Source: Asterochloris sp. CNOR1 (taxonomy: Eukaryota; Chlorophyta; Trebouxiophyceae; Trebouxiales; Trebouxiaceae). Taken from it: DNA of 64,000 nt. How positions within the stretch are numbered: the first letter of the stretch is position 1; each line of letters begins with the position of its first letter. Below the pieces are notes generated by a model. It was not told the DNA's origin. It did no database searches and saw only the letters and a program-made list of their open reading frames with translations. The DNA is taken from positions 2,356,001 to 2,420,000 of the forward strand of contig OZ017755.1 in assembly GCA_963969365.1 (NCBI GenBank). The letters are read 5' to 3'. The translations under genes and the position numbers were made by a program. Shown in pieces: positions 1 to 64,000 of the stretch.

Positions 1-412
1 ACAGCAGGTGATTAGCTGCAGCAGACCTGGCCAGGCAAGATGCCACCTCCAAACATGTGAAGCAGCGTCTCACCACGTGAGCGAGGCATGTTGGATGAGC
101 TGGGTTAGAGAGGCTCTCTGGGCTGCGAGATCCTGAGAAGACGAGGCTCTGGCTCAGATTTAGTTTCCCTGGTACATTCGCTGCAGGAGCCCCAAGATTT
201 GCCACTCTCATCAGCATTGGAGCTGGTGACCTCAGGTGGTGATTCGGCACGATCCACTGTCTCAGGCTGCCTGTGTGACTTGCACCACCCAGCTATGGTA
301 TTCTGAGCAGCCTGCAATTGGCCTGCATGGGTGCTATGGCAGGTTTCTGATGAGTTGTGTTCACGTGCAGACCGCAACCTCAAGGACTGAGCAGGGCTCT
401 GCCCACAATAGG
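1..412. other. Upstream region of ATP synthase epsilon gene
   Basis: No convincing coding sequence is seen. A minus-strand open frame of 119 codons at 105-464 overlaps the first exon of the ATP synthase gene and has no recognisable motif, so it is treated as chance. The stretch presumably holds the promoter and 5' UTR of the downstream gene, but no clear core promoter element was identified. Confidence 0.4.
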
Positions 413-1420
413 ATGTCCTCATCTGCAGCAGCAAGCTCATACTGGCGAGTGGCCGGCATGACATACTTGAAGTACAGCAGCCTGTGCGCAGGTGCGTAGG
501 GCAGGTTCACTTAAGGTCTCCTCTTCAAAAGTGCTGCGTGATCCCTCAGATGTGTTTGAGGCAGGCCAGAGACTCATGCTTCTTATGTACCCTGCGATCT
601 TGTCGGCCCAGAGCCAGAAGGCTGCAGCAGATGCTAGCTGTTGCCTGCTGAGGCAGAATGCACCACCATCAGGCTCACGTGTGCCAGCTATAGGGCACCC
701 AGCTGTGTTGGCTCTGCCGTCTACAGAGCATGGTCTGGGGTGCCTGTACTCCTGTGCTCAAGATGGTTGGCTCTACAGCTCCACATCGTGCTGCAGCCAT
801 GGTGCAGACTGCACTGAGACAGATAGACAGCTGGCTTCCATGTTCAGCTTCAAAGCTGTGCTGCTCACAGGGCATCAGAGTTACACAATATATCTGCCTT
901 CAGCTCAGTGTCTACCTATGTGTTCAGCTCAGTCCCATGGGCTGCCTGCAGACATGGTGCGGGCCGCGCTGAAGGAGCCAGCCAGGACAAAGGCCCGCAC
1001 TCGGGAAGTTGTCTACTTCAGGCAGGCCATGTGGAAGGACGGCAAGCCAGAGAAGCAAGGTAAGCAAGTGACAGCGTGCCACGTGCATGACCCCAGCTGG
1101 TGATCAGGTGGCCTGAACAGGCCACAGTGCGTTGCCTTCATGTGCCAAAGCAAGGCTACCCTGCCAGACGGCCAGATGTCAGCAGCTGCAGCATCACCAG
1201 CTCTGCTTGCGGACAGACTCTCGGCCAAGCGGACAGCTGTGCCCCACAGCTGGAAGCCAGCCTGGTGTTGTGTGGTGTCCCCTCAGCTGCCCATGCTGGG
1301 GCCAACAGGCTCTTGAAGCTCTCAATGTTTGCCTGAAGACTTGCTGATTTGACAATGGTCATGTGTTCTGTTGCAGTTGTGACGGATATCCAGCCGGAAG
1401 GGGTTCAAGCAAAAGCTTGA
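413..1420 (+). CDS. ATP15: Mitochondrial F1-ATP synthase epsilon subunit
   Basis: This is the small epsilon subunit of the F1 central stalk of mitochondrial ATP synthase (not the bacterial/chloroplast epsilon, which corresponds to mitochondrial delta). Three exons join in frame: 413-491, 952-1059 and 1377-1420, giving 76 residues. The family signature is clear: a Tyr-Trp-Arg then AGMTYLKYSSLCA segment in exon 1, and LKEPARTKARTREVVYF followed by WKDGKPEKQ in exon 2. The plant protein is about 70 aa, so length fits. No cleavable presequence is visible, as is usual for this subunit. Donors are GTGCGT and GTAAGC and both acceptors end in GCAG. The start ATG follows an in-frame stop closely and gives the conserved N-terminal helix its usual position. 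The gene converges on the aldo/keto reductase downstream. Confidence 0.88.
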
Positions 1421-1679
1421 CATGTAGGCAGATTAGGCACATGCATGTGGGCGGCACTGCAAGCCCAGAGAAGCAGCTCTACAGTCAGAACATGTCAGAC
1501 ATGAAAGCATGCAGACGTCGAGTTCGAATGAAGTTGGTGATTAATACTTTGTCAGTCAAGGTCTTCACGGCAGGGGTATTCAGAACTGATGTGGTCGTGG
1601 CCGCTTGAGTTCACTTGCCCATAGAATCTAACTTCTGCAGCCATAGCATGAAGGTCTTCAGACGGGAAGTTCCTGCAGC

Positions 1680-4600
1680 TCATTTAACTAAGGAGCTGGC
1701 AGATGCAGTTGTAGTGCTGGCCCCAAGGCAAGGGCCCACCTCATCGATTATGGCAACCTCATTGTCATCCAGGCGCCAGCCCATAGCGCCTGTGTGCTCC
1801 TGCACATGCATTACGTTTTTGCAGCCAGGGATGGGGATAGCGCCTGCAGAGCACCAAGCCACGACCTGATGAGCTGAGTCTAAGCAGGTGTCAGGAAAGG
1901 GTGAAGCAACTGCAAGGGATTGTGTCTGCTGGTGGGCACCACAGTGCCTGCAGTGTGCACTCTGCCCAGGGGTGCCCTTTCAATGGCTGAAATGGCAGAC
2001 GGCTACCAAACGTGTATGTGTGGGGGCAGAACTCAAGCACGCCACGACATCACAGCGTCGGCCATGACAACTGCTTGCATGTAATGCGATGGCGGTCGGC
2101 CATGGAGCTGGTCACCTTTGCACATGAGGTAGTTCAGGGCAACCTGTGTGACGCTCTTGCGGTTGATGCTCCCAACAAACTGCAGCAGCTTGAGGAGCAC
2201 CCTCGCGCTTGCAGCTTCTTTTGGACCGCCCTCCTCCACATACTTACCTGCAAGCAACAAAGATTTGATGACTTGCCTGCACAAGGGATGCAGACAGGCT
2301 CAACGAGCGCGCAGGCAGCCAGGCAGTTCCACAGTGGGCATCTCGTGCTGGGCAGGCCTTGTATGGGTGTGCAGGAACGCCACACCACTGTCTCACTTGT
2401 CAGAAGTCCCTGCTGAAGAGGGCTGTGGGCAACCACTGTGATGCCCAGATCTCTGCAGTGCTGGAGTAACCCACTCTTGTCAATCTTTCTGTTCAAGATG
2501 CTGTAGGCCACCTGCAAGCAGCGCTGTCTCAGGGATTGTTGCGTGGGGGTGTGAGATCAGTATCAGCCCGGGGCAAGTACTGCCTGTGCTGGTCAGACTG
2601 ACAAGCAGGACCCTAAAGGCACTCGTGCAGCCAGGCACCTGTCAGGAAGCCTGCTTGAACATGGGCTTGTGGTGGGGCATCTCCTCTTTGTGCCCCACCT
2701 CCCCCCACCCCCAGCGCACAAGTGGCTCAGTGATGCACATAGGGCAGCCTCCCAAGCTGTTCTTGACAGTCCCCGCGGCCACAGGCAGCCCCACCTGGTT
2801 GGTGACGAGGGCCGTGCCCTTTTTCTCCAGCAAGCCCTGGAGCTTGTCCAGCTGGCTGCGGTCATAGTTGCACACCCCAACATGGGAGCACAGCCCAAGG
2901 TCCAGAGCCTCTTGGAGTCCGTCCGCCAAGGTTGACTGTGGGAAACTGGGGAAGGGAAAGTGCACCTGCACCCAGCAGACAGCTGTCTTAGCCTGCCAAA
3001 GGACAGTCTAACTGCACTTTGCACGACTGGAGCACAGGCTGCTGAGCCTCTGAGGGCCGCTGCAGAGTGCAGGGATGCCTGCCGTAGTAGCCTCTTGCAG
3101 ACCCCAGGGCGCCATGAGGCAGCGACAAGCACTCATAGACTAAACAATGCTGGAGCGCCCCATGCACTCCATGTCCACTCAGCGCGCAGCACGAGGGCGC
3201 TCTGGCAAGGCAGCAAGTCCAGTGGTCAGTGCTGGAGCGTACCCTACACTGCAAGCTTGCCCCGCTCTCTCAGCGTCACTTCAGGCAACCAGAATTGGCA
3301 ACCACCACTCACAGAATAGAGGTCTACTTTGGAGCGCCCCATCCGCTTAAGGCTTGCTTGGAGAGCTGCCTTCATACTCTGGCGCCCCAGACGCAGGCCG
3401 CCTCCCACCAAGGCATTTGTCCAGGGGATTGTGAAGAACCTGCAGCAGCACGTCACGCATGCTGGAATCAAGGCACAGCACGAGAATATGCAGTGTTTGT
3501 CCAGGTGGTGACTGACCTGAGGCAGCACACAACGGCATGCTGGAGTCAAGGCAGCCAAACATGCAGCAGCACGACACCCTGCTGACACTTGGCACAGAGG
3601 CTAGTGAAGGATCTGCACTTGCCGAATGGCATGCTGAGACTGCAGCATGTGGCCTGGAGAACAGCACTGCAGCAAGGGGCGTGCTTGGGCTGTCGGCTTG
3701 GCTGCGCTCTTATTCATGGTTCATCGTGCAGGCCCCCCGCTCCGTCAAGCTACCCTGGGGTGCTGCTGAGAATGGGGCGTTGTTGAAGTGCAAGGGGCGC
3801 TTCAGCAAGTGACTCTGCTCTGTGAGTGCCTACTGCCCTACCAAGCTGCCCCTGGGGTGCTGCTGCCCCCTTGTTGCAGGCCCAGACCATGGGGCCACCC
3901 GCCCATCAGTTGCCTGCTGCTGCTGGTACGCACATGCAGGCCAGTGCTGCTGCTGCTTGACAGGGTCATAGGCTGCAGCAACTGGGCTTACCCTCTCTAC
4001 AGTGCATGTCAAGGCCTGCAGTCCTGCCCTGCACATGCTCAAGCAGCAGGCAGGGACCCACTTCGTGCCTGTTATGACCTGCTGACCCTCAGTGCCTGTG
4101 CTGGCAGTGTCTTGTGAGAGCAGTCTCCCCAGTATCTGCTCAGAGGACTGCCCGAACTTAATGTTCTGATATCCGTAGACCTGCAGGACAGTGTTTCACA
4201 GACTTATGACCTGGGTGGCACCATGACAACTTGCATGTTGCCATGCAGATGGCTTTGGTGTTTCCCTAATGTGTCAAGGTACGCAGCAAGCTGCTGGTGC
4301 ACGTGCTGGACGGCGTGGCTCTCCAGCTTGCATGGCGCCTCATCTCAAGCCAGCTAGCCAGAGTGCTGCTGCACTCACCTCGGCAGTATCGAAGAAGGTG
4401 ACTCCGCCTTCCCGTGCTGCTTTGAATGCAGCTTCCAAGTCGCCCTGCATAGGCAGACGGCTCCATCAGCAGGGAGCGGCACACAACATTCGGTCTCAGA
4501 TTTGCTGGTAAGGACTCATGGCTTGCTATCGGTATGGACAGATCACCTCTCTGTAAGCCTTTCCGAAGCCTGTCCCGGGATCGCCCCACTGCAAAGCAGT

Positions 4601-4907
4601 CAATTTGTTAGTCAATACATGGGGTATGCTTCTTTGAAGCTTGATCAGGTGCTGTAGTGGGCACAATCCCACCTGCAGTGTGCCAATGCCCAATGCTGAG
4701 ACATGGCATCCTGACCTGCCCAGCTCCACCTTGTCCTTCTGCTGGCCTGAATGCGGGAGGTTTGGGTGCGCTGATTGCAGATGACGGGGTCATTTACATA
4801 TATGCCCAGCATCACTGTGACTCACTCTGCAAAGCAGGCTGGGCTGCTGAGGCCCTGCATGGCCATGAGGTGTGTTTTCTGCAAAGAGGCCTCGAGTGAT
4901 AATCCAT
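1680..4907 (-). CDS. Aldo/keto reductase, plant plastid type
   Basis: Predicted NADPH-dependent aldo/keto reductase similar to the Arabidopsis At1g06690 group. Exons (high to low): 4907-4826, 4770-4673, 4588-4547, 4444-4379, 4180-about 4058, 3439-3313, 2965-2795, 2511-2397, 2247-2116, 1843-1680; about 373 aa. Visible motifs are GRSGCHVSALGIGTLQ at the N-terminal hairpin, FFDTAEVYG (catalytic Asp and Tyr), TKW (catalytic Lys), VDLYSVHFP (catalytic His), VGVCNY, VAHSPLQQGLLTSKY and GAIPIPGCKN, the cofactor-binding end. The first exon is Arg/Ser/Ala-rich and could be a plastid transit peptide; an in-frame ATG at 4955 would lengthen it. The junction between the exon ending near 4058 and the exon starting at 3439 does not join in frame with the obvious GT donor, so a short exon or non-canonical site is missed there. 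The gene is divergent from LSm5. Confidence 0.85.
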
Positions 4908-4955
4908 GGGCTGGAGCTGAAGACTCAGCTGCTGCTTTGGGTCTGTATACTGCAT

Positions 4956-5088
4956 GGCAGAGGGGTGAAGGGAGCCAGAACGACTGTTAAGCAGATAGAC
5001 TCCAGCTCAAGGATTTCCACTTGCATTCCGTGAGACCTGCCACACAACATTCATCAGCGAGCTCTGAGGGGCCACTGCACTTGTCACC
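4956..5088. promoter_or_regulatory. Shared divergent promoter, reductase / LSm5
   Basis: Only about 130-180 bases separate the possible start codons of the minus-strand reductase (4955 or 4907) from the LSm5 ATG at 5089. Both 5' UTRs and both promoters must fit here, which implies a bidirectional promoter. No TATA box was recognised. Confidence 0.5.
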
Positions 5089-5509
5089 ATGATCAACCCA
5101 AAGAAGGCTGCAACCGCAGGCAATCCCAGCCACCTCATGCCTTCAGAGCTCATAGATCGGTGCGTTGGCTCCCCCATCTGGGTGATCATGAAGGGGGAGA
5201 AAGAGCTGACAGGCACCCTCAGAGGCTTTGATGTCTTTGTGAACATGGTGAGACCTTGTGATAGCAAATTGAAGCTTGCAGTGAGTGCCTCTGCATAGCG
5301 TTGCTGCAGCTGCCGCAGCAGCACACACGTCTTGCTGCGTTTTGTCCCAACACAGCAAGCTGTTGCTTTCATGTTCTCAGGTGCTTGAGGATGTCACAGA
5401 ATACGAACTCACGCCTGAGGGCACTGTCACAACAAAACTGGATCAGATACTACTCAATGGCAATAACATAGCGGTTCTGGTGCCTGGCGGGCGACCAGAG
5501 GATACTTGA
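5089..5509 (+). CDS. LSM5: U6 snRNA-associated Sm-like protein LSm5
   Basis: LSm5 is a subunit of the heptameric LSm2-8 ring, which binds the U-rich 3' end of U6 snRNA in the nucleus, and of the cytoplasmic LSm1-7 ring, which acts in mRNA decay. Two exons, 5089-5247 and 5381-5509, encode 95 aa, close to the plant protein (about 88 aa). The Sm1 motif runs through [19 protein letters not shown] and [12 protein letters not shown], where the bar marks the intron; Sm2 is [15 protein letters not shown]. The intron falls between codons within Sm1. The start has ACC directly before ATG. The protein begins with a short Lys/Ala/Asn-rich leader before [11 protein letters not shown], slightly longer than in land plants. 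Confidence 0.95.
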
Positions 5510-5720
5510 TGATGGATTTGTTCAGGCGGGTAGGTCATCTGCGCTGGCTTACCCTGCTGGCCTTCCTGTTTCAGCGTCAGCGAGCCAGCAAGAGGCAGGC
5601 AGGCAGCAGTAATGGTCATGCTGCTGTGCAGGGGAAGTCGAAAATGGACAGCGGCTTCAGTTGGCTGTCCATCTTGTGCGCGGGGCTGGCTATACAGCGC
5701 GGCACAAGATGCTCTGGGCA

Positions 5721-5743
5721 CAGAGAGGGAGAGAGAGAGAGAG
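5721..5743. repeat. GA microsatellite
   Basis: A short purine run of repeated GA with one GG interruption lies in the 3' intergenic space between LSm5 and the kinesin region. Confidence 0.8.
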
Positions 5744-5815
5744 TCAAAACAAATACGCATTGCCCAGACGTGTCACATACGGAACAAAAGTCAAAGCAGT
5801 GGTCACAGTTGATGC

Positions 5816-6865
5816 TCAGACTGCATTAGGGGCCGCAGTGCTGTCCACTGTCAGGGCCCGCCTTGGCCTCTCCTGCTGTAACAGCCCCTTGAGATTCTTC
5901 AGCGCCCTCTGTGGCATGCTGCTCTGTTGTACACTGTCCCCGCTGCCCTGGCGAACCAGGTTCCTGCTGCTGGCATTGCCTGTGTTGGACAGGCGTGCTC
6001 CTCTAGACCCTGGACGGGACCCCAGTCTGATGCCCTGGGGCTTAGCGACCCTGCCAGCAGAAGGCGGCCGCGCCAAGCTGCCGCCGTCACCTGAAGGTGT
6101 GGGACCCAGGATTGAGCAGCCAATGTGGCTGCTCACCCATCAGGCTTGAAATCAGCCTGATGCACTGTGCAGCAGGCAGTCAGCCAGATGCACTGCTGCT
6201 CAGCCAGCAAGAGCCAGCCAGCAGAAGCCTGCCAGCAAGAGAAATACATGGGCTGAATGAGCAAAGCGCCAACCTGCCTCGTCTGGCGCCATCGCGCCGA
6301 TTGGCTCTGGCGCTGTTGAGCACAGAAGAGGTTGGCGGCGGTGGTGTCACCTGTGAGGCATGTCGCAATATTCAGATGTGCATGCTTGTAGCAGGGCAGC
6401 ACCCCACATGCAGCTGGCTGTCTGGCAGCAAACCTAGCTTGTTGGTACATTGGATGGGCTGGTTGCAGCTGCTGATGTTTTGCCTGACCTGCCCGTGCCT
6501 AGCATTGCGTGCAAAGCAGAGGCAGAGAGGGGCAGTTCACCGCTCTCCCAAGAAGGCTTGCAAATGTTCAGGAAGGCAGACACAGGGAGCCCACAGCCCT
6601 CCAGGAAGGGCTTGCACATTCTCAGCAACTTGTTCACCCCAAGTGCCCCAATGCGGGTGGCGCGTGCAAAGGTGCCAGCGCCCTGCTGCTGCTGGCTTCT
6701 GCCGAGGGAGGGCAGCTGCCCCATCGAGTGCCGGTGCTGCAGCTGCTGTGCACTGCTGCCAGCGCTGGCCTCCCCGTCCCCTGAAGAGCTGGCGCCATGG
6801 CTGGCCTCGGCCTGCGCCCCGCTGCTGCGTCTTGCAGCTGCAGCCACTGCGCTGGCCCCCTCCAA
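5816..6865 (-). other. Open minus-strand sequence, possible kinesin 3' exons
   Basis: Two minus-strand open frames lie here (6865-6434 and 6136-5816). The first is rich in Ser, Ala, Gln and Gly and contains two imperfect copies of a short unit (MCKPFLEGCGLPVSAF and ICKPSWESGELPLSAS). The second is rich in Ser, Arg and Gly and ends at 5816. A consensus donor (CCAG|GTGGGG, near 7587) inside the last kinesin exon could splice into this region instead of ending at the 7532 stop. That would give the kinesin a longer disordered tail. A separate small gene or antisense noise cannot be excluded. Confidence 0.3.
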
Positions 6866-7531
6866 AAGGTCGGCGTGCCTGCTGGCCTGGCTGCTGGCAG
6901 AGGGCTGTGCCCACGCGTGGCGCCCATTGAGGCTGGTGGTGTGACGCTGCAGTGGGCGCGCAAACCCCCCAACGCCGACGCCTGCACGTGGTGATCATGC
7001 TTGATTGAGGCCATCCAGGGCAGGCAAAGGCGACCAAGCAGAGCTGGTTGCAGCAGATGCAGACGCAGGAACATGACTGCACCACAGTTCCTGAGTGGTA
7101 GTGGCTCTGTGAAGCTCTGCAGGCCTGCCAGGAGGCAGCAGGACCGTGCTCCATTCCTGCCCCGTCAAGCCTTGCATAGCTGCTCTGTGCATGGCCCAAA
7201 AGATGCCCAGCACCGAGGCAGACCTGACAACTGCACATGAGGCCACTACGGCCCCCTTCATTATTTCCCTCAACTGGCTGACTGCTGCTGTGGACTGGCC
7301 CTAGAACAGCCCTCAAAAGCAAACGTTGCTGCCAGCCAGCTCAGGTTGCTTCATTCCTTTGAAAGCTTTGGACGGCGGCGGAGTGCAGCAAGTGATGGTG
7401 CAAGAAGAGTGCTGCGCCATGCCTGAGAAGGTCATACCAGCAGCACCTGGCATTCTCACCTACCCAGCCGCTGCTGATGTCTGCAGCATCGCAGAGACAG
7501 CACCTGTAGGCACTTGTGCCTGCATGTGCCC

Positions 7532-10500
7532 TCAGTGGGCACCAGCATCAGCCCTGAAGCGTGCCGGACAGCCCTGCATGCCCCCACCTGGCTGGTTGCC
7601 GCTGCCGCCCACAGCGTTGCGTGCCAGGCCGCGGGACAGCCCCTGAAGGTAGGGGTTGCGGGAGGCCAGGCTGGCTTGCTGGGACATGCTGCGGCTGTGC
7701 TGCAGGTTGGGCAGCGCCGTGTGCAGGTCCTCCTCATGGTCTGCATCGTGGTCCCCATCCACTGTCTCCCACTCTGACACATCGTCAACCACACTGTTGT
7801 CTCTGATCAGGGCCTCCAGCGTGGGCCCTGCAGACAAGCGCAGGGCAAGTCAGGCAGCTCCCCCAGCCGGCAGGAGAGGCTGTGCAGGAGCCTCATACAG
7901 CAAGGCAGGCTGTGCAGGTGACGGGCAGTGGCGTCTGTAGTCAGCACACTGTACAGAAGCCCCGCCAGAAGAGGTAGCACATGCAGCAGTCTGGCGAGCA
8001 CTTTGCGCTGTGAGCCTGCTGCCTTGCTCATGCATGATGCAGCATGCTGCGTCCCATGAGGGCAGACTGGGCACAGCAGAGGTTCCCTGTGCCGTAAGGC
8101 TGTCGGCATGGCTGTGGTTGGTGCAGTGTATTGGGGTGTCACACGAGGCAGACTGGGCGCAGCAGAGTTTCTGTTGCGCTGTGAGCCTGATGGCGTACTC
8201 GTGCGTGGGGCAGCATGCTGGCGTGTCCCAGGAGCGTCCTGTTCTGTGAGGCTGTTGGCACACTCATGATCAGTGCAGCGTGCTCCAGTGTTCCAGGAGA
8301 CGGACAGGACCTCACCCAGTGAGGCGATGGCATCTGCAGTTGCATCGTCTGGCCTGTACCCGCTGTCACCAGCATCACTGATCAGCGCGTTGAGCACAGC
8401 CTGGCGGGAGCGCCACAGGGCGTAGCGCTTGGCCGTGTGGCTTCCCGTCAGACGCTGCTCCATGGACATAGAGTTGCCTGCAGGGCCGCAGGTGCGCTGA
8501 TGTTGAGGCTGTGCTTTGATGGCAACACATCATGCTGCCGACTGGTAAGCAACCGTTTAGGGTCGGAGGGGGCCTGCAGGATGCCACATATGCTACGGCT
8601 GAGGCAGATGAGTGACTGCACATTGTGCTGCTGCCTGTCAGACACTGACTGTAAAATTCCATGCAGCTTAGCAACATCTGCTTTCCAGCAAGCCTAAGAG
8701 TGGCACATGCGCTGCTGTGTCAGATCTGCTGCTTGCTGGTCGCACAACTGCCTGCAGGATGGTTCAGGTGCTCCTGTTGAGCCTTTGGAGTGGTGGCGCA
8801 TGGTGCTGCTGCCTACAAAGTGTGATCTGCTTGCACGGCCTTGCATGGCCCGCCAGTCGCAACACCTCACCCTTGGGAGTCAGCAGGCCTGACGACTGCC
8901 GCCGCACCACTCCCTGGTGCTGCTGCTGGCCCCCGTCCCCGCTGGTGGAGCTGCGCCGCCTGCTCTGGCCTATATGGTGCTTTCTGGCCAGGTCAAACAC
9001 CTACACGGCACAGCAGGCATACCTCTGAACCACACTGCAGGGAATATTCTGGGCCTGCAGCGAACGCACAACCCCTAAGATCTGGCTAGCCACCTGGTGA
9101 GGTGAGCTGGCCAGGTGCTCACTAGTTATAAGGATGCAAGCCAAGATGCGGGCCAACCTATTCTAGGAAGACCTGCACCAATGCTGCAGATGTCAACTGC
9201 ATGTGCTTTGACATGTCAAGGTGCTGCATGTTGCATTGCTGCACTTTACAATTTCAAGCAAGCACACCTGAGCCTGAGAAACACCCATGTGGTCCAGCAC
9301 CTTCCAAAGGCTCCTGATGACCTCCTGTGCAACAGATGAGGGGCAGAGATCATCGATTTGAGCTTCAAATACAAGCCTGCAGATGAAGTGCTGTGCCTGT
9401 GTGCTGCAGCAATGCATGGCTGCAAACAGGCAGCGCAGCATGCTGAGTGTGACACGCACGCTCTTGGGGGTCCAACAGCGGCCAGCGGAACAAGGCAATA
9501 GCTGATGCCACCCAGCAAGTGCTGACAGTGCAAAGGACACAAAATCCTGCTGCTGGGGCTTAGCGCTTCAGCTCTCCTTGAACTACTGTGGCAGCAGATG
9601 ACATCACCCACAAGCAGCAGCCAATGCCTTCCTGCTAGCGCTCTGGTGATGATGTGCTCGCTGACAGAATTCAACTCCGCAACCAGACGTGTGTTTCATG
9701 CCAACGCTCTCCCCTGCTGGCCCTGGTTTCTCAGGATCACCTCAGCACTCATTTGACAACTTGAAAGACAGCCAGTGGGTCGTGCAACGAGCAGGCCCTG
9801 CTTGACAGCACTTATGTACAATGACTCATGCCGTCAAGACCCCACCTGTTGATCCTCGATGATCTGGTCACTGATGGAGGCCTCTGCTGTCATCTGAGCC
9901 CGCGAGACGGCCAGCCTCCCCTCAATGAGCTCGCAGGTCAAGCGATCCCGCCCAGGGCCCTTTGGCACGGCTGAGATGCCCTCCTGAATCTGCTGCCGCT
10001 TGGCCTCGCTCTGCTGGATCAGGGACTGTATGCGGCGCTTCTCCCTCTCACTGCCCTGCACGGCACAAAGGCAAAGGCAAAGTCTCCTGTATCTGAGAGC
10101 AGCCTCTGCCCATGACCCCACCAGATCATGCACAGCATCTGGCTTGGATCAGGACCTTTGTGGCATCTGCGCAGCAGCGAGAGAGATATGCAGGCCTGCT
10201 GAGCATGGGCTGCCCAAGACGTGCACTGCAGGGCCGGCAGCTCACCTGAAGCAGCCTGGCGATCTTGGCCTTGCGCAGGTCCGCCTCTGCCTGGAACTGT
10301 GCCCAGGCAGGGCTGTCAGCCTGGCTGGGGGCTCGCTGCGCGAGCTCACCCTCCACGCCTGACAGCTCCCCTTGATATCTGCAGCATCCACAGCACATGT
10401 CTCACACACACACTCGCCAGAGACTCAGCTCACCCTGAAACCTCACCAAGGTCCAGCAGAGCCTATATGGCCGCTCCCAAATTCTAGCAACAGTGCGTCA

Positions 10501-13500
10501 GCAGCTCCAGCTCACCCTCCACGTTACACAACTACCCTGGCACCTGCAGAGGTGAGGACATGCAGGGCTCTCACGAAGCAGTCTCTGCACGCACTGCCTG
10601 GGAATGACCAGCTGCTGCGCAGCTCACCCTGCAGGGCCACCAGCTTTGCCTGGCAACAGCAGATGGTCAAACGCAACAAGCACAGTCAATGCAGGGCAGA
10701 ACATGCGCCCTAAGATGCCTGACAGGGGTCCTGGTGCCTGCAGACATGCAAGTCAGACGTGTGGCTTCTGCGAGCAGAGCAGCTGCTGCCCCACAGCTTC
10801 CCCTGCTCAAACCCTCCACAGCCCAAGGTCTTCCTCTGACAGTGCCATTCTCTGCCTCAGATACAGCCCTCCACGGTGACGCCCCGCCATCTGCTCGAGG
10901 TGAGGCAGTGGTGCCAATCCCACCTGACGATGCCATCCTCTGCCTCGATGATGGCCCGCTGCAGCTCCACCCGCTCCTTGTTGGTCGCCGCCAGCACCCC
11001 GAGCGCGCGCTCCACCCACAGCTCCGTCGCGCTGCCTGCGCTGTCGGCCCGCCCCGCAATCTGCTTGCCGGCGCTCTCCTGGCGCAGCAGCTGGCTGCTG
11101 GCGTTGCTGCCGTCCTGGCGCAGCAGGGGGGGCAGGCTGCAGGTGGGGGCCGCCCTGAAGGCAGGGATGTCTCCGCTGGCGGGGGAGGTCGTGCTGCGCC
11201 CCTGCAAGCACATGTGGGGCATGTCAGGAGCCTGCTTCAGAGTTTGAAAGCATGGCAGGGGACGTCTGCGTTGGTTGGGAAGGAAGCTGTGCCCCTGCAC
11301 AAGACAAGGCTCTCGGAAGCCCCATTGACCCACCTGTTCTGTGGCTGTCCATGTGCACCCAGACCCTGCAGCAGTTGCCCACCAGCAGCCACAGCGTTTC
11401 AGCAATGCCCGCTCGACAGCATCAGCTCACCACCGCACCCAGGCGCGCTTTGAGCTGCCTGTTCTCAGCCTGCAGCGCGTCGATGAGCGCCTGGTACTCC
11501 GCGATGTGCTCCTGCACCGTGCCTGCGTTGCGGCGCACATGCGTCTTGATCTCCTTAGCCTGCAGGCAGGCAGGGACGGTCGTAGAGCCATGTTCAGGAC
11601 CCCAGTGGTCTGTGCCTGGGGCGTGATGAGCCAGACCAGTGGCGGGCTTGGAGGAGGCAGGGCATGTGCGCTGAAGATGGGGAAACAGCTGACCGCAGGC
11701 AATAACACTGCTGCCCTGAGGCAATAGAGGCGTGCTCAGCCTGCAGGTACACAAGGGCAGGGCGGAAAAGTGCGAGCCAGCAGGTAATACAGCGACTGCC
11801 GCTGACGTGGGTGTTAGTCTCCTGGGCCTGCAGGTGGGCAGGAATGGCTGCCCCCAAATATGCAAAAGGCGACTGGCCAGCAGCCAGCGACTTTGCTGCT
11901 GTAGAGGAATCTGGGTCTGCAGGCAGACAGAGGCGAAAAGCACTCGTCATGTGTAGACGAGCAGGCATTGAAGTAGTGGCTGCTCAAGTGGGGGCTTGAT
12001 CGTCTGGACCTGCCTGAGGGCAGGCAGGGATGATGACACGTGAGATGGCACCAGGAGGGTGCAGGGGCAGCAGGGTCAGCCGTGCTGCTGAAGAAAGGCA
12101 GATGATGGGTCCCACCGGGTGGAGGTGGCATGGTAAGTCTCATTTGGAGGATGCCAAGATGAATTCGGGCAGCGTACTCTCATGTCAGTGGGTTGAAACC
12201 AAGTCAGCTCGATTGCTTCATGTTCAATTGCCTACCCGATCAGCATACTTCAGAGTGTTGATGGTGTGGTGGTACTGAGAGCTGGAGGAGGCTACAGTGG
12301 CAATCATGGCTGTCCGAGAGCTGCACAGCAGGAATCAGGGGCAACGTAAGCCAGCTCCCTTCCAAGCCAGGATGCAATCAACCCAGCTGCCTTGCCTGGT
12401 TAGCTGTAAGCCATCATATGTTCTCCGTCCTCACTGGCAGAGCTGTCAGCAGCGATGCATGCAGACATCTTGAGCAGTGGTAAGTCTGGCAAATTCTTGA
12501 GAGCGGCTGCTCAGTTGTCGGCGCACGCACACTAAGGACACCTGCACCTCTCTGGTTCACAGAAACTGCTCAAACACTGCCGCGGTCACATTAGCACCGC
12601 AGCCACGAGGGCAAGGGTAAGGCAGTGGGCCTTCCTCAGGAGGACCTAGCATGGCTCACTTGCCACAGAGGCCGTCCTTGAGCAGGCGGGTGAGCTTGGA
12701 GTTGCGGAAGGGTACAAACACGAAGCCCTTCTTGCGCCGCTTGCCCAGCGCATTTATGCAGTTGGCGAGGGCCAGCAGCGACCTGCAGGCCGCACAGGCC
12801 ATGTCACAGTTTGCCCGGGACTGGGCATGCGTTGGTGCGTTCTGTCTGAGCTTATAAGGAGGACGCCGCCTGGGCTGCAGCACTGTTCCTAGACAGCAGC
12901 AGCCCAGGTGGCAAGCCAAGGCAAAGAGCCAAAGGTGGAGAGTCGCGCATGTGGAGTGCAGGCCAAGACCTTGCCATGGCAGGCGCGCTCAGGCTGGGCA
13001 GCTCAGGGCATGTTTCATACACTCTGCTGTTGGCTCCTGCCAGGGGAACAGCAGCACTGCAGCTCACTTGTTGATGTTGGCGCCATCCTTCAGCTGGCGC
13101 CCGGTGTTGTTTGTCTCGCTGGCCCTCTCACTGCCAGCCAGGTCCACCAGCGACAGCTTGCCAGTGTACACCTACAGCAACACTGGCATGCAGTCATGTG
13201 CTGCTGTTCACTTGCAGGAGCAGCTTGATGATGTGCATGTGAGGCCGTGGTAGCATGCTGCCTTGCATAGCTGACAGCTGCAGCCCAGCCTCCTGTCTAC
13301 TGACCATGCATGCTCTGGGCTGGGCAAGCAGAGCTGCTAGTGATGCAGCAGGCCGCGACTGCCACCCCTCCAAGCACAGCAGGCCTTTGCCAGGGGAGAC
13401 CCTTCTGGCTGTGGCAGCCGCAGCATCACAGCTGTTGCCAGCGTGAAGGCAGCTTGCACGGCCAAACCTGCTTCTGGTAGTGATTCCTGTCGCTGCGGCA

Positions 13501-16500
13501 GACGGTGACTTCCAAGATGGCATGAGAGCGGGACGAGGCTGCATTGGCATCTGTGCTCTCAGTCTTGCGCCGCGAGTTGCCCTCCTGCAGCGTTGTTGAC
13601 AATGTGCTGTGCATGTGCTGACTTCCACTGCTCATACCACGAGCCCCTGCCATGCCTGGCTGCGATGGGGCCAGGCTGAACTGGTGACAGGGCCCAGGAA
13701 GCACGCTGTGCTGGTGGGGCTGACAGCATGACACTGACTGGAGCATCGCAGCAGCATGCTTGCTCATAGCTATATCAGCGACGGCGGCGCAGCCCAGCAG
13801 CCCTCTTGGCATGAGACCTTTCCCTGCAGATGACATGTTGTTCTACCAGCAAACCTCACCTGCAGCAGGGAGAAGATGCGCTCTGCACTCTCCACCTGCA
13901 CCCTGGTCAGCCCTGCCACTATGGCGCCCTGCTCTGGGTCCTCCCTGCAGGACAGAGGTGTTTCTTGAGCCACAGGCACTCGTCGACTGCTGCCCGATGA
14001 CAGAAGCGGGGCCGCCACAGCCTGAAAAGTTGCTGCTCTGCTTCAGGCTGCACGGCGGCGCAAATGCAGCCAACCTCAGCAGCAGAATGGCCTGCCAGAC
14101 TGTCCCCCTTGCTGGTCCAGCCTGGGTTTTGAGGCGCCAGCATCATGCAGCAGGCGTGTCAAGTGACCAGTGAATTTTCATCGATGCTGCTACTTGCCGG
14201 AGGTCCAGGGGACCTGAGTTGGGTTGCAACAGGTCATAGATGACCTCATTGTACACCTCACAGTAGCTGCAGGTCACATCCCACTGCTTGTCCGGCTCGC
14301 GTGCCTGCAGCAGGGCATTATGCTGAAAGGGCAATGTTGACCGTGACTGGGTGAAGGACTGAGTGCCTGCCATGCAAGTCAGAAAGTGCCCATGAGCCAG
14401 CTTTAAGGCATGGTGACAGGTGGCATTAATTGAAAGGTCCTATGCTCTTGGGGCAGGCTGTCTAATTGGGAGCAGCACCAGCTGGCCCAGGGCACCAACG
14501 GAGCTTTGGGCATGTGCCCTGATGAGGGGGTCGAGCCTCTCACCATGTGGGCAAAGATGTCGTTCATGCTGAGCACCATAAGCCCCGGGTCTGTGGGCGT
14601 CCCCACCATGCTGTGCGTCTTGCCTGAGCCTGTGGCGCCATAGGCAAAGATGGTGGCATTCAGGCCTCTCAGCACCCCGGGGATCATGACCTGCAGGCAT
14701 TGGGCAAACACGTGGCTGATCTTCCAATCTTTCTACGGCTCTCAACGTGCTGTGAAAGTCAGACTTTCACATGTCTTCACAAAAGCAGACCTCCTGTGTC
14801 CAGCGACTGTGGACAACACAGAGTTGTCACATAGTACCCTAGCAAAAGGGTTTCTGGGCAGCCAGGCAGATCCCACCTGTTTCCTGGTCTTGAGTGCAGA
14901 CCAGCCAAGGCCACACCTGAGCAGTGCTGCTGAACGATGCATCTTGTCAGGGACAGCAGGCGGCTGTGCTGCCTCCTGTCAACATGAGCTTGCATCCAAG
15001 CACAAGCAGCTGGACCGTGATCCCTGTCTGGCAGAGCAGGCTGCAAGTGCACTGCCCTCCCCATCCCCCGCATTTTGCTGGTGCATGACATCACACAACT
15101 GCACTGCACCCCACCAAATGGCTCCAAGGTGCATGCAGCAACCGTTTTCAAATCCAGAACCTGCCAGTTGCAGCTTAACACCTTGGTGGTGCTGGTGGAC
15201 ACCTCCCAGCTGTCCAGGTGAGAGCCTGCATCTCATGCCGCATCACCGTCAGCAATGCCGCCACACCAAGTCTTCCTCCACTTACATGCACAGCCTCCCT
15301 TGGCACGCTGACGGCGCCCATGCTTGTCGCTCTGGAGCCCAAGACATGCAGGTGCAAGGCATCCTCAGGCACCAGCTGCACACCTTGACGGTGCTGGTCC
15401 ACCACACCATCAGGCTGTGGCGAATTCTGGGTGCAAGCAAGCAGCTTTGCTTGTTGTCACCACCGCCATGTCCCACACCAGCAGTTGCAGCTGCACAGCT
15501 TTGTGGTGCGGGGTGGAAAGCGCGCAACCGTCCAGATGCGAGCGCACAGCCATGGTGCATCATCAGCAGCGTTGCTGCCTCATCACCTCTTTGCACATGT
15601 AGGTTGAACATGTAGACCGTCCCACTGCACTCTGACAGCTCCACTGCCCATTGCAGCAGGCCAGTACAGGGCCGCAGCACCGACAGCATTGACACACCTT
15701 GACAGTGCTGGTGTACAGCGCCCGGTTGTCCAGGTGGGCGTCAAAGGCCTTGTCAAACACATAGCGCCGCTCCCTGGCGGGTGGCACAAAGTCCGCCGTC
15801 CGACGCGTCTGCGGGATCTTAGGCTTCCCATCGTCCTCTGGGTCCATGACCACCACCATCTGCGCAGAAAAGTACAAACTGAGATCAGGCAGGGGCCCTG
15901 GAACACTTAGGCCCTTCACGGGGCTGCTTTTCCGACGTTGCGTGTGGCAGATTGATGTCAGCCTGGCCTGAGGCAGGACGAAGTCAGGCACCTCCTCAGA
16001 CAGGACGGTTGCTTTCCATCCTCCGCTCCATGACCATGGCCATCTGCAGCTGTTTGCGGCAGACACATCTCATCTCAGCCCGCCAGCTCAGAGGGCTTGG
16101 CCCCACTTACATCAGCACCACAGCTCCACCAGGCAGACAAGCTGCATCTCAGCCATCTGATGGGTTCTGCATGCTCCAACACGAGGAAAGAGGAGGGCCT
16201 GCCTGATGTGCTGCCTGAGCTTGCCCTGGCAGCCTTGCCTTCAGCTGCTGTGTCGTTGGTGCCTGCCGACCTGCTGTTGATATCTGATTCCGTGCTCTGC
16301 TGATGTTGAGGCAAGTGGCAATGTCATCAGAGCCACATGACCACAACAGCATGGCAATGGCAGTCATCAAGGCTGCATTTGCTGCACAGACCCCCTCAGT
16401 CCCATTACAGAGGCCCCTACAAACCACGCGGGGCCCAGGTAGCGATGCAGAGGTCGCGACTGAGGCTATGCTGCTGGCAGCTGTAACACCAGCCAGGCAG

Positions 16501-17019
16501 CATTGCCTTTTGCTGCCTCCCCCAGCCAGGCATGGTGGTTCAGTGCCTGCCAACACCAGTCATCTGTGCATTTACCTTCTCATCGATGGTGCGTGTGATG
16601 ACATGGGAGCCCTGCTGCCGCTCCTTGCGGGTCAGTGGGCGACAGCGCACAGCCACCTGCACCGGTTGGTGTGCAAAGCTGAATGCCTGCAGCTTCTGCT
16701 TTGCAGGAGGTGCGACATCATGTCTGCTGGGTACACCATGTGAACGTCTGCTTGAAGACTGGTGGAGCAGCATGCAGCGCTGGGGGCACGCTTACCGTGA
16801 GCGTGGCCTGGGATACACCCTTGCGCTTGAGAACTGAGCTGCAGGGCAAGAATACACAACATGCCAACATAAACTTGAAGTGGCTTGTGTAAAGCATGAT
16901 GCTGTGCATCAAGGCATGCATGCTGCACAGGCTCACGTGAACTGCAGGGACGCATCAAACAGCTCAGCCAGCTCATCATGCTGGCTGGTGTTGAGGGATG
17001 GTCTCTCTTCCTCAGCCAT
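7532..17019 (-). CDS. KIN8A: Kinesin-8 motor protein, KIN-8A type
   Basis: N-terminal kinesin motor of the kinesin-8 family; in other eukaryotes these motors walk to plus ends and limit microtubule length. Exons: 17019-16937, 16838-16796, 16656-16576, 15859-15698, 14690-14544, 14304-14198, 13944-13860, 13584-13468, 13171-13068, 12782-12660, 12320-12236, 11559-11431, 11201-10924, 10378-10246, 10055-9846, 9324-9268, 9000-8871, 8477-8316 and 7827-7532; frames join throughout, giving 843 aa (plant KIN-8A is about 810). Motor motifs: VAVRCRPL, P-loop [37 protein letters not shown], switch I NAASSRSH, switch [24 protein letters not shown]. The neck region has [18 protein letters not shown], followed by coiled-coil segments and [10 protein letters not shown], all as in Arabidopsis KIN-8A. 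The intron after 14198 starts with GC. The C-terminal end is the least certain part. Confidence 0.9.
15175..15425 (-). pseudogene. Decayed copies of kinesin exon 4 end
   Basis: Inside the intron between kinesin exons 4 and 5, two minus-strand segments resemble the last codons and donor site of exon 4. Near 15220-15175 the frame reads [13 protein letters not shown] followed by GTGTTA, and near 15425-15385 [12 protein letters not shown] followed by GTGTGC. The true exon ends [13 protein letters not shown] then GTGTGT. They look like old tandem partial duplications and are not needed for the protein model. Confidence 0.55.
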
Positions 17020-17518
17020 GCTCTGTGCTGGATGTCTCTCTATTGCAGCTGGTAGCTTCGCTGTCAATGTGACAAGAACACTGCATGTGTAATTTGCAAG
17101 CGCAGGCCCATTTCAAAGTTGGCCTGTTCACATAGAGGTTTGGTTGAACAGACCTTAGACGGAGTGTGTTGAAGTGCGAGATGGCATTGGAGTTTGTGGG
17201 TATACCGCGGTACGTACCGCGTGGGCGCCCTTTAACGGCTTCTGTGCAAATGGCTTTCTAGCTATACCAGCCCGAGACGAACCTGGAGGCCATAGCCAGG
17301 CTGACTGCTGATGCCAACATCCATGTGAAGTTCAGCAGCAGGCCGCCCATGGACTCATTACCCTGTGCACCGCACAAGTTAGAGCAAGGCGCTACATATA
17401 CCTTTGTCTGGAGTCCAGACTCAGAAGCCTCATCTTGCAGAGGCGAACGCAGCTGAGACACGATAAATACATCAACCAAAGTGAGCTGTGTGATGTGAGA
17501 GATTGTATCGATGACATT
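17020..17518. other. Kinesin upstream region
   Basis: This stretch lies upstream of the kinesin start and must hold its promoter. A plus-strand open segment starting near 17262 (after TTTCTAG) reads YQPETNLEAIARLTADANIH and looks somewhat protein-like, but neither its start nor its splicing could be fixed, so no gene is called. Confidence 0.3.
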
Positions 17519-17680
17519 AAAACAGCAGTACTCGCCTTTGCGCAGTGGGGATGGCACTGACAGGTTGCAAACGCAGTGGAGCTTGCCACTGGCCAAGCGG
17601 CATCAGTGGAGCTTGCCACTGGCCAAACGGCATCACTGTCAGTGCCATCCCCACTGCGCAAAGGTGATTACTGCTGTTTT
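17519..17680. repeat. 45-bp inverted repeat with 72-nt loop
   Basis: The left arm (17519-17563) and right arm (17636-17680) are reverse complements with two mismatches in 45 bases. The loop carries a 30-base direct repeat (about 17574-17603 and 17604-17633). The right arm, in direct orientation, resembles the end of the exon at 34936-35144 and its donor site (about 35110-35156, roughly 41 of 47 bases by eye). Transcripts from either strand would fold into a long hairpin. Confidence 0.9.
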
Positions 17681-17681
17681 A

Positions 17682-17796
17682 GCGCCTTATGCCAAGCGCA
17701 ATGGTTGTCTCTGCAGAGCACCACAGCCTCCAGCGCCTGCAGCTGCCGGTCCACTGTGGACAGCACTGCCTTCAGTGCTGCTCCAGACCCTAGGGG
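17682..17796 (-). pseudogene. Inverted fragment of the 34936-35144 exon
   Basis: Read on the minus strand, this segment matches the first half of the plus-strand exon near 34947-35060, including the stretch encoding AVLSTVDPQVHALQAVVLC; similarity is about 80% by eye. It continues the displaced copy that forms the adjacent hairpin. It has no splice context of its own and is called a fragment. Confidence 0.7.
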
Positions 17797-19518
17797 ACCA
17801 TGCATTGTCTCCAGTCAGACCTTACACTGTACAACTTGTATATTTTGGCATGCTTTAGGACAGCTGCAATGGTTCACTGTCAGCCCTCTCAGGACTGTTG
17901 ATGCCTGCAAGCCCTTTCAAGCTCATCTGAGCCCGTCTTTGTAGCATTGGTTCAGGTGATGCAAAGTTCAATAAGTGCATTGAAGTCCATAGGTGAAGGA
18001 AGCACACCAAAAGCAGGGTGGCATTGCTGATAAGACCACAAATTGGTGTGGCAGAGTTAACCTCCACACTGGCTGATGCCCTGTAACATGCTGACATGGG
18101 ACGACACCAATTGCAGATAGCTCAGTGTGACACAGTGCTGACACAGGTGCACAACGCCGCTGGGTATGCAGACCCTCACACATGAATTGCTGCAAGCCAT
18201 CTCGCTGCAAACACGCAGTTGGGCCCCTTCTTCCTTTGGCTGGCTGACAGTGCACAGCACCTATCTTAGCAAGACCTGTAAGGGGTGTCGCCAGCTGCTG
18301 CAGCAGCTAGTGACCATGGACATGAACTTGACACTGCTGGACTGCTGGGACCAGGGTGACCTGGTTGCTACTGTCTTGCAGCACCGGAATGGCATTCTGG
18401 AAACCCCTTGTAAGTCCTGCTGCAGCATCAGGTCGGCGCTTATTCATGATCCTGTTATTTGGCGCCGGATCTGCAGATCCTTTTCATAAAGCACAGCACC
18501 TGCAAAAGCTACAGTGTATGAATGTCAGAGCAGCCCGGCAAGAAGCCTGCCTCTGCCATGAACATGCAGGTAAGCCTGCGATTTGCCTGACCCGTCGGCA
18601 ACGGCATGGACCCAACTGACTGCTTGGTCGGCACAGCATAAGGGACTGGCTGGCCCAGAAAGGTTGTCTGAAGCATTCCAGGCTGCACAGCTGGAACACA
18701 GCATGAGCACAGCTTGAGCTATACACCCTGTGCTTTGACTGTGCATCCTGCCATACAGCTGTACAGCCTGCGCAAGACACAAAGCTTGCAGACTGCAAAG
18801 TGGTGCTGGACATTGACCTCAACAACGACGCATTGGCTGCAGCTGCAGGGACGCCAGTCTGAACCAGCAGGGATCTTTTGGTGATTGTCAGGCAGCCCAC
18901 TTGGCACTTCATCTCTGACAACAACAGCATGGACAGCCTGAGGCAGTATGGCTCTCCTCAGGTCTGCCTTAATTGCTTTGGGTTGACTTTCTTTTTTGTT
19001 GCCATCGAAGCTCAGGGGCTCCTGGTGATTGGGTGCTTGTGGCACTGAAACGGCCTGCTGCCACTCTGCTACACGAACACTGCCCAATTGCTGGTCATGA
19101 ATTTTGCATGAATCTTGCACGGTCGCATCATTGCCAGCTCTGCCACATTGAGCTGACACCCATGGCGGGCAGTTTCTGCAAGCTCAGGCGGTGCAGTGCA
19201 GATGTTTGGTGGGCTGTCAGCAGACACCCTTGGCACAGCATGGGGTGTCTGTACACTGTATTAGATGTGCAGAGCTTCCCAGCCAGGTGGGCTGCCTGCA
19301 GACCAGCCCGTAGGACAGCCCAGAGGGGCCCAAGGCCACAGGCACAAATTTACCTTTATGATTCACATGCAGGGGCGGTGCCAGCTGGAAGCTGACTCAC
19401 TAAGGCTGTGATCTGAAGTGCGATCGCAGCAAGCCCACCTTTCAGCACTTTGCTGGAGGGCTGCACCCCCGCCCACTCATGCACCTGCAAGCTTGACATG
19501 CCTCTCTGCCTGACGCAG
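17797..19518. other. Mostly non-coding; weak exon-like segments
   Basis: No confident gene is seen. Two plus-strand segments could be exons: about 18313-18408 (MDMNLTLLDCWDQGDLVATV, donor TTGTAAGT) and 18791-18865 (CKVVLDIDLNNDALAAAAG, ending in TGA). They join in frame, giving a short ending. They might be the 3' end of a small gene or early exons of the large modular gene downstream. Confidence 0.3.
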
Positions 19519-19779
19519 GGTCAAGATGACCTGGGCAACCCTGCATCGTGTAGTGATGAGACCGCAGACCCCTTCGCCATCACTGATGCACCTCTGCTGG
19601 TTGAGGAGTTGGAAGGAGGTGCTTGGCCAGACATTTGGGTGTCAGCAGCCTCAAGGCAGCCTCACGCGGCAGCCCAGGCCAGTAACGAGCAGGTGGAGGG
19701 GCGTTGCAGGGCTGACCGGCGACCCAGGAAGGTTGTCAGGCCAAAGCGCCCTGGGGGCAGGCAGGCGCCTGCGCTGCAG
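19519..19779 (+). CDS. Exon, acidic then basic segment, modular gene 5' part
   Basis: An 87-codon open exon bounded by GACGCAG| and CTGCAG|GTGCGC, phase 0 at both ends like the later exons of the modular gene. The first half is acidic (SDETADPFAITDAPLLVEEL) and the second half basic (RRPRKVVRPKRPGGR), which could be a nuclear localisation signal. No domain is recognised. It probably belongs to the gene that continues to 36617, but the link rests only on strand, phase and composition. Confidence 0.4.
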
Positions 19780-21295
19780 GTGCGCCTCCTAATGGTCTGT
19801 TGCAGCCTAGCTTGTTGGACAAAACTGGCCTGCCTCCTACTTGCCTTTGCTAAAGAGATTGCATGGCAGGCCATCATGGTTTTCTGACTCAGACCATCAT
19901 GGGTCCCTGACTCAGATCCACATCATTCCCCTAGGCCTAGGCCCCTTCAGAAGTGTGTGCCTTGCCCAGCAGACCTGCTAGCCGCTAGCCGCTATCCACA
20001 GCTCCAGGGCAGCCAGGCGGTTGTGGCCCCTTTGCAGACTCCTCAGCACCTGTTGTTGCACTGCAGCTGGGTCGTGCAGCCTCATACCTGTGCAGGACCC
20101 TTAGCCATCTCTTCACTCCTGCACTGCAGCTGAGCGATGCAGGCTTATGATATTCAAGGACCCTGAGTGGTTTCTTAGGCTGCTGGGGGCCCTCAGCTGT
20201 CGCCTGTGTCCTTACCGTTGCTGGTCTATTCGAATCAGTGCTGCCGTGCAGGAGCAGAAGGAGCTGGACAACACCGTGTGGGTCTTTGCCCAGAGATGCC
20301 TGCCTGACCCACCACCCCTGTACAGCAACCCTGTGCTGGGAGCACCAGCGCCGTGCCACAGTCAGGGTCTCGGGGTGCGCTGCCTTGCATGTCAGTGCTC
20401 TGAGCTTGTTTAGGCTCTCTGAGTGCCTGACCTGGACAGTCCTGCAGCAGCTGGCCGGCAGCACTCCCTGCTTGTCTTATCGAACGGCTGCAGGAAGGCA
20501 GCAGCATCACGTCTCCATGCATGACAGCTATGCCACATTGTGTGCTGGCCGCGCAGCAGTACCAGGACAACCCCCTGCGATACATCCGTCATGCATCCCT
20601 CATGCTGCACCTGCACAACAGCCAGCTCTTTGCTCCAACAGTGCACAAGGCTTCCCCTGCAGCTTGACCTGACAGACAAGTCACTGCCACAATTACAGTC
20701 TACATTCCTCAAGCAGCCTGGCAGCACCATCATGAAAGGCTTGCACGAAAGGCAGCCCTGCATTCAGCCCCGGGTGCCTGCCTCACCTGGTGTGTCATGT
20801 TTGATCTTGGCGATCTCCAGCCCTGCCCTGCGTCTCTAAACGCGGGAGTTGCCAGTGCTGAGGGCCTTTGTCCTGATGGTCATTTGCAGCTTGATGTCCA
20901 GGGGGACTGGTCTGCCTCCCGCTTGCCTCTGCTGGGGACTATTACTTGGCTTAGGCCATGGTGGCTCCCTGACCCAGACCTCCATCTGTTCCTGGCCTGC
21001 GCCCCTCAAACGTGTGTGATTTGCCAAGCAGACTTGCCAGCTACCCCGCACAGCTGCAGTGCAGCCAGCTTGGTTGTGGCCCCCTTGGCAGACTCCTCAG
21101 CACCTGTTGTTGCTTTGCAGCTGGGTCGTGCCAGCTTGTACCTGTGTAGGACCCTCAGCCATCTCTCGTCCTCTGCACTGCAGCTGGGCAATGCAGGCTG
21201 ATCTAGGCGCAGGACCCTGGGTTGTTCCTAGGGCCGTTGGAGGCCATCAGCTGTACAGCAACTGGTTTGTTTAGGTTTATTTATGTGCCATGCAG

Positions 21296-21536
21296 GCCGC
21301 TCAGCTAACAGCTGACCAGGAGGACTTGACAGATGATGACTGTGGCTACGATGGGTTCCTGGCAGGACTGCAGGCCGAGCTGAGCGACGATGAGTCTGCC
21401 CTTGCCGATCTCCCAGCAGACCTAAAGGCCAGCTCAACACCACCAGCGGCAACCCAATGGACGCGCACCCTGCCTGAGCTGCCATCTGCATCCAGCAGCC
21501 CTGTGCTGGGAGCACCAGCGCCGTGCCACAGTCAGG
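21296..21536 (+). CDS. Exon, acidic module of modular gene
   Basis: Open exon after TGCCATGCAG|, with the acidic run DQEDLTDDDCGYDGFLAGL and then ELSDDESALADL. Its layout (Gln-Leu-Thr-Ala start, later a Gly-Leu-x-Ala segment) resembles the exon modules at 24207 and 26029, so it may be an older copy of them. The donor is uncertain: GTCTCG at 21537 is weak and an earlier GT is possible. No known domain was recognised. Confidence 0.4.
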
Positions 21537-22496
21537 GTCTCGGGGTGCGCTGCCTGCATGTCAGTGTTATGAGCTTGTGTTCAGGCTCTGGGTGCCTAAT
21601 CGAGAGAGCTCTTATGGGTTAGGCCTGGCTGCAGCATGTGTGTTTGACTGTAGGCCGTCCCCTGTTGCTGCTGATTGGGGTGTTGGCCAACAGGGAAAGG
21701 CATCTCCATGGCACAACAGGACTGGTCCTGCACGCTACCAGTGCTGGACAGCACATTGCACTGCTGGTGGAGGGTGCAGATACTGAAAAGGGCAGCCTGG
21801 CCCAGCTCAGGTTCTGCACAGTCCATCTACAGTGCAGCCGTGCTCAAGCCAAACTGGGGTGCTGAGCATCTGGCCTACGCGGTGGCTCAGTCTATGGCAG
21901 CTTTTGCAGAAGCAGATGGTCCTACTGTTGGCCAAATGTGAATAATCGATAGACTTAAAAGTGCGCTGCGCATTGCTCATCTGCTGCACGCTGGAAGCTG
22001 CGCGTGTGAGGGGGGCTCTGGATGAGTCTAGGATGCTACTGCCACTGTTTTGCCTGAAAGAGGTCCCCAGAGGTGCCACCTCCTGTGTCAGCTCCCGGGA
22101 TCTGCTCATGTGTCGAGCCATGCTGCACCGCAGATGGACTGCGCAGACACTGAGAAGGGCCAGCCTGGCCCAGCTCAGTGTCAGCAGTGCTTTCTGCTGT
22201 GCAACTTTGCTTCGTCTGAGGGGAGGTGCTGAACCTCTGGCCTAGGCGGTGGCTCAGTTTAGTGGCAGTTATGCAGAAGCGTTTATATATATATATCACT
22301 CCTGTCCGAACATGTTGCGTGGCAGGAGCAGGTGCTGCTGGAGTCGTGGGCCTCACCTGATTGGGCAAGGTTTGGAACCACACACACAAGCCCGTCATGT
22401 CACGCTGGCTGCCTGCCCCACCTGGTGCACGGCATGATCTTGGCAACCTGAACACTGCACTGCGTCTCGAAGGCAACCGTCATGTCAAGGAGGCCA

Positions 22497-22768
22497 CCGA
22501 GATGGGGTCCTCAGCGGCACAGCTAAAATGGCCAGCTTTGCCGCTGAGGCCCCATTGTTGGTGGCCTTCAGGACTCTGGGAACCCAGCATAGGCAGACAG
22601 GTCCTGCTCCCAGGAGACACATGCACCCTGCCTTGGCACCCAGAGCTTGTGTGGCACGGGTGCGGTGCTCCCAGCATGGGCTGTTGGCTGGCGCTGGCAG
22701 CCCAAGCGCTGCCAAGTTGCCAGCATCAGCCACCAGCCCCGTGCTGGGAACACCGCAGGTGTGGACCA
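22497..22768. repeat. Inverted copy of the exon module, forming a hairpin
   Basis: On the minus strand, 22580-22497 resembles the coding module at 24240-24310 (the part encoding GLKATNIGLPAAELAIS). Further on, about 22651-22683 is an inverted match of the module's GTGCTGGGAGCACC block, while 22733-22768 carries the same block in direct orientation, so the two can pair. Similarity is around 80% by eye. Confidence 0.55.
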
Positions 22769-23112
22769 GTCAGGCTCTGGGGTTGCACTGCTCTGTGTGT
22801 CAGTCTTCAGAGCCTGTGTTCAGGGCTCTGGGTGCCTGACCGGGGTAGCCTGGCTCAGAGCTTATACGCAGGCTGAGTGAGATGCCCCAGTCGTGCGTGA
22901 CGTCACAGCCTGCAGCAGCCGAGTGACAGCAGTGCGCCTTGCTGCAGCATGGCAGCTGCCTGTCCTGCAGACCTCTCTTGTGGGTGGGCCTGGCTGCCGC
23001 ATGTGTGTTTTGAACCGTCGACTGTCCGTTTCTGCTGCTGAGTGCGTTGCTGGCCTCTGTGCTGTCCAGCAGTTAAGACCTTCGGGACCACACCTTGTTT
23101 GCAATGGAGCTG

Positions 23113-23190
23113 CCTTCCCCTGTTGGCCCTGCAGGGCACCTTACACCCCAAAAAGGGTGTAGGGTGCCCTGCAGGGCCAAAAGGGGAAGG
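23113..23190. repeat. 36-bp near-perfect hairpin, 6-nt loop
   Basis: Arms 23113-23148 and 23155-23190 are reverse complements apart from about two positions, separated by CAAAAA. The inner stem contains GGCCCTGCAGGGCACC against GGTGCCCTGCAGGGCC in relaxed form. It lies in a presumed intron of duplication copy 1; the equivalent place in copy 2 (near 24960-25000) keeps only the left-arm sequence. Confidence 0.92.
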
Positions 23191-23433
23191 GTAGGCAGAT
23201 GTCAGATCTGAAGCAGACCTGTTGGCCCTTTTGGGGGCTCATGCTGGCATCCTGACCTCATTGCTCAGCAGTGAACTGTTGCTGGCACATTCAGCCACTG
23301 TGGCAGAAGTGTCTAGTCACCCTTACTCGGGGATGATGCTGCAGCTGCTTCTGCAGTGCAGACCCTCAAGTGAGCATCGCTCAGCCCCCAGGCCTCAGCA
23401 CCTCAGCTTATCTTGAGCAGTGCTGCACTGCAG

Positions 23434-24473
23434 GGGGAGGGAGGTATGGATGTGTGCCAGGCAGGAGCGGGCACCTTAGGGGACCTCCTGAGGGCAAATG
23501 GAGCTGGGAACCTCCTGGCCCCTTTCGAAGGGGCCCCTGCACCCCCAGCTGCCAGCCTGCAGCAGGTGAGCAATAGCAGCAGCACTCTACGTGCCTGCCT
23601 CACCTGGTTGGGCAGAAGCAGGTACGGCTAGTGTTGTGAGCACCTCACCTGATCAGGCAGGGCCGTATACATAAGCCCTGCATGTCCCCCTGGCTGCCTG
23701 TCCCACCTGGTGCACGGCTGGCTCTTGGCAATCTTCAGCACTGCTCTGCGTCTCTGACGGCGACAGAGTTGCTGATGCTAAGGGCCTCTGTCCGATGGCC
23801 TGTCGCAGCCTGATGTCGGGGGGGGGATGGACTGGCTTGCCTCCTGCTTGCCTCGCCCAGGGATGGCTGCGAGGTTTCAGGACATCGTGGTCCGGTGACT
23901 CAGACCATACGGTTCCTCCCAGGCCTGGGCCCCTCAATATCTGTGCCTTGCCAGACTCACCAGCGACACTGTGAAGCTCCAGTGCAGCCCGCTTCAATTG
24001 GGCCCCTCGGCAGACTCCTCACCACCTGTTCTTGCACTACAGCTGGGCCGTGCAGCCTCATTCCTGTGCAGGACCCTCAGCCACCTCTCAACATCTGCAC
24101 TGCAGCTGGCAGGACCCTGAGTTGTTTCTTGGGCCGCTGGAGGCCCCAAGCTGCCTCCTGCGCTCTCACTGAGGCTGGCCTGTGTAACATCTGTGCTGCC
24201 CTGCAGGCCCTTCAGGTAACAGCAGAGCAGCCCGCCTTCTCTGAGTTTTTTAGAGGCCTGAAGGCCACCAACATCGGGCTCCCAGCAGCAGAGCTGGCCA
24301 TCTCGGCAGTCACTGCTGGGAATGAGGCGCCGCAAGGCTGGACCCCTCAGGCTGTGGGGGTGCGCTGGCTGCAGGTGTTGCCCTGGCTACAGGACATGAA
24401 CATGCCTGATTCTACCGACCCAATCATCAAGCCGGAGGACATCTCCTTTGGCACCCCCACCAGTACCCAGAAG
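23434..24473 (+). CDS. Exon modules of duplication copy 1
   Basis: Two exons, 23434-23565 (44 codons) and 24207-24473 (89 codons), both phase 0 at each end with GCAG acceptors and GTGAGC donors. The first encodes MDVCQAGAGTLGDLLRANG and an Ala/Pro-rich end; the second has TAEQPAFSEF, GLKATNIGLPAAELAISAV and the acidic MNMPDSTDPIIKPEDIS. Codons 50-56 of the second exon (24354-24374, VGVRWLQ) correspond to the two ends of an intron that is still present in copy 2. Function is unknown. Confidence 0.5.
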
Positions 24474-25227
24474 GTGAGCACTTGCGCCAGACGTGAGGGG
24501 GCGGGGGGCGGTGCACCAAGTCGGCTGCCTCGACGTGAGTCTCACAAGGGTTGTGTGCTCCCGCTGGCAGCCAGCAGCAGGTGAGGTGACAGCAACGGCG
24601 CCTGGCTGCCCAGCGCAGCCCAAGGAGGGGGTATGCGCAGCAGCAGTGCATGGTTTGACACCCTACAGCGGGCCTGAAGCAGCAGCTGCCTTGCGTTGGG
24701 GGCTCTGTGCTGCGGGAACGGTGGGCGCTGCAATCGTGTGTGACGTCAGGGCATTCAGCAGTTGAGTGACAGCAGTGCGCCTTGCTGCAGCATGGGCAGG
24801 TGCCTGCCCTCACGGAGTCATCCTGTGGGTGGGCCTCGCTGCGGAACTTGTGTTTGAAACAATGACTGTCCCCTGTTGCTGCTGAGTGGGGCGTTGGCCT
24901 CTGTGCTGTCCAGCGCTTGTGACATGCAGGACCACTGTTGTTGTGCTGTGGACATGCCTCCCCCTGTTGGCCCTGCATGGCACTCTTGCCAGGCCAGCAG
25001 GTGTCAGATGCTCGCAGACCTCTTGGCCTCATCGGGAGCTCGTGCTGGCAATCCCTGCCCTTGGTTTTCAGCAGGGAAGTCATGTTCCCGCATGCAGTTA
25101 GTGTGGCTGAAGGGGCTGGTCAACCTCACAAGGAGCATCTGCTTCTGCAGTGCTGCCCCTTATGTGGGCATCACTCAGCCCCAGGGCTTCTGCACCCCAG
25201 CTTTTCTTGAGCAAGGCTGCACCGCAG

Positions 25228-26175
25228 GTGGAGGTAGACATGGACGTGTGCCAGGCAGGAGAGCCCACCTTTGGGGATTTCCTGAGAGCGAATGGGGCTG
25301 GGAACCTCCTTGCCTCTTTTGAAGGGGCCCCTGCACCCGCAGCTGCCAGCCTGCAGCAGGTGAGCAACAGCAGCAACACCATGGTTGATTGTCTCACCTG
25401 CTTGGGCAGAAGCAGGTACGGCTAGAGTTGTGAGCCTTAGCTGATCAGGCAGGGCTTTGCATGGAAGGCAGCTTTGCAGCAACGGCAGCGTGCCCCACCT
25501 GGTACAGGTCAGGCCTGATCCTGGCGACCTTCAGCACTGCCCTGTGCACTTGACAGCACAAAGTCGCTGGCGTTGAGGGCCTTCGTCCTGATGGTCTGTT
25601 GCAGCCTGTTGTCAGAAGGGGACTGGCCTGCCTCATGCTTGCCTCTGCTGGGTAATGGGTTCAGGCCATGGGTTAAGGCTGACGTGGTCTGCTGACTCAG
25701 TCCATCGCGGTTCCTCCCAGGCCTGGGCCGCTCAAACCTGTGTGCCTTGCCAAGCAGACTTGCAGCCACCCTTCACAGCTCCAGTGCAGCCAGCTTGGTT
25801 GTGGGCCCTGGGCAGACTGCTCAGCACCTGTTCTTGCACTGCAGCTGGATCGTGCCAGGTCGTTCCTGTGCAGGACCCTCAGCCATCTCTGGATGTCTGA
25901 CTGCAGCTGGGCGAAGCAGGCTCATGAGGTGCAGGACCCTATGTTGTTTTCAAGGCCGCTGAGGGCCCCCAGCTGCCACCTGCTTCCTTACTGAGGCTGG
26001 CCTGTGCAACATCTGTGCTGCCCTGCAGGCCCTTCAGGTGACCGCGGAGCAGCCTGCCTTCTCTGAATTCCCCGGAGGCCTGAAGGCCACCAACGTCGGG
26101 CTCCCAGCGGCAGAGCTGGCCCTCTCGGCAGTCACTGCAGGGAATGAGGCGCCGCCAGGCTGGAACCCTCAGGCT
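25228..26175 (+). CDS. Exon modules of duplication copy 2
   Basis: Exons 25228-25359 (44 codons, MDVCQAGEPTFGDFLRANG) and 26029-26175 (49 codons, TAEQPAFSEFPGGLKATNV) mirror the copy 1 exons and keep phase 0 borders. The donor after 26175 is GCT|GTGGGG. The next exon in the chain starts at 26351. Open frames and matching borders suggest these are still coding. Substitutions between copies are mostly conservative, which hints at retained protein constraint, but no ratio was calculated. Confidence 0.5.
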
Positions 26176-26350
26176 GTGGGGGTGCGCTGCCCTGCATGTC
26201 AATTGTCAGAGCTTGATAGCCAGCTCGGGTGTCTGCCCTGGAGAGCCTGACTCAGAGCTCACGCACAGGCTGAACCCAATGAGGTGCCCTAGCTCGGCCC
26301 CATGAAGCCTGGACTCCCTGCTGACACACCTGACAACTGTCTGGCTGCAG

Positions 26351-29300
26351 GTGGTGCCCTGGCTACCCGACATGGACATGCCTGACTCCACCGACCCCAT
26401 CATCAAGCTGGAGGGTACCCCCACTAGTGACCAGAAGGTGAGCACTTGGGGCAGACGCCGGGGGGGCGGGTAACTGTGCACCAAGTCGGCTGTCTCAATA
26501 CAAGGGCTGTGTGCTCCTGCTGCCAGCCAGCAGCAGGTGAGGTGACAGCAACGGCACCTGGCTGCCCAACGCAGCCCCGGAAGGGGTGGTGCACAGCAGG
26601 TATGCATGGTACGACACCCTTCAGCGGGCCTGGAGCAGCAGCTGCCTTGCGTGGGGGTCAACTGCCTCACATGGTTGGGCTGTGGTTATCTGCCTCACAT
26701 CATCAGACACCAGCAGGCACACTTGGGGAGCTGGTGTGTGCCTGATGAGAGCAGCTCTGCAGCGCAGCTCAGGCCCCACACACACTGGGCTGCTTGGACC
26801 CAGGGCTCTGCACCACGGTTTGACGATTCTGCCTAGGGACCCACCCCTGACTCCCCCGGCTGTTGGAATCGCGCAGCCCCTTCCTAATGGTACCCGCAGC
26901 ATCTGCAGGGCTGCTGCACAGCCCATCAAGCTGAGGGTCCAGCGCCCAAGGATTGTGAGACATTGGCCTAGTGTGGACAGGGCCTTGTGCTGTTGCAAGC
27001 GGGTGCTAGCGCCCAACCCTCACCTTCCTCACAAGCCTCAGCAGACTGATATTGGGCACAATGTACTGTGCTGGATTCACAGGTGCTTGGCAGTCCAGGC
27101 TCATGACAGTACCTGCTGTGCTGTGATGGCAGGTCAAATCTGGCAGGCACCCTTTTGACCTCTCCCCGCTGCCACTGCTGCCTGCAGGAGCCCGTTGAGC
27201 CAGGGGCTGCTGCCACCAGCACAATGCAGCAGCAGGCAGACGACGCTGCTAGCCTTCACACATTCCCAGCCTGGATTTCACCAGCGCAGCAGGCAGCAGC
27301 ACAGCTGTCGGCAGGGCCACTTGGCACCCCTGCTCTGCCTGGGCAGGAATCGTGGCTGTCAGGCAATGCTGCTGCTGCTGATGTTGCGTGGGGGCAGGGC
27401 TCATCCCCTGCCCTGCATGGTCACCCAGGTGGGGGCCTGGCCGAGGCGGCAGCCGCAGAGCAGGGCCAGGGCCACATCCCTGCCCTGCATGGGTCGGGGA
27501 CACAGGCCACAGCAGGCGGCGATGCTAGCCCTCATGCGTTTTTAGCCTGGACTTTACCAGCGCAGCAGGCAGCAGCCTCGCTGTCAGCAGGGCAAAGTTG
27601 CGCCCCTGCTCTGCCTGGGCAGGAATTGTGGCTTTCGGGCAGTGCTGCTGCTGCTAGTGTTGCAGGGGGCCAGAGCCTTATCCCTGCCCTGCATGGGTCA
27701 GCGACAGAGGCCACAGCAGGCGGCGTTGCTAGCCCTCACGCGTTTTCAGCCTGGACTTTACCAGCGCAGCAGGCAGCAGCACCGCTGTCGGCAGGGCAAG
27801 GTGGCATCCCTGCTCTGCCTGGGCAGCAATTGTGGCTGTCGGGCAACACTGCTGCTGCTGATGCTGCATGGGGCCAGGGCCTCATCCCTGCCCTCCGCGG
27901 GACGGGGACAGAGGCCACAGCCAGCAGCATCTTCACAGCACAGCCGGCTGGCACCAGTGGCACCCCTGCACAGGGTGTGGAGGGGCCATTTGGGTTTGGC
28001 GCTGGAGCAGCAGGCCCTCCAGCCCGCAGCCGCTGGAATAAGAAAGGGCCCAGGCTGAGCGGCAGGGGCTGTGGGTGGCAACAGCCTGGCGCAAGCAGCC
28101 AATTTCTCTCTGCTGCGCCTAAGGGGGATGGCGGTGGGGCAGCCCCTGCCGCCATTGGGGTGTGGGTGCCCCAGGCCCAGAATGGTGGCAGCGCTGCAGA
28201 CCCTGCCACCCTCAACACTGACATTGAGATCCAGCAGGTCAGCCCGTAATGTGTCTGGGTGCAGCTGGCAGATTCTTGTGTGACTTTGTGTAATGGCACG
28301 CTGGCTTGGTGGCCTCATGCTTTGTGGCAGGCAACGGCTGCTCAGTTGTGGTGGCTGTTCTCTACATTGCTCTCTGTGCTTCAGCATTGCCCCTGCTGGT
28401 TGCCATGACATAAAAGTGCCTGCCGATGACCAGGCCTGCACTTGGCCTGCAGGTGCCGCATGAGTAAAATCACTCACAAATCCCACAAGCCACTGCTGCT
28501 GCTGCGCCTGCAGGAACCTGCCTGCGGAGGTCAGCAGCTAGGTGTCCCAGCACAGGGCCTAGCCAGCGAAGCCCAGCAGCAGGCAGGCACTGCCACCCCT
28601 GGCTCAGGCTGGGTGCCTGTGGTACCAAGCACAGCTGATGCAGTGCCCGGCACAAGGTTCAGCCAGGGGTTTGCAGCAGGCGCCGGAACTGCCCCATCAG
28701 CTGCTTGTCCAGGACTTTTCAAGTTCAAGCTGCCTGGCAGAACTGGCAGCCACAGTCTGGTCAACAACGACCATGGGGAGGGGGCTCCTATGGCGCCCAG
28801 CAGCAATGCTGCTGCTGGTCGGGGTGCAGAGCAGCCTGCTGGTCAGAGCCCCGCTGGATCTGCCCAGGCCAGCACTGTGGCTCCTGCTGCTGAACAGGCA
28901 GGCAGCCCCAGTCTGGTCATCAACGACCATGGGGAGGCTGCTCCCATGGCGCCCAGCAGCCATGCTGCCGCTGGTCGGGGTGCAGAGCAGCCTGCTGGTC
29001 AGAACCCCGCTGGATCTGCCCAGGCCAGCACTCTGGCTCCTGCTGCTGAACAGGCAGGCAGCCCCAGTCTGGTCATCAACGACCATGGGGAGGCTGCTCC
29101 CATGGCGCCCAGCAGCAATGCTGCCGCTGGTCGGGGTGCCGAGCAGCCTGCTGGTCAGAACCCCGCTGGATCTGCCCAGGCCACCACTTCGGTTCCTGCT
29201 GCAGAACAGGCTGGCAGCTCATCAGGAGTGGTCAAGTTGGTCTGTGCCCTGACCAACAAGGGCAAGCAGCCAGCACTCGCAGCAGCAGCAGCTGCTGCTG

Positions 29301-32300
29301 GACAGGCAGCACCTGTGCGCGACCCAAGCGTGCCGGGACAGGCAGCACCTGTGCGCGACCCAAGCGTGCCGGTGCAGGGCGGTGCTGAGCCTGCTGAGGC
29401 TGACTCTGCCAATCAGCAGCAGCCACCGGTCATGGCAGATTGTGCTTCTGCTGACCCATCAGATGCCCTGGCAGCCGCGCCAGCTGCCAGGGTGGGGAAG
29501 GGGAGCTCTGCTGAGTTCCAGGAGGGAGCGCACAGTGGCACTCAGGGGCCGGCCATGGCTTGCTCGGTGTCCTGCTCTGGTCTGCCTGCTGCCACTCAAG
29601 GCGGTGCCCCTTCAGCAGCATCGGCCGCTGGTGCCACTCAAAGCAGCGTCCCTGTCGCTCAGGGATCTAAGGAGGCAGATGCAGACAATGAGACCACCAC
29701 CACAGCATCCAAAGTGAGCAACTGGCATAGACTTAAATTTGCGAGTTTGCTGGGTACACAACCTTGCACAGCAGCCTGCCTGGCATCTGGGCCTGGCTTG
29801 CTCTGCGGGCACCCAATTCAATTCTGCAGGAGCATAGAGTTCCAGCATCTGGTGGGTAAAACCACTGGCCAGAGGGCCTGCACTGCCAACTTCCGGGAGC
29901 CTGCAGTGCAGCGCTTCGCCTCGCTATGGTCTGATTGGTTGCAGGACTGACCGGACGGCAGCACAGAGTGCACAAGCAGCTGCAGTGTACAAACAGCCAG
30001 AGGGCAGCATTGTCTGCGGCAGTGCAATGCCTCACTCATCTCTGGCATTGATGGCTGCAGGCTCGCGGAGCTCATAGCTCAGTCGTGAGCGCTGCCAGCC
30101 AGGTGAAAGCCCCTATGCAGTCTGCCGCGGTGCCCGCTCACACACAGGCTGGGCAGGGCACTCCCAGCCTGACAGCAGCCCCCTCACAGCCTGCTGGGGT
30201 GCCAGGCCTGACTGATGCTGGGGGTGCAGCTGACCAGACAGGCCTTGCCAGGCAGCCTGGTGAGGGGCAGAGGTCGGCCAAGGGCAGGCCAGCAGCCCCC
30301 TCGCAGCCTGCTGAGGGCCCTGGCACAGCCAAAGAGGCAGACGCAGTGGAGCAGGCAGGCCCCAGCGGGCAGGGCTCTGCTGAGGCCACCGGGGTTGACC
30401 AGGACTGCACCAGCATCCTGCAGCGTGCTGAGGCTGAAAACGCCAGGGAGGCAGAGGCCACAGCACAGAAGGTGGCAGACGTGGCCAGCCAGGCCATGCC
30501 CGCTGTGGCGCAGGGCCTGGCGCAGGCCCTGCCAGCCATAGCGCAGCCCTTGGTGACGGCCCTGGCAGATGCTGTGCTGCAGGGCCTGACGCAGGCCCTC
30601 CCAGCCATGGCGCAGTCCCTGGTGACGGCCCTGGCAGAGGCTGTGGTGCAGGCCAACCTGCAGGCAGCAGCTGCCGCCCGCATTGAGCATGCCCAGGCCG
30701 AGGCCAAGGCTGTTTGTGAGGCAGCTCAGGTGGGCATGTGCATCTGCTGATTGCATATCTGTGCCACTCAGTGGCAGTTCTGGAGACAGCGTCCTGTGGG
30801 GCCTGCGGCATCTGTGTCTGTAATGCAGCATGGCTCAGGGCTGGACCAGCTCCCCACTCAGACGTCGCCCAAGCAAAGGCCAAGCTTGTTCGTGAGGTTG
30901 GCATGTGCTTCTGCTGGTGGGGAATGTTGCTGAGTGTCAGTCTGGGTTGCGTCATGTTTAGCCAGCTCCATCTGAACACCCCAAGCTGGCAACATCTGCT
31001 CATCACATCAGACGGGTCATGCCTTTGCTCTGGTGCATGCCTTCATGCTAGCTCAGCGCTGAAAGCAGGGTACCGGTGCTGCCTGCAGCTTTGTCTCGAT
31101 CAGCGTGACACAACTGGGCATTTACGAGGCCGGTCCTTGCTTGATCACGAAAACATTCAAGGGGTTTGCTGCATGGCCTGCTGCCGTGCTGTGCACTTCT
31201 GGACAGTGCTGTGGTTGAACCCTCTGCTGTGTACTTTTTGGTACAAGCTGCTGCGGCAGGCTTTCCAAAAGTACTGTCTTGGACCCAATTGGCCGCACTC
31301 TGGCCTCCATGCAACCTGACGAGAGTGCCCACTGGCGTCGCCTGCAGGCTGCCTGTGCCACAGCCACTCAAGATCAGCACCTGAGGGCGGCGCAAGCAGA
31401 CGCCGAGCAGCTCCGGCGCAACCTTGCAGACATGCAGGCAGAGAGAGACACAGCCCTCAACAATCTGAAGCAGGCTCAGGCTCACACACGGCAGCTGCAG
31501 GAGGAACACATTGCAAAGCTGGCTGCCAAGGACGCTGCTGTGAGTAGCATGGAGGCAGAGAGGGAGACAGCCAACAACAGTCTGAAGCAGGCTCAGGCTC
31601 ACACACGGCAGCTACAGGAGGAACACATTGCAGAGCTGGCTGCCAAGGACGCTGCTATGAGTAGCCTGGAGGCAGAGAGGGACACAGCCCTCAACAGCCT
31701 GGAGCAGGCGCAGGCTCAGTTACGGCAGCTGCAGCAGGACCAAGATACAATGCTGACTGCCAGGGACACTGCTGTGAAGAGCCTGGAGGACATGCAGGCA
31801 GAGAGGGTCACAGCCCTCAACAGCCTGAAAGCAGCAGAAACCCACCTTGGCAGCTTCAAAGCAAAGCTGCACAAGTTTGGTGCTGCTTGGAGCCCCCATG
31901 GGCCCCTGCCGCAGCAGCCCCCTGCTGAGGAGACTGCAGGGCATGAGGCAGGTGCAGCCCAGGCAGCGCTGCCTCAGCAGCAGGCGTACCCGGCTGTCCC
32001 TGGCCCGCAGAAGTTGCAGGGCCAGCCAGCTGCAGGCCCCGCTGCTGCTGCCGGCTCCGAGGAGCCTGCGCAGCAGGCATCAAGCCCTGAACGTGCTGCT
32101 GGGGGCACCCAGGCCGGCCCATATGCAAGCTCTGTCGCCGTCGCAGGCTCCAAGAAACCTCTGCAGCAGGCAGCATCTGGAGCTGCAGAAGGTGCAGCTC
32201 AGAGCCCACAGCAGCCTACAGTGGTTGCTGCCCCCTGGCCTCCTGGGAGTAGGCAGCAGATGGCAGCCTGCACTCAGCCTCCGCCAGCCACCGCACAGCC

Positions 32301-35300
32301 TGCTCAGACCCAACTGACAGGCAGTCTTGGCATCAAGGGCAAGCAGGTGCCACAGGCAACGTGCGCAGCAGCCAAGGACTCAGGGCAGGTGCAGCAGTCT
32401 GCTGCAACCAGCGATCTCCCTGTTGGCTGCCTACAGGAGTGCCCTGCCAGGACTCAGGCCCCATGTGCAGCTGCAGAGGAGCAGGCACACAGCCTGCAGC
32501 AGTCTGCAGCAGGCGCCACCTCCCCTGTGGGTGGCGTCCAGGCTGGGCACAACCAGCAACAGCCCCCTGCTGCTGGTGTCCAGTCAGCAGGTGCCCAGCT
32601 CAAGCCTCCCTCCTTGACTGCTGCCGAGGGCGAAACTGGTGAGGGGCAGCAGCAGGCGCAGCAGCAGAGGCCTGCTGTTGTCACGCTGCCAGCAGCTCAG
32701 CAGGTTGGGCGCCAGGTCTTTGCCCGCATCCCACCCTCATACCAGGATGTGGCCGCGAGCTGGATCTTATGGACCAAAGTGGATGGACTCCAGGCCGACC
32801 TTGGCACCCCGGCCAAGCAGCAGGCTGCTGCAGAGTCAAGACAGCGCTTTCAGCAGGCCCACAGAAAGTACTGGGACATGGGGTGAGGCCGCCGCCGCGT
32901 TCTGGGCTTGTATGTTGCCAAGGTCAAGATGACCCTGTGGGTTATGGCCCTGCCTCCACAATAATAAACCTCCAGTTGCCTGCCTGGCTGTGCAAGCGTC
33001 TTGCTGTGTGCCAAGTAACTGCAGGCAAGCTGTACGCTGAGCTGGCATCTGCCGTGCACTGCTGCAGAACTGTGCTTCGCGCACTCCATCCCGCCACCAA
33101 CAGGCGGGAACTCACTCGGGTCGTGGACTCTGTCGGACCAGTGACGGTACAACCCTTGCGTGATCACTCTCTGCAGCACACTGCCAGAAGGCGGGCAGTG
33201 CTTGTGGGGTGCACCTGGCCTCAGGCCTGTACAATCTGCCTCACAGAACCAGTCCCATGCCCTTCCCATGGGGCCAGATTGCATCCATGGCAAATCCTTT
33301 GCGCCAGCATGTATGGGTCTTGATGCCATTCCTGAAGGGCTCACATGCTGTGCAAAGCAGCCCTCACTTGTCTAGCCTCGCTGGCAGTCATCTGTTGTCC
33401 CATCGTTGCTGCAGGACACGGCGGTAGTCAGCACGCTGGCCACACTTGCAGCAGCCCTCTCTGCTAGGGATACCTGTGCTGTGAGCCCCCAGGCTGTGCT
33501 GATGCCCCTGGGACCTCAGGCGGAGGCAAGCCAGACCCTGGCTGTGCGTGTGGCCAGTCATCTGGGTGTCACAGTGGCCCTGCCCCATACAGGGTGAGCG
33601 CTGTCCCAGGCTCTGAGGTGAAGCCCTTTGCAGCAGTTGCCTTGTGCAGACAGTGCCGCACAGTCCCCGCCAGCGAGCCAATGCCTTGACGTCATTCTGA
33701 CAACCTTGGCGTGCACATCACCTGTGCTGCTCTTGAGTGGAGCTGCTGCTCTGCTGTGCAGGAATGTAACCTGCACCGCCCAGCTGATCATCTGCCAAGA
33801 CCCAAGAATCTTGCAGGGGTGCCTGGACGCCAACAATTTCATGCCAGGCAACACCCTCAAGCAGCTGATGTGTGACGCCTTTCACCATGAGTCGGAGGTG
33901 GGCACTCTCATCTCCTCAAGCTGCATCTCTAGCAGTAAGCCACCTTGTCTTGATTGATGGGGCAGCCGCTCAGCAGATTGTGTGCAGGGTGTCAATTGCG
34001 CTGCATGTGCACATCTGCAGGCCCTGCCTTCGAGCACAGAGTGACGTTTTCAACTCAACTGCTGACAGGGCCTGCAGCCATTTTTGGCGCACCGGCGGGT
34101 GGCACCTGACACTGACGCGGCACCTGTCGCGCTGCCTTGCATCAAGGGCACCAGGCAAGGCCCTGCGCAACGCGAGGCCCCTCCAGCACCTGCCAATGGG
34201 CACAGGTCCCAGCTCGCAAAGCTGGGGCCAACACCTGCCCGACAGGTGGCCCCTGGCAGCTCAGAGCAGGCCATGCCAGAGGCAGCAAGGGGACGCTGCA
34301 GGAGTGAAAGGTGACCTTGCCACCACTGGAGAACCACACCTGCCTCCTGTCATGCACAGATTGACTGTGTGCACTTTGTTGGGCCTGTGGGACTCAGCGC
34401 TGCACCATGGGCAATGACATGGATCACCAAGCAGGCGACTCCCAATTGGCTGACTGCCACACACACCCATTTGTGAGCAGCGTGTGTCTGTGGCAGTCTG
34501 TGCACCTGCTGGTGCGCCAGCGTCACAGCACAGACGTCAGCACAGAGTGGCTGCAGTGCGCTGGCTTTGTCATGCCTAACTCCAGGCTCTGCTGGCTGCC
34601 ACGCAGGCCTCACCAGTGCTTGGAGGAGATGATACGGCGTGTTTTGAGACAAGTGGACCGCCCAAGAGTCTCACTGGTGCAGGTCAGTCCGTCACTCGTG
34701 CTGGCTCGCTCTCAGCCAAGATGTTTTGAGGTGTCTTGTTGGCAGCGTGCACCGCTTTCTAAGTCCTGCCACCGCAACCCTGCTTGTGCTGGGTAGCTGA
34801 TGGGCTTCCAGCCTACAAACGCTGCAGTGCGCCTAGTTTCCTGGCCAACAGCTTTGCATCAAGCTGCTGGGATGCAGCACACAGGGCTGAGCCCTGCTTG
34901 CAGTGCTTCTGAGCAGTCTTCCCGGTACCCTGCAGGCCCTGCCCCAATCCACCCAGCCTGGCGCTGCGCTGAAGGCAGTGCTGTCCACAGTGGACCCACA
35001 AGTGCACGCGCTGCAGGCTGTGGTGCTGTGCGGCGACATCTGGTGCCCTTCGCATAGGGCGCAGGTGGCACAGGCAGTGGAGCACGCCACCAGCCTGGGT
35101 CGGGCATACGGCATCACTGTCAGTGCCATGCCGACCGCGCAAAGGTAACTACTGCTGGTGTCACATCAGTGAGACAACGCATCATGTCACAGAGCTGCAT
35201 CCACTGCAGGACATGCCAGCATGCAGTGCAGTTGGCCTGAGAGGCATGCAGGCCGATGTATGTCGGAGCAGAAGCTGCCATCGGGAGCCTGCTGTGCGCC

Positions 35301-36617
35301 GTCTGCAAGCCCTGCTGACAGCCTCTCAACTGTGTGTGCTGCAGCGAGAAGCAGTGCACCAGTCAGGTGCTTGTGGGCACCCCCAGCCTGTTCGCGCGCC
35401 TGCTGTGCAGCAAGGGCGTGGTCACCAGCCACCTCAAGGTGGCGTTCTGGGACGACCTGCACCTCTGGTTCCAGGTGGGGGTGCTGCTGGTTCCCTTGCG
35501 GTTGGCAGGGTGCCCCAAAATCCTGCATCATGCAGCTCAGGACCTGCATGAGCCACCAGCCAAGCTGCGTGCTGGCTGTTGGTGTGCATGCTGGCTGTGG
35601 AAGGTGCTGCTGTCAGGGCAACAGCCCATGCCTGGCTTGCAGGTGACATGCCTTCATAGAGATGCCGCACATCTCCTGCTGCATCTGTGTCCAGCGCTGG
35701 TAAGAGTGGTCCTGAGCTGCCTGTGTGTCTGCAGGGTGGCACCTCATTGCGACGTGGGCCCACAGAGGTGTCAGAGTACATCTTGTGGGTCCAGGAGGGG
35801 GTCCCCAAGGAGGTCAAGGTGCTGCTGCTGGCCCACACCAGCTGCCAGACCGCTCTGGAGTGCGCCAGATGGGTGGGGAAGGACGACCTGCACATCGTGA
35901 GTGGTTGCTGTCCTGCAGTGCTGAAGACTTGCCTCTGGGGCATGCAGGGCTGGGCACCTCATATCTCTGGCACCTTTCCTTGCGGCTCCAAGCCGGCCTG
36001 TCTGTGCTACACATGGGGTGTCTCTGCCAGGTGCTCCCAGTGCCTGGAGCCTGTCCCTCTCTATCAGCTGTGCAGGCACTTAGGGTGCAGATGCCACCAT
36101 GGTATCTGCTGTGACACAGCTGCACTGCTCTAGGCAGGACCTGGCACACACCACTGTGCAGGGCTGAAGCCTGCACTTCTGCGTGCACATGTGGTGCTGC
36201 AGCTGCATTGCCATGCTGCATTGGGGTGCAGGTGAGGGAGCTGGCAGTGGAGTCCAGCCCTGAGGGCGGCACAGTGCAGGGCTCTGAAGTGGACCAGGCG
36301 GCACCAGCAGCAACGGACGCTGGTCACCAACAATATCATGGTGCGTCGCCGCAAAAGCTGCCTGTGCAAGCCTGTATTGCTTGCGTAGGCAAGCGCCTTG
36401 TGACACGCCACTGCTCAACAAGTGGGATGCAGCTGTGGGAGATCTGCTGCACAGGTTGTCATTTGTTGTTGTTTTTGTGTGGGGGAATGGGTGGCTTGAG
36501 CTGCAGCGTCAGTGCCTCCTGCAGCGTTATGGGAAATACACCATGGCGGCTTCAGGTTGCATCTGGGCAGGGTGTCTGACAGCCACACTTGCTACAGGTC
36601 TCCCAGCAGCTAGCTGA
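26351..36617 (+). CDS. Large modular protein, repeats plus two DEAD-box-like cores
   Basis: Fourteen exons join in frame: 26351-26437, 27188-28237, 28514-29713, 30061-30729, 31348-32882, 33068-33146, 33415-33593, 33762-33897, 34617-34682, 34936-35144, 35345-35474, 35735-35896, 36232-36340 and 36598-36617 (TGA); 1,876 aa, with further exons likely upstream. Order: acidic linker; three 68-aa repeats; three 52-aa repeats; Ala/Gln-rich helical segment; coiled coil of 39-aa repeats; Gln/Pro/Ala-rich stretch; two helicase-like cores. Core 1 (33068-34682) resembles a RecA1 fold, but DSVGPVTDT sits where Walker A should be and MCDAF where DEAD should be. Core 2 (34936-36340) has LQAVVLC, VGTPSLFARLL, WDDLH for DEAD and LLLAHT for the SAT motif. 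Both should be unable to hydrolyse ATP. No family match was recognised for the whole protein; function is unknown. The chain of compatible phases supports one gene, but transcripts are not available. Confidence 0.55.
27254..27935 (+). repeat. Three coding repeats of about 68 aa
   Basis: Within the 27188-28237 exon, three units begin HTFPAWISPAQQAAA, HAFLAWTLPAQQAAA and HAFSAWTLPAQQAAA and contain LPGQ-x-x-WLSG and PALHG. Units 2 and 3 are exactly 204 bases apart; unit 1 is longer by an internal partial duplication rich in Ala and Glu. Confidence 0.9.
28747..29215 (+). repeat. Three 156-bp coding repeats (52 aa)
   Basis: Nearly identical tandem units with NDHGEAAPMAPSS and GRGAEQPAGQNPAGSAQA. 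The shared CCATGG sites are at 28771, 28927 and 29083, exactly 156 bases apart. The high DNA identity indicates recent expansion or homogenisation. The unit is Ala/Pro/Ser-rich and likely disordered. Confidence 0.95.
29297..29372 (+). repeat. Two 36-bp coding repeats
   Basis: Two tandem copies encode GQAAPVRDPSVP, with almost identical DNA, inside the 28514-29713 exon. Confidence 0.9.
30511..30655 (+). repeat. Two 69-bp coding repeats, helical segment
   Basis: Two copies of a 23-aa hydrophobic/Ala-rich unit (QGLAQALPAIAQPLVTALAD and QGLTQALPAMAQSLVTALAE) precede an Ala/Glu-rich helix. They look amphipathic or membrane-associating rather than classical transmembrane. Confidence 0.8.
30860..30925 (+). 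pseudogene. Decayed copy of the preceding exon end
   Basis: The stretch reading AQAKAKLVREVGMCFC resembles the end of the exon at 30061-30729 plus its intron start (AQAEAKAVCEAAQ then GTGGGCATGTGC). The donor is lost, because the G-T-G-G-G context became GGTTGG. It is another exon-end duplication in the downstream intron. Confidence 0.5.
31420..31850 (+). repeat. Coiled-coil coding repeats of 39 aa
   Basis: Four tandem units of about 117 bases encode an AERDTALNNLKQAQAHTRQL core with a following LAAKDAAVSS-type end. The heptad-like spacing of Leu and Ala with charged flanks predicts a long coiled coil, likely for oligomerisation. Confidence 0.9.
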
Positions 36618-38690
36618 CTACAGGGCAGGAATCGCAGCTGGCAGTCTGTGGCTGCTACTGATGGATCTTTGGAGGCTGCGCCTGGGCAGGGGACCCATGC
36701 CCAGCTTGGCGTGCCTTGACAATGATGCGCTCAGATGCATTCCTCAAAACATCAGACAATTTCTGCTTAGCGTATCTGCCTGTGGAACAAATGCAGCTAG
36801 CTTCATTTTCCTCAACCTTGCCTCAGCTTGCCTCAATGAAGTGCAGCTGGAAACCTCACACGCATGTGTCTAGTTGGCTGGTCAACGCGAAGCTGGGCAG
36901 CTAAACACAAGGTGCCATTAGGCAGTGCTTGCATTGCACTGCCAGCACAGATCAGACTCAAGCCCAGCTGATTTGGTATCCAGTTTCTGTTGTGGCGTCC
37001 ACAGCCCAGTCCAGCAGCTTGTAGACCACTCCATGAGAATTTTCTTCATCCCAGGCAAGCCCAAGAGCCTGTGACAGACAGTTCACTCGTGCTGACAATG
37101 CATGCCAACCGGGCTGCACACAGATTGCAGCGCATCTGACAGGGCTCTGCCTTGCAGTGTGCTTTGAGATTGGCTCCCAAGGTGAGCTGCGTGCTCCCTT
37201 TCTGCCAGCTTCTTGCCCGGCTAGATGTGTCTTCATAGCCTGGCATGCGAAGCATTCTGAACGCTTGCATGGCTTGACCATCCCTGGCATGCTGTTATTC
37301 CTTTGCTGAGCTGTCTTCTCCCTGGTTCCCTCATGGCTGAGGCATTGTCTTCTTGGCACGCTTGTTGTTCCTCTGCTGAGCCACTGTGACCCCTGGACTG
37401 CAGACAACCCTTGCCGATTCAAAATCATTGGCCCCACCCTCTCGTGCGTTGTGCTGTGGCCACCTACAGGGCTCTTGCTGGCAGTTCTGCTGGCAGCGCT
37501 TGGAGTTGAAGCTCACCCTTGAGGCAAAGAGCGCTCTGCTGCTGCAGATTCCTGGTGATGGTTGTGATGGCTGTAATCTGCTGGCCCGTTGGAGCCCTCA
37601 TCTGGCTGTGCGACGTGGAGACAGGCAATGCAGTCATGGGGACGCCTGCCAAGGTCCACCAGGATGTGTATTCCTCCATTCCTTTTTGAATTGGGCGTGT
37701 CAAAGTCTCAAGCCAGGCTAACACCTCCAAAGTGGATGCACTGCCTTGGCCCACCAGGGAGCCTGGTCACCTCCGATGTCCCTCACCAAGTGAGGGTCTT
37801 TCCTGGATGTTCATGCCTCTTTGTGAGGACCGGCTGGATGGCTAGGTGGCAGCTAAGTAACAAGTAACACTGCATCTGATTGCCACCGGTCTGCTTTGTA
37901 AGCAGCCTGCACCTCTGCAGTGGTGACACGGCTTGCTGTTTTACTGCCCCTACGCTTGGCGAGCATGAGCAACTGATCCCAGCGCTTGATTGGCTACCAG
38001 CACACCATGATGTCTGCAGGCTGCGCTATACCCTTTTTCAAGCTTGTCTGGCTGGATTTTGACAGATGACAGCAGCCTCCTGCTGCCACATTCACAGTTC
38101 ATGTGAGGAGCAGCTCTAGACTGCTTCTCTTCCTATTTTGGCAAACCACACTGGCGAATCATCATGCTGGGAGACCAGCTCCTGGTCGGCTAGAAGTTAC
38201 GCCATCGGACTTCTTCTGACCTACAGTACACTACGTAGGCATGTATGTTACACAGCTTGAGGCTTAGAGGTCTGCTTGCAACTCAGTTAGTTGGTTGCGA
38301 GGCACGCCCCACTGTTCTGTAGCTTGCTCCACATGCTTCAGGCTGATCTCAAGCTCAGGCTTGCTTGCTTGCCCATGAACTGAGGCAGGGCAGAGGGCAT
38401 CGTGGGCCCTCTGTCATGGCTGCAGCGGAGCAACCCACAGGTTTACTGGACACCATCTGTCATGGGTGCAGCGGAGCAGCAGCAGGAGGTGAGAGCCATG
38501 ACTGCGGCATGCAGACATCAACTTCGAACTGATGCGTGGTGGCACATCAAGAGAGCGCTCTGCCAGCAGAGAGCCTGGTGACCTTGTTGAAGGCCATGCA
38601 GGTCCCTGACTGTCGACTGCCCCTTTAGGGGAGATCACTTTGCAGGCAGACAGACCTCCTGGTCAAGGGTGGCATGCAAAAATGATGCAC
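36618..38690. other. No gene recognised
   Basis: About 2 kb without a convincing exon on either strand. A minus-strand open frame of 159 codons (37437-36958) has no recognisable motif and no splice or start context. Near 37290-37380 a short imperfect direct repeat containing CTTTGCTGAG or CTCTGCTGAG occurs twice. GC content dips from about 37860 to 38300, as expected for intergenic sequence. Confidence 0.5.
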
Positions 38691-38699
38691 CGTGAAAGT

Positions 38700-39070
38700 G
38701 CTCAGGGGTGAGACGGAAATCGCCACCTACCGCTTCCTGAACCCACCCAGGCAGGCAGCTCACATGATGGGAGTCCTCAAGACTGCGGACTACGAGGGGG
38801 TGCTGCAGAATGGCACGTCACAACCGCTCCTGCAGATCTCCAGCCCCCACCAAAGTCTGCTAGCCTGGTGCATGTGCTGCCATACCTGGCGAGGCTGGCC
38901 CTGGCAGACAGGCAACTGTACTGGCTGCTGGGGCTGGCCTTTCTGCTTATGTGTCTCTCTAAGGCTGCAGGTGGGCGTGACAAGCTCTGCACTCTGCAAT
39001 TCGGTGGTGCACTGCTGTCACCCGCCTGTATAGCCGGTTCTGCCTCTGCCTATGCAGTGCCTGGGTGCGA
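38700..39070 (+). pseudogene. Displaced copy of transporter exon 1 and intron start
   Basis: From about 38815 the sequence matches 42515-42775: the last part of ABC transporter exon 1, its GTGGGC donor and about 110 bases of intron, at roughly 85-90% identity by eye. The copy keeps an open frame ([20 protein letters not shown], then [16 protein letters not shown]) back to about 38700, and its donor would splice in frame to exon 2 at 42884. It could therefore be an alternative first exon or a silent duplicate; no upstream ATG in the same frame was confirmed. Confidence 0.75.
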
Positions 39071-39135
39071 CAGTGTGAATGTTTTTTTGGGTTACTTTCT
39101 TTCCGGCAGAGTGTATGATTCACCTTCTTTTCGCC

Positions 39136-39811
39136 ATGTCTAAACATCTTTCCGGGGAGGTGCTCGAGCATTTGCTGAGGCAAATAGATCTGACCCCAAA
39201 GAACAGTGTATTTGTATGGCCAGCAGGCTTGTCCAGTGTCGCACTCCCAGGAGATCAGATTGCTCGCAAAGGGCCCAGAGGACGCCTTCTGGCACCATGG
39301 GATCATGGACAACAAAGGCAAAGAGCCTGGGCAGTTCTTTGTTGTAGACAGCTTTCCTCATGAGGGGCAACCTAGCGTCCAAAGACGCACATTGGAGGAC
39401 TTCTTGAATGACGCAGTGGCCGCCGCCATTGTATACTGTGGACCCAAGGATCAAAAGGACCTGGATCTGCTGCGCAGCAATGCTCTCTAGTGCGCCAAAC
39501 ACTATCAGCAGCAGCAAGGCGAGACATGGGACCTGATTGCCAACAACTGCGAGGCCTTTGCCACGCTCTGCTGGACCGGCAGGTGAGCCACTCCACGTAT
39601 TGTCATAGACTTGCTTGCAGCAGCAAGCCATTCCCAGTTGAGTATGATCTGCTCAAAGGGGGACAGGGTGTGAGCCTTATACCTGTTATCTTGCAGGCGC
39701 GACTCAGCTCAAGTCCATAAAGTGTTCCAGGAGGTTCTAAAGGCCCTGGAGCCCTTAGAGGATAATGTCAGAGCTGCAAAACAACGAGCCAAAGCTGCCA
39801 AGAAAGCTTAG
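39136..39811 (+). pseudogene. LRAT-domain protein gene, two coding lesions
   Basis: Remnant of a lecithin:retinol acyltransferase-like (NlpC/P60 superfamily) protein; such proteins are thiol acyltransferases or hydrolases with a His-His-Cys centre. Exon 1 begins MSKHLSGEVLEHLLRQIDLT and reaches ALPGDQIARKG, then the frame shifts near 39270-39280 to reach EDAFWHHGIMDN (catalytic His). After DLDLLRSNAL there is an in-frame TAG at 39488-39490, and the same frame continues to WDLIANNCEAFATLCWTG, the catalytic Cys motif, with donor GTGAGC. The last exon (39697-39811) ends in a Lys/Ala-rich helix and TAG. Splicing is preserved, so inactivation looks recent. Two sequence errors are the main alternative. 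Confidence 0.7.
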
Positions 39812-40254
39812 CTTTCAGTGGAGGTGTATCAGTTCCTCCGCCATAAAGTGGACTTGATCCAGACCTGTACTCTTAGAGCTGGCCCCCACTGCTTGAACCA
39901 TGCATTTGCCATCATTGTAAGCCTTGTTGATACCGTGTACATTGAGAGCTGAAGACACCTGATAAGATTGCAAGCAACATGCAGACATCTGTTCAAACCC
40001 AGCCTTATGGCTTGCCAAGTAACCCACTGTCTAGATGACCAACACATTATTCGAGGACTGAAGAGGGAGCAAGGCAGTTCTTAGCACACAGCTTGGCGAT
40101 GTCAATAGCAGGATGGGCTCAGTGAAGAGATCCTTGTGCCGCAAGCAGGACCCAGCAGAAGCACATGCACACTCCATATGCTCAGCCAGAGGCCCTGGGA
40201 CCGGCACAAGTAGAAACACTACAATGGCGACAAAGCAGCTGACAGCCGCCTTCT
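39812..40254. other. No gene recognised
   Basis: Intergenic space between the convergent LRAT remnant and the minus-strand gene. A 75-codon minus-strand frame (40258-40031) starts with a hydrophobic signal-like stretch but overlaps the terminator side of the neighbouring gene in another frame and has no support. Confidence 0.5.
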
Positions 40255-42106
40255 TCATGTCTTCCGCCGGCGCCTGCTCTTGTGCTCTGGTGACCAGTCA
40301 GCGCTAAGCTCTCTGAGAGCCTGCTGCCTGAAGCACTCCTCAGTGATGCGAAGCTCTTCCACAAATTGCTCCACAAGCTTGCCGGCCAGGCGCCCCTGTG
40401 CCTGGCGCCATGCATCCTGGCATGCCTGCCACTCTGTGCTACAGGCCATGAGCTTCAGCTGCAGGCTGTGGACTGCTGCCTCCTCAGCATCGGCCTGCTG
40501 CTGTTTGGCCTCCTCATTGACCTGCAGACAGGGGGACGCAGCGACCCACCTGACACCACATTGCCAGTCATGAGTAGCCCTGCTTTGCATGGCACAGCGC
40601 TTCAGGCAGCCATGCTTCTGTGGCCCCTTTATTTAACACTGCAGGCAGATATTGCATGCCAGGCTGCTGGCCAGGCAGTCCATGCCCGCTGCCAGCCAGC
40701 TGCATGCCCAAAGCATGAGCAGGCTGTCGTTCTGAAGATCCAAGGCTCACCTCTTCCACTGCCTGCTTGTGACGGGTCTCCATGTCCCTGCGCTCCTGCT
40801 CCTGATCTGCCCGCAGCTTTTGAATTTTGGTCTTCCTGGCACGATCGATGTTCTGCTTGGCGTCACGGAGATCCTCCACATCCCAAGTGCTGTCCCACTG
40901 CCCCTGCAAGACAGACAGATGCAGTTGCCACCCTTGTAGCAAATGCGCTGAATGACCTGTTTCAGTATATGAAATCGAGATGGTTGGCATGGCTGCCCCA
41001 ACTCCAACCCCCCAAGGCAACATTACAACATTGTGCTGCTGCTTTCTCTTAGACTGCAAGTCACCCAATCTGGCGGTGCTTGCCTGCACAAACTGCAACA
41101 AGAGCCTCTCAAGCCATGCTGCTTACATCATTGCCCTCCTGCTCAATGGCGCCCACGGCCAGGGAGTCCCTGGTGCTGCCGTGCTCCCATGGTGGAGGCA
41201 GCACTGCAAGCTGCCGCAATGCAGCAGCATCCTCCACAGGCTCCGCTGCAGCTGCTGCAGCCCGCCTGCCAGGCCTCACAGCCCGCCGCTGGCGCTTGCG
41301 GGCGGGCTCAGACTGCTGCTCAGGCTGCCCAGCTGCAGGCATCAGCTCCTGAGGCTCCTCAGCAGCAGCAGGCTGCCCTGCTGCAGCAAGGGGCTCCTGG
41401 CGCTCTTCCGCAGCAGCAGGCTGCCCAGCTGGGGCGCTTGTTGCAGCCATGTTGGAGCCCAGGGAGGCCCCCCCTGATTCAGCTTGTCCATCTTCCTGCT
41501 GAGCGAGGTGCGCCTCCAGGTCTACAACATCTGAGCTGGCCCCTGTCTGCTGACCAGCCTGGCCGCTCTGCCTCTCAGACCCTGCGGCTGCCTGATCTGC
41601 AGCCTCTGCTGGAGCCGTCTCTGGCATGGGTTCGTCGTCTGTGAGCAGCGCCCTCTGCGCGCTTTTGTTGCTGTCTACATTGCTGGCAAGGCCTGCTGTT
41701 TGGGCGCTGGCGCCTTTAGGGAAAGCCAGCCTCTGCAGACACAACATTGGGTGTCGTGCTCATGCGCCAGACTGTGGTGGCTTCAAAGGCTGGGTGCCTA
41801 CAGCAGGCACACATGCACCTACTTACCAGGTATGCCAGGCAGTAGGCGGGGCTGTCAAGCTTTGCCCGCCGGCCTCGAAACTTATCAAGCAATGGCCAAA
41901 CATACTTTACTGCAGGGAAGGTGACAAATGAGACTGCTGTGCAGAGCACTTCCAGATGTCCAAGCTCCAGGCCTACCTGCACCTGTTGGGCTGACCACAA
42001 TCCTGTGCTGCAAAATGAACTCTCTTTGGGCATCTGTGGCAGGCTCACCATGCATTTCTAAGTATCTCAGCAACTTGAGCTTGGGTTCTTGATCAGTGGC
42101 TTCCAT
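40255..42106 (-). CDS. Unrecognised 412-aa nuclear-looking coiled-coil protein
   Basis: Five exons, 42106-41977, 41909-41827, 41732-41127, 40903-40751 and 40521-40255, join cleanly in frame. The N-terminal 70 residues are compact and probably folded (KLKLLRYLEMHGEP, then KYVWPLLDKFRGRR). A long Ala/Gln/Glu-rich disordered centre follows, with two short repeats (AAAEERQEPLAAAGQP and AAAEEPQELMPAAGQP) and a basic cluster RKRQRRAVRPGRR that fits a nuclear localisation signal. Then comes a charged coiled coil (DRARKTKIQKLRADQEQERR) and an 88-residue helical end finishing RRRRKT. I do not recognise the family. Chromatin or RNA-processing scaffolds have similar layouts, but that is only a composition-based guess. 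It is divergent from the ABC transporter, 153 bases away. Confidence 0.7.
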
Positions 42107-42259
42107 GTTGCAAGCTCACCGCAAACAGAGCTGATTGAGTTGACCAGAACTTCCTGTCTTTCTCTGAGAGAGCGTCGTGGTCCCAGGCTGTCTTTGCCTG
42201 TCCCAGGACGGAATCTCAGACGCGAATTTTTGCCACCAGCACAGCTTCCAGCATTTGTG
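42107..42259. promoter_or_regulatory. Shared divergent promoter, 412-aa protein / transporter
   Basis: The start codons of the minus-strand 412-aa gene (42106) and of the transporter (42260) are 153 bases apart. This leaves room for only a compact bidirectional promoter. No motif was confidently assigned. Confidence 0.5.
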
Positions 42260-45200
42260 ATGACAATGCTGAGCATGCAAGGAGCTGGCAGTAGGTGCAC
42301 ATCCCATTGTAGGCACCAGCACTTCCTTACAGCTGGATTCAGGCCTGCCTGCAGAAGCACTTGGCCCTGCAGACAGCCTGCCCCGCAATGCCAGCACCAC
42401 CACAGCTTCCCCAAGCCCAAAAATGGGCGCCTCAGAGTGTCCGCAGCAGCCTCGTTGCCCTACACTGACCTCCAGCCGGCTAAGGAGGCAGCAGCAGCAC
42501 GAGCAGGCCATGTCAGAACCACTCCTGCAGATCTCCCGCCCCCACCAAAGTCTGCCAGCCTGGTGCATGTGCTGCCATACCTGGCGAGGCTGGCCCTGGC
42601 AGACAGGCAACTGTACTGGCGACTGGGGCTGGCCTTTCTGCTCATGTGTCTCTCCAAGGCCGCAGGTGGGCGTGACTAGCTCTGCGCTCTGCAATGTGAT
42701 GGTGCACTGCTTTCACCCACCTGCAAACCCAGCTCTACCTCTGCATCTGCAGTGCCTGGGTACAACAGCCTGAGGCATACTGAGGGTGCCGTCAGGATGT
42801 GCCTGACAGCTGACCCTGTAGCTCGACGGATTGGCCTCCTGCCCACATATGAGGTCCTGAGCCAGAGTGTCACTGCCCTGCAGGGCTGATGGCGCCTGTC
42901 TACTTCAAGCATGCAGTGGATGCTCTGGTGGGCAGCGCCGGCAAGGCAGCAGCCACCGCAGCCGTGGGGGCACTGCTGTGGTCGGGTCTTTGTAGGGTCG
43001 TGAATGGCATTGCCAAGGAGGTGCAACACCCGATCTTCACGCCCGTCTCTCAGGTGCGGCACCCAGCATGTCCAGCTGAGCACTCTCAGGTAACAGGGCC
43101 TGTCAAATGCAGCTGGCAGCCTGTCATGGAAGCCATACTCGACCAGCAGCATTTGCCTCATCTGGCAGCTGCCACACCCCAGTATCGATAGGGAAATGCT
43201 GAAGCACACTCTTTGCTGTGTGGACTGTCACTGCTGCAGCAGGGCCTGGTGCAGCCTTCTGGGGCCTGTCCTCATGTATCTCAGTGGTGCAGCCCTATGC
43301 TGTAGTGCCAACCAGGATGTCTGTCAGTTGGCCGCGTTATGGTGGTCGCTTGTGCCTGTAGGCTGCAGGGCGGCGAGTTGCCTACCACACCTTCATGCAC
43401 GTGCTTGACTTGGACATCGGCTTCCACCTGGAGCGCCGCACAGGCGCCCTGTCTCGCATCCTGGAGCGAGGTAGGCTTTGGTGGCTCCATTCATGGGTTT
43501 AGGGTTTAGCTAGCCCCCACCAAGGGTGGCATGTCTGGTCATGGGCACACATGCCAACCCATTGCAACGTGGAAGGCAGAAGCCTTGTCTTGCATCACTG
43601 GGTGGGCACTGGCATGGCTGCGCCAGGGCCCATGGCATGCAGAGTGACTCTTATGACTGACCACCGGGGTACACTGTACTTGTGGTCCTGGAGGCAGCTC
43701 ATAGGCCCCTGGGTTTACGCAGCGGCGCAACTGCCAGGTGGCTGCACCTTCGGTGTGCACAAGGCGGTCCATCTCTTGTCGGCCAATATCTGCACCCCTG
43801 TGCCCTTTTCAGCAAAGGCACGTGCTGCACCTTCAATGGGCACAAGTGGGTCCGTCTTTCTGCTGATGTTTGCCTCAGTGCTTTTTCCCAGCAGCTGCAA
43901 GCAAGCACATGTGTTGCCATCACCAGCAAGCAGCCTGGCTGCAAGCCCTGTCCTGCCTGCGGTGCAGGTACTCGCAGTGTGGCCATGATGTTCCGCGCGG
44001 TGGTTTTCACCTTTCTGCCCACCATTGTGGAGCTTGGCCTTGTGACCACGGTGCTGGCGCGCAAGTTCAGCGCTTCCATTGCTGCGGCAGTGCTGGCCAC
44101 TTTTGTGCTGTATGTAGCGTGGACCACTTGGATGACCAAGGTGGGCGAAGACAGGCTCGCCTTGCTGTCTGGGCGTATTGTGCTTGATGGGGTCAGTGGG
44201 GTTACTAGCGCCTGCAGTCAGCCAAGGTGGTGCTGGCTCTGTCAGCATTGATGCCTGAGGCAGGAGCACCTCCACTTGCTGCCTTGGGCGCTGCTTGTTG
44301 CCAAGTGGAAGTCACCAAATGTTGCCTTGTGACACAGAGATGCCAGCAGGGTCACTTCCTCAACCTCAATGAGCAGTGTCAGTGTGTTCCTCCAACAAGC
44401 TGGCCCCTCATCTGATCACGGTGCCCGGCAGCAAGCCAGACAAAGTGCCTCTGTCACAGCGGACACAAGTCTGGCAGGCACGGTCGATTGTGCAGTGCAA
44501 GCAATTTCACGGGACAACATCAGGTTTGTCTCAACAGCAAATCATAAACACGAGGTACAGGAGGGCACTGTGGCCATGTGTGCATAGCGAAAAGCAAATC
44601 ATGTTGTGCTGCGGCCACTGCCTTACTTTGCCCTCCCTTGGTCTTGCAGCAAGCCACAGAGGTGCGCAAGGAGGTCAACGAGCTGGACAACCTGACCACA
44701 GCAAAGGCCATTGACTCCCTCATCAACTACGAGACAGTGAAGCTGTTCAATAACGAGCTGCTCGAGGTCACGCAGTATGATCAGTACCTTGTAGGTTTTC
44801 AGGTGAGGGAACTGTTCTCAATCAGTGCAGCTGGTGTTTTGAGATCTGTACAGAGACGATGGGCCATCCTGCTGTGGTCTATCTTTGGCGCTTCTGCTGC
44901 TGTCTGCACCAGCTTATATCACTTCGCACCAGAGCTCATCATGTGGCGCTGTGCATATATCCTCACAACCATAGTTGACAGCGTGACTAGGAAACATGTC
45001 TGGTCCTTGCCTGTTTAGCATCTCAATGCCCTTTGGCCACTGTGCAGCGTGCCTCTGTGACTACTGAGGTCATCTCTGCAACCCTCAACGCCGGGCAGGC
45101 CATCATCCTCTCAGTGGGGCTCACAGCCGCCCTGTGCCTGGCAGCTCGCGGCGGCGCCTCAGCAGCTGGCATGGTTGTCACCGCTGGAGACCTGGTGAGT

Positions 45201-48200
45201 GTGTAGTGTGCACGCCTGCCAGGATCTGCCATGTCCACAGCAGCTGCCTGGATGCATGCCCATGCTGAAGACAGATTCTTGCTGTGGGGGTTAGGCCTTG
45301 TATACTATGAGAGGGCAGGTACAACCTGCAGAAGATCCTTGGCAGCCTGCTCTGCCGAGCTTGGTGCAACCTACCTGCAAGCAGAGGCAGGCCCTTGCTG
45401 CAGGTCATGGTGCAGGGCCTGCTGCTGCAGCTGTGGGCACCACTGGGCTTTCTAGGTGGCCTCTACCGCCGCCTGCGCAAAGTCCTGGTGGACGTGGAAG
45501 CCCTGGCCGCCATCCTGGCCCTGCAGACAGTGTTGCCCGAGGGCACACGCGTGCTGCCCTCGTCGGCCGCCGCAGAGGTTCCACAGCTGTCGCCAGACCC
45601 TCCGCCAGGCTCTACTGACACCCTACCTGACGCCCCTTCCTGCAGGTAATGGTGCAGGGGCTGCTCCTGCAGCTGTGGGGGCCCCTGAACTTTTTGGGAT
45701 GGTTCTATCGCGAGGTGCGCCAGTCCCTGGTGGACATGGAGGCGTTCTTCAAGATCCTGTCGACCCAACCCACCCTGCCTGACGGCACCCAGGACCTGCC
45801 AGCCTCCAGGCAGGGACCAGCAGCAGCCGAAAGTGGGACACCTGCCTCTGCTCAGGGCAATGGGGCCAGCCCCAGGTGTGCAGGCTGCTCAGCCGCTTTG
45901 CAGACGTTTTTCGCTGCAACCGCGTTGCATGATATGATAGGCACCAACTGAGAAGTTGCACATCCTTGAATGGCCGCCTAGCAGGGGGTTGGGCATGGCA
46001 CGGCTCTTGGAGTTGCAGCATTTTGAGCCAAGCCACACAGAAGCCAATTGCATATGACAGACTGCTTTGCCTGCTTCTGGGCCTCAGGCATAGTGTCTGT
46101 GCTGGCAAACATCAGCATGTGCATTGACACCAACAGCAGCTCTCAGAGCCAGCAGAAAGTGCTGCTCACAGAGCATGGCACTCTTCAGAGATCTTTGCCA
46201 GCGCCCCATGACGTGATCGGCAGTGCTGCGCCGGCAACAGGTCTCAAGCGACCCAAGCCTGATGTGCTTTTATGTGCCTGATGCAGTCACCTTGAACACA
46301 GGAGGATGGCTCACCAGACAAGCAGCGGTGGGGAAGCCAGCACAGCAATACGGGGAGTCGATGTGACACTCAAGGTGGGTCAAGAATCTCCATCGATTGA
46401 TGCAGAGGCAGGCATGCTCAGTCAGCTTGCTCAGTCGGCTTGCTGGGAAGGTTGGGGCCCAGAGCCTGACAGAAACCAGGAAACTTTGATTGGACTGATG
46501 GCAGCATCATGAGCCCAGGTGTGGGCCTCTCACCTAGCTTATTGTGCCTTATCAGGGGGTCTGTGCCTTATCAGGGGGTCTGAAGCTGATGCAGCGGTCC
46601 AGACATGCCTGCCTAGGATTAGATCCATGTGCATACCCACAGATTGCCTGGCCTGTTGCACCAGCACTGTCTGATTGTTGACTGTGTAGCAGCAGAGCTG
46701 CTTGTGGCCTACATCAGAAGCCCGCCTGCACACCTAGGGTAGCTGGCTGCCACCTCAGGGGTTGCTGGGGAAGAGTAGCTGCTACTTGCATGGCTGCGAG
46801 ACATGCCTCACAGTGGCATGCCACCTGCCCTGTAAAGGCAGCAAGCAGCTGCAGCATGCTCCCCACACCCAAATTGTGCCAGAAGCACTCCCCTCTCATT
46901 CCTGCTGGAGGGTGCGCTGTCTAGGAGAGCCAGCTGACACACAGCAAGAGCTGCAAGGCGTCAGCCTCACAGCTGCTTGTGCTTGTTGCTCCGCACAACT
47001 CTGTAGCTGCAGGGTGCACATGTCTGATGCACAGGAGACTAGCTCATGGGTACATGCAGCAAGCTGCTCAGGCATGTACACCTCATCCCAAACTTCTACA
47101 TCTCCCTGGTGCAGAATGTCCGCTTCTCCTACCCAGGGGGGCAGCCAACTCCGCGAGAAGTTCTGCGGGGGGTCAGCCTGAGGGCTGCACCCGGGCAGAG
47201 CGTGGCAATCGTGGGTAGCAGTGGAAGTGGCAAGTCCACCATTCTCCGCCTGCTTGTGCGGCTCTACGACGCAGCAGAGGGGTCTGTGATCTTGGACGGC
47301 ATTGACGTGAAGGACCTGAAGCAGGTCAGCTGAGCATGAAATCCTGCAGGCTGGCTGTGGACAGTAAGATGGCAAGCCTGCCTGTGGCCAGCAAGACTGC
47401 AAGCCTGCCTGCAGCAATTTTGCTGTGCACTTGCTGCCACTGCCTGAGGGATGTAAAAAGGCTGCTGTGTGGCGCTGCCCTTTGGTGAGCTGGTGGGCTC
47501 TGCCTGGGAGTGGCTGGGTATGGCCCTGCTGAAGGGGTGAGCTGGTGGGCTCTGCCTGGCAGTGGCTGGGTCCTGCGCCTTGCAGGGTGTCTGCCTGCTG
47601 CTCAGACCCGTTCTGTAGTGAGCATGGCCAGTGAGCAAGGGCCAGCTGGCACAGTCAATGCTCAGTGAAGGCTTGCCTTAGGCGGTGCAGCCAAGCCAGC
47701 TTTGCCAACCCAGTCCCCAGCTTATCGAGGTGATGGCAGTCTCAGGCGCCTGCAGCAGTCGGCACAGTGGATCATGCTCAGCAACATTGCCTTTCAGGCT
47801 GTTGCTGCCTGCACCGGAGCCTGCACATCACCGTGTCTGACATACTCCATTACAAGACTCATGGATGGTGTGGCACTGCATCTTTGCTGCATACAGTGCT
47901 TGCTGAGGCGAGAGCAGTCGTCGCCTGCAGGAGACCTCTGCAGCACCGCTGCAATGGTGGTGCAGGGGTCAATGAGCTGTTCACAGCGGCAGTGTCAGTG
48001 CAGTTAAGCCCTTTCGACTGTGCAGGATTGCCTGATCCTCGCGGTTCAACAGGACATGGTGATGGGCAAGGACTGGTGTTGCAGCAGCCGAGTCTTTTCA
48101 TGTCTGCAGGCCAGCCTGCGCAGCGCAGTCGCAGTAGTCCCCCAGGACACAGTGCTGTTCAACGACACCATTCTCAACAACATTGGGTACGGCAGACCTG

Positions 48201-50284
48201 AAGCCCCGGAGGATGAGATCATCAAGGCAGCTGAGATGGCTCGCCTGTCGGATGCCATTGCCAGGATGCCCAACGGTGGGAAAGCTGTCCTGGGCGCTTA
48301 GCCTGGGGCAAACCCCATTGTATTGGTGGCAGGGAGGGCAGGCTGCTGTCTGAAGGAAGACTTTGTCCAGAAGAAACAATCTGTCAGCAGAGCATCTGGG
48401 CATGCAGCAGAAATTTCAAACTTGACCTCCAGCTCGAATGGCTGGCCTGTCAGTCCACTTGAGGCGCTGGCATCTGTCCTGTGTTCTCAGGAAGTGTTAC
48501 TGTTGGCTCTGCCTGTGCTTTACTTTTGCCTTTCATGCAGCTGCCTGGCTGCGACTGCACGAAGGCAGGGTTGTGCCTGCGCGCAGCCTTTGCTTTGCCT
48601 GCACCTGTCTGACTGTGCTGCGTCAAGGCAGGGCATGCCTGTGGTGTGAAGCACGTGTCAGGTGGTCCTCCACCATTGTCGTGCTAGTGATCTGAACTGG
48701 AGGCCAGCAGCAGAGAAACAGTGACGTGTTGTGATGTTGAAGCATGTCCAGCAGCAGGGGCGTTCAGGTCCACTTAGGCACATTGAGAGGCTGGAACCTT
48801 TCAGGCTGCCTCTCCTGAGTAGCTGCTTTGCTGGTGAGCTGAGGTCAAGGTCAATAGGCAGGCTCTTGCCGTCACGCAGTGGTCAGCGTTCAAGAGTGGA
48901 TGGCGATCAGGCAGAGTCATCCTGTCCTGCAAGCACGAGACGTATTGGCAGGGAGCCCTGCTCAGCGCTTGGTGTCAGTCCTGCATGATGTTCATGCCAT
49001 GTGCCAGCAGAGTGTGGGGCCTCAGGGCGCATTAACTACAGCACATGGAGTCCTGCAGTGGCCTGAAGCCGCAACCTTTCCTTGTGCAGGTTATTCCACA
49101 ATGGTGGGCGAGCGCGGGCTCAAATTGAGTGGCGGCGAGAAGCAGAGGGTTGCCATTGCCAGGGCCTTTCTGAGGTGAGCCATGTCTCACCTGATCAGGA
49201 GTGCTGTTTTTCAAGGACAACGTCAGCATCCAGTGCTGCCAACACAGACATGCTGCTGACACAGCATGCAGAGGGTTTGCCACTTGCTGGGGGCCTGAGC
49301 AACAGTGTCTTCTCTTGGAGAAGGTGGTCTCCGGGGTCAGTCAACATCAGCATGTCATGCTGCCCACACAGTATGCCAAGGGTTGCAAGTTTCTGAGGAG
49401 GCTGAGGCAACAATGTATCCCGCTAAATGATGTTATTTGAGGGGGGGCACACAAGTGGGCACCGCTGCCCACACAGTGTGCTTGGCACTGCCTGAGGTGG
49501 GCAGAACTGTGTGAGGTGCTGGGGTATGTGGCTTTGACCACCCAATTGTGCCAATAGCTCATATGTCATGGTGCTGCTGCTGCAGGAATCCCCGGCTGCT
49601 CATCTGTGATGAGGTGAGGCCGTTCATCAGCTGCAGAAGGGCCTGCATTCTGTTGTGTGCTCTCATCTTTTACAGATAAGTGATGATGCTTAGCCCCCTG
49701 CAGGCCACCAGTGCTCTTGACACAGCCACAGAGCAGGGTATCATGGGCTCCCTCAACGTGAGTCCAATGTGCCATGCGGCTGTCCTGCACGCTTGAAGCC
49801 TACACATGCTGCACAGCGGGAGATGCCTTGTCTGTTGTGTTCATTCCATGAATGACTCAAGGTTTTTCCACATTCGTGCAGGAGTTGGCTCAGGGCCGCA
49901 CATCTGTATTTGTGGCGCATCGTCTTTCCACTGTCCAGCAGTGTGACAAGATCATTGTAAGCTGCAGCTTTGTTTCACTCATCTAGGGCTGCTGCACATG
50001 CACAATCGTGTCCCAGTCCCTTGCTTCCACTCTGAGTTGCACATGGTGGCTTTCAGGTGATGAGCGAAGGTGTGGTGGCAGAGCAGGGTTCCCATCTTGA
50101 ACTGATGGCAGCTGGTGGGCTGTACGCGCAAATGTGGGAAACACAGGCTGCCAAGGAAGAGGAGCTCTCCAGGGTGTCTGTTGCATCGTTTTCTTCAGTG
50201 GACTTTCCAGATGCTGCAGTACAAGAGGTTGACAAGGCACAGCCTGGCCAGCTGACACAAACCAGTTCTCAGGCAGTGGTCTGA
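42260..50284 (+). CDS. ABCB7: Mitochondrial ABC half transporter, ATM/ABCB7 type
   Basis: Half-size exporter of the inner mitochondrial membrane; the family (yeast Atm1, plant ATM3) exports a glutathione-linked sulfur compound needed for cytosolic Fe-S assembly. Exons: 42260-42665, 42884-43053, 43362-43470, 43968-44140, 44650-44802, 45048-45194, 45646-45875, 46302-46374, 47115-47324, 48110-48275, 49090-49174, 49586-49613, 49704-49757, 49882-49956, 50057-50284; 768 aa. The Arg/Cys/Ser-rich N-terminus fits a mitochondrial presequence. Membrane-domain matches include [36 protein letters not shown] and [16 protein letters not shown]. The nucleotide-binding domain has Walker [11 protein letters not shown]-loop [12 protein letters not shown], signature LSGGEKQR, Walker B LLICDE and H-loop AHRLST, so it should be active. 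The acceptor at 44650 could be 44662 instead. A divergent copy of exon 7 precedes it. Confidence 0.92.
45404..45645 (+). pseudogene. Tandem copy of transporter exon 7
   Basis: Immediately upstream of exon 7 lies a second version with its own CTGCAG| acceptor, in frame with exon 6. It encodes [20 protein letters not shown] and then [10 protein letters not shown], versus [10 protein letters not shown] and [10 protein letters not shown] in the canonical exon. It has no usable donor of its own. Reading on into exon 7 meets TAA at 45647-45649, so inclusion would truncate the protein before the ATPase domain. Confidence 0.85.
46544..46583. repeat. 19-bp direct repeat
   Basis: TGTGCCTTATCAGGGGGTC occurs twice in direct tandem inside a transporter intron. 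Confidence 0.9.
47480..47575. repeat. Tandem repeat of about 50 bp in transporter intron
   Basis: Two copies of a unit starting GGTGAGCTGGTGGGCTCTGC and continuing through CAGTGGCTGGGT or GAGTGGCTGGGT lie in the intron after 47324. Each copy brings an extra donor-like GGTGAG. Confidence 0.85.
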
Positions 50285-50440
50285 ATTCATGAACAGAATG
50301 TTCAGTATTGTCTGCATGGGCCTCCAGCCATATGGGCAGCTGGTTGAGTCCTAGAAACAATTTTGGCTGCAGATGCTGATGTGCATTTTGTCACTGGTCA
50401 TTGTCTGACTGGGTTCCTGAACTGACTATGCCTACTTACC

Positions 50441-53400
50441 CTACCTATTTTTGCTGTGGTCCTTGCTGTTATGATTTTGCGCATCATGCACCACACATCC
50501 CCTTCCTGATTCTGCCAGCATGCTGTAAATCTGATCTGTAAACTGCCAGTCCTCCACCATGTCCTCCAAGTTGACATGCATCCTGTAGCGCCTGCAGCCA
50601 GCCAACAAGATGACCTCGCATTCGATCTCGCCTAGTGGTGCGGCAATCGTGAGGCAGAATGAACATGTGGCACAGGACACGGGAGTGCCAACCTAGCATT
50701 CATGTGTGGAGTACCTTTCCAGTGCTCATAATGGCTCCATGTGCATGAAGCAGGCAGCTCACCAGTAGTGGTGCTTGACTGCGGGATCATTGACGGTCTC
50801 CTCTGCTGCAGGGCGCTGATTGTAAGCAGGGTTCAGGGCAAAGAGGTCCTGCAGCGGGAAGATGGCCCACATCGAGGGACACTGCATGTGCTGCCGTACA
50901 ATGGCCTGCATGACGTCCGGCGTGCACTGCTCCGGTGCAGCGCTGTCCTGTTGCAGAGCCTGCAAAGCACGACAGGTCTCATCTTGCCTCTAATTAGGTA
51001 CTGTGTTTTGCACATGACTTTGTGCAAGTGCGCAACTTTGTGGTGCCTGATGCAGCCTGCAGGCAGGCCCTTGTGCACAGCTATGGCATCTGCCCCGCCG
51101 CAGCCGCGTCCTCGTTGCGAAGTCTGCTTGATGCCATCACATGACATGCACACCCTGCTGCTGTGTAGGACTGCGCATGGCGTGTTCACCAGTTGTGAGC
51201 TCGCTCGCCGTCTGTGCTAGACAGCTGCGCTGTGCAGACGGTCGCTCTGCACGGTGAGTGCCCTCCTGGTCCCAGGACGCCTCCTGCCCTAGCCGAAGTC
51301 GCCAGGCACCTTATGCGAGCAAGCAGCAGCGCAAGTCAGCTGGGCCCTGATTCTACAGCCTGCGTGCTTGCCGCTTGTGCTCACCTCCGTCCAGAAGCGC
51401 TCCCTGGCAGCCACATCCAGCTGCTCGTACCACGCACGCGAGGTGCTGGTGTCATGGCAGCTGGGGCTGGCCACCGTCATCCAGGGGTACTCCTCAGGGG
51501 CGCCAAACTCGACCCCCGCCTCGCTGGGCATGCGCTGGATGCGCAGGCCTGCACAGGGCGGCGTCGTCAGACAGCTGAGCACTGACAGTGCATGACTGCG
51601 CTGCACTGATACCCCGCTGGATGCACAGGCAGCTCTGGGTCCCCGTTGCCTGACAGGTGGAAGGGTGATGCCCAAAGGTTGTTTGCGCATTACTCCATCT
51701 GCTCTTGGCAAGCGCTGTCGCTGTGGAGCTTGCCCGCAGGTCACCCCTGCTCACCTACTAGCCCAAGCTGCGCCATGACAGGGTGCACGCAGGGCGCCAG
51801 CATGCCCAGGTCCTCCCCGCAGACCAGCATGTCGGTGGCCCGCATCAGCGCAGGCAGCGTCTGCAGCGCGTTGTGCGTCCACAGCTGCTCCTGGCGCTTG
51901 TAGAAGTAGTCGTTGTGCAGGGCGGTCAGGTTGCGGCGCCAGCCCAGGGGCAGCTCCTGGAAGCTGGGGGCGTCCATCAGCTGGATGCGCTGCAGGCAGC
52001 AGGGAGTGGTGCGTGAGCTTGTGTCGTACAGTCATGTGCCCAATGATTGCAGCGAGAAACTCAGAGCATCTCCTGGCAGCTGACGCGCTGCAGGCAGCAC
52101 TGGGCTGGTGCAGGCTTGACACAGACAGTGCATACTGACTGTTGCCTTGGCGGTTTCTGGGCAGAAGTCACCCAGAACAGCACCGGCCTGGACACAGTGG
52201 ACCGCTCACCAATCCTGAGCAAGGTTTCAGCAAAACAGCCCCTGAAATTGTCCTGCCTGCATGGCTGGCTTTCTTATGCATTAGCTGTACTATGTGCCAG
52301 GCTGCCCAAGCAGGCCGGCCAGAAGAACGACCCCTGTAAACTGATCGGCCAGAAGGCATCAGGGAGCTTGTTGCAGCACAGCAGCACCGCATTGTGCCTC
52401 AGCTTCAGCCCTACATTTCCCTGATCATGGATGCGACCTTGAACACAGCCTGTGGGCCTGCATGCCTGGCTGGCTGGCTTTGCACTGGCAGCAGTGCAGG
52501 CCGCATCTCTGGGCTAACAACCTGAGCAATCAACTTTCTGAGGAGACTCACAGGGTAGAAGGCATCAGGGTCCTCGCTGCAGCGCAGCAGCACCACATTG
52601 TGCCTCAGCTCCAGCAGGCCCTCACGGAGCCTGGTGAACTCCTCCACCAGCGAGTCAGGGCTGCCTGGCCGGGCTTCCAGCGCCACGATCTGCTGCTCTG
52701 ACGCAAAGGCCGGCTTCAGGCGGAACCTCTTGGTCTGGTACTCCTCCAGGTACCTGGGGACAGGCAGTTGAGCTATATGAGACTGAGGCCACTCTGCATC
52801 TGTGCTGGAGTGGTGCCGGGGCTGGCCCCAGACACATCTTGACATGTAGTGCTAAAGATCTTCTGCGAAAGCAACTGGGTTTGGATCTGTGGCCTTCAGC
52901 AAGACGACTCTAAACCATTCCTCTGTGGTACTGCTTCAGATATTTGGGGGACAGGGGGCGTTCACAAGCTGGCACTCGCCACAGCAGGGTATGCATGGCA
53001 TGGTGACACAGGCTGAGCCTGTTTACTATGCTGTCGCTTTGTTGCCACTTGGGCTGCACTGAGCAAGAAAAGAGAAGCTGGCAATGCTTGCATGCAGGTG
53101 TGTGTCACCCTCGATGCTGCAAGTTTCACCCCACATAGGCTGCTGTGAGCAAGATACAGCAGCCAAGAAGCAGCCAGCTTGTTCAGGTGTGGCTGCTAGG
53201 CATGCACTCCAATCAGCTTTGTGTGCTTGTCATGCCTGCAGCCTCTGCTAGCCATGCTTGCTGTGCCTGCAGCCCTGCTGACCTGCTAGCCACCTCCTGC
53301 CCCATCTGCTGGCCAAACGTGCTGTACACCAGCTCCTGCGTGATGTAGGGCTCACACAACCTGCACGGCAACAACAGAGGAGCGGCACTTGACATGATCC

Positions 53401-56400
53401 TACTGCTGACTTCTGCAGCGCTCCTGCGTGATGTAGGGCTCACACCACCTGCATGCCAGCAGCTTAAGCACGCCTCAAACATTGTGCCAGTATCTCTATT
53501 TACTGCAGAGGTGCTCAGCCAGATGCCAAGCATCGCCCTGAGGCATGATGAAGCTCATCGTTTCTGAAGTCTGTAGAAGCGTCGCTTGACATGATGCTAC
53601 TGCAGTGGTATCTGGCAGCAACAGGAGACTGGGGCCTCCCAGATTGCACGCTCAGTAAGTTGGGCATGCATGCCAGGCCTCCCAGACCGCGCCAATGCAT
53701 GTCACAGAGGCCTTAGTTGCCGCCCCTACCTTGTCAGTGGAGAAGGGAACGCAGCACATGTGAGCCCTGCAAGTGCGCGCATGCTACCCACACCTGTCGA
53801 AGTCCCAGATGCCCTTCGACTCCAGCTCCTGCCGCGTGAGGGGTAGGGAGTGCCTGAAATGCCCCAAGAGGCCCACTGCACAGTCCCCAGGGATCTCCCA
53901 GATGCGAAAAAACCCTAGAACATGGTCTATTCTATATGCGCTGAAGTACCTACAGCATGATCGCGGCGAGTGAGCATGAGTGATGTGGCTTTGGTGAAGG
54001 CAGGAGGTCATTGTGTGAGGTCTTGAGGCCGCCAGTGCTCCACAGCACAGCTCCAAGTGCGCTGGTGTTCGCGCAGGGCCCTGTCTCCTGGACAGCCTCA
54101 ATAGGGTGCAGCATGTCCAATGAAGTCCCACACTGGCTCCAGCGCGTGCATTACACACCAAGAGGCTGTGGAGGCGCCGGCACTACATGACTACTTTCAT
54201 CAGCGTAGCACATGCAGGTGACGCAATACATGAGACAGCCAACCGGACGCTCAGGGCAGACCACATGCCCAGGCTCCCTGTGCAAAGCCTCTTGACTTGG
54301 ACGCCAGATGACCTGATCCTCAGTGCAGCATATGCAGGGACCCAGGCGCAAGGGAGGCCTGGTGCCTGCTCTGCTCCAGCACAGGCTCGTTGTGAGAGAG
54401 CTCAGTGGCATTACCAGATGCTAACTGCGGCACATGCAGGTGACCCCATGTAATGGACGCCTGGCACTTGCTGTCCTCATTCCCAGGCTCACTGCGAGAG
54501 GCCTTTGAGCCGACTGCGCCACCAGGTGTATCCATCCTTTGCCATTGCCTCCCAGTCGTAGGTGGGGAACCCCCAGTTCTGCCCTGCCCGGTCAAAGTAG
54601 TCTGGCGGCGCTCCCGTGCTGTACTGCATGCGGAACTGCTCGGGGTGCACCCAGCAGTCCACGCTGCACTTGTGCACACCTGAACATAAAGAATTGACTG
54701 GTGTGAAACGCTTCAGACAAGACTGCTGAACCTCAGCCCTGCTTTTGAAACTGCTTGAAGTGGAGTCAGCCATTCATGCTGCACATGTGCATGCCAGCAG
54801 GCAGCATAGTCACTCCCCAGGCAAAGATGTGAGGCTCCACAGACCAGCACGCATGCCACTACATTGTTGCACTGCCATCTGCCCACACCGTGCATGCACC
54901 TGCCCACACCGTGCACGTTAGTCCCTGCAGCACACCCAATCATTCTTTGTAATGTATGCATGCAGGACTGCTGCACTTCAGCCTCTGCTGCCCACAAGCT
55001 TGTCCGTTGAAGCACCACGGCTCCAGTGCAGCACAAACATGTTGACGCCTGCATTGAAATCGACAGCTGTAGTGAAACGCTGCAAGCAATGTTGCTGCAC
55101 CTCAGCGTTTCTGCACGCCACCATCTCCTGTGCAGCACCCTGCATTCCATGCCTGCAGCAGACGGCAGGCTTGCCCTTGACGTGCATCCTGCTCGCCAAG
55201 CTCCGCAATTCGAAGGCTGCCTGCTGAGGGTGAACTGCTCACCAATGGGGAGATCCCCCTTGAGAGCCACCCCGCGGCTGGCTGCGTGGCGGCTGGCAGC
55301 CAGCAGCTGGCGGTGCAGATGCCACTGCAGCCAGTAGGTGAAGCGAATGGCACTGTGGAACTCGCGGTCGGGGCTGACCAGCCTCTTGATGGCCTCTGGG
55401 GTCGCCTCAGCCAGAGCCCCCCAGCGCCAGTGCTCAGCGCTGCCAAACAGGTCCTTGAGGAACAGGAAAGCTGCATAGGGCTGTAGCCAGTCCTGGCTGC
55501 TCTCGAACCAGGCCTGAAACTCCGAATCCTGCAGTGGGCGCAGGTGGTTGGCGCTTGACGTCAGCGCACAGCTGCCTGCCTGGTGCCTATCTCTGCACGT
55601 GCTGTCGGCATACAGCTCCTGAGCTGGACTGCAGCAAGGCTGCAGGCCCCTGAAGCTGGCAGGAGCGCTGGGCACACCAGATGCAGCAGCTCTTTATGCC
55701 GCATGCCCGCCGCGCGATGGCTGTGGCACAACCACTGGGATGTGCTCTGCCCTGTACATCAGTCCTTGTCAAGCGCTTGGCTGCCAGGGCAGAGGCGGTC
55801 ATCAAGCCTAAATTTTTCAAACCAAGGCATCACTCCAGTACATTCATGCGCGCTGCAGGCCAGGATGCTGCCCCAGGCGCGGCAGTGCCCCCTCCCAGCT
55901 CGTACTGGGCTGCCAGGCCAGCAAATGTCTGCAGCTTTTCAAGCCAGGACCTGCTTCAAGCGGGGCAGTAGACGCACCTATCTCAGACTCACCCACCGCA
56001 TCAGCACATGTCTGCAGCACTGCAACCCAGGACTTGCTGTAAGCATGGCAGCGCCTCAGCTGGTCACACCTGCATGCTGGCGGCGCCCTTGAGCTGGAAC
56101 AGCCGGCGAGCGATGTCCAGCTTGCGCTGCACAGTGCCCTCATAGTCCATGTGCAGGCCATCCAGCTCCTGCCTGGCAGCTGCAATGAGCTCCTGAATGC
56201 CCTCTTCATCGCTGCCTGCAGTGCAAAACAAGTATGTGTCCAGGAGCAGCACACATTGTCTGACAGTGCTCTCCCAGCAGGTGAGGCAGCGGCACAGGCC
56301 TACAAAACACAGAGTGTGCTGCAGACCCATGCCAGCCATGGTCGACGCGCAGCGTGAGGGCTGCGGCTCTGCCAGATAATGAAAGCCATAGCAACAGCAG

Positions 56401-59400
56401 AGACAGGAGTGATCTGACAGGCAGCGGCCAGTAAGAAGGCGTCTGCAGCTGGCGCATATGCCACATCCTGACTAACCTTCCACAGCATCAAGGCTGAGAT
56501 ACATGGGGTGCAGGGCAGACACGCTGAGGCTGCTGTAGGGGTATGAGTCCCACCAGGTGCCATGGACTCGGGTATCATTGACAGGCAGCAGCTGAATCAT
56601 GCTGAGGCCTGCAGCAATAGCAATTCCGTCAGAAGTCACGTGCTGCCAGCAGGTAAGCACCACAGCCATGCACTGCACCCGTCAAAAACAGGCAGCAGCC
56701 GAATCATGTTCAGACCTGCAGCAGCAGAACCAGTCAGATCACACCCAGCAGCAAGCGCTGATGCCTGGAATTGCAAGCGTCGCTGGACAGGCAGCTGCTG
56801 GATGAGGATGAGAGACCTGCAGCATCAGTGGTAGTGGTGAGTCTTGCAACAATTCACAGGCAATGTATCACACAGTGTCTGCAGAGCAAGGAAGTTGGCT
56901 AGCCCTCCCAGAGGGCGCGCCAACAGCAATGGGCTGGGTTCAGCATGGTGAACAGACTACGTGGGGGCACAATGGTGCACCCTTGCACACAGCAGGCGCG
57001 ACAGGTGACTGCTCTCTTCAAGGACATCCTGTTGGCCAGGTGTGTGAGATCAGCCATTCCCTGTAGACTTGTAGAGACAGCTGATGCCCAACTGCACAGC
57101 GCAGTCTGCCTGCTCTGTAATAATGGGCAGCCATCGGTGAAGACTAGCTCATGCTTCTGTAAGACTTACAGTCATCAGGCCTAAATGACCGGCATCTTTG
57201 CCGTTACATGTTCCAGCCAATGCACTGAGATCACCTCCAGAAGTCTGCCAGCAGCGCAAGCCGCTGCGCCATTGCATGTTCCATGCAATGTACGGCAATC
57301 ACCTGCAGCCTTGCAGAAGTTTGCCAGCAGGGCGAGGTCCGCAAACTCCCCACAGCCCACACTGCGGCGGCTGCGCAGCGAGAACACCGGCACTGCTGTG
57401 GCAGCGCCACGCCAGGGATGCTGCCTCTCAAAAGGCCCGTCATTTTGGACTATGAGGCTAGGGGAGCTGCCGCCTGCACATGAGAAGGGCCAACTGTGAG
57501 CTGGTAACAGCTGAGGCTGCCAGCCCATTGCACAGTCTGCAGTAGTCCCTTGCAGCTTGCGAGGACAGGAAACGTGGGCTGCCAGGGCGCCAGCACTGCC
57601 AACAATGGGCAGCCTGCTGCAGGGAAGCAGCAGGCTAGCAGACAATCACATGGTGCAAGGAGCTGCATGCAGCCATGGCGCGTATGCGCATGGAGTATGC
57701 AGCCGCACCTGGAGACGCTTTAGGGCAGCAGCAAGCAAGCAATGCCCTTGGGCAGAGGCTCTGTGGCCAAGTGCATGAAGGGCTGCAGGGTCAGCTCTCT
57801 GCTCTGCTGTGCAGCTGTGATCTTTCAGTCACACGAACTGTTGACAACCACACAGACTAAGGAGGCTTACCCTTGGGTGCTGCAATGATTCTGTGTCCTG
57901 CAACATCCGACTGCTCCCCTGCCCTGCCTCTAAGCTTGTATTGGTACACCAAGGGCAAGCAGCTTCTAGGGAGACTCACCTGCAGCAGCAGAGGACTAGG
58001 GTGCCAAACTCACAGGGTAGTGGCTGTGGCGTCCCTGGCCAGTGTCACATCATCAGGCCAGCCACTGTCAGTGGTCCACAATCCTTTGACTGCTCACCCA
58101 CTCATGCACAGCCAATTGAGCTGTGACGGACAGCTGTGCACTCTGCAATATGCGAACCCTGCTGCAGTCCTGCGCCCCCTGCTGACTGTATAGAGGACAT
58201 GCGAGGGCTGCAGGCTGGACGCCGCTCACCCAGAATGTCCCCGAAGCTCCAGTGCCCCCAGGGGTTGCTTGCACTGTGCTTGCCAGGCTGCATTCTTATA
58301 AATGACTGCCGGAGTCCATGCAGCCCTGTCTGAGCGGAAAGTGGCCTGACAGCCCACTTGTTGGTGTCAGCAGTCAGTTGCACCTCCTGGGGGACGCCCG
58401 CACCCCTTGATGGTGCCCGCTGCAGCAGGTGGCTTCTCAAACGCAGATGCTTACCTGCACCTCCCAGGAGGGCGCCTGCACCTCCTGCATAGGCCACTCC
58501 TGCCCATCTGCACAGCCCACCACCAGCAGCTCCTCATCTTCCTGCATGGCCCAGTCCCTGCAGGCGGCAGGCTGCACACATCCAGTGAAGGGGGGGGAGC
58601 TGCTGCCCATGCATGCCCTTGCTGACCTCAGCTGGCCTGCACACAGGGGATTGCGCAGTTCCAGTCAAGGACAGGGTGCAGGCCTGCACACGCCTGCTGA
58701 CCTTAGCAGACACATGGTGTTGGGTAAGATGGCAAAGTCACAGACTGATGCCCTGCATGCACTTGCTGACTTTGGCAGGCAGGTGCAGTCTTGCCCCAAG
58801 AAAGCCCTGAGGCGTCAGGCCCAAGGGTGCTCAGCCTGGCAAGCACAACACAGTCTCGCGCTCGTCACGCAAATGCAGACTCCAGCACACGCATGGCGTC
58901 AGAGCGCTAAGCGCAACCAAGGCTAACGCCTGCTTGCACATGCTGGCTCCAGGAGACATGCAGAGTCAGGCTGGCAGGTACAATCACGGCTGATGCCCTC
59001 CAGATGCTTGCTGGCTTCACTAGACAGATAGAGTCAGGTAGGACATGCCTTTCAACTTGTCATGCTTGTAAAGCATGTTGTGTGTAAGGAGGCAGGGCTC
59101 ACAGCACATGCCCCTCAGCAGCCAGTCTCCACTCACCAGACCTTGAAGTGCACCAGCACTGTCTCATGACCGGCGTCTGCCCCACTGAGGTGCACAAGCT
59201 CGCCAGAGGGCCTGTTGCGCGCCAGAATGACGTCGGCAAAGGCGCTGCGGCCGAGCAGGCTGGCAGGGTGGGCTGTGTCCTGCAGCAGTGGCCACAGCAG
59301 GCCGTGGTCAATGGCCATAAAGCCAACACGGGCAGAAGTGTGCACCCTGCGTGCCCATTGTGGTTGCCTGGGCTCTGCTGACCTGAGCTAGCTTGCTGTG

Positions 59401-60130
59401 TCCACGCCAGCCAAACATGTGTTAGTATGGCAGGGTGTGGTGCTTTGCCATGCAGTGAACATCAATCATCTCAACGAGGTGTTGCGTCACTGCTACACCT
59501 GGCAACCCTGCTGATGTGGCCCCCGGCCACGAACCCTGCTGGGCTCCACCAACTAACACAGGAAAGGAAGACAGCGGCCTGCGGCATGCAACACTGTTCA
59601 CCTGCCAGTGGTCCTGCACATGCACCAACTCCCCTGGCTGCAGGCTCTTGGGAAGCCTGAGGCATCTCTCCTGCTCATCGGTGTGCTCTACCTGGCCCTC
59701 CTCGTCCAGGACCAGATACTTGTATCTCAACTCAGGAGTCACGGGGGCGCTGATGCTGGTCTCCCAAACAAGCCGCTTGCCCTCGTGCTTGCAGGCGCAG
59801 GGGACAGCAGCGCTGCGGGACCAGCGTCCCAGGCAGGGCGCATCACCTGTGACGAACACGTTCTGCAGGGCATGAGAACTGAGCATTCTTTGTGTGCTAT
59901 TGTGAAGTGAAGGCACAGAAGCTGCTGAATGCTGGCATTGGATGTGCAGAGCATTCCCTGCCAGGGTGGCTGCCACGGTTGACTGCACTGACCTGGCCCC
60001 AACGCGTCATATAGGGAACAGCAAGGTGCAAAGTGAAGCTGAAACGTTGCTTGGGGCACCTAAGACAACCCCTTGATTGTGGGCCATTGGATGGCAGAAG
60101 ACCTGATGCAGAGTGCATCAGAGCAGACAT
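50441..60130 (-). CDS. DPE2: Cytosolic 4-alpha-glucanotransferase DPE2
   Basis: GH77 disproportionating enzyme 2, which in plants transfers glucosyl units from maltose to cytosolic heteroglycans after starch breakdown. Exons: 60130-59993, 59862-59602, 59279-59137, 58557-58455, 58419-58230, 57473-57303, 56608-56477, 56215-56070, 55528-55243, 54679-54493, 53949-53794, 53360-53283, 52753-52552, 51989-51755, 51548-51385, 50959-50763, 50591-50441; all phases agree, 979 aa (Arabidopsis 955). CBM20 domain 1 spans roughly residues 28-133; domain 2 (about 165-290) is poorly conserved. GH77 matches: PWRGAATAVPVFSLRS, QLLPVNDTRVHGTWWDSYPY, KPYAAF-like QPYAAFLFLKDLF, GAPPDYFDRAGQNWGFPTY, YRIDHVLGFFRIWEIP (nucleophile Asp), VCGEDLG (acid/base Glu), SCHDTST (third Asp), and the DPE2-specific end WAIFPLQDLFALNPAYNQRP. 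No transit peptide is evident, consistent with a cytosolic enzyme. It converges with the transporter, with 156 bases between stops. Confidence 0.95.
53361..53620. repeat. Duplicated splice acceptor beside DPE2 exon 12
   Basis: The first 30 or so bases of exon 12 with its acceptor (around 53331-53368) recur at about 53418-53455. A third fragment with CTTGACATGATGCTACTGCA is near 53589-53609. Used as an exon start, the distal copy would read a few codons (CEPYITQE) and reach a stop. Confidence 0.75.
58580..59060. repeat. Divergent tandem repeats in DPE2 intron 3
   Basis: Several imperfect units with CCTGCTGAC or CTTGCTGAC and a nearby ATGCCCTGCATG-like or CCTGCACAC core recur every 60-90 bases in the intron between 59137 and 58557. 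Confidence 0.5.
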
Positions 60131-60365
60131 CTGCTTGCAGATTGATTGGGCCTGACCGCTTCTCAGATCAGCTACGGCGCAAGCAAGGGCTGCATCAAAC
60201 GCCCCAAGTCATCACCAGCACTCGAATATTTGCATTCTGGGGTTGGCTGTTCGTTCAGGTTGGCTTTTACAGGCTGAGCGGCCTACGGACCTTACATCCA
60301 CAGCAGCGGGCAGGTCTGCAAAGGACCGAGGCATCGGCGCAGCTTAGATTACAGCGGCCTCCAGC
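60131..60365. promoter_or_regulatory. Shared divergent promoter, DPE2 / Ded1 helicase
   Basis: The proposed DPE2 and helicase start codons are 235 bases apart on opposite strands. An upstream non-coding or short coding helicase exon could also lie here: GATTACAG just before 60352 is acceptor-like. Confidence 0.45.

Positions 60366-64000
<3,635 letters not shown>

Follow-up and report, generated by a model that had tools for sequence, protein, structure and literature searches.

A hairpin in a 64-kb stretch of the genome of the green alga Asterochloris sp. CNOR1 raises the question of how a structure resembling an exon located 17 kb away came about and whether it would serve as a source of small RNAs. 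The original prediction had described arms at positions 17519-17563 and 17636-17680 of this stretch, which in its entirety is referred to as the window, with two mismatches in 45 pairs, and had proposed a young small-RNA locus that targets the related gene. These arms were borne out in an inverted-repeat search, which places them at 17518-17563 and 17636-17681 with a length of 46 nt each, 44 of 46 positions paired and a loop of 72 nt. As detailed in the following, we regard the locus as a noncoding, rearranged pseudogene fragment that was turned into a hairpin by two mutational steps and that most likely has no dedicated function, a reading to which we assign a probability of about 80%.

The prominence of the hairpin is evident from a seed-and-extend scan for arms separated by up to 600 nt, which covered 274 kb consisting of the 64-kb window and 21 sampled stretches of 10 kb. 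With a score of 40, the structure at 17518-17681 ranks first in this sample, followed by hairpins scoring 30, 22 and 22, and first-order Markov controls of 822 kb per run reached maximum scores of 16 and 17. RNA folds of the region 17480-17720 yield z-scores of –9.99 and –10.84 for the two strands, with none of 200 shuffled sequences being equally stable and, in combination with the small number of arm mismatches, the region has the features of a predicted stem-loop precursor. Although this stability would be in line with a role in the generation of small RNAs, it is expected of any long inverted repeat.

Alignment of the locus with the region of the distant exon shows the relation between the two places in the form of three blocks with identities of 82% (minus), 88% (plus) and 74% (minus orientation), which were obtained with blastn and which, together with the four-point model described below, define a rearranged minus-strand copy of 34958-35196 at 17484-17786. 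The first block comprises the part at 17682-17786 that has retained its original orientation on the minus strand and that matches the exon at 35062-34958 in 86 of 105 positions (82%, with E-values between 2e-24 and 1e-21 in searches). An inverted exon copy had been predicted for 17682-17796, of which this part is well defined, whereas the stretch 17786-17796 is marginal and gapped. The second block (17621-17676 vs 35102-35157, 49/56 identical, 88%) crosses the splice donor at 35145 and confirms the proposed match of the right arm to the end of the exon and its donor. The right arm itself (17636-17681, plus strand) constitutes a flipped second copy of 35117-35162 and is identical to the gene at 38 of 46 sites. 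Three features had so far escaped attention. The first is the third block at 17484-17563, in which the left arm, together with the flank outside of it, corresponds in minus orientation to the end of the exon and about 50 nt of intron (59/80, 74%). Within this block, the left arm (17518-17563) is a minus-strand copy of 35117-35162 in the original orientation of the fragment, with 37 of 46 sites identical to the gene and a GC at the position of the donor GT, and the adjacent stretch 17484-17517 (minus strand) is a copy of the intron sequence 35163-35196 past the donor (22/34). The second is the loop (17564-17635, plus strand), which also consists of exon sequence with a sense opposite to the flanking copy, corresponding to a flipped version of about 35065-35116, and the third is a tandem duplication of 30 nt that enlarges this loop and whose two units (17574-17603 and 17604-17633) are 97% identical.

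We take the exon as probable source and the locus as copy because the open reading frame and the splice borders are found in the former and are missing from the latter, where the frame is broken by the flip and by a stop codon. The status of the source as coding exon (34936-35144, plus strand) is backed by its open frame bordered by AG and GT, whereas scans of codon usage did not detect a signal at this position. Since the training sets of these scans were small and shrank on iteration (from 92 to 10 and from 129 to 29 frames), this result provides weak evidence against an exon. Searches against Pfam, which covered all six frames of 16000-20000 and the three plus frames of 29000-38500, did not identify any family at E-values up to 0.1, and NCBIfam returned a match at chance level only. 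When joined, the predicted exons of the source gene (33416-35897) bear a faint resemblance to the core of a DEAD-box helicase in degenerate form. This resemblance, which emerges only upon joining, amounts to 13.7 bits for the Pfam family DEAD, below its cut-off of 26 bits, and to an E-value of 0.16 at best for a match to DBP5, which is preceded by two designed repeat proteins whose E-values are lower. At positions that we presume to be those of the helicase motifs, the letters in the predicted exons are altered. A relation of the neighboring predicted exons at 33416-33898 to the source exons was considered and found to be unsupported (E = 0.25).

For a broader view, we searched the genome (56.4 Mb in 21 contigs, with counts of matches being lower bounds), in which the chlorophyll a/b-binding protein family is represented by 31 matches, as fits a photosynthetic eukaryote. 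Among the listed matches obtained with the locus, the DNA of the exon and its protein sequence as queries, there was no third copy of either locus or exon, and the flanks of the locus matched only themselves, again with counts as lower bounds. Because neither locus nor flanks have other matches in the genome, we see no family of transposons, and we reject an origin from a transposable element such as a MITE, for which multiple copies would be expected, since the matches found for the locus are confined to the locus itself and the source exon. Copying at the level of RNA is likewise rejected in view of the intron sequence in the fragment, which points to a transfer from DNA instead of spliced RNA. 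A wider duplication was suggested by a match between 18136-18259 and 35412-35290, whose score of 39.7 bits barely exceeds the best of 29 control stretches (38.3) and which is out of order, and this candidate was dismissed. Within the window, no Rfam family reached its gathering score and no tRNA was found.

How the blocks are ordered and oriented, which the alignments show directly, constrains the event that created the hairpin. Products predicted by different rearrangements were derived from the sequence of the gene and compared with the locus by alignment. A four-point model gave the best fit, which proceeds in forward direction to 35062, reverses from 35162 to 35065 and continues forward from 35117, with a score of 150 compared to 100.5 for a plain inversion, 77.5 for a colinear copy and 72.5 for a simple foldback, where an initial guess of the four points was improved by a local search, whereas the rivals were evaluated on coarser grids with fewer free points. 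In this model, the segment 35063-35162 is flipped in place and its terminal 46 bp (35117-35162) are present both ways. The flip starts after 35062 and ends at 35063-35065, so that its two ends lie no more than 0-2 bp apart, and one of the junctions has 3 bp (CTG) in common. Such a product would result either from a template switch during replication or from an inversion with one staggered break. The four-point product with its reverse-complemented segment between forward flanks has the hallmarks of the former, and the in-place flip with an inverted duplicate of 46 bp at its side those of the latter, with the 30-nt tandem in the loop being an additional feature. Either of the two may apply, where a return to within 0-2 bp is expected for an inversion but would be fortuitous if a template switch were free in its choice of position.

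Both mechanisms have precedents. Template switching, as described by Monttinen and Loytynoja (2022, PMC8794818), copies a reverse-complemented segment between four switch points and can create a long stem in a single event, and in-place flips of loops by this process are reported there as very rare. The locus at 17484-17786 shares the four-point reverse-complement shape of these hairpins. For the described cases, which concern mammalian microRNAs and rRNA, the ancestral state was obtained from phylogenies, whereas for the Asterochloris locus, which is known from its DNA sequence alone, a source exon elsewhere in its own genome takes this role. For inversions with staggered breaks, the inversions 2h and 2q of Drosophila mojavensis are reported to be accompanied by duplicated segments with sizes of about 1-7 kb (PMC3355041). 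As in our case, formerly single-copy DNA ended up as inverted copies that flank the flipped segment. The scale differs, with the Drosophila events being chromosomal inversions and the algal event involving a flip of about 100 bp and a duplication of 46 bp.

With the unflipped arrangement still present in the source exon, the succession of events becomes readable, where it should be kept in mind that this exon is compared as a source within the same genome and not as orthologous locus prior to the event. In a three-way comparison of both arms with the gene at 46 sites, 37 are identical in all three sequences, seven are equal in both arms but differ from the gene, one is changed in the left arm only and one differs in all three. 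No site was found where the left arm agrees with the exon against the right arm (0/46). Because the seven differences from the exon are common to both arms, the comparison shows that the arms, as judged from these sites, descend from one already diverged fragment and not from two separate copies of the exon. The shared differences therefore suggest that the gene fragment came first and that the local event that formed the hairpin took place later. The idea of a hairpin made from an inverted exon copy holds insofar as the structure derives from an exon-related fragment, but it would not have originated by inverted duplication directly from the proposed target gene. The predicted youth of the hairpin is in agreement with the divergence of its parts, since fragment and exon differ at 19 of 105 sites (Jukes-Cantor distance 0.21) and the arms at 2 of 46 (0.045), with a binomial probability of 0.006 for so few differences under the assumption of arms that are equally old as the fragment. 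This arm divergence would reflect a minimum age only, if correction or selection had later preserved the identity of the arms, and correction of arms against each other has been described for inverted repeats in yeast (PMC8604942). The arms (2/46) and the tandem duplication in the loop (1/30) are equally diverged (Fisher P = 1), and nothing thus shows a special protection of the arms. For fragment and exon, a dN/dS ratio of 0.62 obtained from 34 codons only does not settle neutrality.

The differences between the two arms also bear on the trivial explanation that the structure is a foldback artefact of the assembly or the sequencing library. Foldback chimeras generate inverted copies, but their arms should be identical, whereas those of the locus differ at two sites. 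The tandem repeat in the loop has diverged as well, and both flanks were found once in the genome search. We consequently consider an artefact as extremely improbable.

Taken together, the locus would have been formed in two steps. The first would have copied a genomic segment of about 240 bp (34958-35196), which encompasses the end of the exon and part of the intron, to the opposite strand at a distance of 17 kb, where it came to lie upstream of a kinesin gene with a spacing of about 0.5 kb. In the second, which would have followed the divergence of the copies, the segment equivalent to 35063-35162 would have been flipped in place with its 46-bp end (35117-35162) kept both ways, so that a flipped loop is now bordered by an arm of 46 nt on either side. 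The tandem duplication of 30 nt (17574-17633) would have enlarged this loop either later or together with the flip.

The landing site puts the hairpin in proximity to the start of the neighboring gene (16576-17019, minus strand), which is predicted to begin with an ATG at 17019, contains an early motor-domain exon at 16656-16576 and has its body toward lower coordinates. Its assignment as a kinesin motor gene at 11001-17019 is based on the Pfam family Kinesin, for which each of the three minus-strand frames of 11001-17050 scores above the cut-off. A hairpin located in the promoter or the 5' untranslated region of this gene might act in cis to influence its expression or the local chromatin, as would be compatible with a proposed start codon at a distance of about 0.5 kb on the minus strand. 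This proposal draws on position alone, and a young insertion that is found in a single copy would hardly be expected to be indispensable, which makes such a role very unlikely in our assessment.

The most specific functional proposal envisages that the locus is a young source of small RNAs, where a transcript extending over 17518-17681 would fold into a stem of 46 bp, which is cut by Dicer to silence the source gene. Components of a suitable machinery are predicted in the genome. Searches with profiles detected Piwi domains at two loci, with five of six matches exceeding the cut-off, and a locus on C11 where a distance of about 2.7 kb separates two matches to the RNase III domain, which is consistent with the presence of Argonaute-like and Dicer-like genes. 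The assignment of Dicer would nevertheless be an inference, as a search of the plus frames over the 10 kb that surround this RNase III pair did not detect a PAZ, helicase or RNA-binding domain at E-values up to 0.01. Small RNAs from the stem would be poor at targeting the source gene, contrary to what had been anticipated. In an ungapped comparison with the region 34936-35300, in which G:U pairs were not scored separately, every 21-mer that is wholly contained in the stem carries at least three mismatches to the exon, and a lone 21-mer with two mismatches spans the border between exon and intron. In plants, near-perfect complementarity is required for miRNAs to direct cleavage (PMC7994812). 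Perfect antisense 21-mers were found at the border between stem and loop on the minus strand (two 21-mers within 17627-17648), which speaks for an action on the source gene, and outside of the stem at 17748-17775 on the plus strand. The lack of any match at an Rfam gathering score throughout the window also weighs against a small-RNA locus. Lack of conservation alone would not exclude a miRNA because those of Chlamydomonas are reported as not conserved, with many that prevail under certain conditions seemingly originating from fairly long hairpins (PMC5511227). Compared to plant miRNA genes that arose by inverted duplication, as described in the same source, the locus is alike in its relation to a predicted protein-coding gene and in the presence of RNAi-type genes, and it differs in that its arms stem from a diverged fragment and in the poor complementarity of its stem to the source exon. 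On balance, we regard a small-RNA locus as unlikely. A further reading, in which one mutation would have turned the gene fragment into a Dicer-ready stem and minus-strand products of the stem-loop border (17627-17648) would now act on the source gene, appears quite unlikely. The hairpin would in that case be a silencing locus captured at its origin, with the pre-event arrangement having persisted 17 kb away.

In a search of the whole genome for two 21-letter patterns of the stem with up to three mismatches, we found 14 and 11 places, of which in each case two are the arms and one is the source gene, with the best others showing two mismatches. The reversed patterns used as controls gave one and zero places. 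The pattern at 17636-17656 has 11 places besides the arms and the source exon, compared to one for its reversed version.

The window contains a second hairpin at 23113-23190 (34 of 36 positions paired, 6-nt loop), which resides inside a duplicated stretch. The region 19787-26657 harbors large diverged duplications, such as 22888-24376 and 24731-26199 with 75% identity. In the paralogous stretch near 24957-24997, the first arm of this hairpin is present and most of the second (42 nt) is missing. The simpler reading would be that the inverted copy was gained after the duplication, with a loss in the paralog as alternative. Because this paralog is without most of the second arm, hairpin-forming events may recur in this region. 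Three hairpins scoring at least 20 are found in the window and one in the other 210 kb, numbers from which no rate is drawn since the window was not randomly chosen.

Our results thus describe a well-preserved hairpin of a known kind, whose proposed two-step mutational history can be read within a single genome and which, as far as can be judged from its letters, bears no clear sign of function. They illustrate that the resemblance of a hairpin to a gene does not imply its origin from this gene by inverted duplication. If small RNAs were present, the locus would provide a clean case of the conversion of DNA into a silencing hairpin by a one-step mutation, and if they were absent, it would caution against the annotation of hairpins as miRNA genes on the grounds of their similarity to a gene.
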